Source: Hufsiella arboris (GTDB lineage Bacteria > Bacteroidota > Bacteroidia > Sphingobacteriales > Sphingobacteriaceae). Taken from it: a stretch of 64,000 nucleotides of DNA. The translations under genes were made by a program, and so were the position numbers. This document shows positions 1-64,000 of the stretch, piece after piece; within the stretch, counting starts at the first letter, position 1; each line of letters opens with the position of its first letter. The notes under the pieces are model-generated. The model did no database searches and was not told the DNA's origin. It worked only from the letters and a program-made list of their open reading frames with translations. The DNA is taken from contig NZ_WVHT01000001.1 in assembly GCF_009834875.1 (NCBI RefSeq), forward strand, positions 496,001 to 560,000, read 5' to 3'.

Positions 1-21
1 AGAACCCGTTTTGCCTAACAT

Positions 22-534
22 ATGAAGATATACGTTTTATTCATCCTGCTACTCATAAGCCATTTCGCCTTTAGCCAGGATCATCCCGAAGGGAAAATCA
101 GTGAAAAGCTTGCCATCTCTGGATTGGTCAACAAGCAATTATCGCTGACATTATCTGATCTGAAAGAATTAAAAACGGTGGAACTAAAAAATGTTAAGAT
201 TATCGGAAAAGGCGGTGACGTTAAACGGACCATCCCATCTCTAAAAGGATATTTGTTAAAAGACATTATTAACATGGCAGGCATTGCCGAGCCAAATTTT
301 AAAGAGAACGGCATGATTTATTTCATCGCTTCTGCTACCGACGATTACAACGTTTTATGCTCTTGGTCAGAGGTGTTTAATTCAGCAAGTGACCAGGTTT
401 TTGTAGTCACCGAAGAGGACGGGCAACCGTTGAACAAAGACGGAAAATTTGCGCTTCTCTGCCTGAAAGATAAAATCAATGGCTTACGTTTTGTAAAATG
501 GCTGAACAGGATTGAGGTCAAAAAGGCTAATTAA
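22..534 (+). CDS. Secreted SUOX-fold molybdopterin-type protein
   Basis: A 170-aa protein with an N-terminal signal peptide (hydrophobic residues 4-17, cleavage near FAFSQ). The rest resembles the oxidoreductase molybdopterin-binding (sulfite-oxidase-like) fold: an AISGLV opening strand, the LSLSDLKEL-type segment and a C-terminal GLRFVKWLNRIEV strand. It is much shorter than true Moco oxidoreductases, and only C113 (NVLCSW) could serve as a cofactor cysteine, so Moco binding is uncertain. The stop overlaps the start of the moaC-mogA gene by one base (TAATG), so it is translationally linked to cofactor synthesis. A role in periplasmic Moco or redox chemistry is an inference from fold and position. 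Confidence 0.7.
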   Translation: MKIYVLFILLLISHFAFSQDHPEGKISEKLAISGLVNKQLSLTLSDLKELKTVELKNVKIIGKGGDVKRTIPSLKGYLLKDIINMAGIAEPNFKENGMIYFIASATDDYNVLCSWSEVFNSASDQVFVVTEEDGQPLNKDGKFALLCLKDKINGLRFVKWLNRIEVKKAN

Positions 535-1484
535 TGCGGGATATTACTCATAAAACCAATACTCTCAGAACCGCGAAAGCCACCGGCATCGTTTTCTGTT
601 CGGCAGAAACAATCCGTCTTATACAAAACAACGAGTTACCCAAAGGCAACCTTTTTGATGTCGCCAGGGCAGCCGGATTTATCGGAGCAAAACTAACGCC
701 TCAGCTCCTGCCCCATTGCCATCCCGTAGCAATTGACGGTATGGATATTCAGTTTAACTTCCTGGAAAGTGAGGCCCATTCGGGAGTTTTTCCAGAGATT
801 GATTTTCAAAGATCAGGTATAGTAATCACTGCTGACACTAAATCGATCGGGCGAACCGGGATAGAAATTGAAACGCTTACGGCTGTTTCCATCGCAGCGC
901 TTGAGCTTTATGACATGTTGAAGCCCGTTGATAAAATCCTGGAAATTGGCCATATTAAGCTTCTCGACAAGAAAGGCGGTAAAAGCGATCGACAGAAATT
1001 TCTCGACAATATGCCAACCTGCGCTGTTTTAGTCTGCTCTGATTCAACAGCGAAAGGCGAACGTGAAGATAAAAGCGGAAAAATTATCAGCCAGATGCTT
1101 AAAGATGTCAATGCACAGGTTGTTCATTACGCAGTTGTCCCTGACGAGAAGGAAAAAATACAGCAGTATATCAAAGACTGGGTTTCGGAAGACATTCATT
1201 TCATTTTCACAACTGGCGGCACCGGCCTTGGGCCAAGGGATAACACCATCAGCGCGGTTAAGGAAATTCTTGAGCGAGATGCTGACGGTATTACGGAAGC
1301 TATGCGAAGTTATGGTCAGCAACGTACGCCGTTTGCGATGATGAGCCGCGGCGTTGCCGGTTCTATTGCGGAAACATTAATAGTTACACTTCCGGGAAGT
1401 TCAGATGGCGCCAGGGAATCACTGGAAGCAATCCTTCCGGCAATTTTTCACGCGAGAAAGATGATGAAAGGAGGCGGCCATTGA
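534..1484 (+). CDS. moaCB: Bifunctional MoaC-MogA molybdenum cofactor protein
   Basis: A 316-aa fusion. Residues 1-160 are MoaC, cyclic pyranopterin monophosphate synthase, with the LLPHCHPVAIDG signature at 58-69 and the DKKGGKSD loop that carries the catalytic lysine. Residues about 168-316 are the MoaB/MogA molybdopterin adenylyltransferase domain, with CAVLVCSDS at its first strand and the TTGGTGLGPRDNT nucleotide loop. The two enzymes act at the second and the adenylation step of Moco synthesis. Start ATG overlaps the upstream stop (TAATG), and the TGA stop overlaps the TTG start of moeA, so the three genes are one operon. Both domains look complete. Confidence 0.95.
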   Translation: MRDITHKTNTLRTAKATGIVFCSAETIRLIQNNELPKGNLFDVARAAGFIGAKLTPQLLPHCHPVAIDGMDIQFNFLESEAHSGVFPEIDFQRSGIVITADTKSIGRTGIEIETLTAVSIAALELYDMLKPVDKILEIGHIKLLDKKGGKSDRQKFLDNMPTCAVLVCSDSTAKGEREDKSGKIISQMLKDVNAQVVHYAVVPDEKEKIQQYIKDWVSEDIHFIFTTGGTGLGPRDNTISAVKEILERDADGITEAMRSYGQQRTPFAMMSRGVAGSIAETLIVTLPGSSDGARESLEAILPAIFHARKMMKGGGH

Positions 1485-2671
1485 TAACCTACCAGGAAGC
1501 ACTGCAAATTATTCTGTCTCATGCCCGTTCTTTCGGAGACGAAACTGTGCTTCTTGAAAACGCTGATGGCCGGGTATTGGCAGAAGACATCTTTGCCGAC
1601 CGCGACTATCCGCCGTTCAATCGTTCAACAGTTGACGGTTATGCAATAAACATTGAGGAATGGCGGGCCGGCCTTAAAAATTACCGAATCGCCGAAACCA
1701 TTTTTGCCGGAAATGTCTCCGAAGTTGCGTTGGCCTCCGGCCAATGTTATAAAATTATGACAGGTGCTTCTGTTCCGAAAAGCGCCAGTGCTGTTATACG
1801 GCGTGAAGATGTTTTTGAAGATAGTGGCTCCGTAACAATAAACGTCGAAAATATTGAGGAACAGCAAAATATATCGAAGCAGGGAGAAGACGCTAAAAAG
1901 GGAGATTTAATTCTGGGACAAGGCTTGATTTGCCAGCCGAATGTTATCAGCATTTTAGCCAGTCTCGGAAAAGGTAAAGTGAAAGTGAAACGCTTACCCG
2001 ATGTTGTTCTTTTTACTACCGGAAACGAAGTTAAATCAATCGATTCAATTCCCGGACCAGTAGAAATAAGGAATAGCAATAAATGGCTCTTAACATCTCT
2101 TTTAAAAAAATTAGGTATTGATGTTCAGCGGTCGGAACATATCAGCGATAGTAGAGAAGACTTATATTCAGCAATAGAATCCGGACTTGATTGTGATGTA
2201 ATGATTTTATGTGGCGGCGTATCAGCCGGTGATGCTGATTATGTGCCGGAAACTTTAGAAAAGCTTGGCGTTAAAAAGTTATTCCATAAAGTTGCTATTA
2301 AGCCCGGGAAACCTATCTGGTGCGGGATTTCTCCAACAGGAACAATGGTTTTTGCATTGCCCGGAAATCCTTTTTCCTGCCTGATAACCTTTAAGATTTT
2401 CATTGAAGAGTATTTAAGAAAATGCCTTGGATTTTCTCCGCGCGCCGTTTTTACCCTGCCCTTGACTGGCGGCAGAACAAAGAAAGTGCCCTTCGATGAA
2501 TTTTTTCCGACGAAACTTGCCAAAGACGGCAAATCGCTGGAGCAAATTGCTATCAACAGTTCCGGAGATATTAAACTCGGTCTCCATGCAAATTCTATCG
2601 CTTTACATCCGGCAGACCGGAAACAAGTTGAAAGCGGAGAAAGCGTTAGCTACTTTTCGCTCTTTACATAA
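1481..2671 (+). CDS. moeA: Molybdopterin molybdenumtransferase MoeA
   Basis: A 396-aa protein of normal MoeA length. It inserts molybdate into adenylylated molybdopterin in the cytoplasm. Visible signatures: the DYPPFNRSTVDGYA N-terminal motif, the MTGASVPKSASAVIRREDV strand set, LFTTGNEV, GGVSAGDADYVPE, and the C-terminal PGKPIWCG and FALPGNPFSC motifs of the MogA-like domain. The start is TTG at 1481, chosen because it overlaps the moaC-mogA stop and has a clear GGAGG ribosome site at about 1470-1474, one of the few strong Shine-Dalgarno sites in the window. It is followed by 180 bases before moaA. Confidence 0.95.
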   Translation: MITYQEALQIILSHARSFGDETVLLENADGRVLAEDIFADRDYPPFNRSTVDGYAINIEEWRAGLKNYRIAETIFAGNVSEVALASGQCYKIMTGASVPKSASAVIRREDVFEDSGSVTINVENIEEQQNISKQGEDAKKGDLILGQGLICQPNVISILASLGKGKVKVKRLPDVVLFTTGNEVKSIDSIPGPVEIRNSNKWLLTSLLKKLGIDVQRSEHISDSREDLYSAIESGLDCDVMILCGGVSAGDADYVPETLEKLGVKKLFHKVAIKPGKPIWCGISPTGTMVFALPGNPFSCLITFKIFIEEYLRKCLGFSPRAVFTLPLTGGRTKKVPFDEFFPTKLAKDGKSLEQIAINSSGDIKLGLHANSIALHPADRKQVESGESVSYFSLFT

Positions 2672-2784
2672 AGCATATTTCACGTCAGGTTTTATCGGCG
2701 AAAGCGTCAAAACATTTCCCGCGGCACAAAGTTAGGTTTATGGCTGCTTTCATTCAATCTGCCCAAGTTCTAGACCGGGCTGGC

Positions 2785-2815
2785 TTTATAGTAAATTTTA
2801 TTCGGTGTATATTTG
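2785..2815 (+). promoter_or_regulatory. Candidate promoter for moaA
   Basis: TATATTTG at 2808-2815 matches the Bacteroidota -7 element TAnnTTTG. A TTTA at 2785 sits 19 bases upstream as a weak -33 element. A start near 2821 would give a leader of about 30 bases before the moaA ATG. This would let the moaA-moaD-moaE part be transcribed separately from the moaC-mogA/moeA part. Motif match only. Confidence 0.4.
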
Positions 2816-2851
2816 AATATTGGTGGTTGTTGCTTTTAACTGAAGACGATA

Positions 2852-3802
2852 ATGTTGCTGGAAGATACATTTCAACGGAAATTTAAAACTCTGCGGGTTA
2901 GCCTGTTGGACGTTTGCAATCTGGCATGCGTGTATTGCACGATGGGCGGCGATGAGCAGGAAAAAATTAACAGATCGCCGCAACAATCAGCAAGTCACTT
3001 TGCAAAGTTGATCGGTAAACTGCACGGGCATTTGAACTTTGAAACTATCCGGCTAACAGGCGGTGAACCTCTCCTTTTTCGCGAAATCATTCCCTTGATT
3101 AAATCGTTAAAAAATCTTGGCATTCCACAAATTAAAATGACCAGCAACGGCACGCTTCTGAAACAAAAGGCTGCCGATTTAAAGCATGCCGGACTTCAGT
3201 GCATAAACGTCTCGCTGGATGCTGTGGAGGACGCCGCTTTTTTCAAGGTGAGTAAACGTAAAAATTTGAAGCAAACTCTTGACGGCATTGATAGCGCTCT
3301 AGACTGCGGTTTAGATGTAAAAATCAATTCGGTAATTATGCGCGGGATGAATGATGATCAGCTCCTTCCATTACTAGACTTTGCTTTTGAAAGAAATATT
3401 GCTATCCGTTTTCTTGAGATTATGGCTATGGGGCATCTTTACAACCAATCTGAAAAGTATTTTTTCTCGCAAACTGATATGTTGGAAAAAATCAGCATGT
3501 ATTATCAGATTACTCCAATGCCTCGCAAATCATCATCGACGGCAAATTATTGGAAAACATCGCATGGGAACACATTTGGAATTATAGCTAACAACAGTCA
3601 CCCGTTTTGCGGCGATTGTAACCGGCTACGAATGGATTCATTTGGAAACTTATTTGGTTGTCTCAGTTCAAATCATCCCATCTCCTTCTCAGGTGATGAA
3701 AACGATGAAACATTACGTCAAAACCTGCAACTGGCAATGAACCAAAAACAAACTTTCAGATTTACAGGCAGTGACATGAGCATGCTCCATATCGGCGGCT
3801 AG
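2852..3802 (+). CDS. moaA: GTP 3',8-cyclase MoaA
   Basis: A 316-aa radical SAM enzyme that makes 3',8-cyclo-7,8-dihydro-GTP, the first step of molybdenum cofactor synthesis. The N-terminal cluster motif is C22-x3-C26-x2-C29 (DVCNLACVYC), followed by the LTGGEPLL SAM-binding motif. The second iron-sulfur cluster is formed by C253, C256 and C270 (FCGDCNRLR, then LFGC). The C-terminus is GG, as needed for MoaA-MoaC function. Length is slightly below the usual 326-330. It starts 180 bases after moeA and precedes moaD by 18 bases. Confidence 0.96.
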   Translation: MLLEDTFQRKFKTLRVSLLDVCNLACVYCTMGGDEQEKINRSPQQSASHFAKLIGKLHGHLNFETIRLTGGEPLLFREIIPLIKSLKNLGIPQIKMTSNGTLLKQKAADLKHAGLQCINVSLDAVEDAAFFKVSKRKNLKQTLDGIDSALDCGLDVKINSVIMRGMNDDQLLPLLDFAFERNIAIRFLEIMAMGHLYNQSEKYFFSQTDMLEKISMYYQITPMPRKSSSTANYWKTSHGNTFGIIANNSHPFCGDCNRLRMDSFGNLFGCLSSNHPISFSGDENDETLRQNLQLAMNQKQTFRFTGSDMSMLHIGG

Positions 3803-3820
3803 CTTTAAACATCTATACTT

Positions 3821-4054
3821 ATGAAGATTCAACTCTTTGCATCACTTAAAGATTTTTTTGGAAAAGAGCTCGATATCGACCAATCCATTTCAAGTGTCGA
3901 ATCATTGCGGCAATTTCTTGAAACCCAAAACCCGCAATCGGCAAGTTTGCTTAAAAGCTGCCGTTTTGCCGTAAAAGATGAGTTTGTTGCAAATGATTAC
4001 TTATTAACAGATCATGACATTATCAGCGTTATCCCACCAAGCAGCGGCGGTTGA
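3821..4054 (+). CDS. moaD: Molybdopterin synthase small subunit MoaD
   Basis: A 77-aa ubiquitin-fold sulfur carrier ending in SSGG, the di-glycine tail that is adenylated and thiocarboxylated before sulfur is passed to MoaE. The IQLFASLKDFFG opening and VIPPSSGG close are standard MoaD features. It sits between moaA and moaE. No moeB gene, whose product normally activates MoaD, is found in this window, so activation must be encoded elsewhere. Confidence 0.93.
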   Translation: MKIQLFASLKDFFGKELDIDQSISSVESLRQFLETQNPQSASLLKSCRFAVKDEFVANDYLLTDHDIISVIPPSSGG

Positions 4055-4508
4055 AGTTCTTACCGATAAACCGATTGACCTTCCGGGCCTGCTTGCATCA
4101 TCACACCACGAACAGGCCGGGGCTGTTGTTTTATTTAGCGGCGATGTCCGAAATCATAACATTGGTCGCGAAGTTTCTTATCTGGAATATGAAGCGCATA
4201 ACGAACTTGCAGAAAAATCCATCCGGAAAATTTTAGAGGACGCAAAGGAAAAATGGCCATTGAATATCGCGGCAGCACAGCACCGGCTAGGCAAAGTGGC
4301 TATATTGGAAAGCGCAGTTGTTGTTATAACGGCTTCTGCCCACAGATCGGAAGCATTCGTCGCGAACCGTTACATAATTGATCGTATTAAACATGAAACG
4401 CCGATCTGGAAATGCGAATATTATACAAACGGCGAATACAGTTGGGGAAATAACTGCAATTGCGCGGAAATTACAGGAGATCCGGACAAGCATCTGTATT
4501 CACAGTAA
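4014..4508 (+). CDS. moaE: Molybdopterin synthase catalytic subunit MoaE
   Basis: A 164-aa MoaE that receives sulfur from MoaD to convert precursor Z to molybdopterin. Signatures: the VEVLTDKPIDLPGLL start of the fold, GAVVLFSGDVRNHN, YEAHNELAEKSI, and FVANRYIIDRIKHETPIWKCE with the active-site lysines. The only in-frame ATG is at 4014, which overlaps moaD by 41 bases; no start codon exists nearer the beginning of the conserved fold (that codon is GTT). The result is 12 extra N-terminal residues. The C-terminus has an unusual NNCNC stretch. Part of the Moco operon. Confidence 0.93.
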   Translation: MTLSALSHQAAAVEVLTDKPIDLPGLLASSHHEQAGAVVLFSGDVRNHNIGREVSYLEYEAHNELAEKSIRKILEDAKEKWPLNIAAAQHRLGKVAILESAVVVITASAHRSEAFVANRYIIDRIKHETPIWKCEYYTNGEYSWGNNCNCAEITGDPDKHLYSQ

Positions 4509-4509
4509 C

Positions 4510-4794
4510 ATGAAACCCTCGATCACAATAGAATATTGCCCGAAATGTGGCTGGATGTTGCGAGCAGCTTATATGGCTCAGGAGTTATTGACCACCTTTG
4601 CTGATGATTTACACAGCGTGACCCTACAGCCAAGTGAGGTAAGCGGTCGTTATTCGATCCGGGTAAATGACGACACAGTTTTTGACAGGAAGCGTGAAGG
4701 ACGCTTCCCGGAAATTAAAGAGTTAAAACAATTAATTCGCGATCAGGTGAATCCCGGAAAAGATTTGGGCCATTCCGAAAAGAAATCTGATTAA
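4510..4794 (+). CDS. SelT/SelW/SelH family thioredoxin-like protein
   Basis: A 94-aa protein starting two bases after the moaE stop. It has the family's redox motif C10-P-K-C13 right after the first strand (ITIEYCPKCGW), then a helix and a strand with GRYSIRVNDDTVFDRK, typical of Rdx/SelW proteins. The bacterial form uses cysteine, not selenocysteine. The family is a thioredoxin-like redox group without a firmly set substrate. Its link with molybdenum cofactor genes here is by position only. Confidence 0.85.
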   Translation: MKPSITIEYCPKCGWMLRAAYMAQELLTTFADDLHSVTLQPSEVSGRYSIRVNDDTVFDRKREGRFPEIKELKQLIRDQVNPGKDLGHSEKKSD

Positions 4795-4846
4795 TAGCTA
4801 ATTTGCCAGGCATTCAACACACTGATTTTAAGAATCTCAAAATAAA

Positions 4847-4877
4847 TTGCTTACTTAAACTCTGTGGTATACCTTTG
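4847..4877 (+). promoter_or_regulatory. Strong Bacteroidota-type promoter
   Basis: TTG at 4847-4849, a 20-base spacer, then TACCTTTG at 4870-4877, an exact TAnnTTTG match. The predicted transcription start (about 4884) is only a few bases before the ATG at 4887, so the mRNA for the copper locus would be nearly leaderless if that start codon is right. Confidence 0.6.
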
Positions 4878-4886
4878 CGGTGATTT

Positions 4887-5252
4887 ATGCGAAGAAGGAT
4901 TACCGCTATATTACTTATTATAACAATGCTCGCTGCTAACTTCAGCAGATTGTTTATATATGCGGGATTCGAACTCAATAAAAATTACATCAGCCAAAAA
5001 CTTTGTGAAAACCGCAGCAAACCGATTTTGATGTGTAATGGAAAGTGTTATTACGCCAAAAAAATTAAGCAATCAGAAGAGCGGGAAAAAAGCCAGGAGA
5101 AATCCGGTCAAAAAACGAATTTTCAGGAAGCGATGATTACCACAAAGATCATGTTGTCCATATCTTCTTTTGATTTACCAAACCGCAATACTTTTGAGAA
5201 ATCCCTATTTCTCCCCCAAATAGTTTCGGCTATTTTACAGCCGCCCTGTTAA
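4887..5252 (+). CDS. Small membrane-anchored protein with CNGKC motif
   Basis: A 121-aa protein with a hydrophobic N-terminus (residues 5-26) and the cysteine pattern C40-x9-C50-x3-C54 within LCENRSKPILMCNGKCY. Related small Bacteroidota proteins with a CxGKC core lie next to copper or metal loci; I know no assigned biochemical role. The middle is highly charged (KKIKQSEEREKSQEKSG) and it ends with cysteine (QPPC). It leads a co-directional set with the MbnP-like and MbnH-like genes, so a role in copper binding or delivery is an inference from the motif and neighbours. Confidence 0.65.
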   Translation: MRRRITAILLIITMLAANFSRLFIYAGFELNKNYISQKLCENRSKPILMCNGKCYYAKKIKQSEEREKSQEKSGQKTNFQEAMITTKIMLSISSFDLPNRNTFEKSLFLPQIVSAILQPPC

Positions 5253-5373
5253 CGCAGATCATCCACTTCCTTAAAAATTTATTGCAACGGCTAGTTTCAA
5301 CTTATGCACGCATCAGTCGATAGCCCTTGCTGAACTTGAATTACCGGATTATCTCCGTTACAATTAATTTATT

Positions 5374-6189
5374 ATGAAACTGTCTCTTCAACATATAGCT
5401 ATCGGCTGTGCGCTGATTTTCTCTTTACAATCATGTTCAAAAAAGGACGACAATAAGCCTCAAACATCCAAAAAAGCGACTCTTAGCGTTGAATTTGATA
5501 ACATTGCCGGCGACAGAAACTTGCAGTTAGGCACCGGAACCTATACAAATTCATCGGGTGAACAACTGACGATTCAGACGTTGAAATATTTTATCTCAAA
5601 CATTAAAGTAACCAACGCGGAAGGCGTGGAATATGTTGTGCCACAAGACAGCAGTTATTTCCTTGTTGATGAGAGCAAACCCGAAACACAGGAATGTAAA
5701 GTTCAGGTGCCGGAAGCAGATTACAAGTCGCTGACCTTTACCATTGGCGTAGACAGCTTGAGAAATACGATGGATATTTCGAAAAGAACAGGCGTTCTTG
5801 ATCCATCCGGAAGCATGGACGATGGCATGTACTGGGGCTGGAACAGCGGCTATATTTTCTTCAAAATGGAGGGGACATCTCCGCAGGCTCCTGTTGATCC
5901 AACTGGGGCTAATAAATTCCGCTATCACATCGGCGGATTCGGCGGTTACTCGGCTCCAACCATTAACAATATTAAAACCGTAACACTCGATCTTTCTAAA
6001 GCCGGTGTGGCGCGTGTCCGTGCAGGACGGGAAAGCAATATTCACCTGATGGTCGATGCGCTTAAAATGTTTAGCGGCCCATCTACTATCAGTATTGCAG
6101 CTAATCCCCAGGTGATGTTCAGCGCATTTAGTGTAAATGTTGCCAACAACTTTGCTGGCATGTTCAGGCATGATCACACAGAAAATTAA
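5374..6189 (+). CDS. MbnP-like copper-binding lipoprotein
   Basis: A 271-aa lipoprotein with lipobox LQSC (C21). It matches the MbnP family: LSVEFDNIAG near the start, LKYFISNIKV, the VDSLRN region, the conserved Trp-rich MYWGWNSGYIFFKMEG segment, FRYHIGGF, and a His-containing C-terminus (MFRHDHTEN). In methanobactin systems MbnP works with the di-haem protein MbnH and carries an oxidised tryptophan involved in copper binding; here the partner gene follows directly, overlapping by one base (TAATG). No methanobactin precursor or biosynthesis gene is seen, so copper uptake or storage without methanobactin is the inference. Confidence 0.85.
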   Translation: MKLSLQHIAIGCALIFSLQSCSKKDDNKPQTSKKATLSVEFDNIAGDRNLQLGTGTYTNSSGEQLTIQTLKYFISNIKVTNAEGVEYVVPQDSSYFLVDESKPETQECKVQVPEADYKSLTFTIGVDSLRNTMDISKRTGVLDPSGSMDDGMYWGWNSGYIFFKMEGTSPQAPVDPTGANKFRYHIGGFGGYSAPTINNIKTVTLDLSKAGVARVRAGRESNIHLMVDALKMFSGPSTISIAANPQVMFSAFSVNVANNFAGMFRHDHTEN

Positions 6190-7235
6190 TGAGGAATAAA
6201 GCATTTTGGACTGTTCTTGCTGGTTTCTGCTTATTCATTTACGCTTGTAAAAAGGAAGATGATATTCAGAAAACTGTTTCCGAATTTTTAGGCTTCCAGC
6301 AACCGGCTAATTTTCCGGAGCCGGTTTATAAGTTGTCAAACAATCCCGTTAATGAAGCCGGATTTTTGCTCGGGCGAACTTTGTTTTATGAACCAAGATT
6401 ATCACGGGATAATACTATTTCCTGCGGGTCTTGCCATATCCAGTCTTCGGGATTCACTCAGCATGGGCACGATGTGAGTCACGGTATTGACGACAAACTT
6501 GGTAGCCGGAATTCGCCTCCTATTATGAACCTTGCCTGGAATAAAACATTTTTCTGGGACGGCGGCGTATTTGACCTGGATCTTCAGCCAATAAATCCAA
6601 TCACCAACCCGGTTGAGATGGATGAAAAAATGGAGAGCGTGATCAGTAAACTTAAACAGCTTCCTAAGTACAATGAATTATTTAAAAAGGCTTTCGGAAC
6701 GGAAGAAATAAACGGTATACGGATTTTTAAAGCGCTATCCCAGTTTATGGTCATGTGCGTTAGTGCCAATTCAAAATACGATAAGGTTACACGCAACGAG
6801 GGCGAAAGCTTCACGGCAGAGGAACAGGCAGGGTACACCATTTTTAAGTCACGATGCAGCAGTTGTCACGCCGAACCATTATTTACCGACGGCTCGTTCA
6901 GAAATAACGGAATTGGGGCTGGGCCAAATAATGATGAAGGCCGTTACGCAGTTACACTCAATCCGGACGACCGCTATAAATTTAAAGTGCCAAGTTTGCG
7001 GAACCTGAGTTATACGGCGCCATATATGCACGACGGCCGTTTTTTAACTATTAATGCAGTGCTTGACCACTACGCCAATGAAGTTAAGGTATCCCCGACA
7101 TTAGACCCTCTTTTAAACACAGGTAATAAACCGGGGGTCGCTTTAAGTGATGACGACAAAATCAAACTCCTCTCCTTTTTAAAAACACTTGACGATCCTG
7201 ATTTTGTCAGTAGAAAAGATTTGTCAGAACAATGA
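6189..7235 (+). CDS. MbnH-like di-haem cytochrome c peroxidase lipoprotein
   Basis: A 348-aa protein with a lipobox cysteine at C20 (FIYAC). Two haem c sites: C79-G-S-C82-H83 and C223-S-S-C226-H227, as in the bacterial cytochrome c peroxidase / MauG / MbnH family. Other family motifs are FWDGG, NPVEM and YMHDGRF. MbnH oxidises a tryptophan of its MbnP partner; the one-base overlap with the MbnP-like gene supports that pairing over a general peroxidase. It ends with an ATGA overlap into the outer-membrane protein gene. Confidence 0.88.
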   Translation: MRNKAFWTVLAGFCLFIYACKKEDDIQKTVSEFLGFQQPANFPEPVYKLSNNPVNEAGFLLGRTLFYEPRLSRDNTISCGSCHIQSSGFTQHGHDVSHGIDDKLGSRNSPPIMNLAWNKTFFWDGGVFDLDLQPINPITNPVEMDEKMESVISKLKQLPKYNELFKKAFGTEEINGIRIFKALSQFMVMCVSANSKYDKVTRNEGESFTAEEQAGYTIFKSRCSSCHAEPLFTDGSFRNNGIGAGPNNDEGRYAVTLNPDDRYKFKVPSLRNLSYTAPYMHDGRFLTINAVLDHYANEVKVSPTLDPLLNTGNKPGVALSDDDKIKLLSFLKTLDDPDFVSRKDLSEQ

Positions 7236-8164
7236 TACAGATGAAAAAGAAATGGATTTTTACTATCATATTAAGCTTTAGTTTTGCTTCGACTTTCGCT
7301 TGCGACATTTGCGGTTGCGGCGTTGGGAGTTATTATCTGGGCATTCTACCTCAGTTTAATAAACGATTTATCGGCCTCCGCTATCAATATAAAACACTAA
7401 CCACCCACATCAGCCCGGACGGACAAACCAGCTATCTCACTTCCGACGAAAAATATCAGACAGCGGAGCTTTGGGGAGGATTTAATTTCGGCAGCAAGTT
7501 TCGCCTTTTATATTTCATTCCTTACAACTTTAATGAACGGCAAAGCATTGAGTTAAGCGGTAGTAAAAACGGATTGGGCGATGTCGCCTTTATGGGATAT
7601 TACAATCTGCTGGATAAGAAACAAACTCTCGGCAGTAGCCTGCTTGTGCAATCTCTCTGGGTGGGTGCAGGGATAAAATTGCCGACCGGGAAATACGAGC
7701 CTCTTGAAAAAGATCTGGTTGACGAATCACCAAATAATTTCCAGTTAGGTACCGGCAGCACGGATTTTACTTTAAACGCGGCATATGATATCCGCTTAAT
7801 GGATTTCGGGGTCGACGTAAATCTTAATTACAAAATTAACACTAACAACAGATATGACTACCGGTATGGCAACAAGTTCACAACTAACGCACTTGCATAT
7901 TACAAGTTTCGTGTCGCGAAAACGTTAACAATTGCACCAAACGCGGGAGTGCTTTACGAAACATCTGCTCAGGATACCGAAGAAAAAATATATAAAATTG
8001 ACGTTTCCGGTGGCTATTCATTATCACTCATCGGGGGCCTTGAAGCTAGTTTTAACCGCTTTTCAGTTGGCGGAAACTACCAAAATGTGGCTTCACAAAA
8101 CCTTGCCGGCGGCAGCGTAAAGGCTGGCGACAGGTTTCTGATCCATGCCTCCGTAGCATTTTAA
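7232..8164 (+). CDS. Outer-membrane beta-barrel protein with CDICGCG motif
   Basis: A 310-aa protein with a signal peptide and, right at the predicted mature N-terminus, the cysteine motif C24-D-I-C27-G-C29. The body has alternating amphipathic strands (for example FRLLYFIPYNFNER and FGVDVNLNYKINTNN) ending in a terminal phenylalanine (LIHASVAF), as in outer-membrane barrels. It ends the copper-type operon, overlapping the peroxidase gene by four bases (ATGA); ATG 7241 gives a neater signal peptide. The cysteine cluster suggests metal binding at the periplasmic entrance, and a transport role is an inference. Confidence 0.7.
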   Translation: MIQMKKKWIFTIILSFSFASTFACDICGCGVGSYYLGILPQFNKRFIGLRYQYKTLTTHISPDGQTSYLTSDEKYQTAELWGGFNFGSKFRLLYFIPYNFNERQSIELSGSKNGLGDVAFMGYYNLLDKKQTLGSSLLVQSLWVGAGIKLPTGKYEPLEKDLVDESPNNFQLGTGSTDFTLNAAYDIRLMDFGVDVNLNYKINTNNRYDYRYGNKFTTNALAYYKFRVAKTLTIAPNAGVLYETSAQDTEEKIYKIDVSGGYSLSLIGGLEASFNRFSVGGNYQNVASQNLAGGSVKAGDRFLIHASVAF

Positions 8165-8329
8165 ATAACTCGTTAAGGATAGCAGTATCAACGATATTCG
8201 CAGGCGGACCGATAATAAACACTATATTGCAGCAGGTTTTTGAGCGAGCGAGATATGTGCGCGGCATTTTGAGTAACGCAATTTGTTACGGCTAAAAATC
8301 TACAGTCGTACTAATTACGTAATTTAAAT

Positions 8330-9055
8330 ATGCTCTTGTTAACTTTTATCGTGTGCCATTGGTACGCCTCATTGTTTTTCCAATCGTTTTTTCATCACCG
8401 TTATGCTGCTCATGGCTTATTTACGATGAGCAAAGCCTGGGAAAAAGCTTTTCACATTTGTTGCTTCGTTACGCAAGGCTCATCTTATATAAGCGCAAAA
8501 ACTTATGGATTGATGCACCGCCTCCATCATGCTCACACCGACACAGAACATGATCCACATTCTCCGCATTACACAACCAATGTTTTCATGTTATTATGGA
8601 AAACACGTAATAGTTATAATGACATATATGTAGGAAGAACCGATATCGAGCAGAAATATTACAAGGATCTGCCCGAGTGGGACACCTTCGATAAATTGGT
8701 GCACAACTGGCAAAGCCGTGTTTTATGGGCAGTAGTTTATGTCGCGATTTATGTTGCCCTTGCAACGCAGTGGTGGATGTATCTTTTTCTTCCATTGAGC
8801 CTGGCTATGGGAGCATTACAGGGACTGGCGGTAAACTGGTGGGCGCACAAATTCGGTTACGAGAATTTTGATACTGGTAACACATCGAAAAATATCCTCC
8901 CGATCGACTTATTGTTTGTAGGTGAGGCTTACCATAACAATCATCACAAATATCCCGCAAGAGCAAATAATGCTATCAGATGGTTTGAATTTGACGCCAC
9001 ATATTTTATAATAAAAATTATGAACTATTTAGGTGTTGTTAAACTAAAAAGGTGA
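8330..9055 (+). CDS. Fatty acid (acyl-CoA-type) desaturase
   Basis: A 241-aa integral membrane di-iron desaturase. The three histidine boxes are present: H23-RYAA-H28, H63-RL-H66-H67, and H202-NN-H205-H206. There are four likely membrane spans in two pairs. It would introduce a double bond into membrane fatty acids, using molecular oxygen, and so tune membrane fluidity. The gene stands alone, 166 bases after the copper locus, and faces the GH125 gene. The protein is short compared with eukaryotic desaturases but normal for the compact bacterial type. Confidence 0.88.
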   Translation: MLLLTFIVCHWYASLFFQSFFHHRYAAHGLFTMSKAWEKAFHICCFVTQGSSYISAKTYGLMHRLHHAHTDTEHDPHSPHYTTNVFMLLWKTRNSYNDIYVGRTDIEQKYYKDLPEWDTFDKLVHNWQSRVLWAVVYVAIYVALATQWWMYLFLPLSLAMGALQGLAVNWWAHKFGYENFDTGNTSKNILPIDLLFVGEAYHNNHHKYPARANNAIRWFEFDATYFIIKIMNYLGVVKLKR

Positions 9056-9125
9056 CGACCTTCCCGATATTGATTTGCCCATTTAGATTTAAAATTTCAT
9101 TTTTAGGAATTTGTATATAAATTTT

Positions 9126-9178
9126 TTGATATTCAGCGAGTTATAACTTGTTCAAAAAAATAACAAAAAGAATATCAA
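9126..9178. other. Nested dyad between convergent genes
   Basis: TTGATATTC at 9126-9134 is repeated inverted as GAATATCAA at 9170-9178. Inside lies the 10-base palindrome AGTTATAACT (9139-9148). The AT-rich structure lies between the ends of the desaturase gene and the oppositely directed GH125 gene and could act as a weak bidirectional terminator. Sequence-based only. Confidence 0.3.
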
Positions 9179-9234
9179 TCGGAATTACCCCTCGAACAAT
9201 ATCGTTTTAAACACTACTTGTGCCGAAAGCATCA

Positions 9235-10656
9235 TCATGATAACAACTGAGGCTTAGTCTGATAAGTCTTCCATAAAAATTCGCCGAAAATTGTATTCGC
9301 CCATGCGAACCAGCTACGGGTGAATTTCGCTGGATCATCCTTATGAAAAGATTCATGCATAAAACCAGTGCCTCCATGCGTTTTCTGCAGCGTTTGTATG
9401 CAATACCTGATTTCCTGATCGTCACTACTTGTCAGGCCTCGGGCTATTAGGCTAAGCGGCCATATCATATCTTTACCGATGTGCGGTCCTCCTATTCCTT
9501 CGGCCGCAGTTCCTTTAAAATAAAACGGGTTGTCTTCCGACAGTAATAGCTTACGAGTGTTTTGGTAAACTTCGTCACTGGCCTCAACCGCTCCCAAATA
9601 TGGCATTGCCAGTAAACTTGGAATATTTGCATCGTCCATCAGATTATAACTGCCAAAACCATTTACCTCATAAGCGTAAACTTTTCCGTATTTACTATGA
9701 GTAACTGTAGCGTGCTCCTTTAGAGCCGATGCAACCTCGTTTGACAAGGCTGTAAGTTCAGCTGCAGTGGCGGAATCATTTGCAATTACTGTCATCATCT
9801 CGGCCGCCTGCTTTAAGCTTACTACCGCAAAAAAATTAGAGGGAATTAAAAACGAATAAATAGTTGCGTCGTCACTGGGTCTGAAAGCCGAACAAATCAG
9901 CCCGACAGGCTTCACGGGATAACCATATCCGTTCATCGGTACACCATCTGTTGCCCATGCAGTATTTCGTTGAAAATGATAGGGACCGTCACCATTTTTT
10001 CGCTGCTGCTCTTTGAACGTCTTTAAGATCGCTTTTACCGCTTGTTGCCAGTGTGCATCAAAGGGTTTTACATCGCCAGTATGTTTCCAATAATGGTAAG
10101 ATAAGCGTATCGGGTAACAAAGCGAGTCGATCTCCCATTTGCGTTCATGCAATCCTGGTCTCATATCCGTCAGGTCGTTTTTCCATTCACCCACTTTGGA
10201 ATCATCGTCATAAAACGCGTTAGCATAGGGGTCTTTGTTTATACACTTTGCCTGGCGAAATATTACTCCTGCGATTAAGCTTTTAAGTTTCGGATCTTTC
10301 TCAATAAATGGCATATAAGGCCAAACCTGCGCCGTGCTATCGCGAAGCCACATGGCGTCAATATCGCCAGTGATTACATAAGTGTCTGGTTTACCACCAT
10401 TTTCTGAATAAGTAACCGTTGTATCTAATGTGTTAGGGAAACAATTGTTGAATAACCAGGCCAGCTCTTTATTCTTGACATTTTTATTAAAGTCAGAAAT
10501 TGCCTTTTCGATAGCTGCGCTCGTAAATTTTCTTTTGGAAGGATCTATTCTAACTATTTTAAATTCAGGAGCGGTTGTGGCCAAGGCCAGGTTTTTACCA
10601 AAAAGGATACTGCTTCCAAATATCCCTGTGTTCTTAATAAATGTTCTGCGTTTCAA
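9235..10656 (-). CDS. GH125 exo-alpha-1,6-mannosidase, secreted
   Basis: A 473-aa protein with a twin-arginine-like signal peptide (KRRTFIKNTGIFGSS) and the full glycoside hydrolase family 125 fold (formerly DUF1237). Family signatures: GDIDAMWLRDSTAQVWPY, RKWEIDSLCYP with the likely acid D177, AFRPSDDA, and FMHESFHKDD with the likely base E435. The family removes non-reducing alpha-1,6-linked mannose, for instance from yeast or host N-glycans. There is no SusCD pair or other glycanase beside it, so it is not in a classical polysaccharide utilisation locus here. Confidence 0.92.
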   Translation of the reverse strand: MKRRTFIKNTGIFGSSILFGKNLALATTAPEFKIVRIDPSKRKFTSAAIEKAISDFNKNVKNKELAWLFNNCFPNTLDTTVTYSENGGKPDTYVITGDIDAMWLRDSTAQVWPYMPFIEKDPKLKSLIAGVIFRQAKCINKDPYANAFYDDDSKVGEWKNDLTDMRPGLHERKWEIDSLCYPIRLSYHYWKHTGDVKPFDAHWQQAVKAILKTFKEQQRKNGDGPYHFQRNTAWATDGVPMNGYGYPVKPVGLICSAFRPSDDATIYSFLIPSNFFAVVSLKQAAEMMTVIANDSATAAELTALSNEVASALKEHATVTHSKYGKVYAYEVNGFGSYNLMDDANIPSLLAMPYLGAVEASDEVYQNTRKLLLSEDNPFYFKGTAAEGIGGPHIGKDMIWPLSLIARGLTSSDDQEIRYCIQTLQKTHGGTGFMHESFHKDDPAKFTRSWFAWANTIFGEFLWKTYQTKPQLLS

Positions 10657-10923
10657 TTGATATGATTTTATTTAAATACTTCGGTTGCGATATCCCTTTA
10701 ACTTATTTTCCTCCAAACTACCATTCACAAGAATCATTTATTCCGATTGGGCATTCTTTGTGATAAAGTTTGATAGTCCATTTTATTCATGTTGCAGCAA
10801 TTTCTGCGATGAAATGTTGGGGTGGGTAATGTTTCTAATTGGCAGATGCATATTTACAGCTTTCAATCTAAATAAAAAAATCTGTTCACCTTTTTGTGCT
10901 CGTCGTCATTGCTTATGCTTTGT

Positions 10924-10931
10924 TAGTTTTG
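10924..10931 (+). promoter_or_regulatory. -7 promoter element of the GNAT gene
   Basis: TAGTTTTG is an exact TAnnTTTG match. No well-spaced TTG lies 19-20 bases upstream. Its end is five bases from the start codon, which points to a leaderless or near-leaderless mRNA. Confidence 0.4.
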
Positions 10932-10936
10932 CATAA

Positions 10937-11344
10937 ATGTTAGTACAACAAATAACTAAAGAAGAAGCCTGGCAAATACGTCAGGTAGTTATGTGGCCGG
11001 ATAAGCCTTTGAATTTCATAAAATTGAAAGATGACGGAAATGGGCTTCATTACGGTGTTCTTGACCAAGGCGAACTATGCACAGTCGTATCCTGCTTTAT
11101 GGAAAATGATCGCATGCAATTTAGAAAGCTGGCTACGTTAAATGATAAACAAGGGTTGGGATTAGGATCGTTTATGATGAAATTCCTGCTTGAAAACTCC
11201 CGGCAGCAATCGGCTAAAACGCTTTGGTGCAATGCGAGGGTAAACAAAAAAGGTTTTTACGAAAAGTTCGGCCTGGCCGAAACCGGAAAAAAATTTTTCA
11301 AAGATGGCATCGAATTTACGGTGATGGAAATATCTCTTTTGTAG
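10937..11344 (+). CDS. GNAT family N-acetyltransferase
   Basis: A 135-aa protein with the GNAT fold: FRKLATLNDKQGLGLGSFMM is motif A (acetyl-CoA pyrophosphate loop Q-x-x-G-L-G), followed by LWCNARVNKKGFYEKFGLAETGKKFFKDGIEF, the C-terminal alpha4-beta6 region with the conserved tyrosine. The substrate cannot be told. TAGTTTTG at 10924-10931 is an exact -7 element only five bases before the ATG, so the message may be leaderless. The 280 bases upstream, to the GH125 start, contain no convincing gene. Confidence 0.85.
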   Translation: MLVQQITKEEAWQIRQVVMWPDKPLNFIKLKDDGNGLHYGVLDQGELCTVVSCFMENDRMQFRKLATLNDKQGLGLGSFMMKFLLENSRQQSAKTLWCNARVNKKGFYEKFGLAETGKKFFKDGIEFTVMEISLL

Positions 11345-11477
11345 GCAACAGTTGCCAAATTACTTTTTAAACTGGTTGGTTGGTAATACGGAAACACTCC
11401 CTTAAATGTCGCAAAAAGCGGTTGCGTACCTATTTGTTTGACCTAATTTTACTTGATCATATCCACTAACCAGTAAT

Positions 11478-12287
11478 TTGATGCTGAACAATAAAAATGC
11501 AGTGATCTACGGCGCGAGTCCTTCTCTCGGTGGCGCCGTTGCCAGGGAAATGGCGCGTGCCGGCGCCAGGTTATTTGTAACCAACCGCCGAATTGAACTT
11601 GCTGAAGAAGTAGCACGGCAAATAAGATCAGACGGAGGAAATGCCCAGGCCGCACAGGTCGACGCGTTGGATGAAGCGTCCGTTCAAACACATCTTGATG
11701 AAATTTCACAAACGGCTGGTTCCGTCGATATCTCTTTTAACCTTGTCGGGATTCCGGTTATACAAAACATTTCTTTGACCGAGATCAATGTTAACGATTT
11801 TGTAGATCCCGTCGCCATGGCTATGCGCACACACTTCATAACAGCAATCGCCGCGGCAAAAATTATGATCAGGCAAGGCGGTGGCGTAATATTAACTTTA
11901 ACGGCGACGCCGGGTGGAATTGGCTATCCAAAAGTAGCTGGCTTCGGACCGGCATGCAGCGCTATCGAAACCTTTTCGAAAAATCTTGCCACTGAAACCG
12001 GGCCTTCAGGAGTTCGGGTTGTTAATATTCGCTCGGCAGGATCTCTTGATTCACGGCCATTTAAAGAAGCCGTCGCAGCCAATGGACCTGGAATGGAGCA
12101 AGTCATCGAAAAAATGAAAAATGATACCATGCTAAAAGATCTCCCGTCGATGAACGACATTGCTTCAACCGCCGTTTTTCTGGCCTCGGGTATGGCTGCA
12201 AAAATAACTGGAGTTACCATTGATATTACAGCTGGAACAACCGTCGCATTGAACTACCGAACAACTGCTGATCTCGGCACAATGTAA
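11478..12287 (+). CDS. Atypical short-chain dehydrogenase/reductase
   Basis: A 269-aa Rossmann-fold SDR. The cofactor loop is GASPSLGGAVAREMARAG near residue 12, followed by TNRR, which suggests NADP preference. The usual catalytic Ser-Tyr-Lys is not visible: by alignment by eye the YxxxK site reads FGPAC (Tyr to Phe, Lys to Cys) in YPKVAGFGPACSAIETFSK. The later FxxSAGSLDSRPF and final GVTIDITAGTT strand fit the family. It may bind a cofactor without classical reductase chemistry. It stands alone before the tRNA gene. Confidence 0.8.
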   Translation: MMLNNKNAVIYGASPSLGGAVAREMARAGARLFVTNRRIELAEEVARQIRSDGGNAQAAQVDALDEASVQTHLDEISQTAGSVDISFNLVGIPVIQNISLTEINVNDFVDPVAMAMRTHFITAIAAAKIMIRQGGGVILTLTATPGGIGYPKVAGFGPACSAIETFSKNLATETGPSGVRVVNIRSAGSLDSRPFKEAVAANGPGMEQVIEKMKNDTMLKDLPSMNDIASTAVFLASGMAAKITGVTIDITAGTTVALNYRTTADLGTM

Positions 12288-12332
12288 ATCTTATTCGTCC
12301 TGAATGATATTTCTGCTTTTAGGGAATTTTAG

Positions 12333-12406
12333 TCGGGATGGCCGGATTTGAACCGACGACCTCCAGCACCCCATGCTGGCGCGATACCGGGCTACGCTAC
12401 ATCCCG
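12333..12406 (-). tRNA. tRNA-Pro (anticodon GGG)
   Basis: Read on the minus strand, the 74-base sequence folds as a cloverleaf: acceptor CGGGATG pairs with CATCCCG, the anticodon stem is CCAGC/GCTGG around the loop ATGGGGT (anticodon GGG), and the T-loop is GGTTCAAATCC. The discriminator base is A, and CCA is not encoded. It reads proline codons CCC and CCU. It lies in the 301-base gap between the SDR and the ATP-grasp gene; no other feature was seen in that gap. Confidence 0.95.
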
Positions 12407-12588
12407 CTGATTATTCTGCAAATATAAAACTACAATTTATCCGCCCAAAAGTATTTGAAACTTCTGCTTTTTGTGATTGACAACGTGACGGCAAATAAAT
12501 ATTTTTATCAAAAAACTATGTATTCATGATTGTTTCATGATACTAATACAAAAGCCCGCCTTCATTTTTCGACACTATTATTCTTCAT

Positions 12589-13494
12589 ATGAAACAGGTG
12601 GTTGAAACACTGGTTAATACGCTTAGCAGAAACAGCGCTTATTCAAAACGTATACGGCATAGATATAAAACCTTTTGGAACAATCCGGACGCTGAAAAAA
12701 TCCGAAATACACAGATGGATTTCCAGGACCCTTTACATAAGTGGACGGACGCCGTTCATTGGCAGCGGAAACTGAGCAATAAATATAATGCACGTGAGTT
12801 TGCGAAAATGCACGGTTGCAAAGTTGCCGATCTTTACTGGCACGGCCGAAATCTCGACAGCCTGGATTTTGAAACTCTCCCTGATCATTATATTATCAGG
12901 CCAACAATCGGTCATTCATGTAACTCTGTATACATGATGGCACATGGCTTTAATCTTTTTGATAAAAAGCGCCATACCCCTTCAGAAATAAAAACAAGCT
13001 TAAAACGCGAACTCGCCGCAAACCCCTTCCTCGAATTCATGGTAGAAGAATTTTTAATCAATGAAGCCGGGCGACATGAGATTTTAAATGACTACAAATT
13101 TTTCACGTTTAATGGAAATATCGCCGGAGTAGGTGTTATCAACCGTTTTAGCCCAACGAGTGGATTTCAAACCGCGTACACTGAAGACTGGAAGCCGACC
13201 AAACGCCTGGTAAGAGTACATGATCTGGGACCAACTCAGCCACCACCCAATTGTCTGGATGAAATGATTAACGCTGTGAAACGGTTAAGCAAAGCTTATG
13301 AGATTTTTGTTCGGATTGATTTTTATGCAACCAGCAAAGGCGCGGTATTCGGTGAATTCTCCCCAACACCCTTAGTAGGTAATTGCTCGTCGTTTTATGC
13401 CAATAAGATTTTTAAAGCTTACTGGGATAAATACTGCAAAGGAATGATAGTTTGGTTATTGCCGGTTTTTGAGCTGGCTATGGACTGTTTATAA
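12589..13494 (+). CDS. TupA-like ATP-grasp protein
   Basis: A 301-aa protein resembling the ATP-grasp TupA (teichuronopeptide biosynthesis) group found in polysaccharide clusters. Visible parts: LPDHYIIRPTIGHSCNSVYMM (nucleotide-binding strand and glycine loop), FMVEEFLINEAG, DYKFFTFNGNIAGVGVINRF, and the metal site VRIDFYATSKGAVFGEFSPTP with the D...E pair. Such enzymes usually join an amino acid to a carboxylate of a cell-surface sugar polymer; the actual substrate is unknown, and there are no glycan genes next to it. Confidence 0.75.
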   Translation: MKQVVETLVNTLSRNSAYSKRIRHRYKTFWNNPDAEKIRNTQMDFQDPLHKWTDAVHWQRKLSNKYNAREFAKMHGCKVADLYWHGRNLDSLDFETLPDHYIIRPTIGHSCNSVYMMAHGFNLFDKKRHTPSEIKTSLKRELAANPFLEFMVEEFLINEAGRHEILNDYKFFTFNGNIAGVGVINRFSPTSGFQTAYTEDWKPTKRLVRVHDLGPTQPPPNCLDEMINAVKRLSKAYEIFVRIDFYATSKGAVFGEFSPTPLVGNCSSFYANKIFKAYWDKYCKGMIVWLLPVFELAMDCL

Positions 13495-13503
13495 TCTTTC
13501 CTT

Positions 13504-13533
13504 CGGTGAAAATTTAGCGATCCTTTTTCACCG
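13504..13533 (+). terminator. Possible terminator after ATP-grasp gene
   Basis: CGGTGAAAA (13504-13512) pairs with TTTTCACCG (13525-13533) across a 12-base loop. It lies 10 bases after the stop codon. The downstream T-run is weak, so the call is tentative. Confidence 0.4.
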
Positions 13534-13580
13534 GAAATTTTCCATCGCTTACCGGAACTATTTCCACACCTGCCAATTCC

Positions 13581-13614
13581 TTGTTTTCGCACAGCCTTTT
13601 CAGCTATAATTTTG
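13581..13614 (+). promoter_or_regulatory. Promoter for the four-repeat secreted protein
   Basis: TTG at 13581-13583 and an exact TAATTTTG at 13607-13614 (23-base spacing, at the upper end of the usual range). A start near 13621 leaves an A-rich leader of about 28 bases without a Shine-Dalgarno site, a pattern that accompanies strong expression in Bacteroidota. Confidence 0.5.
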
Positions 13615-13648
13615 AGTCAACAAATAAGAAAAAACAAAAAATTATATC

Positions 13649-14026
13649 ATGAAAACTTTAAAAAACATCGCAGCAGCTTTATTAATCATCACATCAGTAA
13701 ACGCTTTTGCAAGTGAAAAAACACCAGCTAAATCTAAAACATCATTAAACAAAAGTATCGCTGTTGCTCCGTTTAGTTTCGGAAATCCAGATGAGGCTGC
13801 CCCTGAAAATCTAAAAGCTTTGACTGTTAAGGTTGCGCCAATGATTTATGGCGACGCATCAGAAACAGCACCCGAAGAGTTAGTCAATTTGAAACGCGTG
13901 CCGGTTGCGCCTATGATTTACGGAAACGCTGACGAAGAAGCTCCTGAAAATTTAAGAGCTCTGACTGTTAAAGTTGCCCCGATGGTTTACGGAGATTCTT
14001 CAGAAGCCGCGCCTGTGATCGAATAA
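13649..14026 (+). CDS. Secreted protein with four VAPM(I/V)YG repeats
   Basis: A 125-aa protein with a clear signal peptide (cleavage near NAFAS-E). The mature part is almost entirely four degenerate repeats starting at residues 39, 62, 86 and 109, spacing 23-24. Each runs as V-A-P-(M/F)-(I/V/S)-(Y/F)-G-(D/N)-x-(D/S)-E-x-A-P-E-x-L followed by a short basic linker. The repeats alternate closely: units 1 and 3 share NLKALTVK/NLRALTVK. I do not recognise a named domain. Acidic D/N-x-D/S-E positions could bind a cation, or the repeat may be structural; both are speculation. A strong promoter and leader suggest high expression. Confidence 0.75.
   Translation: MKTLKNIAAALLIITSVNAFASEKTPAKSKTSLNKSIAVAPFSFGNPDEAAPENLKALTVKVAPMIYGDASETAPEELVNLKRVPVAPMIYGNADEEAPENLRALTVKVAPMVYGDSSEAAPVIE
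13763..14014 (+). repeat. Four-unit degenerate coding repeat
   Basis: Four tandem units of 69-72 bases encode the VAP-x-x-YG-x-x-x-E-x-AP-E repeats of the secreted protein. The units differ at many silent positions (gttgctccg, gttgcgcca, gttgcgcct, gttgcccccg), so the repeat is maintained at protein level and is not a recent DNA duplication. Confidence 0.7.
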
Positions 14027-14080
14027 TATATTTTCATTAGCTAAAATGTTGATAACTGGCATGTTAATTGGTAAGTAACA

Positions 14081-14464
14081 ATGAAGATACACAATCCTAT
14101 GTCGAAGAGAATTTTAGCAGTTGATGATAACAAGGACATTTTGCAGGCATTGCATGACATACTTGAATTTTATGGTTATGAAGTAGAGACGCTTCCCGAT
14201 GGTAACGCAGTATTTGAAAGCATTGCCTCCTACCACCCGGATTTAATATTGTTGGATATTATGCTCGACGGCCTTGACGGACGCGACATATGCCAGGCTA
14301 TTAAAACTGATGAAACTACACATGATATACCCGTTATACTAATTTCGGCTTCCCACAAGCTTGAAGACGCTATGAACCAAAACGGATCACCCGATGATTT
14401 TATAGCCAAGCCTTTTGATATTAATATTTTAATCGACAAGGTTTCTAGCTATTTAGCTGCCTGA
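14081..14464 (+). CDS. Single-domain response regulator (CheY-like)
   Basis: A 127-aa receiver domain with no output domain. Acidic pocket D15-D16, phosphoacceptor D59 (LILLDIM), the conserved Ser of LISAS, and the lysine of IAKPFD are all present. A second ATG at 14099 (MSKRILAVDD) would remove six residues and fits the family start equally well. No kinase gene lies beside it, so it is an orphan and probably works as a phosphorelay shuttle or by protein contact. A short hairpin follows the stop. Confidence 0.9.
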   Translation: MKIHNPMSKRILAVDDNKDILQALHDILEFYGYEVETLPDGNAVFESIASYHPDLILLDIMLDGLDGRDICQAIKTDETTHDIPVILISASHKLEDAMNQNGSPDDFIAKPFDINILIDKVSSYLAA

Positions 14465-14465
14465 C

Positions 14466-14484
14466 GGCCGGAATCGGCCTTTTA
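14466..14484 (+). terminator. Rho-independent terminator after the receiver gene
   Basis: GGCCG-GAAT-CGGCC, a five-pair GC stem with a four-base loop, immediately followed by TTTTAT. It starts two bases after the stop codon. Confidence 0.6.
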
Positions 14485-14530
14485 TACCCATCCTTAAAAC
14501 CATTATGCCTTTTTTTGTTTATGTACTTAA

Positions 14531-15241
14531 ATGTATCACAGACTAAGAAAGTTATTTTTCGGAAAGGTATCTCCCGCAGATAATCACGCCGTAAATATAT
14601 TGGGCGGAAACCTCAAAAAGGTCCGGAAAGTATGGGACGGAAACGATTACGACGATTTCGGAATTGAGCGGATCTTTCGTTTATTTCTTATAACTGCCAG
14701 GTTTTTATTTCCCGGAATTTACCTTTCTCATGTAAGCGGGCGTGTAAGTATCGTCCTGAAAAAGCTTACAGATGAAATTTATGTGGTACTTAAAGCTGTA
14801 CTCCCGCTCGTAATACTACACTTTAATCTGGAGTCGCTGATTTCTTTTCAGGTCATTAATGTGTACTTTTTACTTGAAACCTTCATTATCATTTTTAACC
14901 GGATTTTTGTTTCCGAACATTATTCATCTAATGGTTACCGGCGCTCACTCCTTTTGTTATTCATTAATTTTCTCGAGGTAATATTTTCATTCGCAGTACT
15001 TTACAGGTCCGGCAATTATTTTAATGAAACGCTAAATAATATGGACGCCGTTTACTTTAGCCTCATGACTGGCGTTACCATCGGATATGGTGATATTCAC
15101 CCTGTTACAACTATCGGGAAGATATTAACCATGAGTCAGGGAATTACCTCTCTTTCGTTCCTGGTTCTGTTTTTTAATTTTTTCAACTCAAAAATTAAGG
15201 AAGAGGATGAAAGCGAAATAAAATCGATACTAAAAAAATAA
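14531..15241 (+). CDS. Two-helix-pore potassium channel protein
   Basis: A 236-aa membrane protein. The pore region near the C-terminus has the K+ selectivity filter T183-I-G-Y-G-D188 between two hydrophobic helices, about 140-158 and 196-215. Two or three further hydrophobic segments lie at about 50-68, 84-100 and 107-125. The short cytoplasmic tail is acidic (KIKEEDESEIKSILKK) and lacks an RCK domain. It should be a K+-selective inner-membrane channel; what gates it is not visible. Confidence 0.8.
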   Translation: MYHRLRKLFFGKVSPADNHAVNILGGNLKKVRKVWDGNDYDDFGIERIFRLFLITARFLFPGIYLSHVSGRVSIVLKKLTDEIYVVLKAVLPLVILHFNLESLISFQVINVYFLLETFIIIFNRIFVSEHYSSNGYRRSLLLLFINFLEVIFSFAVLYRSGNYFNETLNNMDAVYFSLMTGVTIGYGDIHPVTTIGKILTMSQGITSLSFLVLFFNFFNSKIKEEDESEIKSILKK

Positions 15242-15414
15242 AGGAGCTCTTCCACCTGCTTTAAAAGAGGTTTGGTTTGGTACCTGTATTCCTTCATTAA
15301 AACTTCATCTCTTCTTTAAACATTTGTAACCTGATTAAGTCCTATAATTTTATCAATCGGCTTATCAATGGTAAACAGAAAAACGATTCCTTGGGTAATA
15401 ACCTAACAAGATAT

Positions 15415-15466
15415 TAAACTGCCGGCAGGAGAAAATACGCTATAGACGGAACTTGCCGGCAGTTTA
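15415..15466. repeat. Perfect 13-bp inverted repeat
   Basis: TAAACTGCCGGCA (15415-15427) and its exact complement TGCCGGCAGTTTA (15454-15466) are separated by 26 bases. It lies in the 269-base space between the channel gene and the end of the LysR gene, which face each other, so it may serve as a bidirectional terminator. There is no long T-run, and a mobile-element remnant is another option. The remaining bases of the gap show no gene. Confidence 0.5.
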
Positions 15467-15510
15467 CTAACATAAGCACCATTAGGTCCTACTATATCGT
15501 TTGACTTGTA

Positions 15511-16380
15511 TCAACCGGTATATTTTTCAATAAACCAGTCGACAACCGGGTTTTTATTTTCTTTACGAAAAGCGAGCACCACCTCTGTTCTCACAGGAAC
15601 TTGGCTCAGTTCAAAACAAGAAATTTTAAGATTTTTATACTGTTCCTTAATCGAAGCCGGCAAAATTGAAACCCCAAGTCCGGCTTCAACAAGCCGTATG
15701 ATTGAGTGCACATTATTCGCTTCGTGACGAATATCCGGCCGAAAACCTAGTCGTAGACAAATTTCCAACAGTTTATCAAAATAATCCGGTGCGTATTGCT
15801 GATTAAAAAAAATAAACGGCTTGCTTTTTATTTCTGCAGCCAGGTTACTCGAATCGATTGTATCAATCGCAGGTGTAACTACCATGAATGGATCAAAGAA
15901 TAATGTTTTTACTACAAGCTTGTCAGATTTAACAGGCGCCCGCAAAATACCTACGTCCAACTGTCCGCATTCAAGTGCCTCAATCTGTTTAACGGTCGGG
16001 CGTTCATACAAACCTGTCTTAACAAAAGGAAAAACCGGCTGTAGCTGTTTTAATACATCCGCCAACCTCGATTGATAAACCGAACTTATATAGCCGATGT
16101 TCAATTCACCGCTTTCATTTTCATGGATCTGTTTGGCTATTGATTTGCTTTCTTCAAGAGTTGCAAAAAGCTCGTCTACCTGCTTTTTGAAATACCGGCC
16201 GGCATCGGTTAATAACACCCGTTTGTTATTCCTTTCAAATAACTTAACCCCAAGCTCCTGCTCCAGCTCTTTAATCTGCCTGCTTAGGGGTGGTTGCGAA
16301 ATAAATAGTTTAGTAGCAGCGTTCCGAAAATGAAGTTCTTCAGATACCGTTTTAAAATACAGCAAGTGTCGCAATTCCAT
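15511..16380 (-). CDS. LysR family transcriptional regulator
   Basis: A 289-aa regulator with an N-terminal winged helix (MELRHLLYFKTVSEELHFRNAATKLFISQPPLSRQIKELEQELGVKLFER family pattern, residues 1-60) and a C-terminal periplasmic-binding-like effector domain starting near residue 90. Length is normal. It is divergent from a methyltransferase gene with 87 bases between, the usual arrangement for a LysR regulator and its target. The effector is not predictable from the sequence. Confidence 0.92.
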   Translation of the reverse strand: MELRHLLYFKTVSEELHFRNAATKLFISQPPLSRQIKELEQELGVKLFERNNKRVLLTDAGRYFKKQVDELFATLEESKSIAKQIHENESGELNIGYISSVYQSRLADVLKQLQPVFPFVKTGLYERPTVKQIEALECGQLDVGILRAPVKSDKLVVKTLFFDPFMVVTPAIDTIDSSNLAAEIKSKPFIFFNQQYAPDYFDKLLEICLRLGFRPDIRHEANNVHSIIRLVEAGLGVSILPASIKEQYKNLKISCFELSQVPVRTEVVLAFRKENKNPVVDWFIEKYTG

Positions 16381-16413
16381 TGATACCTTTTGGCTATCGT
16401 TTATTGATGAATT

Positions 16414-16432
16414 TGATATTTTCCAAATATCA
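16414..16432. promoter_or_regulatory. LysR-type operator
   Basis: TGATATTTTCCAAATATCA is an exact inverted repeat with 8-base arms and a 3-base centre. It contains the T-N11-A core of LysR sites (TATTTTCCAAATA). It is in the space shared by the lysR gene and the methyltransferase gene, 35 bases before the latter's ATG. Confidence 0.6.
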
Positions 16433-16467
16433 TTAATCGATTTAGCTTTGACAAAAACAAGTTCAAT

Positions 16468-17190
16468 ATGAAACCCGATTATTCCCGCAAATCAACCGTC
16501 GACGAGATCCGAGAACGTTTTGACAATGACGTTGAGCGCTTTTCAAATCTTGATACCGGACAGCAAACCACGATCGACGCGCCGTTAACTATGGACCTTT
16601 GCACCGAGGCGGCAAAATACGTTAACCCCAACGCCAAAGATCTCCTGGATATTGGTTGTGGGGCTGGTAATTATACTTTAAAAATGCTCAGAAAAATCAA
16701 CGATCTGAATTGCACATTGGTTGATTTAAGTATGCCTATGCTGGAAAGAGCGCAAAGTCGCGTTTCTGCTGAAACCAAGGGAACTGTTAAAATCATTCAG
16801 CAGGATATGCGGGATCTGGACTTCCCCGAGGAGTCGTTTGATGCAATCTTCGCGGCTGCTACGTTTCATCATCTTCGTGACGATGCGGACTGGGAAAATG
16901 TATTTAAGAAGATGTACAGGTTCTTGAAACCTGGCGGAAGTATCTGGATATCGGATTTGATTACTCATGGCAATCAACAATTAAAGCAATTGTTTGAAGA
17001 CAGGTATGCTGCTTATCTAGATTCTATTGGCGGACCCGGATACCGAAAAAAAGTACTCGACTATGTCGAATATGAAGACACTCCGCGATCATTAATATAT
17101 CAGCTCGATTTGCTTCGGAAAACTGGATTTAAAGAGGTGGAAATTTTGCATAAAAACTCAAGCATGGCTGCGTTTGGAGCAATTAAATAA
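16468..17190 (+). CDS. Class I SAM-dependent methyltransferase
   Basis: A 240-aa protein with the SAM-binding motif I LLDIGCGAGNYT (59-70), motif II around CTLVDLSMPML and an FDAIFAAATFHHL motif IV. The substrate is not evident; the later GGPGYRKKVLDYVEYEDTPRS region resembles small-molecule methyltransferases. Divergent to the LysR gene, which may control it. Confidence 0.85.
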   Translation: MKPDYSRKSTVDEIRERFDNDVERFSNLDTGQQTTIDAPLTMDLCTEAAKYVNPNAKDLLDIGCGAGNYTLKMLRKINDLNCTLVDLSMPMLERAQSRVSAETKGTVKIIQQDMRDLDFPEESFDAIFAAATFHHLRDDADWENVFKKMYRFLKPGGSIWISDLITHGNQQLKQLFEDRYAAYLDSIGGPGYRKKVLDYVEYEDTPRSLIYQLDLLRKTGFKEVEILHKNSSMAAFGAIK

Positions 17191-17244
17191 CACTTGCCGA
17201 CACCATGGTTTTTGCCTAGCTTTAATTAACTAACAAATACCTCT

Positions 17245-17649
17245 ATGAAACGTACATTTTTTATTCTGGCCTCATTGCTTGTCATTGTTGGCCATGCGCA
17301 ATCGCAAGTTAAGTTAGACAAAGCGGTTAAAGCTGCGTCTTCCGCTGGATTTGATGTTAAAAGCATCACCAACAGTGTCATGCAAACTCTAGTGCCATCG
17401 CTAAATTTGACAAGCACTCAAAAGCCCGGTATTACAGATATCGTAAGCGGATTTTTAACAAAGAAGGCTGATATTTTACCTCTTAAAGCCAGCAATCCTA
17501 CATCCTACAAATCTAAGTTCGGAAGTCTTTTTGGGTCACTAAAGTCACAGCTTGGCGGTGCACTTACCTCTGGTCAGCTTACTAAATTTTTATCTTTAAA
17601 GCCAAAGACCGATAGTCCGTCCAATGTGCTATCAAATTTATTTTACTGA
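17245..17649 (+). CDS. Small secreted protein of unknown function
   Basis: A 134-aa protein with a signal peptide (MKRTFFILASLLVIVGHAQSQ). The mature part is rich in K, S, L and T with a helical pattern: VKLDKAVKAASSAGFDVKSITNSV, then a repeated leucine/serine-rich amphipathic section. No known domain is recognised with certainty. It ends 20 bases before a strong bidirectional terminator. Confidence 0.65.
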   Translation: MKRTFFILASLLVIVGHAQSQVKLDKAVKAASSAGFDVKSITNSVMQTLVPSLNLTSTQKPGITDIVSGFLTKKADILPLKASNPTSYKSKFGSLFGSLKSQLGGALTSGQLTKFLSLKPKTDSPSNVLSNLFY

Positions 17650-17669
17650 TTCGAACCAAATGAAATGAA

Positions 17670-17700
17670 AAAGGCCCCGCAAATTGTGGGGCCTTTCTTT
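17670..17700. terminator. Bidirectional rho-independent terminator
   Basis: AAAGGCCCC (17670-17678) pairs with GGGGCCTTT (17688-17696), with A/T runs on both sides. It sits between the converging ends of the small secreted protein gene and the proline-rich protein gene and serves both strands. Confidence 0.85.
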
Positions 17701-17702
17701 TA

Positions 17703-18020
17703 TCAGCTCTTTCCCGGAGGAGGAGTTGGACTTGTCGATGGCGGGGTGGTAGACGGTGGTGTTGGGCTTGAAGGTGGCGTTGGAGTCGGATTGGGTGTTG
17801 GAGTCGGACTGGGGTTTGGATTTGGGTTTGGCGTTGGCGTTGGATTTGGATTGGGGTTAGGAACTGGTGTTGGAGTCGGGTTCGGTAACCTTGTTTTGCT
17901 TGTGTCGCTTGAGGTCGGCAATGAGGTTTTCGACGTATCTTTTTTCGTCTTTACCTGAGCCGAAGCATAACCTACTGAAAGCCCTGCAAACAATAGGAAT
18001 AATAAACTGAATTTTTTCAT
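17703..18020 (-). CDS. Secreted proline/threonine/asparagine-rich protein
   Basis: A 105-aa protein with a good signal peptide (MKKFSLLFLLFAGLSVGYASAQ). After a short lysine/threonine stretch, residues about 46-102 are made of P-x dipeptides: (N/T/S)-P repeated about 25 times. This gives an extended polyproline-type chain, perhaps a cell-surface spacer or a substrate for O-glycosylation of T/S; the role is unknown. The strand choice rests on the signal peptide; the opposite frame is a Gly/Val-rich artefact. Confidence 0.65.
   Translation of the reverse strand: MKKFSLLFLLFAGLSVGYASAQVKTKKDTSKTSLPTSSDTSKTRLPNPTPTPVPNPNPNPTPTPNPNPNPSPTPTPNPTPTPPSSPTPPSTTPPSTSPTPPPGKS
17712..17884 (-). repeat. 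Low-complexity P-x coding repeat
   Basis: On the plus strand this reads as imperfect tandem hexamers of the form (t)ggnnttgg, which on the minus strand encode (T/N/S)-P dipeptides. The hexamers are degenerate, so a slippage-prone but diverged tract. Confidence 0.6.
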
Positions 18021-18128
18021 AAGTAAATTTTTGTAGATGTAACGGCAGATTACTTTGCATCAGCCTCCAATTAAAACCTTAAAAAACAGGCCCTTGTTTT
18101 CAGTATTTCAATAAAATGACACACAAAC

Positions 18129-18159
18129 TTTAATACTTGCCGGGGATGTTTTAAATTTG
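18129..18159 (+). promoter_or_regulatory. Candidate promoter for cysH
   Basis: TAAATTTG at 18152-18159 is an exact -7 element, with TTT (not TTG) at 18129-18131, 20 bases upstream. It would give a leader of about 20 bases for the cysH-cysD-cysN set. Confidence 0.45.
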
Positions 18160-18183
18160 CCTACTTTTTCTATAGACTAAACT

Positions 18184-18891
18184 ATGTTGCCGGATAGATA
18201 TTCTACGCTTTCTCAGGACATGGCTCAACTTGAGTCAATTGACGCATTAAAAAAATTAGCCGCGCAGTATCCCGGGAAAGTGATCTTTTCGACAAGTTTT
18301 AGCTGGGAAGACCAGATAATTGCCCATTTTATTCTTTCAGAAAAAATCCCTGTTAAAATATTTACACTTGACACAGGCCGGCTATTTGAAGAAACCTATT
18401 ATGTTTGGAGCCGCACTAACGAACAATATAATGCGTCAATCGAGGCTTATTATCCTGATAAAAATTTGCTTGAGGAATTTTTGACTAGCAAGGGGCCAAA
18501 TTCATTTTATCAAAGCCTGGAAAACAGGAAGGGTTGCTGCTACATCCGGAAAGTTGAACCCTTGCAGCGCGCACTCGATGGAAATGAGGTTTGGGTAACT
18601 GGACTGCGGGCAGAACATTCGCCAGAGCGCACCGGCTTGCCTCAACTTGAGTGGGATGAAACAAATCATATTTTAAAATACCATCCGATACTTAACTGGA
18701 CAACCGAAGACGTTAAAAATTTTGTTCACGAAAACGGAATTCCTTACAATACATTACACGATAAGGGATTTATTAGTATTGGTTGCGCTCCATGTACAAG
18801 GGCGATTCGTGAAGGCGAGGATTTTCGCGCCGGACGCTGGTGGTGGGAAAATCGCGAAACAAAAGAATGCGGCTTGCATTCACATTCTTAA
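18184..18891 (+). CDS. cysH: Adenylyl-sulfate (APS) reductase CysH
   Basis: A 235-aa reductase that turns activated sulfate into sulfite. It has the cysteine pairs C118-C119 (GCCYIRK) and C201-x2-C204 (GCAPC) that bind a [4Fe-4S] cluster, which points to APS and not PAPS as substrate, and the catalytic C229 in the C-terminal ECGLH. The PP-loop-like substrate site is FSTSFSWEDQ. It is immediately followed by cysD. Confidence 0.93.
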   Translation: MLPDRYSTLSQDMAQLESIDALKKLAAQYPGKVIFSTSFSWEDQIIAHFILSEKIPVKIFTLDTGRLFEETYYVWSRTNEQYNASIEAYYPDKNLLEEFLTSKGPNSFYQSLENRKGCCYIRKVEPLQRALDGNEVWVTGLRAEHSPERTGLPQLEWDETNHILKYHPILNWTTEDVKNFVHENGIPYNTLHDKGFISIGCAPCTRAIREGEDFRAGRWWWENRETKECGLHSHS

Positions 18892-18907
18892 TCCGATATA
18901 ATTGACT

Positions 18908-19816
18908 ATGTCTGCATACAAATTAGATTACCTTGATCAACTTGAATCCGAATCAATCCACATTATGCGTGAGGTTGCCGGACAATTTGAGCGTCCTGCT
19001 TTACTTTTTTCAGGTGGCAAGGATTCGATAACATTGGTACAGCTTGCGCTTAAGGCTTTTAAGCCCGGGAAAATCCCTTTTCCATTAGTGCATATCGACA
19101 CCGGGCATAATTTTCCGGAGGCAATTGCTTACCGCGATAAACTCGCTGAAGAAACAGGTGCGAAATTAATCGTCCGTTACGTTGAAGACACCATTAAGGC
19201 AAAAGGACTGAAAGAGCCTACCGGGAAATTCGCATCCAGAAATGCACTACAGGCTTTTACTTTGCTGGATACAATTGAGGAATTCGGATTTGATGCTTGC
19301 ATCGGCGGAGCCCGCCGCGACGAAGAAAAGGCACGTGCTAAAGAGCGTATTTTTTCGGTGCGGGATGAGTTCGGCCAGTGGGATCCCAAGAAGCAACGTC
19401 CGGAACTTTGGAATCTTTATAATGGTAAAATCCACAAAGGTGAAAACGTTCGCGTTTTCCCTATAAGCAACTGGGTGGAACTTGACGTTTGGAATTATAT
19501 CAAGCGCGAAGGAATCGGCTTACCTTCCATTTATTTTTCGCACGATCGCGAAGTGCTTGTTCATGGAGAACACCTCGTTGCCACGTCGCCGTTCATCCGC
19601 ATTGATGAAGATGACGTCATCGTTACAAAAAAGGTGCGTTATCGTACGGTAGGCGACATGACTTGTACCGCTGCCGTCGAATCAACCGCTGGTAACATAG
19701 ATGATATTGTAGCCGAAATCAACCTCACTCAAATCAGCGAACGGGGTGAAACCCGCATCGACGACCAGGTATCGGAAGCGGCGATGGAAGACCGTAAAAA
19801 GAACGGATATTTTTAA
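18908..19816 (+). CDS. cysD: Sulfate adenylyltransferase subunit 2 CysD
   Basis: A 302-aa ATP-pyrophosphatase-type subunit making APS from sulfate and ATP. It has the PP-loop SGGKDSI and the C-terminal MAMEDRKKNGYF-type end (here AAMEDRKKNGYF). The ATG at 18908 is taken (302 aa, the same as the E. coli protein) instead of TTG at 18902. It acts with the CysN GTPase, whose gene follows after 109 bases that contain a palindromic element. Confidence 0.96.
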   Translation: MSAYKLDYLDQLESESIHIMREVAGQFERPALLFSGGKDSITLVQLALKAFKPGKIPFPLVHIDTGHNFPEAIAYRDKLAEETGAKLIVRYVEDTIKAKGLKEPTGKFASRNALQAFTLLDTIEEFGFDACIGGARRDEEKARAKERIFSVRDEFGQWDPKKQRPELWNLYNGKIHKGENVRVFPISNWVELDVWNYIKREGIGLPSIYFSHDREVLVHGEHLVATSPFIRIDEDDVIVTKKVRYRTVGDMTCTAAVESTAGNIDDIVAEINLTQISERGETRIDDQVSEAAMEDRKKNGYF

Positions 19817-19817
19817 C

Positions 19818-19915
19818 AGTAGCAAGATATCAGTAACAAGACATTACTGATATCGCTTATCAACACAATAAAATAACCCGGTAAGTATTAGTCTTGATAC
19901 TAAATACTTGCTACT
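19818..19915. repeat. Intergenic palindromic element (REP-like)
   Basis: Nested inverted repeats fill the cysD-cysN gap. Outer arms: AGTAGCAAG (19818-19826) and CTTGCTACT (19907-19915), perfect. Inner hairpin: GATATCAGTAA (19826-19836) and TTACTGATATC (19844-19854), perfect 11-base arms with a 7-base loop. A second imperfect hairpin (AAGTATTAGT ... ATACTAAATACTT) occupies 19883-19909. The repeated AGTAnCAAG theme is like short dispersed repeats seen between genes in this order. It lies within an apparent operon, so it may act on cysN mRNA. Confidence 0.6.
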
Positions 19916-19925
19916 AAATACCAAC

Positions 19926-21167
19926 ATGGATTTACTTCGATTTATAACAGCTGGAAGCGTTGACGATGGAAAGAGTACCCTTATCGGGCGATTGCTATAT
20001 GACACTGACTCTATCAAGGTCGACCAGCTGCAAGCGATACTAAAACAGAGTAAAAATAAAGGCGAAGGTGAAATTGACCTCGCACTTTTTACCGATGGAT
20101 TGCGTGCCGAGCGCGAACAGGGAATTACTATCGATGTTGCTTATAAATATTTTTCCACCGATAAACGTAAATTCATTATTGCTGATGCTCCGGGGCATAT
20201 TCAGTATACACGAAATATGGTTACCGGCGCATCAAATTCTGATCTGATCATCATTTTGATCGATGCCCGCCAGGGAGTTGTTGAACAAACCCGCCGGCAC
20301 AGTATCATCGCTTCGCTGTTGCAGATTCCGCATGTGGTCGTTGCTATCAACAAGATGGACATGGTTGACTATTCAGAAGAGGTCTTCAACGCAATTAAGT
20401 CTGACTATTCATCTATGGCAAATCAGTTGAATATTAAAGATGTTACGTTTATTCCGATAAGTGCCCTGGTTGGTGATAATATCGTAAACGATTCGGTTTA
20501 TATGCCCTGGTATAAAGGCCAGACTTTACTGCATTTTCTTGAAAACATCAGTTTAGTAAACGATATAAATCATACCGATGGACGCTTTCCCGTTCAATAC
20601 GTAATACGTCCGCAATCGGATGATCTGCATGATTACCGCGGTTATGCCGGTAAAATAGTTAGTGGAATTTATAAAAAGGGCGATAAGGTTACCATATTAC
20701 CTGAAGGCATTGAGTCGGAAATTGAAGCCGTGGAAGTTCATGGGAAGGAAGTGGATGAAGCTTATGCTCCCCAAAGCGCCGTTATTCGATTAAAGGACGA
20801 CATTGACGTAAATCGTGGAAACGTAATTTCAACAGCAAGAAACCAGCCTAAAGTTGAACAGGAATTTGACGCTACAATATGCTGGATGGATAGCAGGCCG
20901 CTTGTTGCCGGAAACAAATATCTTCTCCAGGTTCAAAGCAAAACCGTACGCTGTGTTGTGCGTGACATTCATTACAAACTTGATGTCAATTCGCTGGAAA
21001 AGCTAACGGATGTTCAACAGGTTTCGTTGAATGACGTAGTGCAGGTTACGATAAAAACAGCTTCTCCTATCGTGTTTGACAGTTATGAATCGCTCCGGGC
21101 TAATGGCGGTGCTATTTTAATTGATGAAACAGCCTTTACAACCGTCGCGGGCTGCATGCTGCATTAG
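19926..21167 (+). CDS. cysN: Sulfate adenylyltransferase subunit 1 CysN
   Basis: A 413-aa translation-factor-like GTPase that drives the sulfate adenylylation by CysD. G1 GSVDDGKST, G3 DAPGH, G4 NKMD and the later SAL motif are present. The ATG at 19926 is taken rather than an upstream TTG at 19908, which lies inside the palindromic element. It lacks the APS kinase extension (CysC) that some homologues carry, in accord with direct APS reduction by this CysH. Confidence 0.94.
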   Translation: MDLLRFITAGSVDDGKSTLIGRLLYDTDSIKVDQLQAILKQSKNKGEGEIDLALFTDGLRAEREQGITIDVAYKYFSTDKRKFIIADAPGHIQYTRNMVTGASNSDLIIILIDARQGVVEQTRRHSIIASLLQIPHVVVAINKMDMVDYSEEVFNAIKSDYSSMANQLNIKDVTFIPISALVGDNIVNDSVYMPWYKGQTLLHFLENISLVNDINHTDGRFPVQYVIRPQSDDLHDYRGYAGKIVSGIYKKGDKVTILPEGIESEIEAVEVHGKEVDEAYAPQSAVIRLKDDIDVNRGNVISTARNQPKVEQEFDATICWMDSRPLVAGNKYLLQVQSKTVRCVVRDIHYKLDVNSLEKLTDVQQVSLNDVVQVTIKTASPIVFDSYESLRANGGAILIDETAFTTVAGCMLH

Positions 21168-21233
21168 AAAATTGGGCGGACATACCGAACTGATTAATAA
21201 TTTCGCTATTTTCATTGTTCTTAAATTTCGGCA

Positions 21234-24200
21234 ATGGAGCTCGGAGGAAACTACCAGAATCTATTAATCAAAATCGATGCGTTTATTCGTAAATACTACC
21301 TCAACCAGGTTGTAAGAGGCTGCATTTATTTAGCGGCGTCGCTTTTTATATCTTATCTGCTGGTGACGTTTACCGAGTTTTACGGGAACTTTAGCCCAAT
21401 TGTCCGAACGTTTCTTTTCTACGGATATATCATCATCAATTTGTTGATTTTCGTTCTGCTACTGCTAAGGCCGCTTTTGTCGTACTTTAACTTAGGAAAA
21501 GTTATCTCAGCCGAGCAAGCAGCCCTGATTATCGGCGATCATTTCAGTGATGTTAGTGACAAACTGTTAAATACTCTTCAGCTTAAAAAACTCGCGGAAC
21601 AAAACCCAGAACAAGTTTCACTGATATCCGCTAGCATTAATCAGCGCGTATCCGAATTACGGCCGGTTCCTTTCGCATCCGCAGTTCGCATTAATGAAAA
21701 CAGAAAATATTTGAAGTACGCGGTTGCGCCGCTCATCGTTATTGTGATTATCGCATTCACTGCACCTGCTATTTTCAGTGAGAGTACTACCCGGCTTATT
21801 GGTTACAATCGGGTGTTTGTAAAAAAAGCTCCCTTCGATTTTATTATAGAGAACAACTCCTTAAAATCTGTACAAGGTGATGATTTCGTACTGAAGGTTA
21901 AAATGACGGGAAATGAGATTCCTCAGGATATCTATTTACAGGACGGCCCGAATACGTTTAAATTGGACAAAAAAGATGTTATCCATTTCGAGTATGCTTT
22001 TAAAAATGTGCAGCAGACACAAGAGTTTAAGCTTGAGGGCGGTGATTTTACTTCGGAGAAGTATACATTAAACGTTCAGAAAAAACCATCCCTCATAAAT
22101 ATTGAAGCTGAGCTCAGATATCCATCATATCTGAATAAAAAAAGCGAACATGTCCAAAGTTTTAGCGACATAACCGTTCCTTGCGGCACATTAATCAGTT
22201 GGAAAATAGCCGCTCAGAATATTGATATGGTTGATATCAACGATGGAAAAAACATTGCTCATATCTCGCCTGGCGACTTATCTTATTCATTCAGAGCTTT
22301 GCAAAGTAGTCGTTACGACGTAATTCCCCGTAAAAATGAAGTAAAGAAACAACAGCCGATCAGTTACAAAATTGATGTTATCCCCGATTTAAACCCGGTA
22401 ATCTCTGTAAATGAAAAACCTGATTCTGTAAACACTAACGTAAGGTATTTCGTAGGCAATATTTCAGATGATTATGGATTCAGCCGTCTCACATTTCATT
22501 ACAGGACAGTTAGCAACGGCCAGTCTGGCAGAGATAAACAGCTAATCATCCCTTTTGATCGAGGAAATATCCAAAGTTCATTTTTTCATTTTTTTGATTT
22601 TAAATCAGCGAATGCCAAACCAGGGGAAAGCATCGAATATTATTTCGAGGTTTTTGACAATGACGGCGTACATGGACCGAAAATGAGCCGTTCGGAAATA
22701 AGGACTTTCAGTGTACCAACAACTGCAGAAACACAGAAAAAGTTGGATGAAGGCTCCGAATCGGTTAAGCAAAAAATGGATCGTGCGATAACAATTGCAT
22801 CCCAGGTCGAGTCGCAAGCGAAAAAGGTAAATCAGCAACTTCTTAATAAAAAAGAGCTTTCTTTCGACGACAAAAAGCAAGTTGAGAACCTGTTATCGAA
22901 GCAAAAACAATTAGAAGATCTGGTAAAAGACATTCAAAAGGAAAACAAGCAGAATTTATTTGAGCGCCAGGAATCACAGCAGGAAAGGCAACAGATCGTT
23001 GAACGTCAGAAACAAATTGAGGATCTGTTTAATAATGTACTGGACGAGAAAACGAAAGAAATTTTAAAGAATATCCAAAAGCTGCTGGATGACAATAACA
23101 AAAGTCAAACTCGTGAGGAATTGTCGAAAATGCAGCTGGAAAATAAGTCACTTCAAAAAGAATTGGATCGTATTCTTGATTTATACAAACAACTGGAGTT
23201 TGATCAGAAACTATCTCAAACAATTGATAAACTTAACGATCTTTCAAAAGATCAGCAGCAATTATCGGATAAGTCTGCCAAAAAAAATCCGAATACTAAT
23301 GATCTTAAACTACAACAGGAATCCTTAAATAAGGATTTCAAAGATTTAAAAGATCAATTGAGTGATTTGGAAAAAAAAGACAATGAACTTGGCGATAAAA
23401 ACAATTTTGATGAGCAGAAAAATGAACAGCAGCAAATAGAGCAACAGCAGCAGCAAAGTTCAAAAGAACTTGACAATAACAATGCTGGCAAGGCATCACA
23501 AAGCCAGAAAAAAGCGGCACAACAAATGCAGCAGCTTAGTCAAAAGCTGCAGTCGATGCAACAAAAACAGGAGTCGCAGGAGAATCAAATAAATCTTCAA
23601 AACCTGCGTCAGATATTAAGCAAGCTGTTAACGGCATCATTTCAGCAGGAAAATGTTATGCAAACGGTCAGGACAACTAAACCTGTTGATCCGAATTATA
23701 TCAAACTAACAGAGCGCCAGCGCGATTTGAAAGATAATCTTAAAAGTGTTCAGGATAGCTTATATCAGCTTAGCAAACGGGTTCCACAAATCGAATCGGT
23801 TGTCAACAAAGAAATAACTGCTATTAACAGCAATATGGATAAAGCCTTGGAGCTGCTGGGCGAAAGAAAAACCGCCGAAGCAAATAGCAGCCAGCAATAT
23901 GCGATGACAGCCATAAACAACCTGGCGTTGATGTTAAGTGAAGTTGAAAACAAGTTGCAGCAGGCAATGAAAAATTCAAAACCGGGAAGCAGCGGGAAAC
24001 AACCGTCATTATCACAGCTGAGCCAAATGCAAAATCAGCTAAATAAGAATATGGAGAAGGCACGGCAGCAAATGCAGCAACAAGGAAAAATGCCTGGTAG
24101 CCAGGGAAAAGGAATGAGCGAACAATTTTCGAGGATGGCGCAGCAGCAGCAAATGATACGGCAATCACTTCAGGATATTAATCGTGAAATGAATAAAGAT

Positions 24201-24545
24201 GGTAAGGGTGGACTAGGTAATTTGGGTGATTTAACAAAACAAATGGAACAAACCGAGACTGATCTCGTAAACAAACGCATACAGCAGGAAACAATAAAAC
24301 GCCAGCAGGATATACTGACCAAGTTATTGGACGCGGAAAAAGCTGAAAGAGAGCGGGATCAGGATCAAAAAAGGGAAAGTAAGCAAGGCACGCAAAATGC
24401 TTATAATTACAAAGCAGTTCTGGAGGAATACAAAAAAAACAAACAGTCAGAAACAGAGTTTCTTAAAACAGTAACGCCCTCTATGAACACATTTTATAAA
24501 ATTAAAGTTGAAGATTATTTTAAATTCTTAAATTCGGGTAAATAA
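21234..24545 (+). CDS. DUF4175 family giant membrane protein with coiled coil
   Basis: An 1103-aa protein. Two to three N-terminal membrane segments (residues about 30-55, 62-85 and 160-180), then a beta-rich region (residues 190-500, VRYFVGNISDDYGFSRLTFHYR) of the DUF4175 type, then about 550 residues of highly charged coiled coil with long Gln-rich runs (QQQQ segments near 730-780 and 920-960). It should be an inner-membrane protein with a large periplasmic or cytoplasmic rod. Its function is not known; the phylum-wide linkage in this neighbourhood to an RsbW-like ATPase and ybeY is consistent with a core role. Confidence 0.8.
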   Translation: MELGGNYQNLLIKIDAFIRKYYLNQVVRGCIYLAASLFISYLLVTFTEFYGNFSPIVRTFLFYGYIIINLLIFVLLLLRPLLSYFNLGKVISAEQAALIIGDHFSDVSDKLLNTLQLKKLAEQNPEQVSLISASINQRVSELRPVPFASAVRINENRKYLKYAVAPLIVIVIIAFTAPAIFSESTTRLIGYNRVFVKKAPFDFIIENNSLKSVQGDDFVLKVKMTGNEIPQDIYLQDGPNTFKLDKKDVIHFEYAFKNVQQTQEFKLEGGDFTSEKYTLNVQKKPSLINIEAELRYPSYLNKKSEHVQSFSDITVPCGTLISWKIAAQNIDMVDINDGKNIAHISPGDLSYSFRALQSSRYDVIPRKNEVKKQQPISYKIDVIPDLNPVISVNEKPDSVNTNVRYFVGNISDDYGFSRLTFHYRTVSNGQSGRDKQLIIPFDRGNIQSSFFHFFDFKSANAKPGESIEYYFEVFDNDGVHGPKMSRSEIRTFSVPTTAETQKKLDEGSESVKQKMDRAITIASQVESQAKKVNQQLLNKKELSFDDKKQVENLLSKQKQLEDLVKDIQKENKQNLFERQESQQERQQIVERQKQIEDLFNNVLDEKTKEILKNIQKLLDDNNKSQTREELSKMQLENKSLQKELDRILDLYKQLEFDQKLSQTIDKLNDLSKDQQQLSDKSAKKNPNTNDLKLQQESLNKDFKDLKDQLSDLEKKDNELGDKNNFDEQKNEQQQIEQQQQQSSKELDNNNAGKASQSQKKAAQQMQQLSQKLQSMQQKQESQENQINLQNLRQILSKLLTASFQQENVMQTVRTTKPVDPNYIKLTERQRDLKDNLKSVQDSLYQLSKRVPQIESVVNKEITAINSNMDKALELLGERKTAEANSSQQYAMTAINNLALMLSEVENKLQQAMKNSKPGSSGKQPSLSQLSQMQNQLNKNMEKARQQMQQQGKMPGSQGKGMSEQFSRMAQQQQMIRQSLQDINREMNKDGKGGLGNLGDLTKQMEQTETDLVNKRIQQETIKRQQDILTKLLDAEKAERERDQDQKRESKQGTQNAYNYKAVLEEYKKNKQSETEFLKTVTPSMNTFYKIKVEDYFKFLNSGK

Positions 24546-24546
24546 T

Positions 24547-24981
24547 ATGATCGATAACCGTGCTGATAGCAATGTGAAAACGGTTCTTTACACATTGCAA
24601 CTACCCTCAACTCTTGAAAGCCTCACTTCAGTAGAAAATTTCGTTGACAAGATAAAAGATGAATACGACGTCCAGGAGGATACATATGCCAATATACTGA
24701 CTTGTTTGAGCGAGGCAACTATCAACGCGATATTACACGGAAACAAAGAGGACAAATCGAAAAAAGTATTTATCAACCTCGAAGTAGTCGAAAACAGGAA
24801 ACTGATATTCACGATAAGCGACGAAGGTGAGGGTTTTGACTATAGTCTTCTTCCGGACCCCACCGCACCTGAAAATTTAGAAAATCTTTCAGGAAGAGGC
24901 GTGTTCATTATCAAGCATCTTGCTGACCAGTGTATCTTTAATACTCAAGGCAATGAAATTGAATTACACTTTAAGATTTAA
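24547..24981 (+). CDS. RsbW-like histidine-kinase-type ATPase
   Basis: A 144-aa lone GHKL ATPase domain of the anti-sigma factor serine kinase type. N box EATINAILHGN, G1 SDEGEGFDYS, G2 GRGVFIIKHLAD. It begins one base after the DUF4175 stop and overlaps ybeY by one base. In other bacteria such proteins phosphorylate an anti-anti-sigma partner; no STAS partner or sigma gene is visible here. Confidence 0.85.
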   Translation: MIDNRADSNVKTVLYTLQLPSTLESLTSVENFVDKIKDEYDVQEDTYANILTCLSEATINAILHGNKEDKSKKVFINLEVVENRKLIFTISDEGEGFDYSLLPDPTAPENLENLSGRGVFIIKHLADQCIFNTQGNEIELHFKI

Positions 24982-25415
24982 TGCCAAAAAGTTCCATTCA
25001 ATTTTTCTCTGAAGACATTCCGTTTATTTTAAAAAACAAGGGCAAAATCCGCCAATGGCTTGACACAACAATCAGGCACGAAGGCAAACATACCGGGATG
25101 CTGAATTTTATTTTCTGCAGCGACAGCTATCTTTTAAATATAAATCGCCAGTACCTCAACCATGATACATACACGGATATCATAACCTTTGATACCAGCG
25201 AAGAAAAAAAGGAGATTTCAGGAGATATCTTTATTAGCATTGAGCGGGTAAAAGAAAATGCTGTAAAATTTGGCGTATCCGAATTTGACGAGGTTTGCAG
25301 AATTGTCATACACGGAACCTTACATCTCATTGGCTATAAAGACAAAAGCAAAGCCGACAAAGCATTGATGACTCAAAAAGAAGATCAATACCTGTCGGCT
25401 CGAAGTTCTGTTTAG
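24981..25415 (+). CDS. ybeY: Endoribonuclease YbeY (rRNA maturation factor)
   Basis: A 144-aa YbeY, involved in 16S rRNA 3' end maturation and ribosome quality control. The zinc motif is H111-G-T-L-H115-L-I-G-Y. The usual third histidine of HGxLHLxGYDH is aspartate here (D121, in GYKDKSK), a change I also recall in other Bacteroidota. The N-terminal YLNHDTYTDIITFD signature is intact. Overlaps the preceding ATPase gene by one base (TAATG). Confidence 0.92.
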   Translation: MPKSSIQFFSEDIPFILKNKGKIRQWLDTTIRHEGKHTGMLNFIFCSDSYLLNINRQYLNHDTYTDIITFDTSEEKKEISGDIFISIERVKENAVKFGVSEFDEVCRIVIHGTLHLIGYKDKSKADKALMTQKEDQYLSARSSV

Positions 25416-25422
25416 CAAAACT

Positions 25423-26133
25423 TTATTCCATCGGAATTTCGATAATTAAGACTTTTGCCTTTTCACTAATCTTGATATCAAACGATTCGGCATCATATAC
25501 ACCGACAGCGTCCCTCCTTCCAAGTTCTGTACCGTCAACAGATATATTTCCTTCTATAACGAATATATAAGCGCCATTGCCGGGGAATTTGATTGTATAA
25601 GACGTTTGTTGGCCTGGTTCGAAATCTCCTATTGAGAAATGTGCATCCTGGTTTATCCACATCGCTCCCTGCTGATCGTCTGGTGACACAACTGTCTTAA
25701 ACTTGTTATATGTTTCGTCTGCGCTGTATTTCTTTTGATCATACCGGGGAGTTATATTTCGCTCCTTTGGGAATACCCATATTTGAAGCAGATTTACATC
25801 GTCCGTTGATGATGCGTTAAACTCAGAGTGCCTGATGCCGCTTCCGGCCGACATTATCTGTACTTCACCTGGAACAATATTGCCTTCAGAGCCGGTACTG
25901 TCTTTGTGCGCAAGAGTTCCTTTTAGCGGGATTGTAACGATCTCCATATTGTCGTGCCCGTGAGTTCCAAATCCCATCCCAGGAGACACTATATCATCGT
26001 TTAGAACCCTTAGTAGGCCGAAGTGGACCTTCTGTGGATCAAAGAAACCTCCAAAACTAAACGAGTGAGCCGCTTTGAGCCAGCCATGGTCCTGGATTCC
26101 CCTTTCAATTGCTTTGTGAACTATTTTTTTCAT
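25423..26133 (-). CDS. Pirin family protein
   Basis: A 236-aa bicupin. The N-terminal cupin bears the pirin metal motif (FGTHGHDNMEIVTI and H/E ligands, with SGIRHSEFN), and the C-terminal cupin is short. Pirins are iron-binding; some homologues act as quercetinases or in redox sensing. The gene converges on ybeY and is divergent from the NAD(P)-binding protein gene. Confidence 0.9.
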   Translation of the reverse strand: MKKIVHKAIERGIQDHGWLKAAHSFSFGGFFDPQKVHFGLLRVLNDDIVSPGMGFGTHGHDNMEIVTIPLKGTLAHKDSTGSEGNIVPGEVQIMSAGSGIRHSEFNASSTDDVNLLQIWVFPKERNITPRYDQKKYSADETYNKFKTVVSPDDQQGAMWINQDAHFSIGDFEPGQQTSYTIKFPGNGAYIFVIEGNISVDGTELGRRDAVGVYDAESFDIKISEKAKVLIIEIPME

Positions 26134-26152
26134 CTTTTTTGATTTTAAAAAC

Positions 26153-26171
26153 TGAGATCATTTTAATCTCA
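26153..26171. promoter_or_regulatory. Possible operator upstream of the pirin gene
   Basis: TGAGAT-CATTTTA-ATCTCA, a 6-base dyad with a 7-base spacer, lies 20 bases upstream of the pirin start, in the space shared with the divergent 26250 gene. The regulator is unknown. Confidence 0.35.
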
Positions 26172-26221
26172 TTTAAATACATGTTTAAACACACAATTCT
26201 TATACCGTAATTTAATTTGCG

Positions 26222-26229
26222 TATTTTTG
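26222..26229 (+). promoter_or_regulatory. -7 promoter element before the NAD(P)-binding gene
   Basis: TATTTTTG is an exact TAnnTTTG match 20 bases before the ATG at 26250. It supports that ATG, because a start at TTG 26217 would lie upstream of the element. No good TTG -33 was seen. Confidence 0.4.
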
Positions 26230-26249
26230 CCTTCTTTTATCCATTACGA

Positions 26250-26906
26250 ATGACAAAGACAGCGATTATTGTTGGTGCAACCGGACTAATTGGCAGTCAG
26301 TTGCTTAAGCAGTTGGTAGCATCGGACGATTTTGCCCAGATAATTCTTTTTGCCAGGAGGGATATCGGTTGTTTATCTGCTAAAACCACGCAGCATATTA
26401 TCGATTTTGATCATATACAAGATTATAGCAGTTTTATAAAGGGGGATGTTTTATTCTCATGCCTTGGTTCCACCAACAGCAAAACGCCCGATAAGGCCCT
26501 TTATAAAAAAGTAGATCTTGACTATACCCTTAGTATTGCTGAAATAGCAAAACAAAATGGTGTGGAAGATTTTCATGTTATATCGTCAATTGGAGCCGAC
26601 GCGCACTCTTCAAACTTCTATTTAAAATTAAAGGGCGAGATAGAGGACCGTGTAAAGAAGATTAGCTTCAAAAGCACTCATATTTACCAGCCGTCGTTGT
26701 TGCTTGGAAAACGGCCTGAATTTAGAGTAGGTGAACGTCTGGCTCAAGTACTAATGCCTCTTATGAGCGTCTTTTTAATCGGATCATTAAGAAAATACAA
26801 ACCAATAAAAGCTGAAGCAGTTGCTGCAGCAATGATAAACCAATCATTAAAAAATCTGAAGGGCGTATTTATTTACCCTTCAAACGAAATACAAAAATTA
26901 GCATGA
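26250..26906 (+). CDS. NAD(P)-binding oxidoreductase (HTATIP2/epimerase-like)
   Basis: A 218-aa atypical extended SDR. It opens with the cofactor loop IIVGATGLIGSQLL, then VLFSCLGSTNSKT and VEDFHVISSIGADAHS, and ends in a small substrate-binding part. This pattern is that of HTATIP2/NmrA-like proteins. No substrate is known. ATG at 26250 is preferred to TTG at 26217. Its stop overlaps the ABC-F start by four bases (ATGA). Confidence 0.8.
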   Translation: MTKTAIIVGATGLIGSQLLKQLVASDDFAQIILFARRDIGCLSAKTTQHIIDFDHIQDYSSFIKGDVLFSCLGSTNSKTPDKALYKKVDLDYTLSIAEIAKQNGVEDFHVISSIGADAHSSNFYLKLKGEIEDRVKKISFKSTHIYQPSLLLGKRPEFRVGERLAQVLMPLMSVFLIGSLRKYKPIKAEAVAAAMINQSLKNLKGVFIYPSNEIQKLA

Positions 26907-28762
26907 GCATTCTATCGGTAGAACAGGTTGGACATTCGTTTCATGACAAATGGCTTTTTAAGGAAATTACTTTCGGACTTGCCAAAGGTCAACGCGTTGC
27001 TTTGGTGGGTTATAATGGTGCGGGCAAATCAACCTTGCTGAAAATTATCGCTGAACGGCTTAAACCGGATAACGGAAAAGTTGTAAAGGAAAAAGATCTC
27101 AATATCGGATACCTGGATCAGGATCCGGATTTTAAAGACTATGACACTGTCGCGGATTTTGTTTTTTCTCAGGACAACCTGCAACAGCAACTCATCCGGC
27201 AATACGAGGAAGCGATAGATTCAGATACCCTTGATGAGGACAAACTAAATGACCTGATAAATCAAATTAGCGAAACGAATGCTTGGGAATATGAAAATCA
27301 GATAAAGACAATTATTTCCAGGCTGTCCATAACGCGCATGGATCAAAAGATCTCCAGTTTGTCTGGAGGCCAGAAAAAGCGTTTAGCTCTTGCTAAGTTA
27401 TTAATTGACGAACCGGATGTTTACATATTAGATGAGCCTACCAACCATTTGGATATTGAGATGATAGAATGGCTGGAAAGCTATTTCACCACTGGAAATA
27501 AAACTGTTCTGCTGGTTACACACGACAGGTATTTCCTGGATAACATCTGCAATAAAATACTGGAACTGGATTTCGGGAAGCTCTTTACTTATAATGGCAA
27601 ATACAATTATTTCCTTGAGAAAAAAGCTGAACGGGCAGAACTTGATCAGATCGCCTATCATAAAAACAACCAGCTATTAAAAAAGGAACTCGAGTGGATG
27701 CGGCGGCAGCCACAAGCACGCGGAACTAAATCACAGGCCCGTATAGATTCTTTTTATGCTCTGGAAGAAAAAAGTAAAGCGAAGCCAAAAAACGAAAAGG
27801 TAGAGCTTAGCATGAAAGTGGCCCGCCAGGGAAACAAGATCGTGGAGCTTGAACACGTAAAAAAATCTTTTAACGATCATCTTATTATAACCAATTTCTC
27901 CTATGTTTTCAAAAAAGGTGATAGGATTGGCGTTGCCGGGAGAAATGGCTCAGGAAAATCCACACTGTTAAATCTTATAACAGGCGGCTTGTCTCCCGAT
28001 TCAGGTAGCATAGTCATCGGAGAAACGACGGTATTCGGATACTACAATCAAAGCGGCCTTAATTTAAAAAGCGACAGTCGGGTTATTGACGTTGTAAAAG
28101 AAATAGCTGATTTCATACCGATGGCTGATGGAAAGACTATTACGGCATCCCAATTGCTTACCCAGTTTTTATTTCCGCCTGCAAGGCAATTTGAATTCGT
28201 AAGTAAATTAAGTGGCGGTGAGAAAAAACGCCTGCAACTTATGCGCGTTTTAATGAAAAATCCAAACTTTTTAATTCTGGATGAGCCTACCAACGACCTT
28301 GATATCGATACGTTAAATGTTCTCGAGGATTTTTTAGAATCTTATAAAGGTGTACTTCTATTAGTATCTCACGACAGATATTTAATGGATAAATTATCTG
28401 ATCAGCTTTTCATTTTTGAAGACAATGCTCAACTTAAAATTTATTCAGGTAACTATACCAGCTATAGAACGGATAAACAAACCGCTGATTTGATTAGTAA
28501 AGAGAAAAAAGTTGAACCTAATCAGGCCAAATCAAGTGCAAGCAAAACGAAGCTATCATATAAGGAACAAAAAGAACTTGAAACCCTGGATATCGAAGTG
28601 GCTGAATTGGAGTCTAAAATAGCCTCTCTTCATCAAAGTATGAACAATACTGTTGATCATCAAGAACTATCTAAAATAACAGCGGAAATAACCGAATTAA
28701 AAGAAGAGGTTGAAGTTAAAAGCGAGCGCTGGCTAGAGTTAACCGAGTTAAGTGAATCTTAA
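26903..28762 (+). CDS. ABC-F family ATPase
   Basis: A 619-aa soluble protein with two ABC domains and no membrane part. Domain 1: Walker [10 protein letters not shown] (36-44), signature [15 protein letters not shown], Walker B DEPTNHLD. Domain 2: [32 protein letters not shown]. The linker ([18 protein letters not shown]) and a C-terminal coiled coil (residues 545-619) match the Uup subgroup. These proteins act on the ribosome or, for Uup, in DNA/ribosome-linked functions. The stop codon lies at the edge of a parS-like palindrome. Confidence 0.93.
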
Positions 28763-28780
28763 TGTTCCACGTGGAACATT
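28761..28780. promoter_or_regulatory. parS-like palindrome 1
   Basis: AATGTTCCACGTGGAACATT is a perfect 20-base palindrome. Its core TGTTCCACGTGGAACA (28763-28778) equals the ParB-binding parS type GTTCCACGTGGAAC known from other bacteria. It overlaps the last two bases of the ABC-F stop codon. Confidence 0.8.
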
Positions 28781-28799
28781 AATAAAAACAAAGTGGACA

Positions 28800-28815
28800 C
28801 GTTCCACGTGGAACA
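28800..28815. promoter_or_regulatory. parS-like palindrome 2
   Basis: CGTTCCACGTGGAACA contains the perfect 14-base GTTCCACGTGGAAC (28801-28814), six bases before the mnmG ATG. It is 37 bases centre to centre (about 3.5 helix turns) from palindrome 1, so bound ParB would reach into the translation start region of mnmG. Confidence 0.8.
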
Positions 28816-28820
28816 TTGAT

Positions 28821-30683
28821 ATGTTTAAAGAATACGATGTAATAGTAGTTGGTGCCGGCCATGCTGGATGTGAGGCCGCTGCCGCTGCTGCAAATTTGGG
28901 ATCGAGTGTGTTATTGATCACAATGAATATGAATACGATCGCCCAAATGAGCTGCAATCCAGCAATGGGGGGAGTAGCAAAGGGACAAATTGTTAGAGAA
29001 ATCGACGCAATGGGTGGCTACTCAGGTATTGTTACCGATAAGACAAGTATACAATTCCGAATGCTGAATCAATCAAAGGGTCCGGCGATGTGGAGCCCTC
29101 GCGCTCAAAGCGATCGAATGAGATTTGCTGAAGAATGGCGCTTAACGCTTGAAAGGATCCCGAATATCGATTTTTGGCAGGATACTGTATCGTCGGTCTT
29201 GGTCAAGGGAAATACAATTCGCGGTATAAGAACATCTCTTGGAATTGAAATCGCATCTAAAGCTGTTGTTCTAACAAACGGTACTTTTTTAAACGGCCTT
29301 ATTCATATTGGTGAAAAGAAATTCGGGGGTGGCAGGACCGCAGAAAAAGCGGCTACCGGTTTAACCGAGCAGCTAACTGACCTGGGTTTTGAAGCAGGTC
29401 GAATGAAGACAGGAACACCTCCCAGAATCGATGGAAGAAGTCTCGATTACACTAAGATGGAAGAACAGTGGGGAGATGAGGAAAGAGGCAGATTTTCCTT
29501 TACAGAGGTTGAAATGATCGAACAACAACGATGCTGTTGGATTACTTATACAAATGCATCTGTTCATGAGACGTTAAAGGAGGGTTTTGAAAAATCGCCC
29601 ATGTTTACCGGCAGGATTAAAGGCCTTGGACCCCGCTATTGCCCATCTATCGAAGATAAAATTAACCGCTTTGCTGAACGTGAAAGGCATCAGATATTTG
29701 TAGAACCGGAAGGACTTAACACAGTTGAAATTTACGTAAACGGGTTCTCTACCTCCCTTCCTGAAGACGTGCAGTATAAAGCATTAACAAAAATACCAGG
29801 TTTCGAGAATGCTAAAATGTTCAGACCGGGGTACGCGATAGAATATGATTACTTTCCTCCTACCCAACTTTCGTTGACGCTTGAAACAAAGCTAATATCA
29901 AATCTATTTTTCGCTGGCCAGATCAACGGTACAACCGGTTACGAAGAAGCAGCTTGTCAAGGCTTTATTGCAGGAATAAATGCCCATCAAAAAATAACAG
30001 ATCAACATGAGCTTATCATGAAACGATCTGAATCCTACATTGGTGTATTAATTGATGATTTGGTAACGAAGGGAACTGAAGAACCTTATAGAATGTTTAC
30101 TTCAAGAGCAGAACACCGATTGCTATTACGCCAGGATAATGCCGACATTCGCTTAACACCCATCGCCCACAAACTAGGATTAGTTAATAACGAACGGCTT
30201 GAAAAAGTAAATAGCAAAATAACCGACGCACAGCGTATCGTTGATTTTGTTAAATCGGCATCTGTTTCACCAAGCCAGGTAAACGCCTTATTGGAAAATC
30301 TTGGTACATCGCCCATTACTCAAAATGTAAAGCTTTTTCAACTTTTATCGCGCCCTCAACTTTCCGTTTCTGATATAAGAAAAATCAGCAATGAACTGGA
30401 TCAGTTGCTTGAAGGATATAAAAAAGAAACCATTGAAGAAGCTGAGATAAAAGTTAAATACGAAAGCTATTTTGAGAAAGAACAAGAAATCGTGACACGT
30501 ATGAAAAAAATGGAAGATCAAACAATCAATCCTGATTTTGACTACCATAAGTTAGTGTCTCTTTCAAAAGAGGCAAGAGAGAAGTTAATGAAAATCAAAC
30601 CCCGAACTTTGGGTCAAGCTTCACGAATTTCCGGAGTCTCACCATCTGATATCACAGTTTTAATGGTTCATGTATCTAAATAA
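28821..30683 (+). CDS. mnmG: tRNA uridine-5-carboxymethylaminomethyl enzyme MnmG
   Basis: A 620-aa FAD protein that with MnmE makes the cmnm5 modification at U34 of tRNAs. Signatures: FAD loop [49 protein letters not shown] and the C-terminal LMVHVSK-type end. The reading frame is open to 28752, but ATG 28821 is chosen: it gives the standard length (E. coli 629) and the extra 23 codons merely translate the parS sites. No mnmE is in the window. Confidence 0.96.
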
Positions 30684-30784
30684 CTGAAAATCAATATTTT
30701 ATAAAAAATTAATTATAATCGATTATTTTTCATTTCGAATGATAATCTTTACAAAATAACAAAAATCGTTTAAACAGCTTATAA

Positions 30785-32419
30785 ATGCCTTATTTTCGGA
30801 AGACCTACTTTAACGAAATTTATTTAATCTTATTTATTAGCATTTTAATCTGTTTTGGGTGCGCAAGTATACAATCACCAACAGGGGGGCCAAGAGATAA
30901 AACTCCTCCTAAAATTTTACGTGAAGCCCCAAAGAATCAAACAAGAAATTTCAACGCAAAGCAGATCAATATTCAGTTTGATGAATTTGTAAAACTTAGT
31001 AATGAATTTAAAGAGATTAGTATTTCTCCGGAGATGGAGAAGCTTCCGATATTTAAAGTAGTAAAAAAGGTGCTTGAGATTAAGTTCCAGGACACGCTTA
31101 TGAAAAATACTACCTATACAATAAATTTCGGAAAAGCTATAGTTGACTATAATGAAGGCAATATCCTTAAAAATTACAGCTATGTTTTCTCGACGGGAAA
31201 TACCATCGACTCCTTAAGTATCTCAGGTAATGTTATTAACTCGATTACAAAAACGCCTGAAATGGAAACGACGGTATTTATTGTACCGGTAAAACAAGAT
31301 ACCATATTCGGTAAACGCAAGGCAAGTATATTTACCACTACCGATTCATCAGGGAATTTTGCCCTTCATAATTTACGAGCAAATCAGTATAAAATTTATG
31401 CTGTTAAAGAAACCGGTGGCGGAGATAGAATTTATAACTCACCAAATGAAGATGTAGCGTTTCTTAAAGATACTATTAACCTAAAGGGCAATATAAGTAA
31501 TATTAAACTTCAAACATTTAAACAGCCTGCTTCAGTCTTTAGAACCGTCGAGCGAAAGTTATTTAACGATGGGCATTTGCTCTATACCTTTAACAGGCCA
31601 ATAGAGAAACCCTCTTTTAAAATACTCGATCCGCAGGATTTTGATTCCAGGAAAATAACGGAATTTAATAAAGCAGGAGATTCAGTACTTGTCTGGGTTC
31701 CGGAAATAAAATTCGATAGCTTAACTACCAGTATATCAGATGCCGGCGTGCCCCTGGATACGATTGTAATTAAAAGAAATAAACGGGACACTTATAACTC
31801 AACAGTTCAGATATATGATAACTTATCTGGCCAGCGGGTCAAAACTAAAGGTGACATATTGCTTACTATGTCTGTACCTTTATCTGCTATAGACCAATCT
31901 AAAGTTCAACTTACCGAAGATTCAATACCTGTAAAAAACTTCCGAATTACAAAAGATACTACATCTCAAAGAAGGTATAAACTTTCATACCCATGGCGCT
32001 CAAAGAGGCAATATGATTTAAAAATAGCCGACAACGCGGTTACCAGTATAATGAACGGAAAAAATAAGTCATATGCTAAATCACTCTCCGCCTATATAGA
32101 TGATAACTTCGGAAACCTTCTTTTAAATGTTACTGTACCTGATTCATCTAAACAATACATTGTCCAGCTTTTGGGAAATTCAGACGATGTCGTTAAAGAA
32201 AACCTAATTAAAAAATCCGGCAAAATTCAGTATATCGGGCTACCCGCAGGTAAATATAAAGCCAGGATCGTTTATGATTTAAATAATAACGGTAAATGGG
32301 ACACAGGAAATGTTATCAAACAAATACAACCAGAACCTATTATGAACAATGATAAGGAGTTCAGCCTTCGCCCAAGCTGGGATCTAGAAGATGTTTTAAC
32401 TATCCCGCCGGTTCCGTAA
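30785..32419 (+). CDS. Ig-like (Big_5) domain lipoprotein
   Basis: A 544-aa lipoprotein: signal with C26 (ILICFGC), then the ASIQSPTGGPRDKTPPKI opening typical of a phylum-specific family. Residues 40-140 form a Big_5/SbsA-type Ig-like domain (IQFDEFVKLSNEFKEISISP). Carboxypeptidase-like beta regions follow (GNFALHNLRANQYKIYAVKE, residues about 190-220), and KYKARIVYDLNNNGKWDTG near the C-terminus. Likely anchored at the outer membrane; role unknown. The 3' end overlaps the convergent carbonic anhydrase gene by 20 bases. The 101 bases upstream are very AT-rich. Confidence 0.8.
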   Translation: MPYFRKTYFNEIYLILFISILICFGCASIQSPTGGPRDKTPPKILREAPKNQTRNFNAKQINIQFDEFVKLSNEFKEISISPEMEKLPIFKVVKKVLEIKFQDTLMKNTTYTINFGKAIVDYNEGNILKNYSYVFSTGNTIDSLSISGNVINSITKTPEMETTVFIVPVKQDTIFGKRKASIFTTTDSSGNFALHNLRANQYKIYAVKETGGGDRIYNSPNEDVAFLKDTINLKGNISNIKLQTFKQPASVFRTVERKLFNDGHLLYTFNRPIEKPSFKILDPQDFDSRKITEFNKAGDSVLVWVPEIKFDSLTTSISDAGVPLDTIVIKRNKRDTYNSTVQIYDNLSGQRVKTKGDILLTMSVPLSAIDQSKVQLTEDSIPVKNFRITKDTTSQRRYKLSYPWRSKRQYDLKIADNAVTSIMNGKNKSYAKSLSAYIDDNFGNLLLNVTVPDSSKQYIVQLLGNSDDVVKENLIKKSGKIQYIGLPAGKYKARIVYDLNNNGKWDTGNVIKQIQPEPIMNNDKEFSLRPSWDLEDVLTIPPVP

Positions 32420-32921
32420 ACCAGGAGGAATAAAGCTTATAATTTTCAGGTAATTTGTTCAACAACTCACGCTGTTCTTCTGTGATCGGTTTAATCTTTT
32501 TTGCTGGCGTACCAGCATATAAATAACCGCTCTCACAAAGGGTATTTTCAAGAACAACTGAACCTGCGGCGATTATACAATAAGGTTCTATAACGGCATG
32601 ATCCATCACTACAGCGCGCATACCTATTAATACGTTATCATTAATAATACAGCCGTGAACTATCGCCAAATGGCCGACAGATACATTGTTGCCAATAAAA
32701 GTCGCCGCTTTCAAATAAGTACAATGGATCACAGCGCCATCCTGAATATTGGTATTATCTCCGATAGTAATACTGTTAACATCTCCCCTAACCACAGCGT
32801 TGAACCATACCGAGCAGTTTTTTCCAATAACTACGCTTCCAACAACAGTTGCGTTTTCTGCTATAAAACAATTCTCTCCAAAACTTGGCTCAACTCCTTT
32901 TACAGGTAAAATAACTGGCAT
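32400..32921 (-). CDS. Gamma-carbonic anhydrase family protein
   Basis: A 173-aa left-handed beta-helix protein with hexapeptide repeats ([LIV]G-x4). The zinc histidines H66 (VIHC), H84 and H89 (VGHLAIVHG) match the gamma-class pattern. CaiE/YrdA-type proteins with this fold may or may not be active hydratases; the class is often annotated as carbonic anhydrase/acetyltransferase. The start follows nadB by two bases on the same strand, so both may be transcribed together. Confidence 0.9.
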   Translation of the reverse strand: MPVILPVKGVEPSFGENCFIAENATVVGSVVIGKNCSVWFNAVVRGDVNSITIGDNTNIQDGAVIHCTYLKAATFIGNNVSVGHLAIVHGCIINDNVLIGMRAVVMDHAVIEPYCIIAAGSVVLENTLCESGYLYAGTPAKKIKPITEEQRELLNKLPENYKLYSSWFTEPAG

Positions 32922-32923
32922 AA

Positions 32924-34510
32924 TTAAAAAATTGTATCCTCCAAAGTTTTCTGATGTTCCGGGTAATCTGTGGTGTAGTGTAGTCCCCTGCTTTCCTTAC
33001 GTAATTTTGCCGATTTAATTACTATGTAAGCCGTTTGAATAACATTACGAAGTTCGCATAACTTTACAGACAGCTTGGTTTTTTTGTAAAAACTTTCTGT
33101 TTCGTCATACAATAAACCAAGTCGGCGCAACGCCCGTTCAAGCCTGAAATCGGACCTGACAATTCCCACGTAATCGCTCATTACACGTTGAGTTTCACGC
33201 AGATTATGAGTTACTAATATGTCTTCGTTTGATAACTGCGTATTTGTTTCGTCCCATTCAGGTATATTATCAGGAACATTATAATCTCTAAACTTTCTGA
33301 TGCTATCCTCATAAATACGATGAGCAAACACCGTTGCTTCGAGCAACGAATTAGAAGCCAGCCTGTTCGCTCCGTGCAAACCGGTTGACGAACATTCACC
33401 GCAAGCATACAATCTTCCTATAGATGATTGTCCATATTCATTAACCATTATACCACCACACATGTAATGAGCCGCCGGCGTAACAGGTATCATATCTTTA
33501 GTCATATCAATACCTATACTTAAACACTTTGCATAAATATTAGGAAAATGCTTCAGAATGTCTTCCTTGGAACGATGCCTGATATCTAAATATACATAGT
33601 CGTCTCCCGATTTCTTCATTTCCGCATCGACCGCACGGGCTGTTATATCTCTGGGCGCTAGTGATTTCCGCGCATCGTAATTTTGCATGAACTCATTCCC
33701 ATCCCTGGTTTTTAATATACCGCCAAATCCTCTAACCGCTTCAGAAATAAGAAATGATGGATATTCGCCTGGATTGTATAACGCTGTTGGATGAAACTGA
33801 ATGAACTCCATATTCCGAACTTTCCCTTTTGCACGGTAGACCATCGCTATTCCATCACCAGTAGCAATTACAGGATTAGTTGTATGCATATAAATATGTC
33901 CGGCACCTCCAGTCGCCATTACAGTAACACGAGCCAGAATTTTCTCAACGGCATTTGTTACCGTATTTAACGCATAAATTCCATAACATTCAATGTCTCC
34001 TGAATTACGGCTTACAAAATCTCCTAAATGATGCTGCGTAATGAGCTCTATCGAAAAAAAATGTGTTAATAACTCAATATTTGGTTCCTCCTTAACTTTT
34101 TCAAGCAAGGCACGTTCAATTTCAAAACCCGTAATATCCTTATAATGAAGCACTCTGTGTTCAGAATGACCACCTTCTTTGGCTAAATCATAGATTCCCT
34201 GATTCGTCATATCAAAGTGAGTGCCGTAATCTATAATCTCCTGAATGCGCTCCGGTCCTTCTTTTACAACCACTTCCACAATATGTTTATCACATAATCC
34301 ATCACCGGCAATAAGAGTATCTTCTATATGTTTGTCGAAAGAATCTTCTTTATCCACAACTACAGCTACCCCACCCTGGGCATATTTAGTGTTGGATTCG
34401 TCGGCATTTGCTTTTGTAACTATCAGTACCTTACCATGTTTTGCCGCCTTTAGTGCAAAACTTAAACCAGCTATTCCTGAACCTACAATTAAGAAATCAA
34501 CATTCCTCAT
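32924..34510 (-). CDS. nadB: L-aspartate oxidase NadB
   Basis: A 528-aa FAD enzyme that oxidises L-aspartate to iminoaspartate for NAD synthesis. FAD loop VGSGIAGLSFALKAA, AQGGVAVV, the HSEHRVLHYKD active-site region, FHPTALY, and YMCGGI-type motifs are seen. It is divergent from nadA, which takes its product, across a 412-base intergenic region, so both could share a regulator. Confidence 0.96.
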   Translation of the reverse strand: MRNVDFLIVGSGIAGLSFALKAAKHGKVLIVTKANADESNTKYAQGGVAVVVDKEDSFDKHIEDTLIAGDGLCDKHIVEVVVKEGPERIQEIIDYGTHFDMTNQGIYDLAKEGGHSEHRVLHYKDITGFEIERALLEKVKEEPNIELLTHFFSIELITQHHLGDFVSRNSGDIECYGIYALNTVTNAVEKILARVTVMATGGAGHIYMHTTNPVIATGDGIAMVYRAKGKVRNMEFIQFHPTALYNPGEYPSFLISEAVRGFGGILKTRDGNEFMQNYDARKSLAPRDITARAVDAEMKKSGDDYVYLDIRHRSKEDILKHFPNIYAKCLSIGIDMTKDMIPVTPAAHYMCGGIMVNEYGQSSIGRLYACGECSSTGLHGANRLASNSLLEATVFAHRIYEDSIRKFRDYNVPDNIPEWDETNTQLSNEDILVTHNLRETQRVMSDYVGIVRSDFRLERALRRLGLLYDETESFYKKTKLSVKLCELRNVIQTAYIVIKSAKLRKESRGLHYTTDYPEHQKTLEDTIF

Positions 34511-34922
34511 GGAAAATTTTTAAATGTTTTAATGAGCCAAACACAAAGATGTTAATAAGCGGCTGAAAGATGTTAATTTTGCATTAAATCAGGTGAATTA
34601 ATTTTTAAAGATTCCTGATACATGTTAAGTATCGCTGATCGTCGCCTAGTTATCGTTAAATTATAAGCATAGTTACGTCTGATATTAACAAAGAACCGAC
34701 AGCTACTAATTAACGGCAGAAAGAAATTGAATTTTCTTTGCTACTTATAATATATTATTTATCAATCGATTAAGTAGTTGATAACGTTGATAACTTGTTG
34801 AAAAGAAATTTAAAACCAAATTCCTTTAAAAAAGTTTAGCGACTTTCTAACAATACCAACATGCTAATAAACAATAAGAATATTTTAAATTAAATAATTA
34901 GTATTTATTGAAGTGTAGATAA
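34511..34922. other. 412-bp AT-rich nadB-nadA intergenic region
   Basis: No gene is apparent. It holds: (1) a perfect tandem 9-mer GTTGATAAC x2 at 34777-34794, which on the opposite strand reads TTATCAACG / TTATCAACT, seven of nine bases matching the DnaA box TTATCCACA; (2) a third TTATCAA at 34759-34765; (3) a dyad AAAGAAA-N6-TTTCTTT at 34720-34739; (4) a very AT-rich stretch at 34745-34770. It may be a shared operator for nadB/nadA, or origin-like DNA (see findings). Confidence 0.5.
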
Positions 34923-35915
34923 ATGAATATTTTAGAAGAAATAAATATCAAGGGTTTTGTTGATGAGCCGATCGATCCAACACTTGATTTGTTTGAAGAA
35001 ATTGAACGACTTAAAAAGGAAAAAAATGCTGTTATACTTGCGCACTATTACCAGGAACCGGATATTCAGGATATTGCGGATTATATAGGCGATAGCCTCG
35101 GGTTATCACAGCAGGCTGCTAAAACCGATGCGGATATTATTGTTTTTGCAGGGGTGCACTTCATGGCTGAAACAGCAAAAATTTTGTCTCCCTCAAAAAC
35201 AGTTCTGTTGCCGGATGTGAAAGCTGGATGCTCATTATCAGATAGTTGCCCGCCGCATCTATTTGCAAAATTTAAAGAGAAATATCCAGATCACCTGGTA
35301 ATAACTTATGTAAACTGCACTGCCGAACTTAAAGCTTTAAGTGACATTGTTTGTACCTCGAGCAATGCCGTACAGATTGTAGAAAGCTTACCAAAAGACC
35401 AGAAAATTATATTCGGGCCAGACAAAAACCTGGGCGCTTATGTGATAAAGAAAACTGGCAGGGATATGGTTTTGTGGAATGGAGCGTGCATGGTTCATGA
35501 AATATTTTCAGAGCAGCGGATTGTTAAATTAAAAGAACGCCATCCAAATGCCCGTTTTATCGCGCATCCCGAGTGTGAAGACGTTGTTTTAAAAATGGCC
35601 GATTACGTTGGATCAACGACCGGTTTATTGAAATACACTGTTGATAACCCGGCAAAGGAATTTATCGTTGCAACGGAAAGCGGAATAATCCACCAAATGG
35701 AAAAGGCAAATCCTGATAAAGTGTTCATTCCCGCGCCTCCAAATAACGCTTGCGCATGTAATGATTGTCCTCATATGAAGAGAAATACGCTCGAAAAACT
35801 TTATCTCTGCCTGAAAAATGAACTTCCGGAAGTTACAGTTCCAATGAATGTGATTGAAAAAGCAAGAAAACCGATTGAACGCATGCTCGAAATATCTGAG
35901 CGTTTAGGATTATAG
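34923..35915 (+). CDS. nadA: Quinolinate synthase NadA
   Basis: A 330-aa [4Fe-4S] enzyme joining iminoaspartate and dihydroxyacetone phosphate to give quinolinate. Motifs: [38 protein letters not shown] and [15 protein letters not shown], which hold the cluster cysteines. It is of normal length and followed by a strong terminator. Confidence 0.96.
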
Positions 35916-35916
35916 T

Positions 35917-35945
35917 AAAAGGCTGGTTTTTACCGGCCTTTTTTA
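35917..35945 (+). terminator. Rho-independent terminator after nadA
   Basis: AAAAGGCTGGT (35917-35927) pairs with ACCGGCCTTTT (35932-35942) with one T-G wobble and a TTTT loop, followed by a T-run. Confidence 0.85.
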
Positions 35946-35995
35946 TTGTAAGAATATTTACTTACATATTTTATTAACTTGTCCGCTTGTTAAAA

Positions 35996-37234
35996 ATGGA
36001 CAATCCTAAAAATATACTTAGAAATTACGCAGGAATACTGCTTTTATTAACTGGGATAACTATTGGAAGCATAGCTGGTTTTTTCCTGGGCGATAAGGTC
36101 ACTGTATTAAAACCACTTGGTGATATTTTTCTAAATCTTCTTTTCACAGCGGTTATTCCGTTAGTCTTTTTTGCAGTTTCTTCGGCAATTTCCGGCCTCG
36201 ACAGATCGACAAAAATCGGTAAACTGATGACCGTAATGTTTTCGGTTTTTCTGTTAACTGTACTAATATCAGCGATTATTACGATTGTTGGTACTTGGCT
36301 GTTCCCTATAAACCAGCACAGCAGCATTGTTAAGCAAGCGATAGAAAATCACGAAGTAAAAACAGTTGGAGAAGAATTAACCCAACTATTGACAGTCGGC
36401 GAGTTTTCGGATCTGCTTTCCAGAAAAAGCATGCTCGCTTTAATAATTTTTTCCGTACTGGTTGGCTTCGCTTCATTACATTCAGGTGAAAGTGGAGAAT
36501 CGTTCCGAAAGTTTCTTACTTCAGGAACAGAAGTGATGAAGAAACTGGTGGTAATCATCATGAAGCTAGCGCCGATCGGTTTAGGAGCTTATTTTGCTTA
36601 CCAGGTGGGAGTTTTAGGGCCGCAGCTTTTTGGTACTTACGCCCGAGCTTTAGGTTTGTATTATGGTTTGGGACTTTTTTACTTTATAGTCTTTTTCAGC
36701 TTGTACGCTTTTGTGGCTGGAGGCTACAGCGCTGTTAAGAGATATTGGAAAAATAATATTATCCCATCGCTAACTTCAGTTGGTACATGTAGCAGCATCG
36801 CGAGTATTCCGGCTAATCTCGACGCCTCTGTTAAAATGGGCATTCCTTCATACATCGCAAACGTAACAATGCCGCTGGGTGGCACATTACATAAAGACGG
36901 CTCCAGTATCAGTTCGGTAATCAAAATAGCGGTTGTGTTTGCCATTTTTGGAAAAGACCTAGCGCATGTGGATACAGTTTTGCTAGCTCTGGGAATAACC
37001 GTGCTTGTAAGTGTTGTTGAAGGAGGAATACCAAACGGCGGTTATATAGGAGAATTATTGATGATATCCGCTTATCATTTACCACCTGAAGCATTGCCTC
37101 CGGCCATGATTATCGGAACACTAGTTGATCCGATGGCGACGCTTTTGAATGTTACTGGAGACACTGCTGCAGGTATGCTTATAACCAGGATTATGGAAGG
37201 TAAAAACTGGCTTTCTAAAACTGTTACTTCATGA
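35996..37234 (+). CDS. Dicarboxylate/amino acid:cation symporter (DAACS)
   Basis: A 412-aa transporter of the glutamate/aspartate/dicarboxylate:cation family. About eight hydrophobic segments; the re-entrant loop region TSVGTCSSIASIPANLD and the PLGGTLHKDGSSISSVIKIA motif are diagnostic, followed by VDPMATLLNVTGDTAA. It imports C4 or acidic amino acids with Na+ or H+. ATG at 35996 is preferred to TTG 35987. The stop overlaps the next start by four bases (ATGA). Confidence 0.92.
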   Translation: MDNPKNILRNYAGILLLLTGITIGSIAGFFLGDKVTVLKPLGDIFLNLLFTAVIPLVFFAVSSAISGLDRSTKIGKLMTVMFSVFLLTVLISAIITIVGTWLFPINQHSSIVKQAIENHEVKTVGEELTQLLTVGEFSDLLSRKSMLALIIFSVLVGFASLHSGESGESFRKFLTSGTEVMKKLVVIIMKLAPIGLGAYFAYQVGVLGPQLFGTYARALGLYYGLGLFYFIVFFSLYAFVAGGYSAVKRYWKNNIIPSLTSVGTCSSIASIPANLDASVKMGIPSYIANVTMPLGGTLHKDGSSISSVIKIAVVFAIFGKDLAHVDTVLLALGITVLVSVVEGGIPNGGYIGELLMISAYHLPPEALPPAMIIGTLVDPMATLLNVTGDTAAGMLITRIMEGKNWLSKTVTS

Positions 37235-37962
37235 TTTCAAGAAAATTAGTTTTCATTATTATTTCGATTCTGACTTATAATTTGTCCACAGCACAGCCGG
37301 TACAAATTGGCGGTACCTATAATTCTCAACAACTTGTGATAGTAAAAACCATCGGTTGGAACGATATACACGGCCGTCTAACAGCTTATGAATGGAATGA
37401 TTCGAAGTGGAAAGAAGTGTTAAAAGATATTCCTGTTATTGTTGGAAGAAGCGGTTTGGCATGGGGAAAGAGCCTGTTAAAAACACAGAATACGGAAGGG
37501 AAACAAAAGAAAGAAGGCGACGGAAACTCACCAGCGGGTATTTTCAAGCTAACAGGTCTATTTGGGTATAATGATTTTGATTCAAAAATGAATTCGTTGA
37601 AAGTGGACACGGCAACTTATTGTGTAGATGATCTCAAGTCAAAATACTACAACCGAATTGTTAAAACTGATACGGTTAAAAAGGAATGGAATTCTGCCGA
37701 AACGATGAAATTAAAAGATGATGAATATAAGTACGGAGTTTTTGTAGCCTACAATACGTCAGAGATTGAACCCGGAAAGGGCTCATGTATCTTTATGCAT
37801 ATATGGAAAAACAGTGAGAATCCTACGTCTGGCTGTACAGCTATGACGGAAGAAAACATCATCAAACTCATTAGTTTTCTGGATAAAAATAAGAATCCTT
37901 TGCTCATCCAGTTGCCTGCCAACGAATATAAAAAGCTCGGTAAAACATACATCTTGCCTTAA
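37231..37962 (+). CDS. L,D-transpeptidase family protein (YkuD-like)
   Basis: A 243-aa secreted protein (signal to about residue 21). Residues 160-210 carry the catalytic motif H190-x-x-K...S-G-C202 (FMHIWKNSENPTSGCTAM), typical of YkuD-type enzymes that crosslink peptidoglycan or attach proteins. The other conserved part is VIVGRSGLAWGKSL and GDGNSPAGIFKL. ATGA overlap with the symporter gene suggests coexpression. Confidence 0.85.
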   Translation: MISRKLVFIIISILTYNLSTAQPVQIGGTYNSQQLVIVKTIGWNDIHGRLTAYEWNDSKWKEVLKDIPVIVGRSGLAWGKSLLKTQNTEGKQKKEGDGNSPAGIFKLTGLFGYNDFDSKMNSLKVDTATYCVDDLKSKYYNRIVKTDTVKKEWNSAETMKLKDDEYKYGVFVAYNTSEIEPGKGSCIFMHIWKNSENPTSGCTAMTEENIIKLISFLDKNKNPLLIQLPANEYKKLGKTYILP

Positions 37963-37994
37963 GTTTTCGCAATTTTGCAAAACATTCGAGTATT

Positions 37995-39035
37995 ATGTTT
38001 GAAAATAACGAGCGCACGGATCTTGATAAACTAGGAGAATTCGGTTTAATTGATCATCTGACTAAGAATATACAGCTTCATGACAAAACAACGGTAAAAG
38101 GTGTTGGTGATGATGCAGCTGTTCTTGATTTTTCTGGACGCCGAACACTCGTTTCAACCGACCTTTTACTGGAAGGAATTCATTTTGACCTGGCTTATAC
38201 GCCTTTAAAACATCTTGGCTATAAATCCATACAAGTTAATTTAAGTGATATTTATGCGATGAACGGCGAAGCGTCGCAGGTGACTGTTTCTATTGGTATA
38301 TCAAGCAAATTTCCATTAGAGGCGGTTGAAGAACTTTACAGCGGAATGCTGCTGGCGTGCGACCGTTATAAAATCGATTTAATTGGAGGCGATACAAGCG
38401 CTTCTAAGCAAGGATTAATAATAAGCGTAACAAGTATCGGTCATGCTAAAGAAGAGGACATCTGTTATCGTAATGGCGCCCAGGAAAACGATCTCTTATG
38501 TGTATCGGGTGATTTAGGAGCGGCTTATGTAGGATTACAGCTGCTTGAACGTGAAAAATTAGTATTCTTGGAGAATCCAAATATTCAGCCGGATCTCGAA
38601 GGTAAGGACTACATTGTGGAGAGGCAGCTTAAGCCGGATGCGCGAGTTGATGTGATAAATCTTCTTAAAGAAATGAAAATTAAGCCGACCAGTATGATCG
38701 ATGTTTCTGACGGATTGGCATCTGAAGTTTTACATCTATGCAAAAACTCGGATAAAGGCTGTGTGGTGTATGAAGAAAAAATTCCGATCGATCCGATGAC
38801 CTATGATACAGCGCGTGAATTTAATCTCGATCCAACGGTTTGTGCATTAAGCGGCGGCGAAGATTATGAATTACTTTTCACAGTCAAACAATCTGATTAC
38901 GATAAGATAAAAAATTCGCCGGACATAACAATAATCGGCCATATAACCGAAAGTTCAGCCGGAACCCACCTGGTATCAAAATCAGGAAATGTTCATCAGC
39001 TTAAAGCGCAGGGATGGAACGCTTTTAAAAATTAG
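37995..39035 (+). CDS. thiL: Thiamine-phosphate kinase ThiL
   Basis: A 346-aa kinase that phosphorylates thiamine phosphate to thiamine diphosphate. It shows GVGDDAAVLD, the DLSDIYAMNGEA metal motif, IGGDTSAS and MIDVSDGLASE, all in the PurM/ThiL fold. Length is normal. No thi operon surrounds it. Confidence 0.94.
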   Translation: MFENNERTDLDKLGEFGLIDHLTKNIQLHDKTTVKGVGDDAAVLDFSGRRTLVSTDLLLEGIHFDLAYTPLKHLGYKSIQVNLSDIYAMNGEASQVTVSIGISSKFPLEAVEELYSGMLLACDRYKIDLIGGDTSASKQGLIISVTSIGHAKEEDICYRNGAQENDLLCVSGDLGAAYVGLQLLEREKLVFLENPNIQPDLEGKDYIVERQLKPDARVDVINLLKEMKIKPTSMIDVSDGLASEVLHLCKNSDKGCVVYEEKIPIDPMTYDTAREFNLDPTVCALSGGEDYELLFTVKQSDYDKIKNSPDITIIGHITESSAGTHLVSKSGNVHQLKAQGWNAFKN

Positions 39036-39138
39036 GATAAGATCAGACAAGTATTTGCGAAATAATCATTAAGAAAACGGCTTTATAAAGGCATAATTTC
39101 GGATGTTGAAATACTCGTCCAGAGTTTAAAATCCTGAA

Positions 39139-40713
39139 ATGAAGAAACTTTTAATTTGCCTGCCGTTTTTGCTGGCTATTTTTAAACCTGCCATTTCGCA
39201 GGAATTCAATATTAAAAATTTTGGAGCTGTACCGGATGGGAAAACCGTCAGCACAAAAGCTATTCAAAAAGCTATTGACGCCTGCAATGCCGCAGGCGGC
39301 GGTACAGTTTTAATACCTGCAGGCGAGTTTCTAAGCGGAACAATCAATTTAAAAAGCAATATTAATTTTCATCTCGAAAACGGTTCGATACTAAAAGGTA
39401 GTCCGAACCTTAAAGATTATTTTGAATATACTATGCCCGAATATGGAGTTAACCATTATGGCATGATCTATACTTCCGGCGCTGAAAATGTTTCAATAAC
39501 GGGAATGGGAACGATAGATGGAAATAGCGCTGTTTTTTTCGATTGGGATAAAGCCAAAGTTATTGATGATAAAACTAAAAGCTATACCAGGCAAAAGGAA
39601 AATTACCGGAAAGTTGAGAGCGGTATCGGGGATGGCCCTGTAGTTCCTAAGGACAGACCGCGGCAAATGGTCGTTTTCACGGAATGTAAAAATGTGCAGG
39701 TAAGGGACGTTTCTTTAATAAATTCTCCTTTTTGGACACTCCATTTTGCCGACTGTGACGCGATACTAGTTAACGGTATTAAATTATGGTCGAATTTACT
39801 TGTACCAAATGCCGACGGCGTCGATTTTACAAGCTGCAATAATGTTCGCGTGTCTGATTGTGATATACGCGCCGGAGACGATGCATTGGTAATTAGTGGA
39901 TATAATCATCATTTTGAAATACCAGGATTTAAGCATTTAAGGCATATTTCGGAAAACTTTACTATTACAAATTGCAATCTTCAGTCTGCAAGCAGCGGGA
40001 TTCGTATAGGCTTTCTGGATCAGAATTCTGTAAGAAATATCCAGGTAAGCAATATCAATATTACTAATTCAACCCGGGGCATTGGAATTTTCCTGAGGGA
40101 CGAAGGATCATTGGAAAACATAAATTTTTCAAATATTTATATCGAAACTAGACTGAGAACCGGCGACTGGTGGGGTAACGGAGAACCAATCCATATTTCT
40201 GCAATCAGAGGAAATGAAGGCGTTAAATTAGGAACGATCAGAAACATTACATTTGATAACGTCAGCTGTAAAAGCGAAAACGGAATTTTAATATACGGCA
40301 CGGATGAAAGTATAATAAAAGATGTGTCGTTTAACCGTCTCAATTTACAAATGACGGCTGGGAAATTGAATAATGTAGCCGGCGGAAATATTGATTTGCG
40401 CGGCGTCAACGGAGAACAAAACCAGATTTTTAAAAGCGATATATCCGCGATATATGCTCAGCAGGTTAACGGAATTCAGTTGGATAATGTAAACGTAAGC
40501 TGGGATAAGTCTATAAAAGAAAGCTATTTTACAAACGCGTTTACTATTAAAAACTTTGAGGATCTCCAGCTAAAAAATTTTAAAGGAACTTCATCGCCGT
40601 CAAATCCATCGCTGAAAATAATATCGCTTAAGGGCGGGGAAAACGCAGAAGTTGAGGCCTTAAAAAATCAGGTCGAAACACAGAATGTTAAGGAATTAAA
40701 GTTTATTAAATAA
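39139..40713 (+). CDS. GH28 polygalacturonase-like glycoside hydrolase
   Basis: A 524-aa secreted enzyme (signal to about residue 20) with a right-handed beta-helix: FNIKNFGAVPDGKTVSTKAIQKAIDAC start, NADGVDFTSC and AGDDALVISG carry two catalytic Asp regions of family 28. The usual Gly-His-Gly segment reads SASSGIRIG, so the His is missing. Possible substrates are pectin fragments or related galacturonides. No SusCD genes lie beside it, so it is a lone enzyme here. Confidence 0.88.
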   Translation: MKKLLICLPFLLAIFKPAISQEFNIKNFGAVPDGKTVSTKAIQKAIDACNAAGGGTVLIPAGEFLSGTINLKSNINFHLENGSILKGSPNLKDYFEYTMPEYGVNHYGMIYTSGAENVSITGMGTIDGNSAVFFDWDKAKVIDDKTKSYTRQKENYRKVESGIGDGPVVPKDRPRQMVVFTECKNVQVRDVSLINSPFWTLHFADCDAILVNGIKLWSNLLVPNADGVDFTSCNNVRVSDCDIRAGDDALVISGYNHHFEIPGFKHLRHISENFTITNCNLQSASSGIRIGFLDQNSVRNIQVSNINITNSTRGIGIFLRDEGSLENINFSNIYIETRLRTGDWWGNGEPIHISAIRGNEGVKLGTIRNITFDNVSCKSENGILIYGTDESIIKDVSFNRLNLQMTAGKLNNVAGGNIDLRGVNGEQNQIFKSDISAIYAQQVNGIQLDNVNVSWDKSIKESYFTNAFTIKNFEDLQLKNFKGTSSPSNPSLKIISLKGGENAEVEALKNQVETQNVKELKFIK

Positions 40714-40718
40714 ATGGG

Positions 40719-42089
40719 CTACTCCTCTTCGCCTAATAGCTTCTGATCAATTTGCTTAGTGGCTTTTGCGCCAAGCTTACGCAGGTTTTCCACGCGACCA
40801 ACAAGATTTCCAGAGCCGTCTCTAAGCTTGTTCATTGCGTCTTTGTAAGATTTATCAGTTCGTTCAATGGAATCTCCAACTTTGCGAAGGTCCTCCGTAA
40901 ACAACACGAATTTATCGTAAAGAGCACCCGCTTTAGTAGCGATCTCAATGGCATTGCGTGTTTGCTGCTCCTGTTTCCAGATAGAGGCTATTGTTCTTAA
41001 AGTCGCGAGCAAAGTAGAAGGTGTTACAATAACCACTCGTTTGTTCCATGCGAAATCAAAAAGGTCAATATCGTTTTGAATTGCGATTGCAAAAGAAGAT
41101 TCGATAGGTACAAACAGTAACACAAAATCCGGCGAGTTGATGCCGTAAAGGTCCTGGTAATTTTTTGAACCGAGACCGCCGATATGACTACGTATCGAGG
41201 TTAAATGGCCTTTTAAATGTAAAACGCGATCATCCTCGGTCTCGCAGTTAACCAATCGCTCGTAAGCAATCAGTGATACTTTTGAATCAATAATTACATG
41301 TTTGTTATCAGGCAATGAAATAACAACATCAGGCTGCAGGCGATTGCCGTTTTCATCGGTGAAGCTTGATTGTTTGCTGTAACTTTCGCCTTCAATAAGT
41401 CCGGAGGCTTCGAGTATCCTGTCTAAAACAACTTCTCCCCAGTTTCCTTGCTTTTTACTATCTGCTTTTAGGGCTTTGGTTAAATTATTGGCTTCCTCGC
41501 TGATTTGCTTGTTAAGTTCCATCAGTTTAGATATTTCACCTTTCAGCACGTTGCGTTCATCGGATTCGGATTTATAAACCTTTTCAACCTTTTCTTCAAA
41601 GGCCTTGATATTTTCTTTCAGGGGATTTAGCAGGATATCCAGGTTACTACGGTTAGCTTCAGTAAATTTCTGCGTTTTTTCATCAAGGATCTTATTGGCG
41701 ATCAGTTCAAAATCCTTGTTAAATTTTTCCTGGTTACGTTGTATATCTTCCTTTTGTTCTGCGATTTTCTCTTTTTGAGCCTGGAAAAATGAACGGGCAC
41801 TTTCCAGGGATTTGTTTGCTTCAGCTAGTTTTAAACGTTCGTTATTCAGCTCAGCTAAAATTCTTTCCTGTTCCTCTTTCAGGAGCGCGGTAATATTTTC
41901 TCTTTCGGCATTTAAACTGCTGGCGCGTTCTTCCGCCTTGGCGAGATTGATTTTTAGCGATTCATTGTCAAGCTTCAGTTGATTAAACTCTTCTGCTGAA
42001 ATTAAACCGATTGGTTGCGGCCTCTTCACAAATAACACTACTGCAACGATTAAAATAATAACAGCTACAGCTAAAATAACAGGATCCAT
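40719..42089 (-). CDS. rmuC: DNA recombination protein RmuC
   Basis: A 456-aa protein with an N-terminal membrane anchor (residues 4-22), a long coiled coil (35-160) and a C-terminal RmuC domain related to restriction endonucleases: KQGNWGEVVLDRILEASGL, PDVVISLPDNKHVIIDSKVSL and FVPIESSFAIAIQND. RmuC limits inverted-repeat rearrangements in E. coli. Five bases separate its end from the convergent GH28 gene. Confidence 0.93.
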   Translation of the reverse strand: MDPVILAVAVIILIVAVVLFVKRPQPIGLISAEEFNQLKLDNESLKINLAKAEERASSLNAERENITALLKEEQERILAELNNERLKLAEANKSLESARSFFQAQKEKIAEQKEDIQRNQEKFNKDFELIANKILDEKTQKFTEANRSNLDILLNPLKENIKAFEEKVEKVYKSESDERNVLKGEISKLMELNKQISEEANNLTKALKADSKKQGNWGEVVLDRILEASGLIEGESYSKQSSFTDENGNRLQPDVVISLPDNKHVIIDSKVSLIAYERLVNCETEDDRVLHLKGHLTSIRSHIGGLGSKNYQDLYGINSPDFVLLFVPIESSFAIAIQNDIDLFDFAWNKRVVIVTPSTLLATLRTIASIWKQEQQTRNAIEIATKAGALYDKFVLFTEDLRKVGDSIERTDKSYKDAMNKLRDGSGNLVGRVENLRKLGAKATKQIDQKLLGEEE

Positions 42090-42378
42090 TTTGCTAAAAA
42101 TATTATCAAACGAAGGTAGTAATTTGATGCTATTTGAATGAATATTTATTGATGACGAATTTGATTTAACTTTTAAAGTGTTAGAAATGTCAAATGTAAA
42201 CTTCCTCCCAGAATACCTTGAACATTATTAAAATCGATTTACTCAGAAAGTAAATAGTTATAAATGAACTGTTTTTGGTGGAAGTGTTGTGACAATAAAC
42301 TGCAAGTATGTCAGGCCCTGTTTAACTAAATTTTTAACGGAATACTTTTTGAATATCTTTATTCTAAAGATTAAAAAA
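42090..42378. other. 289-bp intergenic region, no clear gene
   Basis: The divergent space between rmuC and the YugP peptidase gene. It is AT-rich, and no exact TAnnTTTG promoter with a spaced TTG was found; TACTTTTTG at 42343-42351 is a near match for the downstream gene. The reading frame upstream of the YugP ATG is open to 42289 but shows no conserved content. Confidence 0.4.
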
Positions 42379-43068
42379 ATGGGATTATTAATTTTTGTAG
42401 TTATAGCTGTTGCCAGTTTTGCTGTTCAATGGCGCTTTAAAAATAAATTCAAAACATATTCTGAAACACCTATACTTTCCGGCTTAAGCGGAAAAGAGAT
42501 TGCTGAAAAAATGCTTCATGACAATGGAATTTTTGATGTTCGGGTAGCTTCAGTAAACGGCCAGCTGGGCGACCACTATAATCCGGCAGACAAAACGGTT
42601 AATTTAAGCCCGGAGGTTTATAGCGGACGAAGTGTTGCATCAGCTGCGGTTGCTGCGCACGAATGCGGTCACGCTGTTCAGCATGCAAAAGCATATAGTT
42701 TCCTGCGCTTTAGGACAGCGATGGTTCCTGTGGTGAGTGTAGCTTCAAACCTTTTGCAGTGGGTATTTATGCTCGGTTTAATTATGGCATTTTCGAGCAT
42801 GGGCTATTATATGCTCCTAATCGCTTTTGGTGCGATGGTCGTAGTGACTTTGTTCAGCTTAATTACTCTTCCGGTAGAATTTGACGCAAGTAACCGTGCG
42901 CTCGCCTGGCTGCAAACCAATCGCGGTATTATGCAAACCGGATTGGAAAATGAGCAGGCTAAGGATGCTTTATGGTGGGCTGCCATGACTTACGTAGTTG
43001 CCGCTTTAGGTTCACTGGCGCAGCTGCTTTATCTGGCAATGATGTTATTCGGAGGCAGAAGAGATTAG
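42379..43068 (+). CDS. Zinc metallopeptidase, YugP family
   Basis: A 229-aa membrane peptidase with the zinc site HECGH (in AAHECGHAVQHAKAY), an N-terminal transmembrane helix, and two or three more hydrophobic helices (residues 110-165 and 195-225). The usual DHYNPADKTVNLSPEVY motif is present. ATG at 42379 gives the typical family length; an earlier start at 42289 would add an odd basic N-terminus. A perfect terminator hairpin follows. Confidence 0.9.
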   Translation: MGLLIFVVIAVASFAVQWRFKNKFKTYSETPILSGLSGKEIAEKMLHDNGIFDVRVASVNGQLGDHYNPADKTVNLSPEVYSGRSVASAAVAAHECGHAVQHAKAYSFLRFRTAMVPVVSVASNLLQWVFMLGLIMAFSSMGYYMLLIAFGAMVVVTLFSLITLPVEFDASNRALAWLQTNRGIMQTGLENEQAKDALWWAAMTYVVAALGSLAQLLYLAMMLFGGRRD

Positions 43069-43090
43069 ATTTAGCAATATAAATGCAAAA

Positions 43091-43125
43091 GAAAGGCCCG
43101 TCGATTTTCGACGGGCCTTTCTTTT
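43091..43125. terminator. Bidirectional rho-independent terminator
   Basis: GAAAGGCCCGTCGA (43091-43104) and TCGACGGGCCTTTC (43108-43121) form a perfect 14-pair stem with a TTT loop, followed by TTTT. It separates the converging YugP and apaG genes. Confidence 0.9.
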
Positions 43126-43133
43126 AAAACTTA

Positions 43134-43520
43134 TTAATTTAAGCGATAAGGCGCGATTAAGTGGAATTCCGGAATTTTTACAACAAAATTCTCATTATCA
43201 AGCAGCCTTGTCATTTGATAATTTCCCTTCATGCTGCCCATATCCGATTTAAGATTACAACCGGAAACATACATATGGCTCTCACCAGGTTCAATAACAG
43301 GTTGTTGTCCAACAACGCCCTCTCCATCGACTTCTCTGCGAGATCCGTTTGAATCAAAAATATCCCAGTGGCGGCGCATTAACTGTACGCTGTAATCAGT
43401 TAAATTTTCAATTTTTATTTTATAGGCGAACATAAAATGCTCGTTTTCCGGATTTGAATATTCTGGCTGATAAAGGGTTTCCACAGATACTTTTACGCCG
43501 CTGGTAATTTGTGCTATCAT
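43134..43520 (-). CDS. apaG: ApaG domain protein
   Basis: A 128-aa protein of the Co2+/Mg2+ efflux-related ApaG family: VSVETLYQPEYSNPENEHFMFAYKIKIENL, then LMRRHWDIFDSNG, GEGVVGQQPVIEPGESHMYVSGC and MKGNYQM. It has the immunoglobulin-like fold of the family. The exact biochemical role is not settled. Confidence 0.93.
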   Translation of the reverse strand: MIAQITSGVKVSVETLYQPEYSNPENEHFMFAYKIKIENLTDYSVQLMRRHWDIFDSNGSRREVDGEGVVGQQPVIEPGESHMYVSGCNLKSDMGSMKGNYQMTRLLDNENFVVKIPEFHLIAPYRLN

Positions 43521-43564
43521 AAAAAATATTTTTGGGTAAACGGGTAACGCTTATTTATCAAAAA

Positions 43565-44557
43565 TCAAGCCATTTCGGCTTCAAAGGTCTCAGTAATTTC
43601 ATCTAACACCGATCGAATATCTGCAACATTTTCCGATGATACCAGCTTCATACGGAACTCCTTAAAGTTAGGGATTCCCTTGAAGTAGTTTGAATAGTGT
43701 CTGCGCATTTCAAAAATGCCGGTTTTTTCACCTTTCCATTCGATTGATTTGTTAAGATGCGTAAGGCAAACATCAACACGTTCTGCAATTGTGGGGCCGG
43801 CAAGCGTTTCACCTGTTTCGAAAAAATGTTTTATTTCTCTGAATATCCAGGGATACCCAATAGCAGCACGACCGATCATTATTCCGTCTACCTCGTATTC
43901 TAAACGCCAGTTTGCAGCTTTTTCAATACTGTCTACATCACCGTTTCCGAAAATCGGTATGCCGATACGTGGATTACGCTTAATATCGCGGATCATGCTC
44001 CAGTCCGCCTGGCCTTTATACATTTGTGAACGTGTACGCCCATGAATAGTCAGCGCTTGAATGCCGACGTCCTGCAACCTTTCGGCCACCTGGTCAACGT
44101 TCTTTGTATTATCATCCCAGCCAAGGCGGGTTTTAACAGTAACGGGTAGATGGGTTGATTCTACAACAGCTTTTGTCATAGCGGTCATCTTATCGATATC
44201 CTGAAGTAAGCTGGCGCCGGCGCCTCTGCACGCCACATTTTTAACCGGGCATCCGTAATTGATGTCAATCAGATCAGGGTTTGCAAGGGTAGCGATACGC
44301 GTTGCCTCGCGCATACTTTCAATATTGCTTCCAAATATCTGGATGCCTATCGGGCGCTCGTATTCGAAAATATCCAGTTTCTGGCGGCTCTTGGCCGCGT
44401 CACGAATCAGACCTTCGGAAGAGATAAATTCTGTATACATCATATCAACGCCATTTTGTTTACACACATAACGAAACGGCGGATCGCTCACATCTTCCAT
44501 CGGTGCGAGCAGGAGCGGGAATTTCCCCAGATCAATATTTCCTATCTTAACAGACAT
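43565..44557 (-). CDS. dusB: tRNA-dihydrouridine synthase (DusB-like)
   Basis: A 330-aa FMN TIM-barrel enzyme that reduces uridines in the D-loop of tRNA. Motifs: LLAPMEDVSDPPFR, EFISSEGLIRDA, DINYGCPVKNVACRGAGASLL with the catalytic cysteine, TVKTRLGWDD, HGRTRSQMYKG and GNGDV. It follows the standard length. It is divergent from the CPBP protease gene. Confidence 0.95.
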   Translation of the reverse strand: MSVKIGNIDLGKFPLLLAPMEDVSDPPFRYVCKQNGVDMMYTEFISSEGLIRDAAKSRQKLDIFEYERPIGIQIFGSNIESMREATRIATLANPDLIDINYGCPVKNVACRGAGASLLQDIDKMTAMTKAVVESTHLPVTVKTRLGWDDNTKNVDQVAERLQDVGIQALTIHGRTRSQMYKGQADWSMIRDIKRNPRIGIPIFGNGDVDSIEKAANWRLEYEVDGIMIGRAAIGYPWIFREIKHFFETGETLAGPTIAERVDVCLTHLNKSIEWKGEKTGIFEMRRHYSNYFKGIPNFKEFRMKLVSSENVADIRSVLDEITETFEAEMA

Positions 44558-44628
44558 TACCTATCTTCAACGCTTAATTTTCAGGGCATTAAATTACAGC
44601 TGCAAATTTACAAATTATTAAAAATCAA

Positions 44629-45573
44629 ATGCCTGTGCATACGTCATATCAGCGCCATCCTTTAAAGTCTTTGATTTACCTGCTTTTATTGATGTTCGCA
44701 GGAGCCATCGTGTTTGCTATTATTGGTATTGTGTTGGGTTTTGCTTTCTTCAATCTCAGATTGTCTGATCTGAGCGAACCGCTGAATGCGCAGAATTCCG
44801 AAATATTAAATGCCTTTAAAGTTATTCAGGTTTTGTCAACTATCGGAACGTTCATTGTTCCGGCAATGATCTTTGCAAAGATTGAAGAACAAGATATTCC
44901 TGGATATTTGAAGTTTAATTTTTCACAACCATTAACGCTGTTTTTATTGTCGGCACTGGTAATTATCGCTTCCGTTCCTTTGCTTGAGTGGGCCATCACA
45001 TATAACGAAAACATACATTTTCCCGTCTCATTAAAATGGCTGGAAAACTGGATGCGGGCGCAGGAAGATAAGATGGATGACCAGGTTAAGGCGTTGCTTG
45101 TAATGCATACACCTGGCGAGCTCATCATTAATCTATTTATGATCGCCATTATTCCGGCTATCGGCGAAGAATTTTTTTTCAGGGGATGTTTACAAACCAC
45201 ATTATTACGCTGGTTTAAAAATACGCATGCTGCTGTTTGGGTTACTGCAATAATTTTTAGCGCCATCCATATGCAGTTCCTGGGGTTTATACCCAGAATG
45301 CTTCTGGGCGCAATCCTGGGATATTTATTCGTTTGGGGTAAAAGCATATGGTTGCCTGTGGCAGCACATTTTACCAATAATGCGGTTAGTGTTTTAGCGG
45401 CGTATTATAACCAGAAAAAAGGTGCGGATATTGAACACATGGATCAGGTAGCGCAGTTTCACTGGTATCATTACTTACTCAGCGCCATTTTTACGGGGGC
45501 GATTTTATTTGCGTTTTACCAGCTTGCGGTTACTAAAAAAGCTTTATCGTCTGATGGAGAACGATTGGATTAA
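44629..45573 (+). CDS. CPBP family intramembrane glutamic protease
   Basis: A 314-aa polytopic membrane protein with the CPBP motifs E180-E181-x3-R185 (GEEFFFRGCLQT), F-x3-H (FSAIHMQF) and H-x3-N (HFTNNA). CPBP proteins act as proteases or in protein handling at the membrane; the substrate is unknown. The C-terminal 20 bases overlap the DUF2007 start. Confidence 0.88.
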   Translation: MPVHTSYQRHPLKSLIYLLLLMFAGAIVFAIIGIVLGFAFFNLRLSDLSEPLNAQNSEILNAFKVIQVLSTIGTFIVPAMIFAKIEEQDIPGYLKFNFSQPLTLFLLSALVIIASVPLLEWAITYNENIHFPVSLKWLENWMRAQEDKMDDQVKALLVMHTPGELIINLFMIAIIPAIGEEFFFRGCLQTTLLRWFKNTHAAVWVTAIIFSAIHMQFLGFIPRMLLGAILGYLFVWGKSIWLPVAAHFTNNAVSVLAAYYNQKKGADIEHMDQVAQFHWYHYLLSAIFTGAILFAFYQLAVTKKALSSDGERLD

Positions 45574-45757
45574 AATTTATACCTCGCATGATTTTTACAA
45601 ATCAGAACTAATACGGCAGTTGCTTGCCGATCATGAAATGGAGGCGGTGCTGATGAACAAACAAGGGTTTCCATACAGGCATGGTGAGGTAGAAGTGTAT
45701 ATTCACCAGGAAAACTTTCATCAGGCTATAGAGCTGATTATAAAAAACGATTATTAA
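45554..45757 (+). CDS. DUF2007 domain protein
   Basis: A 67-aa protein with the family's pattern WIKIYTSHDFYKSELIRQLLADHEMEAVLMNKQ ... GEVEVYIHQENFHQAIELI. This small fold is often called putative signal transducing protein, but the function is unknown. ATG 45554 (MENDWIK) is chosen over an earlier frame extension because it matches the domain start. It overlaps the CPBP gene by 20 bases and cdsA by one (TAATG). Confidence 0.85.
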   Translation: MENDWIKIYTSHDFYKSELIRQLLADHEMEAVLMNKQGFPYRHGEVEVYIHQENFHQAIELIIKNDY

Positions 45758-46563
45758 TGAAGACAAGGGCAATTACAGGTTTTTTTTTCGTGGTGGTTAT
45801 GCTGGCGTCCGAGCTTTTGGGTGTTTATGCTTTTGCCTTCTTCTTTTTGGTCTTAAGTGTACTGAACCTTAATGAGTTTTATAGCCTTGTTAAAAACGAA
45901 AGGATAAGCCCACAACGTATCAATGGATTGCTGCTTGGCGGAGCACTTTTTGTAACTGTCGTATTTTGGCATGTTTTTGATTTTCCGGCACATTATTTCC
46001 TTGCGGCCGTACCCCTGCTTACATTGATTTATATCGCAGAACTTTATCGAAAAAAAGATAATCCATTTATTAACATCGCTTTTACCTTTACCGGAATTGT
46101 ATTTTGTGTTATACCATTTTGCTTTTTCGCGCTGCTTGCATTTTTGGATGGATCGTTTGAATATCATCTGCCCTTAGGCTTTTTATTGCTGCTTTGGTCA
46201 AGTGATACCGGCGCTTACCTTTTTGGCGTAAAATTGGGAAAGAATAAGCTTTTCGAACGGCATTCGCCAAAAAAGACTTGGGAAGGATTTTTCGGCGGCT
46301 TGCTCACAAGCCTTGTTGTTGCCTTTATTTTAAGTTTATATTTTAAAGAACTTGCTTTCGTTCACTGGGCAGTTGTTTCGGTGATAATCGTAGTTTTCGG
46401 AACAATAGGCGACTTAACCGAATCAATGTTGAAACGAAGTATGAATATAAAAGACTCGGGCAGCATTCTTCCTGGCCACGGCGGTTTGCTTGATCGCTTC
46501 GACGGATTATTCCTATCTGCGCCGGTAGTTTTTACTTACTTATATTTTATCACGATGGTTTAA
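45757..46563 (+). CDS. cdsA: Phosphatidate cytidylyltransferase CdsA
   Basis: A 268-aa polytopic inner-membrane enzyme that makes CDP-diacylglycerol. The signature GDLTESMLKRSMNIKDSG-x-LPGHGGLLDRFD at the C-terminus and SDTGAYLFGVKLGKNKLF / SPKKTWEGFFGG before it are diagnostic. About seven hydrophobic segments. Likely cotranscribed with the CPBP and DUF2007 genes. Confidence 0.95.
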   Translation: MKTRAITGFFFVVVMLASELLGVYAFAFFFLVLSVLNLNEFYSLVKNERISPQRINGLLLGGALFVTVVFWHVFDFPAHYFLAAVPLLTLIYIAELYRKKDNPFINIAFTFTGIVFCVIPFCFFALLAFLDGSFEYHLPLGFLLLLWSSDTGAYLFGVKLGKNKLFERHSPKKTWEGFFGGLLTSLVVAFILSLYFKELAFVHWAVVSVIIVVFGTIGDLTESMLKRSMNIKDSGSILPGHGGLLDRFDGLFLSAPVVFTYLYFITMV

Positions 46564-46603
46564 ACCATATCTGCAAAAGTGCGTTATGCATAAGCTCAAC
46601 TGA

Positions 46604-47650
46604 ATGGAACAAATCAACGACGAAAACGAATTTCAACCTCAAAATTCCGGTTTAAAAAAGGATAAATCCCTTTTATACATGGGAATTATTTTGGGTACTA
46701 TCATCATGGTAATGGGTTATTTAACATTGTTTGTTGATGATCCCTGGAAAATATTCAGAGGCGATGATAAGCCTATAACAGTTATAGACGATAACTCAAA
46801 ATTGCTTGAAAAAACTGAAGAGATGAGTGATGAGCAGGTTCGGAAATCGCTCATCAAGTTTATCGAAGCATTTTACTTTGACCAGCGGCGGGGTTATTTC
46901 GATCCGCCTAGTTATTTTGCTCCAATTACCGAAACGTTTTATAATTTCCATAATCTGACGTACGAGCGGTTAAAAAACCTATACTGGAAACGCAAGGCTG
47001 ATATGGAGAATCTCAAATCGAACTGGATTGTTTCTAGCCTGGATTTCCAGCGTGTCGGCCAGCGTATCGAGGCTACTTACTGGGTTAAGGAAAGTTACCT
47101 GAGGCCATCAAAAAATCAATTGGAAAGCGGCGATTTTCAAGTACAAATGACGATTGATGAAAATGGAAAAATCGTATCGCTAATGGAGCTTAACCAACGA
47201 AATTTTGACGCCACGCCTATTCAGGCTGAACCCGATTCCTTGGTTGATTCTTCTCAGGTCGTTCAGCCGAGTGCGCCAGTAAGCACTCCGCCGGTAACCG
47301 TACCTTCAGAACCTGCAGCAACCAATGCAGCCAGCAATGTTGTCGATAACAAAGTTTACAATTTAGGGTCTGTAGAAGCGGCGCCTGAATTTGACGGAGG
47401 ACAGCGAAAACTGGCGCGGTTCGTTAGAAAAAATTTGAATAGAAATGTCGGCGTAACAGGAGAAAAGGTTTTCGTTGGATTTACGGTAGAAAAAAACGGG
47501 CAGTTGAAGGATATTCATGTTGTCCGCGGAGTTGGCGGAGGCGCTGACGAGGAAGCTTTAAGAGTTGTAAGATCGTCGCCATCATGGAATCCCGGAACAA
47601 TTGGAGGCAAGCCGGTTCGCGTATCATATGTGTTACCTATTGAATTCTGA
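46604..47650 (+). CDS. TonB-type energy transducer
   Basis: A 348-aa protein with one transmembrane helix (residues about 23-43), a region of about 100 residues that contains a folded part rich in aromatic residues (YFDQRRGYFDPPSYF), a Pro/Ser/Thr linker (SAPVSTPPVTVPSEPA, residues 225-240) and a C-terminal TonB domain (AAPEFDGGQRKLARFVRKNL ... FTVEKNGQLKDIHVVRG ... YVLPIEF). No ExbB/ExbD pair is nearby, so it is a spare or specialised TonB that uses a shared motor. Confidence 0.88.
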   Translation: MEQINDENEFQPQNSGLKKDKSLLYMGIILGTIIMVMGYLTLFVDDPWKIFRGDDKPITVIDDNSKLLEKTEEMSDEQVRKSLIKFIEAFYFDQRRGYFDPPSYFAPITETFYNFHNLTYERLKNLYWKRKADMENLKSNWIVSSLDFQRVGQRIEATYWVKESYLRPSKNQLESGDFQVQMTIDENGKIVSLMELNQRNFDATPIQAEPDSLVDSSQVVQPSAPVSTPPVTVPSEPAATNAASNVVDNKVYNLGSVEAAPEFDGGQRKLARFVRKNLNRNVGVTGEKVFVGFTVEKNGQLKDIHVVRGVGGGADEEALRVVRSSPSWNPGTIGGKPVRVSYVLPIEF

Positions 47651-47704
47651 CGGTTTTAATGGGCTTAGTAAGGCTTCAGACGTCTTTAAGCAAAGTTATC
47701 CAAT

Positions 47705-48106
47705 ATGAAAAATCATCTTCAGTTCATTGGTATCGTTCATTCGCCATTGATGAAACTGGAAGACTGCCCGTTGCAGGAAAACGAAGAAAGCCCGGTTGCA
47801 ACAATCGAAGTGTTTGATGATTTTATCGAGGGTACAAGCGATATCCAACCAGGTTTGGAACTTATCTTATTCAGCTGGCTGCATCGGGCCAATCGGTCTG
47901 TTTTAAAAACTCATCCCCGCAATAACCGTCAGGCAGCACTCACGGGAGTTTTTTCAACCCGTTCTCCCGACAGGCCTAACCCCATTGGTATTCACTTTGT
48001 GAAAGTGCTGACGGTTTTAAGTAAAAATGAATTTCAGGTTTCAGCATTAGAGCTCTTAGATCAAACTCCCATAATTGATATTAAACCGAATATCGCAAAG
48101 CGGTAA
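47705..48106 (+). CDS. trmO: TrmO-type tRNA methyltransferase (TsaA domain)
   Basis: A 133-aa protein covering the TsaA/VirR domain: FIGIVHSP, ELILFSWLHRAN, and the FSTRSPDRPNPIGIHFVKVL signature. TrmO makes m6t6A at position 37 of some tRNAs. It is shorter than E. coli TrmO (235 aa) because the extra C-terminal domain is absent, which is common in other lineages. Confidence 0.88.
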   Translation: MKNHLQFIGIVHSPLMKLEDCPLQENEESPVATIEVFDDFIEGTSDIQPGLELILFSWLHRANRSVLKTHPRNNRQAALTGVFSTRSPDRPNPIGIHFVKVLTVLSKNEFQVSALELLDQTPIIDIKPNIAKR

Positions 48107-48129
48107 CGGTCAATATTAAAGCCGCTAAA

Positions 48130-51100
48130 TTACGCCGGAACTTTTTCAGTTAGCTGAGATAAAAGCCAAATAGCTTCTTCGACACTTTGGACATTGTCAA
48201 AAGCGATGCGAAGAGTGTTTTTCACTTCCTTTAAATTACAGCTACGCATATTAGATTGAACGAATTGTAAAACCCTGCTAAATTGTTCGCTTTCAAAATA
48301 TGGCGATTGCTGGTTGGATACAAAAAACCCTTTGAGCGAATTTTTTTTGAACGATATCTTTTCAAATCCGATATCTTTTCCCAACCATTGCAGCCGCATA
48401 ATATTCAACAATTCGGCCACTTGTTTCGGTAGAGGGCCAAAGCGGTCGACAAGCTGTTTTGAGAAAAGTTCCAGTTCTGTTTCGTTGTTCAATTTAGAAA
48501 GTTCGGTATACAGATTGTACCGTTCCGTCACGCTGGTTACATAATGGTCAGGTATCAGAACCTCCAGGTCGGTATCAACTTGTGTAAAGGATATGAACGA
48601 ACGAGGTTTTTCGTCTTTAAACAGATCTTTAAACTCATCCTCTTTAAGTTCCTGTATCGCTTCGTCAAGTATTTTATGATACATTTCGAAACCAATTTCC
48701 GCGATGAATCCGCTTTGTTCGGCCCCTAAAAGGTTCCCGCTTCCGCGGATGTCCAGATCCCGCATCGCCACGTTGAACCCGCTTCCAAGGTCAGAAAACT
48801 CTTCAATAGCGCTTAGTCTTTTCCGTGCTTCGGGTGTAAGTGTTGATAACGGTGGGCTTAGTAGGTAACAGAATGCCTTTTTATTGGATCTTCCTACCCT
48901 GCCGCGCATCTGATGCAGGTCACTTAAACCAAACATGTGGGCATGATTGATGATAATGGTATTTGCATTTGGAATATCAAGCCCTGCCTCAATGATAGTG
49001 GTTGCCACCAGCACATCTTTTTCACCGTTGATAAATTGCAGCATCACGTCTTCGAGCGCATCGCCTTCAAGCTGCCCGTGGGCAATGCCAATCCTGCTTT
49101 TTGGCACAAGCCTTTGGATCATACCGCCTAACTGAGGCAGATCTGCAACGCGGTTGTGTATTAAGAAAACCTGTCCGCCACGATCCAATTCATATTCAAC
49201 GGCTTCTTTAATTAATTTTTCGTTGAACACATGCAGCTCGGTAACCACGGGCTGGCGATTCGGTGGTGGCGTGCTGATAATGCTCAAGTCCCTTGCTCCC
49301 ATTAGTGAAAAATGCAATGTCCGGGGAATAGGCGTTGCCGTCAATGTTAACGTATCGACATTCGCGCGGAGCTGCTTCAATTTTTCCTTTACCCCAACGC
49401 CAAATTTTTGTTCCTCATCTATTATCAGTAAACCAAGATCTTTAAACTTAACATCTTTACTGACAAGGCGGTGGGTCCCAATAATAACATCAACTTTTCC
49501 GTCTGCCAGCTTTTGCAGCGTTTCCTTGATTTGTGCGGATGTTTTGAAACGGTTTATGTAATCGATATTACAAGGGAATCCTTTCAACCGTGATGCGAAG
49601 GTTTTAAAATGCTGCAGCGCCAGAATTGTTGTCGGCACTAAAATAGCGACCTGTTTACTATCTGCAACTGCTTTAAATGCTGCACGAACCGCAATTTCAG
49701 TTTTGCCGAAACCCACGTCACCGCAGATCAACCGATCCATCGGATGCGGCGACTCCATGTCCTTTTTAACGTCGGCGGTTGATTTTACCTGGTCGGGCGT
49801 ATCTTCATAGATAAAAGACGCCTCAAGTTCTGTTTGCAGGTAAGTGTCGGGGTTAAACGCATTTCCCGTTTGCGCCTTTCTTACGGCGTAAAGTTTGATC
49901 AGGTCGCGGGCAATGTCTTTAACTTTTTTTTTCGTCGTTTTTTTCAGCTTGTCCCAGGCGTCCGATCCGAGCTTGTTCATTTTAGGGACAGCGCCCTCTT
50001 TGCCCGAAAATTTGGCAATCCTGTTAAGCGAATTGATGTTCACATACAGCAGGTCATTATCGGCGTAAACCAACCGGATCATTTCCTGAACTTTCCCGTT
50101 CACTTCCACTTTTTCCAGGCCGGCATATTTTCCGACACCGTGATCAATATGTGTAATGAAATCGCCCGGCTTAAGCTCCCGGAGTTCCTTCAGCGTAATT
50201 GCCTGCGAACGTTGGTAACCTTTTTTAAGCTTGTATTTGTAATAGCGGTCGAAAATCTGGTGATCGGTATAACAAGCAATATTTTGTTCGTGATCTACAA
50301 ACCCTTCGCGAAGAGAAACATTGACGGGTGTAAACCGGACGGTTTTGTCAATATCTTCAAAAATGCTGTACAGGCGTTCAACCTGTTTAGATGAATCTGT
50401 GAAAATGAAGTTATTGATTTTTGCCGCTTCATTCAACCTGATATTGTGGATAAGCAGGTTAAAATCCTTGTTGAATGAAGGCTGAGGCTTTATATCAAAA
50501 TGAATAGCTTCGTTTGGCGAATAGAAAAACTGCTTTCCGAATTCAATAACGGGGAAGTCGCGCAACTGGTCAGCAAGAAGCTTCTCATCACTGAAACTGA
50601 ATTTCGGATCAATCCATTCCGGGTTTTGTGCCTTATCTGCAGCAGGTAAGGCTTTCCAAAATTCAGTCGATTTTTTGTATCCTGTTTTGATAATATCAAG
50701 CGTAAACTGCACGTCTTTGAACCAAAGAACGGAGTCCGCATCGATATATTCAAGCAGCGAAATGTTATTTTCAGTAAGGAATTTCGACTGGACATTCGGA
50801 ACGATCGTGATGCTTTTTACCGACTCGGCAGACAGCTGGCTGTCTATTTCAAATGTTCGGATACTTTCGATGAAATCAGCAAAAAACTCGATACGATACG
50901 GCAGCGTATGTGAAAAAGAGAAAATGTCGACTATTCCGCCTCGTATGGAAAACTGTCCCGGCTCGTAAACAAAATCAACCCGCTCAAAATCGTATTCAAT
51001 TAAAAAATCATTGATAAAATCGATATCAAGCTTGTTGCTTACCGCTATTTCAAGTGTGTTTTTCTCAAGCTGTTTCCGGTCGATAACCTTTTCCGCAAGA

Positions 51101-51483
51101 GCTTCCGGATAGGTTACAATCAGCTTTCCAAATTCCGAGGAGTGATTTAACTCGTTTAGAACCTCCGCCCTCTGAAGCACGTGACTGTTGTCTGGCTGGG
51201 TAAACTCAAACGGCTTGCGATATGACGAAGGAAAAAAAAGAATTTCCTTATCCAGCAAGCTTTCAAGGTCGCTCTGGAAGAACGCGGCTTCCTCCCTGTC
51301 GGGAAGGATAAAAACAAAATGCTGGTGATTTAAAAAGTATAAGGCAAGCGCCGCCATGGCATCACTCGATCCGACGAGGCCTTTAAGATGAATTCTTGGA
51401 TTTTTAACGACGTTTAACGCTTTGGCTAACGATAAAATCCGGTTATCTGACTTGTAAGTATCTAAAATATCTCTAACGTTCAC
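48130..51483 (-). CDS. mfd: Transcription-repair coupling factor Mfd
   Basis: An 1117-aa motor that removes stalled RNA polymerase and recruits UvrA. N-terminal UvrB-like region (to about 330), RNA polymerase-interacting domain near GDFITHIDHGVGKYAGLE (about 440), Walker A GDVGFGKTEIAV (590), DEEQ box IDEEQKFG, RecG-like TRG part and C-terminal UvrA-related domain. The start is a GTG at 51483. The 142 bases to the divergent DUF4199 gene have CAAATATA (51500-51507), an exact -7 element on this strand. Confidence 0.95.
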   Translation of the reverse strand: MNVRDILDTYKSDNRILSLAKALNVVKNPRIHLKGLVGSSDAMAALALYFLNHQHFVFILPDREEAAFFQSDLESLLDKEILFFPSSYRKPFEFTQPDNSHVLQRAEVLNELNHSSEFGKLIVTYPEALAEKVIDRKQLEKNTLEIAVSNKLDIDFINDFLIEYDFERVDFVYEPGQFSIRGGIVDIFSFSHTLPYRIEFFADFIESIRTFEIDSQLSAESVKSITIVPNVQSKFLTENNISLLEYIDADSVLWFKDVQFTLDIIKTGYKKSTEFWKALPAADKAQNPEWIDPKFSFSDEKLLADQLRDFPVIEFGKQFFYSPNEAIHFDIKPQPSFNKDFNLLIHNIRLNEAAKINNFIFTDSSKQVERLYSIFEDIDKTVRFTPVNVSLREGFVDHEQNIACYTDHQIFDRYYKYKLKKGYQRSQAITLKELRELKPGDFITHIDHGVGKYAGLEKVEVNGKVQEMIRLVYADNDLLYVNINSLNRIAKFSGKEGAVPKMNKLGSDAWDKLKKTTKKKVKDIARDLIKLYAVRKAQTGNAFNPDTYLQTELEASFIYEDTPDQVKSTADVKKDMESPHPMDRLICGDVGFGKTEIAVRAAFKAVADSKQVAILVPTTILALQHFKTFASRLKGFPCNIDYINRFKTSAQIKETLQKLADGKVDVIIGTHRLVSKDVKFKDLGLLIIDEEQKFGVGVKEKLKQLRANVDTLTLTATPIPRTLHFSLMGARDLSIISTPPPNRQPVVTELHVFNEKLIKEAVEYELDRGGQVFLIHNRVADLPQLGGMIQRLVPKSRIGIAHGQLEGDALEDVMLQFINGEKDVLVATTIIEAGLDIPNANTIIINHAHMFGLSDLHQMRGRVGRSNKKAFCYLLSPPLSTLTPEARKRLSAIEEFSDLGSGFNVAMRDLDIRGSGNLLGAEQSGFIAEIGFEMYHKILDEAIQELKEDEFKDLFKDEKPRSFISFTQVDTDLEVLIPDHYVTSVTERYNLYTELSKLNNETELELFSKQLVDRFGPLPKQVAELLNIMRLQWLGKDIGFEKISFKKNSLKGFFVSNQQSPYFESEQFSRVLQFVQSNMRSCNLKEVKNTLRIAFDNVQSVEEAIWLLSQLTEKVPA

Positions 51484-51499
51484 TGCCCTGAATTAGTAA

Positions 51500-51507
51500 C
51501 AAATATA
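51500..51507 (-). promoter_or_regulatory. -7 promoter element of mfd
   Basis: The minus strand reads TATATTTG, an exact TAnnTTTG match, 16 bases before the GTG start of mfd. No strong -33 TTG was found 19-20 bases upstream. Confidence 0.4.
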
Positions 51508-51625
51508 CGCCTTACTCTAAAAATTCCAGCTGAATTATAAACGGCTTTGTTTGAATTCTGTTGAACAATTTTTGAGTTTGTTATGTTAAGAAAGCAGAAT
51601 TTATCAACCTTAAACTAAAACTAAA

Positions 51626-52039
51626 ATGAGCAATTTTATTAAATATGGACTGATAATCGGAATTGTAAGCGGCATCTGGCTATTGATTATGCACTTTGCC
51701 GGAGTTTTTAATCCGGAGAAAAACCCCACCGGAAATATTTCCTGGTTAGAATACGTGTCTATAATTATACCGCTAATTGGATTATACACCGGCATTAAAT
51801 CTTTTCGCGACGGAGAAAATGGCGGTAAAATGGAGTTCTTTGAAGGATTGTTCGAAGGATTTAAAATTATGGTGGTTAGCGGCGTTATCGTGTCTTTTTT
51901 TGCCGTGATTTATATTTCATATGTTCCTTCAGTTCTTAAAGGCGATTATATGGGCCGCATTGGCGGCGCGCTGATAGTTGGTATGTTATTTAACTTAGCC
52001 AGCTCTTTAATTTTAATGAACAAACAAAAAGCATTATAA
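51626..52039 (+). CDS. DUF4199 family membrane protein
   Basis: A 137-aa protein with four transmembrane helices and the family segment GLYTGIKSFRDGENGGKMEFFEGLFEGFKIMV. DUF4199 proteins are common in Bacteroidota and have no assigned role. It leads a run of four small membrane protein genes on the same strand. Confidence 0.85.
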   Translation: MSNFIKYGLIIGIVSGIWLLIMHFAGVFNPEKNPTGNISWLEYVSIIIPLIGLYTGIKSFRDGENGGKMEFFEGLFEGFKIMVVSGVIVSFFAVIYISYVPSVLKGDYMGRIGGALIVGMLFNLASSLILMNKQKAL

Positions 52040-52336
52040 GTGAATACCAGGGCGTTTCCGGTTGAATTATTGATCTGGTTAAGCGCCTTACTTTTTTTTG
52101 CAATCTCTCCATTCCAGCATTTAAACCTCGACTTATGTCTTCTTAAAAATTTGGGGTTTTCGTGGTGCCCGGGTTGCGGTTTAGGCCATTCAATCGTCAG
52201 CTTGCTTCACGGAAATATTCGCCAGTCATTTCAACAGCACTGGTTTGGTTTGCCGGCTGTAATAATACTGACTCACAGAATTTGGATTTTAAGTAACAAT
52301 TTCCGAAAATCATATTCAAATAATAAAACGAAATGA
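52040..52336 (+). CDS. DUF2752 family small membrane protein
   Basis: A 98-aa protein with the DUF2752 signature C-(x)-CPGCGLGHSIVSLLHG: here LKNLGFSWCPGCGLGHS, and two hydrophobic helices (residues 7-26 and 70-86). The GTG start at 52040 directly follows the DUF4199 stop. The CPxCG core resembles a membrane-bound metal or redox site; the function is unknown. Its stop overlaps the TM2 gene by four bases. Confidence 0.85.
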   Translation: MNTRAFPVELLIWLSALLFFAISPFQHLNLDLCLLKNLGFSWCPGCGLGHSIVSLLHGNIRQSFQQHWFGLPAVIILTHRIWILSNNFRKSYSNNKTK

Positions 52337-52695
52337 TGTATCAGGAACTGTTATCAAATCTGAGAGGAATTTCTCCTGAAGAGTTTGCAATGCTCCAACA
52401 TGTTATGGAGGGAATGAGTGAGCAGCAAGCCTCCAGATTTATTTTATTCTATTCGGGCAAGCGAAAAACACCGCAAGATCTCCTGTTGTTCACCCTGCTT
52501 GGATTCCTCGGAATTAATGGCATCCAGCGTTTCGTGACCGGGCAGATAGGAATGGGAATTTTATACCTGGTAACTGGCGGCCTTTGCTTAATTGGTACAA
52601 TAGTGGATCTGATAAATTACCGGTCAATGGCCAACGACTATAATTATGGCCAGGCTGTTGAGTGTTCAAAAATGGCCCGCGCAATGGTTAGTTAA
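52333..52695 (+). CDS. TM2 domain protein
   Basis: A 120-aa protein with an N-terminal soluble helical part (1-50) and the TM2 domain: LLLFTLLGFLGINGIQRFVTGQIGMGILYLVTGGLCLIGTIVDLI, two helices around a G-x-x-R-F turn. TM2 proteins in bacteria are of unknown role. It overlaps the DUF2752 gene by four bases (ATGA). Confidence 0.85.
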   Translation: MMYQELLSNLRGISPEEFAMLQHVMEGMSEQQASRFILFYSGKRKTPQDLLLFTLLGFLGINGIQRFVTGQIGMGILYLVTGGLCLIGTIVDLINYRSMANDYNYGQAVECSKMARAMVS

Positions 52696-52746
52696 GCTTT
52701 TCCGATAAAAATGTTTCTCAAAAATATCATCCTCATAACTTATCTG

Positions 52747-52754
52747 TAATTTTG
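52747..52754 (+). promoter_or_regulatory. -7 promoter element close to a start codon
   Basis: TAATTTTG, an exact -7 element, ends six bases before the ATG of the 145-aa membrane protein, another leaderless-looking arrangement. Confidence 0.4.
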
Positions 52755-52760
52755 CACTTC

Positions 52761-53198
52761 ATGCAAAATTTACAAACGGCCATTTATATTGCCCTCGCGC
52801 TTAATTTCATAATTGGCTTTTTTTTCTGCCTGGCTATTCGCAATGCGTTATTACAAGTTCAGGAAGAAAATCGTGCCTTACCAATGGCAACTGTCTGGTT
52901 ACTTCTTATACCCGTTTTTAGCCTTATCTGGATTTTCATAGTTGTACAACGCGTTTCCCAATCAATCGAGGCAGAACTGCACGAACGGAATTTCGAAGTG
53001 GATGAGAAACCAGCTTATATTATCGGCATGAGTTATGCAGTGACCTCGCTGATTATGATCTTCCCTTTTCCGGCGCTGCTTCAGTTTGTCTTCGGTATAG
53101 CAGGGCTTATTTTTTTCATTCAATATTGGTTGAAAATAAACTGGTATAAAAGAATACTGAAAGATGACGCCGACCAGGAAAAAACAGAGGAACTATGA
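52761..53198 (+). CDS. Four-helix membrane protein of unknown function
   Basis: A 145-aa protein with four hydrophobic helices (about 5-25, 45-65, 95-113, 117-135), separated by an acidic loop (QSIEAELHERNFEVDEKP) and a charged tail (DDADQEKTEEL). No domain is recognised. Start ATG 52761 is preferred over a TTG nine bases upstream, which would lie within the -7 element. It overlaps nif3 by four bases (ATGA). Confidence 0.65.
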   Translation: MQNLQTAIYIALALNFIIGFFFCLAIRNALLQVQEENRALPMATVWLLLIPVFSLIWIFIVVQRVSQSIEAELHERNFEVDEKPAYIIGMSYAVTSLIMIFPFPALLQFVFGIAGLIFFIQYWLKINWYKRILKDDADQEKTEEL

Positions 53199-54292
53199 GG
53201 CTTGATGAACTAATTGCGCACCTCGAATCATTTGCGCCGCTTTCTTACCAGGAAGATTATGATAACGCAGGGCTGATCGTCGGTGACAGGAATCAGGAAA
53301 TCTCCGCCGCTCTTATTTCTCTGGATTGTATTGAATCCGTTGTAGAAGAAGCCATAAGTAAGGGATGTCAGTTGATCATCTCTCATCACCCGATCGTTTT
53401 TCGCGGGCTCAAAAAGTTTAATGGCAGCAGCTATGTCGAGCGGGTGGTCATGAAAGCTATAAAGCATAACATCGCGCTTTATGCCATTCATACCAATCTG
53501 GACAATGTGTCGCAGGGAGTAAATAAAAAAATTTGTGATGTCTTAGGTATTAAGAATCCGACAATTTTGATGCCCAAAGGCAATATTTTAAAGAAACTGA
53601 TAACGTTCTGCCCGGTCGATCAGGCAGAAAAAGTAAGACAGGCGTTGTTTAATGGCGGAGCCGGGCAAATCGGCAATTATTCGGAATGCAGTTTTAATGC
53701 CAACGGTACCGGAACATTTACTGCGGGTGAAGGAGCCAATCCTTTTGTTGGCGAAAGATTCGCGCAGCATCATGAAAATGAAATTCGTATCGAGACAATA
53801 TTTGCCGCTAATCAGCAACGGCAGGTTTTGATCGCCTTGTTTGAGTCGCATCCTTATGAAGAAGTTGCTTATGACATTTATCCGCTCGACAACGCGCATC
53901 AGCAGGTAGGTTCGGGTATGATTGGCAACCTTGAAAGGGAAACGGATGAAATGAGTTTCCTGACCCATGTTAAGCTGCAGCTCAAAGCGAAAGTTATCCG
54001 GCATACCGCGCTTAACGGGAAAAAAGTGAAACGCGTTGCAGTTTGCGGCGGCGCCGGAGGCTTTTTATTGAAGCAGGCAATTAGTGCCGGCGCCGACGTT
54101 TTTATCACCGCCGATTACAAATATCATGAGTTTTTTGATGCCGATAAAAAAACCCTTATTGCCGATGTGGGACATTTTGAAAGTGAGCAATTTACGCAAG
54201 AATTGTTATTGGAAATTATTCGGAAAAAATTTCCTAACTTTGCACTCCATTTAACGGAACAAAATACAAACCCAATAAATTATTTGATTTAA
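53195..54292 (+). CDS. Nif3-like dinuclear metal centre protein
   Basis: A 365-aa NIF3/YqfO-type hexameric protein. Metal ligand motifs: YDNAGLIVGD, SHHPIVFRGLKK, HTNLDNV, and the C-terminal GDVGHFESEQF-like segment (here ADVGHFESEQ). Between the halves (residues about 130-240) is the PII-like insert seen in YqfO. Some members are described as GTP cyclohydrolase 1 type 2, without firm proof. The promoter of the following gene lies within its 3' end. Confidence 0.9.
   Translation: MRLDELIAHLESFAPLSYQEDYDNAGLIVGDRNQEISAALISLDCIESVVEEAISKGCQLIISHHPIVFRGLKKFNGSSYVERVVMKAIKHNIALYAIHTNLDNVSQGVNKKICDVLGIKNPTILMPKGNILKKLITFCPVDQAEKVRQALFNGGAGQIGNYSECSFNANGTGTFTAGEGANPFVGERFAQHHENEIRIETIFAANQQRQVLIALFESHPYEEVAYDIYPLDNAHQQVGSGMIGNLERETDEMSFLTHVKLQLKAKVIRHTALNGKKVKRVAVCGGAGGFLLKQAISAGADVFITADYKYHEFFDADKKTLIADVGHFESEQFTQELLLEIIRKKFPNFALHLTEQNTNPINYLI
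54213..54242 (+). promoter_or_regulatory. Promoter inside the nif3 3' end
   Basis: TTG at 54213-54215, a 19-base spacer, and TAACTTTG at 54235-54242: the best full match to the Bacteroidota consensus in the window. It drives the zinc-ribbon gene with a leader of about 43 bases while lying within nif3 coding sequence. Confidence 0.65.
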
Positions 54293-55041
54293 TGGAACAA
54301 ACGGTAGAGCAAAAACTTAAAGCCTTATACGAACTTCAAACCATTCACACCCAGGTTGATAAGATTCGCCAGACACGCGGCGAGCTTCCAATGGAGGTTG
54401 CAGACCTGGAAGATGAAGTTGCAGGGCTTGAAACACGTATTCAGAAAATAAAAAATGAGCTCGACGATACAGAAGATGCTATCGTAACTCGTAAAAATAC
54501 CATTAAAGAAGCTCAGGCTGCTATCAAGAAATATGAGACTCAGCTAAACGATGTGAAGAACAATCGTGAATACGACGCTATCAACAAGGAAATTGAAATT
54601 CAGGGACTAGACATCCAGGTGTCTGAGAAAAAGATCCGCGAATTTGGTTTCGAGATCACAAATAAAACGGAAGTTTACGAAAAGGCTCTTGCCAACCTCG
54701 AAGAGCGCCGGAAAGATCTTGAAATTAAAAAAGCTGAATTAGACACGATCACTGCTGAAACTCAAAAGGAAGAAGAGGATTTAACTGATCGTGCCGAAAA
54801 AGCAGAACAAGGTATTGACGAGCGATTATTAATAGCTTATAAAAGACTTCGCCATAACGCTAAAAACGGTTTAGCTGTTGTAACCATTCAGCGTGATTCA
54901 TGCTCAGGATGTTTCAACCAGATTCCGCCACAGCGCCAAATGGACATTCGTCAGCACAAAAAAGTTATTGTTTGTGAGCATTGCGGCCGTATCCTTATTG
55001 ATGAGGCCTTGTCTCATGAAGCGCAGGAAGTGCAGCAATAA
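54292..55041 (+). CDS. Coiled-coil protein with C4 zinc ribbon
   Basis: A 249-aa protein: residues 20-175 form an antiparallel coiled coil, then a C4 zinc ribbon with CSGC (in DSCSGCFNQIPP) and CEHC (in IVCEHCGRIL). This zf-RING_7-type pair is often found next to nif3, as here; its role is unknown (nucleic acid binding has been suggested). The start ATG overlaps the nif3 stop by one base. Confidence 0.88.
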   Translation: MEQTVEQKLKALYELQTIHTQVDKIRQTRGELPMEVADLEDEVAGLETRIQKIKNELDDTEDAIVTRKNTIKEAQAAIKKYETQLNDVKNNREYDAINKEIEIQGLDIQVSEKKIREFGFEITNKTEVYEKALANLEERRKDLEIKKAELDTITAETQKEEEDLTDRAEKAEQGIDERLLIAYKRLRHNAKNGLAVVTIQRDSCSGCFNQIPPQRQMDIRQHKKVIVCEHCGRILIDEALSHEAQEVQQ

Positions 55042-55062
55042 AAAATATCATTTTAAGCTAAC

Positions 55063-55096
55063 AAAAAGCGATTTGGAAAACCAGGTCGCTTTTTTT
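55063..55096 (+). terminator. Rho-independent terminator
   Basis: AAAAAGCGA (55063-55071) pairs with TCGCTTTTT (55086-55094), and the stem continues inward (TTTGG/CCAGG, with wobble pairs) to an AAAA loop, with a T-run after. It ends the zinc-ribbon gene. Confidence 0.85.
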
Positions 55097-55121
55097 GCGT
55101 TAACACCCAAAACCTTAATGG

Positions 55122-56603
55122 ATGTTCAGATACGCATTTTTTCTGGGGGTATTGCTGTTGCTAAATTTACAGGTAAAAGCCAGTTTTGATTTCAACCAAA
55201 ACTGCATTAGCGCGTACCAGAAAATCATGCAGCTCCGGCTAAATGAAGCCCGAGCCCTTATCAGCAAAGAGAAAAATACAAATCCGGAAAACGCGATAAC
55301 CGTTCTGCTTGATAATTATGTCGATTATTTCGTTTTAGTAACCACAGAAAGCAAAGCCGACTTTAATAAGTTGAAAGCCAATAAGGCGCCTCGTTTAAGC
55401 CGGATTGAAAAGGAAAATAGAAACTCCCCTTATTATCTGTACTGCCAGGCAGAAATCAACCTTCAATGGGCGCTTACGAGAGGAAAGTTTGAAGAATTTT
55501 TCGCAGCCGGGCTTGAGATTAACAAGGCATTTAATATGCTTCAGCAGAATGCCAAAAAGTATCCGGATTTTTTGCCAAATCAAAAATGTCTCGGCCTGGT
55601 TAACGCGCTTCTAGGATCTTTACCAGATGGCTTAAAACGTACCCTCGGAACTTTTGGCGTTAAGGGAAATACAGATAACGGCATCGCCATGCTCAACAGG
55701 CTTGTTAAAGTTCTACCGCAGTCGGCTTATTCACAATACTATGATGAAGTTGTTTTTTACCTGTCGTACATACAGATCGATATTTTAAATAACTACCAGG
55801 CATACGATGGCATCATCAGCAATACGAATAAAATCGATTCGCTGAGCCTGTTAAAAAGTTATATAAGGGCTTATGCCGGAATGAAAACGGCTCACAATGA
55901 TCAGGCGATAACTACGCTTCAAAACCGGCCCGATGGAGACGCTTACCAGGATTATCCGTATATGGATTACCTGCTGGGCATAGCGTATATGCATCGACTG
56001 GATAATTCTGCGGCAAACTATTTAAACAGGTACATTAAAAATTACAAGGGAATCAATTTCATAAAAGATACATACCTCAACCTCGCATGGTTAGGTTTAT
56101 TATCGGGAAATTCCGATCAGTATAAAACGTATGCCGCACTGGTAAAATCAAAAGGTGAAGATATCCAGGAAAAGGATAAACAGGCGATTAAGGAGGTTGA
56201 TGACGCGGCACCCGATATCGATTTACTTAAAGCCCGGTTGCTTTTTGACGGCGGTTACTATGCAAAAGCCTTAAACGTGCTCGACAACAGGAAAGCAAGT
56301 TCTTTCAAGCTTAACCGCGATAAGATAGAGTATTGCTATCGTTTAGGCCGGATTTATGACGCGCTGGGAAAAGATGATTCGGCCATCAAGTTCTACCAGT
56401 TTTCTCTTGATATGGGCAAGAATGAGCGTTATTATTTCGCCGCAAACTCAGCACTGCATATTGGAATGATCTATGAACAGAAAAAGGACAAATATAAAGC
56501 TACCTCCTTTTATAACCAGGCGATCAGTATGAAAGATCATGATTACCAAAGCAGTATAGAAAGTAAAGCAAAGGATGGTTTAAAGAGAATTAATAAAGGT
56601 TAA
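55122..56603 (+). CDS. Secreted tetratricopeptide repeat protein
   Basis: A 493-aa protein with a signal peptide (FRYAFFLGVLLLLNLQVKA). TPR helices fill the rest, clearest at 400-480 (YCYRLGRIYDALGKDDSAIKFYQFSLDMG and ALHIGMIYEQKKDKYKATSFYNQAI). Likely a periplasmic scaffold; no partner is evident. It starts 80 bases after the zinc-ribbon gene, past a terminator. Confidence 0.8.
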   Translation: MFRYAFFLGVLLLLNLQVKASFDFNQNCISAYQKIMQLRLNEARALISKEKNTNPENAITVLLDNYVDYFVLVTTESKADFNKLKANKAPRLSRIEKENRNSPYYLYCQAEINLQWALTRGKFEEFFAAGLEINKAFNMLQQNAKKYPDFLPNQKCLGLVNALLGSLPDGLKRTLGTFGVKGNTDNGIAMLNRLVKVLPQSAYSQYYDEVVFYLSYIQIDILNNYQAYDGIISNTNKIDSLSLLKSYIRAYAGMKTAHNDQAITTLQNRPDGDAYQDYPYMDYLLGIAYMHRLDNSAANYLNRYIKNYKGINFIKDTYLNLAWLGLLSGNSDQYKTYAALVKSKGEDIQEKDKQAIKEVDDAAPDIDLLKARLLFDGGYYAKALNVLDNRKASSFKLNRDKIEYCYRLGRIYDALGKDDSAIKFYQFSLDMGKNERYYFAANSALHIGMIYEQKKDKYKATSFYNQAISMKDHDYQSSIESKAKDGLKRINKG

Positions 56604-56666
56604 CACTTTTATTAAGATTATGGACTTCGGCGACAATTAGCTTTGCTGATAAGCTTGGAAAACATC

Positions 56667-57737
56667 TTAAAACAACCCTAGCTGCTTCCCTCCTGCCGGT
56701 GTAAAATGACTCAGATCAAACGAGGGCAATGAGCGACCTTTTAAAAACCTGTTTACCGAAATACGGAAAAGCTGGTGAATGCTTTCGGCTATTTTACCGT
56801 CGCCTCGCATGCGGTTGCCCCAGCGGCTGTCGTTCAATTTGCCGCCATGACAATCGGCAATCATATGCAGTACCTTATCCGCACGATCGGGATAGGCTTT
56901 GTGTACCCAGTCTTTAAAAATTTCGGAGATAGCCCCGTTAAGCCGGACAATAGTAAAAATTGCGGCTTGTATACCTTCGTCTGCTGCAGCTTTCATTAAT
57001 TCCGGAATTTCATTGCTGTTAAGGCCTGGGACGATCGGCGCCATCATCAACCGAACAGGAATATTTTCAGAAGCAAGCTTATTAATTACCATCAGCCGGC
57101 TTCTTGCGGTTACGGTACGCGGTTCCATCTGTTGCCGCAGACTTTCATTCAATGAATTGATCGTGACCGTTACATGAACGAGGTTCAGAGCGGCCAGCTC
57201 TTTTAAAATATCCAGATCCCGGACAACCAGGTTATTCTTGCTGATAATACTTACCGGATGCCGGTATTTAAAAAAGACTTCAAGAAGCGATCTCGTGATT
57301 TTAAGTTTACGCTCAACTGGCTGGTAGCAATCTGTATTGCCGGAAAGCATGATGGGATTGGGCTCATAATTTTTTTTATTAAAGAAATCCTCAAGCAGAG
57401 ACGCCGCGTTTGGCTTATAAATTATTTTGCGTTCAAAGTCGAGCCCTGCGCTGAATCCCCAATATTCGTGAGCGTTGCGGGCATAACAGTAAATACAGCC
57501 ATGTTCGCATCCCTGGTAAGGATTAATAGAATACATGAAAGGAAGATCGGGGCTGTCAGATATGCTGACTATTTTTTTGGCGCGCTCCTCAATCAGTTCG
57601 GTGGCAACATTTTCATGAAGCTCTTCATCCAGCCCTTCAATATGTTCCGTCACATAACGGTTTTTCAGGAACCTGTTATGCGTGTTTACCTGGGCGCCGC
57701 GACCCTTAAAATACTCACTGTTATCTTCAAATGGCAT
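56667..57737 (-). CDS. PA0069-family radical SAM protein
   Basis: A 356-aa radical SAM protein with the cluster motif C77-x3-C81-x2-C84 (CEHGCIYCYAR), the INPYQGC lead-in and GNTDCYQPVE downstream. The family resembles spore photoproduct lyase-like enzymes in fold, but their reaction is not established. It is followed on the same strand by the response regulator gene after about 30 bases, although orientation means it lies downstream of that operon. Confidence 0.88.
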   Translation of the reverse strand: MPFEDNSEYFKGRGAQVNTHNRFLKNRYVTEHIEGLDEELHENVATELIEERAKKIVSISDSPDLPFMYSINPYQGCEHGCIYCYARNAHEYWGFSAGLDFERKIIYKPNAASLLEDFFNKKNYEPNPIMLSGNTDCYQPVERKLKITRSLLEVFFKYRHPVSIISKNNLVVRDLDILKELAALNLVHVTVTINSLNESLRQQMEPRTVTARSRLMVINKLASENIPVRLMMAPIVPGLNSNEIPELMKAAADEGIQAAIFTIVRLNGAISEIFKDWVHKAYPDRADKVLHMIADCHGGKLNDSRWGNRMRGDGKIAESIHQLFRISVNRFLKGRSLPSFDLSHFTPAGGKQLGLF

Positions 57738-57766
57738 TCACAAATTTGCTAATATTTTTAGCAAAT

Positions 57767-58402
57767 TCAAAGTTGAATGAAGTTAAATTTTACTGCATGA
57801 AGAACCAATGCCACACGGGTTTTAACGCCAAATTTTTCAAAAAGCTGGTCCCTGTACCCATCGATGGTGCGGTTACTTACACACATTTCCTCTGCGATTT
57901 CCTTGTAAGATAAGTCGGTTCCGGCCAGTTCCAAAAATTCTATTTCGCGCTCTGTTAGAGAGATCCTGTCATTAGGCTCCTGCAGGTTATTTACCAACCG
58001 TTTGGTCACAAAGTCAGGATAGTACACGTCTCCTGAAGAAACATGATCCAGCGCCTGCTTAAACTCCCGCGGGTCCGAATCTTTCAGCAAATAACCTTTA
58101 ATGCCACTTTTTAACAGGCGGATGACTTTATCGCTGTCTTCAAACATTGAAAGGATGATGATCTTGATTTTCGGGTGATTTTTCTTTAGCCAGTCTGCCG
58201 TTTCAAAACCATCCATAATGGGCATGTTGATGTCCAGCAGCACTACGTCCGGTTTATTCTCCGGATCAAGATGATCGCTAAAGTCGAGTCCGTTCGAGGC
58301 TTCCAGGATGACCTGGTAGCGCTCAAAGTTGCTAAGCAGCGTAGCTATTCCACTTCTGAACAGGCGATGGTCGTCAACCAGCGCGATTTTCGTAATACTC
58401 AT
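57767..58402 (-). CDS. NarL/LuxR-type response regulator
   Basis: A 211-aa regulator: receiver domain with D10-D11 and phosphoacceptor D57 (VVLLDINMP), conserved lysine in GYLLKDSDP, and a C-terminal LuxR HTH (ISLTEREIEFLELAGTDLSYKEIAEEMCVSNRTIDGYR). It overlaps the kinase gene by four bases, so both form one two-component system. Confidence 0.93.
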   Translation of the reverse strand: MSITKIALVDDHRLFRSGIATLLSNFERYQVILEASNGLDFSDHLDPENKPDVVLLDINMPIMDGFETADWLKKNHPKIKIIILSMFEDSDKVIRLLKSGIKGYLLKDSDPREFKQALDHVSSGDVYYPDFVTKRLVNNLQEPNDRISLTEREIEFLELAGTDLSYKEIAEEMCVSNRTIDGYRDQLFEKFGVKTRVALVLHAVKFNFIQL

Positions 58403-59217
58403 TGAGCGTACAACTGATGTTTTTGTGGATTAAACAGGATTTCGATAATGCAACCCTGATTAACCTGACTAATAATGTGTGTTTCGGCGCCTATGAGAGC
58501 GGCCCTGTTGCGGATATTGGTCAGGCCCGAACCCAGCGTTTCTGTCGCGGTATCGAATCCTTTCCCATCATCGCCAACGGTCAAAGTAAACAAATCCGGG
58601 GAATATTTCAATGCGATGGTCAATCTTTTTGCACGCGCATGTTTCAGTGTATTATTGATGGCTTCCTGGAATACCCTGAAAAGGATCAGTTCGCTTTGCT
58701 GGTTGAGTTCAAACACCTCGCCTTCGGTTGTAACAGAAGTGTGGATGAGGCCGCTTCTGTTGAGCCTTTCAGCTTCCCGTTCGATCATTCCGCCCAGGCC
58801 AAGCCTGGAAATGAAATCGGTGCTGAGGCTTTTTGACAGGTCACGTACATCGGTGATCACATTGGCCACCAAATCGCTGCACTCCTGTACTTTTCCTTCA
58901 CGCTGCTCAGCTTTCGTAACCGAGTAGCTGTTCAGTGTGAGTTTAACAAAAGATAATACCTGGCCAATATTATCATGCAATTCCTCGCTGATGTTACGAA
59001 AGGTTTCTTCCTGGATTTCGAGCTGGGTTTGAAGCAGTTCCTGCTGAAAATTCTGCTTAAGCTGGCTGATGGCTTTCTGATGGGTAAAATAACGGCGCTG
59101 GTAAAGAAAAAGAATGGTAACGATAAACGCGACGAACACGAATATCACGACCGTTGTAACCAACAGTATCAGAAGGAAATCCGGATCATTATTGGGTGAG
59201 GCTGAACCCGCGGCCAT
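58399..59217 (-). CDS. HisKA_3-type sensor histidine kinase
   Basis: A 272-aa kinase with one membrane helix (residues 14-39), a short linker, the HisKA_3 dimerisation box with H81 (SEELHDNIGQVLSF) and the GHKL ATPase domain (N box FQEAINNTLKHA, G1 DDGKGFD, G2 GSGLTNIRNRA). There is no sensory domain outside the membrane, so it probably senses through the membrane or a partner. ATG 59217 is preferred over a TTG 45 bases upstream because the added residues are not kinase-like. Confidence 0.9.
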   Translation of the reverse strand: MAAGSASPNNDPDFLLILLVTTVVIFVFVAFIVTILFLYQRRYFTHQKAISQLKQNFQQELLQTQLEIQEETFRNISEELHDNIGQVLSFVKLTLNSYSVTKAEQREGKVQECSDLVANVITDVRDLSKSLSTDFISRLGLGGMIEREAERLNRSGLIHTSVTTEGEVFELNQQSELILFRVFQEAINNTLKHARAKRLTIALKYSPDLFTLTVGDDGKGFDTATETLGSGLTNIRNRAALIGAETHIISQVNQGCIIEILFNPQKHQLYAQ

Positions 59218-59270
59218 TTTTGCTGTGTTTAGGTACAGGCAAAAATGCGAATAAAGTGGCAATTAAATAA

Positions 59271-59305
59271 AAAAACGCACCCATCAACGTGCGTTTTTAT
59301 TTTAA
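59271..59305 (-). terminator. Terminator of the 218-aa membrane protein operon
   Basis: AAAAACGCAC (59271-59280) and GTGCGTTTTT (59289-59298) form a perfect 10-pair stem. On the minus strand it is followed by a long T-run, so it stops transcription coming from the 60042 side before the kinase gene. Confidence 0.85.
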
Positions 59306-59385
59306 ATTATGATACTATTTCATGCTTCAACCTGGAGGTCGCTATAAAAACATTCCAATTTTCACGTATTAAAAAAGCTGGTTTT

Positions 59386-60042
59386 TCAAATAGATTGAAG
59401 AAGGTGAAGCTTCTTTTTTACAAGCAAAAAGGCGATAATAATGCAGATATCCATAATAATATTCATGATATATTGCACCGGGCTTAAATGTATGAGCGAC
59501 ATGAGTTTTTCCGGAAATTTAACAAGATAGCTGAATATGCTGAAGAACACCAGGCTGAAAGAGTAATATATCAGCAAACCGGTGTTTGAAATAAAAACGG
59601 GATAGTTGATCGGATTGACAATGTTTTTTTGCAGAAATAACCGGGCGATGTAAGTTAAGCCGCAAATAACCACAAAAGCCGACTTAAATATAACCGTATA
59701 AGACGGTGTATATGGAGGCCGTTGGATATATAAAGTATTAAAAAAAGCAAATAAAATAAATAAAACTGTGACAAGTATGATGCTTTTTCTAATCGCTTTG
59801 TTGTCTAGCAACGCATAATAAAAGAAGGCAAAAGTGGTGAATTCTATCTGATTATAGAAGAACATGAAATAATTTTTATTCCATAATAAAGGAGAAACCC
59901 AAACTCCCAGCTCAACAATCGCAGAAATCAGCACGATAAGAAAAACCCGCCTTAGCAACGGGTCCATATAACTAAACTTAGCAACTCCAATTATAAATGA
60001 GCATACCAATACAAAATAGGTTATCCCAAGCAGTATAGTCAT
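59386..60042 (-). CDS. Polytopic membrane protein of unknown function
   Basis: A 218-aa protein with about seven hydrophobic helices (3-21, 31-49, 58-76, 84-102, 116-134, 146-170, 189-209), without charged catalytic motifs. No family is recognised. It starts immediately after the 104-aa gene's stop (TAGATG), so the two form an operon. It is separated from the kinase gene by a strong terminator, yet its position next to a NarL-type system suggests a sensing role; this is inference. Confidence 0.65.
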   Translation of the reverse strand: MTILLGITYFVLVCSFIIGVAKFSYMDPLLRRVFLIVLISAIVELGVWVSPLLWNKNYFMFFYNQIEFTTFAFFYYALLDNKAIRKSIILVTVLFILFAFFNTLYIQRPPYTPSYTVIFKSAFVVICGLTYIARLFLQKNIVNPINYPVFISNTGLLIYYSFSLVFFSIFSYLVKFPEKLMSLIHLSPVQYIMNIIMDICIIIAFLLVKKKLHLLQSI

Positions 60043-60357
60043 CTAAAAATCGTCTTTTGGGCAGATTGGCGGGCATGCGCCGAGATCTTCATAGATTTCG
60101 CCGGATTCAGTTATACTTTTTTCTTCACCGTCCGCACCTATAATAACCAAAGTATGTGTCGGATCAAATGTTTCCGCGACTTCGGCTGTATTTTTAGCGA
60201 TGTAAAAGCGCACATATTGACAATCTTTCTGGTCGATCACTGCCCGGATCATGTCCGCATCAATGGTTAATGATAACAACTTATCTTTAGTGTTATCTCC
60301 CTGATAATTTTTAATCAACTTTTTCGCTTCGTCGAGCGTAATTTTTTTCCCTGGCAT
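60043..60357 (-). CDS. Small acidic protein of unknown function
   Basis: A 104-aa protein, helical at the start (ITLDEAKKLIKNYQGDNTKDKLLSL) and then alpha-beta: IRAVIDQKDCQYVRFYIAKNTAEVAETF, TLVIIGADGEEK. It ends with a cysteine-containing tail (LGACPPICPKDDF). No family is recognised. ATG 60357 is chosen over an upstream one at 60399 because an exact -7 element (TATCTTTG, 60371-60378 on this strand) lies between them. Confidence 0.65.
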   Translation of the reverse strand: MPGKKITLDEAKKLIKNYQGDNTKDKLLSLTIDADMIRAVIDQKDCQYVRFYIAKNTAEVAETFDPTHTLVIIGADGEEKSITESGEIYEDLGACPPICPKDDF

Positions 60358-60370
60358 AATTAATTTTTGC

Positions 60371-60378
60371 CAAAGATA
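60371..60378 (-). promoter_or_regulatory. -7 promoter element of the 104-aa/218-aa operon
   Basis: TATCTTTG on the minus strand, an exact TAnnTTTG, 14 bases before the ATG at 60357. A dyad CCGT-N6-ACGG (60424-60437) lies about 46 bases further upstream and may be an activator site. Confidence 0.5.
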
Positions 60379-60423
60379 TTCGGCTGAAGATATTTCCACG
60401 ATAAAAAATCACCCTTTTTAATA

Positions 60424-60437
60424 CCGTGTTTTTACGG
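60424..60437. promoter_or_regulatory. Possible regulator site CCGT-N6-ACGG
   Basis: A perfect 4-base dyad spaced by six T-rich bases, upstream of the 104-aa gene's promoter. NarL-type regulators bind short inverted heptamers of this kind, so the regulator at 57767-58402 is one candidate. Weak evidence. Confidence 0.3.
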
Positions 60438-60839
60438 GTGTAAGAGAGGGTGTTCTGCGTTGATAAACTCATACCTGTAAACATCACCGGTTTTTGACAA
60501 GACAATGTGATATGTCTTATCCTGCCTTTTAAGGTACCCGCAAGGGCTCTTCTCCGTACTTTCTTTGGCGGTTGTTAGGCGGAAAGGCTCGTTTTGCTCA
60601 TCAGAGCCGAAGCAGAACCCCGAAAGAGCAGAAGAGCCGCCGAACACGGGATAAATTCCCACCCTGAATTGCCGTGTTTTAACGCAGCTAAAAAGCGTGT
60701 TATCACTTCTCAAAAATCCTCTTCCGCTTTGCATTTTTAACAAAATTTGAAAATTATAACAAACGGCGGATAAAGTGTATATTAACGTCGCCTTAATTAT
60801 AAACCGGTTCACAGAGCGTCACACGTGCCCCCAGCCCTG
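60438..60839. other. Large gene-poor region before the envelope cluster
   Basis: About 400 bases with no convincing gene. A minus-strand open frame at 60432-60812 (126 codons) lacks a ribosome site, a known family and a natural composition; its section from 60530 to 60660 has short G/C-rich repeated blocks (gccgaagcagaac, gagcagaagagccgcc), like dispersed intergenic repeats. A genome-wide search would show if it is a repeat family. Confidence 0.4.
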
Positions 60840-60881
60840 TTTTACCACCATTTTCTTTCGATAAAAAGCCTTTTGGTAAAA
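60840..60881 (+). promoter_or_regulatory. Dyad at the start of the envelope cluster
   Basis: TTTTACCA (60840-60847) and TGGTAAAA (60874-60881), perfect 8-base arms with a 26-base spacer. The right arm ends five bases before the ATG at 60887, so a bound repressor or RNA hairpin would block translation start. Confidence 0.4.
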
Positions 60882-60886
60882 AATAT

Positions 60887-61372
60887 ATGTGGAATCATTT
60901 GAGAACTGCTGAGCCTCTGCGTTTCATTTCCGGCTATTTGCGACTGTTCCTGTTGTCAATGCTGTTGGTTGCCTGTTCGGAGATCCGTCTGGTTGGCGCT
61001 TATGATGAAGTAACAGATCTCGGCATTCAGCAGGTCCAGGGCGAGGTTTCATCCCTGTTCGTCACGCTGGAAAAGAATATCCTTACTAACGACTTGCAGA
61101 GTAATTCATACAACAACTTTAAGAATACTTACAACCAGATTGACGGACAGATTGAAAGTTTGCAGATCCGTTGCGGCGCCTTGCCCAAATACAACCAGGT
61201 ATTGAAGCAGGTAAACCTGCTCGACAGCAATATGCATTTGATGGAAAAATTTCACCGCTCGGCCGGGATCACTGACACGTTGACGATCGGCTTGCTAAAG
61301 CGAACTATGGTTGTTTCGTTCCGCTCTATGATCGTGGTTCAAAATGCACTCAAACGTGAAAAAATTAAATAA
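60887..61372 (+). CDS. Lipoprotein of unknown function (cluster gene 1)
   Basis: A 161-aa protein with a lipoprotein signal (LFLLSMLLVACSEI, C30). The mature part is all helical with a charged pattern (QQVQGEVSSLFVTLEKNILTND, YNQIDGQIESLQIRCG, NALKREKIK). No family is recognised. It is the first gene of a five-gene same-strand set ending past the window. Confidence 0.7.
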   Translation: MWNHLRTAEPLRFISGYLRLFLLSMLLVACSEIRLVGAYDEVTDLGIQQVQGEVSSLFVTLEKNILTNDLQSNSYNNFKNTYNQIDGQIESLQIRCGALPKYNQVLKQVNLLDSNMHLMEKFHRSAGITDTLTIGLLKRTMVVSFRSMIVVQNALKREKIK

Positions 61373-61375
61373 TCC

Positions 61376-61708
61376 ATGGCTATACTGAATGTTTCTGACC
61401 TGTTAAATACGATGCTCGGCGCGGCGAAGGAAAGCGCAGCGGAAAAATGGCCGGTGATGAAGGATCTCGCTACGCTGTCGTTCAAAAATATCTCGCAAAA
61501 CCTGGTGCAGATCGAGCTGATGAAGTTGAAGGGAACGATAACCGAAGAACAGTCGAAACTGCTGATCGAAATGCAGAAGAACGCTTTTAAGATGATGCTG
61601 CTGGCTCAGGAAACGGTCGGCTTGCTGATCGTGGAGCACACATTAAACGCCGCGTTAGATGCGGTTCGGGCCGTTGTAAATACAGCAGTTGGCTGGACAA
61701 TCATTTAA
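61376..61708 (+). CDS. Helical 110-aa protein (cluster gene 2)
   Basis: A 110-aa protein without signal peptide, all helical: AKESAAEKWPVMKDLATLSFKNISQNL, KGTITEEQSKLLIEMQKNAFKMMLLAQETVG, and a hydrophobic C-terminal helix LIVEHTLNAALDAVRAVVNTAVGWTII that may insert in a membrane. No known family is certain. It starts three bases after the lipoprotein stop and precedes the amidase by 11 bases. Confidence 0.65.
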   Translation: MAILNVSDLLNTMLGAAKESAAEKWPVMKDLATLSFKNISQNLVQIELMKLKGTITEEQSKLLIEMQKNAFKMMLLAQETVGLLIVEHTLNAALDAVRAVVNTAVGWTII

Positions 61709-61719
61709 ACCTCCATATA

Positions 61720-62541
61720 ATGAAAATCTCAAACCACTTACTTTTTGACAATGAAGGCAAACAGGTTAGCTTTAAACCAACCCCTAATAAAGGCGGAAGG
61801 TACACACCGCAATACCTGGTGATGCATTACACGGCGGCAACAACGGCCGAATCAGCTATCAGCTGGTTCATGACCCCCATTGCCCAGGCTTCGGCGCATT
61901 TGCTGATCGACCGCGATGGCACGGTTACACAATTTGCCGCCTTCAACATCATTTGCTGGCACGCCGGTAAAAGTCAGTGGAACGGGCTGGTTGGTATGAA
62001 CCAGTTTTCAATCGGTATTGAGCTGGTTAATGCAGGGCGTTTACAAAAAAGCGGCGACAAGTGGATTTGCCCGGTCGACCAACAGCATGTGGCCGACGAC
62101 GAGGTCATCATCGCTACCCATAAAAATGAAAATACTCCGGCTGCCTGGCAGCAATATTCAGGAAAACAGCTGGAAGTAGCTATAGAGATTGCAGCGCTGC
62201 TGGTTAAAACGTATGGCCTGAAAGATGTTGTCGGTCATGATGATATATCGCCTATCCGAAAGTCAGACCCCGGGCCGGCATTTCCGACGGGCAGTTTCCG
62301 GTCGAAAGTGATGGGGCGGAAAGATGAAACTATCGGCGAATTTATCACTGCGGAAGATCTGAACATCCGCTCGGGCGCAGGCACGGCATTCAGCACCTTG
62401 TCTGATCCGCTGCCGAAAGGAACCAAGGTATCACTGCTCAAAAGTGAAGGAACCTGGAGCTTTGTCGAAGTTATGGAAACGGTTCACGGGATTATGGACC
62501 TGGAGGGCTGGGTATCAAGTAAATTTTTGATTAAAGCGTGA
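61720..62541 (+). CDS. N-acetylmuramoyl-L-alanine amidase with SH3 domain
   Basis: A 273-aa protein. Residues 25-190 are an Amidase_2 (AmpD-like) zinc hydrolase: H36 (VMHYTAA), H173 (VGHDDISP) and D183 in RKSDPG are the zinc ligands. Residues 205-272 form a bacterial SH3 domain (ITAEDLNIRSGAG ... GWVSSKFL). It cuts the amide bond between muramic acid and L-alanine of peptidoglycan. No signal peptide is present, so it is cytoplasmic unless released by lysis or another route. Its stop TGA overlaps a GTG upstream of the patatin ATG. Confidence 0.9.
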   Translation: MKISNHLLFDNEGKQVSFKPTPNKGGRYTPQYLVMHYTAATTAESAISWFMTPIAQASAHLLIDRDGTVTQFAAFNIICWHAGKSQWNGLVGMNQFSIGIELVNAGRLQKSGDKWICPVDQQHVADDEVIIATHKNENTPAAWQQYSGKQLEVAIEIAALLVKTYGLKDVVGHDDISPIRKSDPGPAFPTGSFRSKVMGRKDETIGEFITAEDLNIRSGAGTAFSTLSDPLPKGTKVSLLKSEGTWSFVEVMETVHGIMDLEGWVSSKFLIKA

Positions 62542-62543
62542 TT

Positions 62544-63728
62544 ATGACACCGAAACAATTAACCCCTCAGCAGCAACAGGCATACGATAACCTGAAAGTT
62601 GACAAAAACAACCGACTGGTTTTAAGCCTTGACGGAGGCGGCGTACGCGGAATTTTAACCCTGCAGCTGCTGAAAAAAATAGAAGAAATTGCCGGCATAC
62701 CCTGTTTTGAACTTTTCGACCTGGTAGCGGGTACGTCCACCGGGGGCATTATTGCCGGCCTGATCAGCTCCGGAAAAACTGCCGTTGAGATAGAAAGCTT
62801 GTATAAGCAATTCGTGTCGAAAGTGTTTCTTAAAAGAGGAATTCTGGCTAACCAGTTTCTTAATCCGCCAGCATATGATAAAAAGAATTTCCGGTCGGCG
62901 CTTAAGGCATTGATTGGAAATATTACGCTCGAGGAAGCACACAAAACTACCGGCGTCGATCTGCTGATCACAGCGAAGGACGTAACGGATAACGAGGAAA
63001 CGTTTTTCACCTGTTTCGAAAACAACGGAACGATTAACGGAACTTACAAAGATGCGCTGCTGCGGACGGTTATGGAAGCTACCATGTCTGCTCCGACATA
63101 TTTTCATCCGCTGGAACGTTTTATAGACGGCGGCACCACTACCTACAACAATCCAACCACGGCAGCCTTCCTTGAAGCGGTTTGCTACAGCGGTTCCGGA
63201 AAGTATGTGGCGGATAACATGACAATTTTCAGCATGGGCACAGGCAGAAAAGTGCAGTCTGTTACACCTGAAAGAGCAGCCGAACCCAAAGGATTAGACG
63301 CTTACTTCTGGCTGATGTATGTGATGGACGAATCCGGCCAGGACGCCAGCTCAATGCAGTCGGATATTTTCAGAAGCGGCTTTTTGAAAACCGATTTCAG
63401 GCGGTTCCAGATTTCGCTGGATACATTTGCGATCCATAAAATCCCCGACAGGGATATTAAAGCGCTTAATATTACCAATGCCGATTGGTTAAGCGAGCTG
63501 ACTATGGAGGAATTGAGTGCCATACAAATGGACGATGTATCAAAGTTTGACCTTCTGACAGAAATCGGGCAGGCAATGGTTGAATACATCATGATAAAAA
63601 ACAAATTTACCCGCGACCTTAACGATACGCCGTCGAAAAGGGACGAGCTCGTAACGGCATTTAACGGAGTACCTCAAATTAAGCCGAAAGTAAAATTAGC
63701 CTCGTGGATTGATAGTGAACCAAGCTAA
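62544..63728 (+). CDS. Patatin-like phospholipase
   Basis: A 394-aa patatin lipid acyl hydrolase: oxyanion loop LSLDGGGVRGILTL (27-40), nucleophile S65 in GTSTG, and D195 in FIDGGTTTYNNP form the Ser-Asp dyad. It would release fatty acids from phospholipids. No signal peptide or membrane part is visible. A GTG at 62538 overlaps the amidase stop and could be the start (two more codons). The same fold acts as a membrane-damaging effector in CBASS (CapV), but no CD-NTase gene is visible here. Confidence 0.9.
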   Translation: MTPKQLTPQQQQAYDNLKVDKNNRLVLSLDGGGVRGILTLQLLKKIEEIAGIPCFELFDLVAGTSTGGIIAGLISSGKTAVEIESLYKQFVSKVFLKRGILANQFLNPPAYDKKNFRSALKALIGNITLEEAHKTTGVDLLITAKDVTDNEETFFTCFENNGTINGTYKDALLRTVMEATMSAPTYFHPLERFIDGGTTTYNNPTTAAFLEAVCYSGSGKYVADNMTIFSMGTGRKVQSVTPERAAEPKGLDAYFWLMYVMDESGQDASSMQSDIFRSGFLKTDFRRFQISLDTFAIHKIPDRDIKALNITNADWLSELTMEELSAIQMDDVSKFDLLTEIGQAMVEYIMIKNKFTRDLNDTPSKRDELVTAFNGVPQIKPKVKLASWIDSEPS

Positions 63729-63737
63729 AGTTATGTA

Positions 63738-64000
63738 ATGAAACGATTTTCATTAGACCGGAATCAGATAGTTGTGCTTATCACACTATTGGTTGTTATT
63801 TTTTTAGCGGCCAGCTATTTCTTCATCTATCTTCCGGGAAATGAACTAACGATTCAAAAACAACGTTTCCGCACGCTTCAAAATGTTGATGTAAATATCC
63901 ATTCAAAGATTGATAATAATGTTGCGCTGTTGAATAATCTGCTCTCAGCTTATTTCAGGCGGGATATTGATACCTCGCAAATCAACCATTACATTAAAAC
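63738..64000 (+). CDS. Membrane-anchored protein, truncated by the window end
   Basis: An open frame from ATG 63738 to the window end (87 codons). One transmembrane helix at residues 9-31 (IVVLITLLVVIFLAASYFFIY), then a helical soluble part (IQKQRFRTLQNVDVNIHSKIDNNVALLNNLLSAYFR), the start of a sensor-like or rod-like outer region. The rest lies outside. It begins nine bases after the patatin stop, so it is the fifth cluster gene. Confidence 0.7.
   Translation, partial: MKRFSLDRNQIVVLITLLVVIFLAASYFFIYLPGNELTIQKQRFRTLQNVDVNIHSKIDNNVALLNNLLSAYFRRDIDTSQINHYIK

Follow-up and report, generated by a model that had tools for sequence, protein, structure and literature searches.

A conserved pair of parS-like palindromes at mnmG as the probable ParB loading centre near the replication origin of Hufsiella arboris

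Chromosomal parS sites share a degenerate 16-bp consensus, TGTTNCACGTGNAACA. In the ParABS systems of Bacillus, Caulobacter and Pseudomonas, this palindrome is present in a few clustered copies near the origin, ParB carries residues of the R173/G201 type, and a ParA gene lies beside parB. An origin-near position of parS is stated for known systems in the available portion of a review (PMC7333895). For Bacteroides caecimuris and Muribaculum intestinale, the accessible sections of one paper (PMC10197239) report one to ten parS sites in 12 genomes, mostly clustered, and use parS to place the origin, which was not always at dnaA; no known condensin was found in these two species. A Flammeovirga paper discusses the ParA/ParB of the second chromosome.

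The kind of site described here is already known; the interesting part is a phylum-wide tie to mnmG (gidA), which was not found in print within the scope searched. To our knowledge, chromosome segregation in the Bacteroidota has been little studied. Titles and abstract openings in the literature yielded no parS site at mnmG or gidA in the Bacteroidota, a scope that did not extend to the 2007 survey by Livny et al., which is said to be the main survey of parS and may well list these sites. The terms gidA and mnmG are absent from the text of PMC10197239 and from the review PMC7333895, the available part of PMC2099444 does not connect gidA with parS, and the string 'Bacteroid' is absent from the text of Ori-Finder 2022.

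The DNA analysed, called the window below, is a stretch of 64,000 nucleotides of the Hufsiella arboris genome (contig C1, positions 496001-560000, genome G000 of the set described below). The locus is like the systems of Bacillus, Caulobacter and Pseudomonas in its palindrome, in the small number and origin-near clustering of its sites, in its type of ParB and in having a ParA gene beside parB. Unlike in those systems, the sites lie at mnmG and parAB is on another contig (in four relatives, parB is 0.30-1.1 Mb away); just two exact copies are present, 37 bp apart, and dnaA lies 0.36-1.0 Mb off in three of the four relatives. The features of the locus are collected in Table 1.

Table 1. Features of the mnmG locus, in window coordinates.
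Feature	Position	Strand	Basis or remarks
Distal parS-like site, GTTCCACGTGGAAC	28764..28777	.	Exact 14-bp palindrome; conserved in relatives
Proximal parS-like site, GTTCCACGTGGAAC	28801..28814	.	Exact 14-bp palindrome
mnmG (gidA), 620 aa	28821..30683	+	TIGR00136, 840 bits
ABC-F family ATPase, upstream neighbour	26903..28762	+	NF000355, 408 bits (cut-off 380); stop codon within distal palindrome
nadB, L-aspartate oxidase	32924..34510	-	Profile match
nadA, quinolinate synthase	34923..35915	+	Profile match
Gap between the divergent nadB and nadA genes, candidate oriC	34511..34922	.	AT-rich, DnaA-box-like words
Predicted RNA hairpin formed by pairing of the sites	28759..28819	+	19-bp stem, 23-nt loop; -30.7 kcal/mol, z -4.0

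A preliminary description of the window had pointed to two perfect palindromes 37 bases apart, one touching the stop codon of the ABC-F gene and the other six bases before the mnmG start codon, and the sequence and placement of both proved to be exact. The starts of the sites are separated by 37 bp, leaving 23 bases in between. As a 16-mer, the distal site is TGTTCCACGTGGAACA (28763-28778) and matches the degenerate consensus at 16 of 16 positions; the proximal site matches at 15 of 16, its first base being C, not T. The ABC-F stop codon, TAA (28760-28762), belongs to a perfect palindrome of 24 bp (28759-28782) whose core is the distal site. The symmetry of the proximal site covers 14 bp, and six bases separate its end from the mnmG ATG at 28821.

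When up to two mismatches were allowed, the window contained two matches, namely the pair itself, against an expectation of 0.06, and none of 100 dinucleotide shuffles of the window produced two. The whole assembly (4,801,297 bases in 56 contigs) holds two exact copies of GTTCCACGTGGAAC, both at mnmG, so that the earlier remark that no other copy was seen in the window is true of exact copies, and extends to all 4.80 Mb. Copies spread evenly round the chromosome, which had been named as the outcome that speaks against a centromere-like site, were not seen in this genome-wide search; the two exact copies are clustered. There is no one-mismatch copy of GTTCCACGTGGAAC in the assembly, and two-mismatch copies occur in five places (three for a reversed-pattern control); the degenerate form GTTYCACGTGRAAC, with one mismatch, adds two places (C17:3289 and C45:401810; control, one). 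The probability that the palindromes are a product of chance is negligible given the window count and the shuffles, and chance is refuted by the conservation of the sites at the same place in relatives.

Conservation was examined in a set of 60 genomes comprising that of H. arboris, 36 others of its family (f1) and single representatives of 23 further families in the same class. The motif GTTNCACGTGNAAC was found in 57 of them at 0 to 4 copies per genome across the set (0 or 1 for the reversed control), and was absent from three (G008, G029 and G046). In 53 of the 60, mnmG has an exact site no more than 1.3 kb away. These are 35 of 37 genomes of family f1, with the site upstream of the gene in all 35, and 18 of 23 genomes of other families, where it may be upstream, downstream, inside the gene or on both sides. 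The exceptions are G008 and G029 in f1, and G041, G043, G046, G049 and G051 in the other families. Both sites are upstream of mnmG in, for example, G050, G052 and G054, and downstream in G039, G042 and G055; G040, G045 and G056 are examples with one site on either side, approximately 1.9 kb apart. Among the sites listed for the 60 genomes most are clustered, with exceptions that include G058, which has one on another contig. A third site is found about 6.5 kb past mnmG in G013, and G043 has a single site, 88 kb from mnmG and beside a gene read as uvrC.

In some genomes of other families, parS sites fall within the coding sequence of mnmG or of a neighbouring methyltransferase-like gene (L007, L010, L014, L024 and L025). 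The sites of G041, G049 and G051 adjoin or fall inside a gene whose motif was read as that of a methyltransferase, and a homologue of this gene is also present near mnmG in 12 genomes of other families; a search of G049 for mnmG gave no match. Neither member of genus g8 (G008 and G029) has an exact site. At the same place upstream of mnmG, G008 carries three copies with one mismatch each, in which the changes are confined to the central CACGTG and the half-site GTTCCAC is intact.

The intergenic place and the dyad symmetry of the palindromes would also suit operators through which an ordinary transcription factor controls mnmG or the ABC-F gene, with no part in segregation. However, the genome has no further exact copy, the known parS consensus is matched and a fitting ParB is present, and the motif tracks the locus rather than one side of one gene, being upstream, downstream or inside genes elsewhere. 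We consider it very unlikely that the sites are such operators.

A scan with MnmG as the query, from which 80 named loci were kept, provided a second view of the sites. The top locus was that of Pedobacter sp. BS3 (87% identity), followed by loci from Mucilaginibacter, Pedobacter, Sphingobacterium, Hufsiella and Cytophagales. Exact sites were upstream only in 66 loci, on both sides in one, downstream only in one, and in neither place in 12. A version with one mismatch is present upstream in four of these 12 (three Runella and one Larkinella), and another of the 12 (L263) is on a contig without the upstream part. The seven loci with no site near the ends of mnmG (L278, L279, L281, L284, L288, L289 and L299) include four Saprospiraceae-like records (L279 is presumably of that family). 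The number of upstream copies per locus was two in 47, three in 11, four in two, one in seven and zero in 13. When the two free positions of the motif were left open to every base, they were occupied by C or T (Y) and by G or A (R) in all 142 upstream sites. The 67 proximal sites are preceded by T in 54 cases and followed by A in 56, giving the consensus TGTTYCACGTGRAACA; the published parS consensus, as given in the accessible text of PMC10197239, is TGTTTCACGTGAAACA. The centres of 60 pairs are 24 to 112 bases apart (36-49 in 37 pairs), a range over which no single helical phase is kept.

The H. arboris genome encodes one ParB-type protein, on contig C23 (TIGR00180, 177 bits; cut-off 58.45). 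The frame of a ParA-type ATPase adjoins parB (L005); the best 25 of the 28 models that match this frame belong to ParA/MinD-like families, all of them below their cut-offs. Across the 60 genomes, a ParB match above the cut-off was obtained in 59, with one further fragment in G029, and none was obtained in G059. In the PDB, the best relatives of the H. arboris protein are ParB and Spo0J (E down to 2e-52); Noc follows closely. Alignment with Noc and Spo0J gives R, Y, K and G at the positions equivalent to 173, 179, 184 and 201 of Caulobacter ParB. According to the available part of PMC7383237, every extant ParB orthologue retains R173 and G201, and variation occurs at positions 179 and 184. In an alignment of 31 rows, on which the four positions were also assigned by column, RYKG was present in 22 and other combinations with R and G at the outer positions in eight; row L066 is in a wrong frame, so that R and G are found in 30 of the 31 rows.

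Noc is a homologous DNA-binding protein with a related palindrome, NBS, and the sites might instead be a Noc-binding cluster serving nucleoid occlusion. The H. arboris protein scores higher with the Noc model TIGR04285 (234 bits) than with TIGR00180 (177 bits), and its lysine 184 is described as being of the permissive kind in the same portion of PMC7383237, in which NBS-preferring variants are said to favour sites with A and C at positions 1 and 6. Yet 234 bits falls short of the TIGR04285 cut-off of 315, whereas 177 bits exceeds that of TIGR00180; the protein has R173 and G201 where Noc has Q173 and R201; positions 1 and 6 of the sites are G and A, not A and C; and the genome has two exact sites only, near a turn of the GC skew. 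Judged by its residues, a protein with K184 that lacks Q173 and R201 would not be a Noc. A Noc/NBS assignment was rejected on the residues of ParB and the sequence of the sites, both of which are of the parS type, and is extremely improbable.

SMC (TIGR02168, above cut-off) and ScpB (PF04079) were both found in the same 39 of the 60 genomes, including that of H. arboris, which in this respect is unlike Bacteroides caecimuris and Muribaculum intestinale, although all three belong to one phylum. Both proteins are absent from the other 21 genomes, of which 20 keep ParB and 20 have the parS motif. Both members of genus g2, in the same family as H. arboris, are without SMC and ScpB and have a single parS each. 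The division follows families, and the genomes are therefore not independent evidence. Sites of the parS type are nevertheless retained where the SMC-ScpB condensin is absent, in line with the absence of a condensin reported in the available sections of PMC10197239. The 20 genomes that have the motif and lack both proteins make the role of ParB-parS without this condensin testable.

The preliminary description had proposed that the positions of the sites be compared with GC skew and with parB. The raw GC skew of the contig is negative in all 12 stretches between 40 and 496 kb, zero over the next 16 kb and positive in nine of the ten pieces past 512 kb; the pair lies at 524.8 kb. Third-position skew was also modelled on 83 frames, with gene strand as a covariate, and the turn was placed at 20.5-22.9 kb of the window; the five best turns spanned 15.9-22.9 kb, with a residual of 115.7 compared with 153.3 when no turn was included. 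The pair, at 28.8 kb of the window, is 6-13 kb from the modelled turn, an offset taken as being within the resolving power of the model. In the accessible part of PMC2099444, gidA appears in a list of ten genes that are often close to bacterial origins.

The skew of four relatives was sampled as 20 stretches of 20 kb. In G025 and G035, the skew minimum is at mnmG and is clear in both. The cumulative skew of G007 is flat from approximately 0.86 to 1.5 Mb, with mnmG inside this interval at 0.96 Mb and a shallow turn. With single-contig genomes treated as circular, the distance from mnmG to dnaA is 0.74 Mb in G025, 0.36 Mb in G035, 1.01 Mb in G007 and 0.016 Mb in G014, and that from mnmG to parB is 1.02, 0.39, 1.11 and 0.30 Mb, respectively; in the H. 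arboris assembly (56 contigs), parB is on a contig other than that of mnmG. The skew minimum is marked by the parS pair, and not by dnaA or parB, in three of the four relatives. The position at the skew turn, in the contig itself and in these three relatives, speaks for the centromere-like reading of the sites, as does the single ParB with parS-type residues; the parB gene is not beside mnmG. As dnaA is 0.36-1.0 Mb from mnmG in three of the four relatives, and mnmG is at the skew minimum, dnaA would mislead as a marker of the origin, and a pair of parS sites at one conserved gene offers a simple marker of the origin region in draft genomes.

The fourth relative, G014, is ambiguous: its contig C1 has two negative-to-positive skew turns, near 0.02-0.19 Mb and 1.75-1.92 Mb, with exact parS sites at the first only; a recent rearrangement or an assembly fault is possible. 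Four of the six one-mismatch sites of this genome are within about 125 kb of its exact pair. In H. arboris, one of the places found with the degenerate form (C45:401810-401823) is a one-mismatch parS-like sequence, GTTCCACGTGAAAA, 0.9 kb from the dnaA match (C45:399492-400883), and a weak second site may therefore exist there. A one-mismatch site is 18 kb from dnaA in G025, and none was found near dnaA in G007 or G035.

From the conservation of the sites, the presence of a single ParB with the specificity residues and the position at the turn of the GC skew, the pair is very probably the chromosomal parS cluster of H. arboris, i.e., a ParB loading centre near oriC. The parS-like, centromere-like reading first put forward for the palindromes is upheld by the same three lines of evidence. 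The data presented here provide the sequence, scarcity and conservation of the sites, the ParB and ParA genes, the residues of ParB and the position at the skew turn; binding, CTP-dependent loading and segregation are taken from known ParABS systems. By analogy with those systems, a ParB dimer would bind each palindrome, with one half-site, GTTYCAC, per subunit. ParB with CTP would then close as a clamp and slide to the flanking DNA, forming a partition complex, after which ParA would separate the newly copied origin regions. The two neighbouring sites would act as one loading centre near oriC, itself probably no more than some 10-20 kb from the pair and perhaps at the gap between nadB and nadA.

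The nadB-nadA gap is about 5.7 kb from the pair in the window. In 19 of 20 fetched genomes of the family, it is 410-517 bp long and 5.3-6.9 kb from the mnmG start; the twentieth gave no match to nadB or nadA. The order of the two genes is inverted relative to mnmG in two genomes (L214 and L223). In 35 of the 37 genomes of family f1, nadA and mnmG share a contig; one of the 35 is G023, with a nadA match below the cut-off. Over H. arboris and 19 other genomes, the gap contains 102 9-mers within two mismatches of TTATCCACA, 2.9 times the shuffle expectation of 35.3, with a mismatch limit that was chosen post hoc, after the gap had been inspected; other gaps of at least 150 bp in the same DNA contain 72 such words against 66.8 expected. 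Ranked by box-like words, the nadB-nadA gap came first in 16 of the 20 genomes (in two of which it was the sole gap) and second in four. Words counted with no choice of mismatch limit were also enriched in the gap: TTATTAAC occurred 20 times (2.0 expected), TTATCCAC six times (0.1) and TTATTCAC eight times (0.6). TGTTAG and AAGATG words are equally enriched there, perhaps as operators of the nad genes. None of the six matches of the window to the stricter pattern TTWTNCACA falls in the gap, and stricter patterns show no cluster in the window. Judging by these words, the chance that the gap, a candidate only, is oriC is about even; searches of the literature with terms other than nadA did not find it in print as a candidate origin.

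The words AAAGATGT and ACTAACAC recur in the gap (L204-L205 and L207-L223 equivalents). A copy of TTATCCACA at 34350 of the window lies inside nadB and was set aside as probably coding; 13 of the 20 fetched relatives also have it, in the same orientation and 5.4-5.8 kb from the start of mnmG.

The preliminary description had also remarked that the proximal palindrome takes the place of the mnmG ribosome binding site, through which ParB could affect expression. Bacteroidota seldom use a Shine-Dalgarno sequence, which would weaken the argument from the ribosome binding site. Transcribed together, the two sites are predicted to pair in a hairpin that ends one base 5' of the mnmG ATG (Table 1), and besides serving as parS they might be a cis-regulator that lowers or times mnmG expression, via ParB or via the 19-bp RNA stem. 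The stem was predicted at -30.7 kcal/mol against a shuffle mean of -19.2, and the proximal site is 7-27 bases 5' of the ATG in 58 of the 67 named loci with an exact site upstream, although short intergenic gaps alone may account for that nearness. Complementarity between sites was 109 of 122, compared with a mean of 101.1 for permuted partners, and was reached in none of 5000 permutations at the precision reported, a test that ignores kinship; related genomes share both sites. Moreover, symmetry within sites was also above chance (84 against 73.7, P 0.019), and pairs of two asymmetric sites were inverted in five cases and direct in eight.

The hairpin cannot form in several other families, in which the sites follow mnmG, flank it at a distance of 1.9 kb from each other or fall in coding sequence. 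An RNA element was consequently kept only as an added role, and a pure RNA-element reading, for which folding, Rfam and complementarity were examined, was ruled out by the placement of the sites in those families. Rfam models searched against 24000-40000 of the window gave none at the sites, and one sub-threshold match (35871-35944). A regulatory role in addition to that of parS is, on this evidence, unlikely. The nearness of the sites to the mnmG start codon makes it possible to ask whether the loading of ParB affects this tRNA-modification gene.

A plasmid origin of the locus was set aside, as the DNA round the sites matched mnmG only, in two plasmid records. These are NZ_OY725801.1 (Parabacteroides distasonis) and NZ_CP149720.1 (Clostridioides difficile), in which mnmG is 81% identical over 63 bases; the latter may be a mislabelled or contaminant sequence.

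A more general statement would be that the Bacteroidota have an mnmG-linked mini-centromere, typically of two parS sites, that is held in most families examined and kept with or without SMC and ScpB, that the origin in the family of H. arboris is between nadB and nadA and not at dnaA, and that the palindromes of this family also control mnmG via ParB or an mRNA hairpin. It is decidedly improbable that all of this would hold together. Across the phylum, GTTYCACGTGRAAC was found in 359 of 392 sampled genomes, with a usual copy number of two, and 33 of the 392 gave no match to it. The sites of G127 are 27 kb apart. Genera rich in copies were g48 (family f26) with 3 to 10, g94 (f34) with 6 or 7, and g147 (f56) with 4 to 6.
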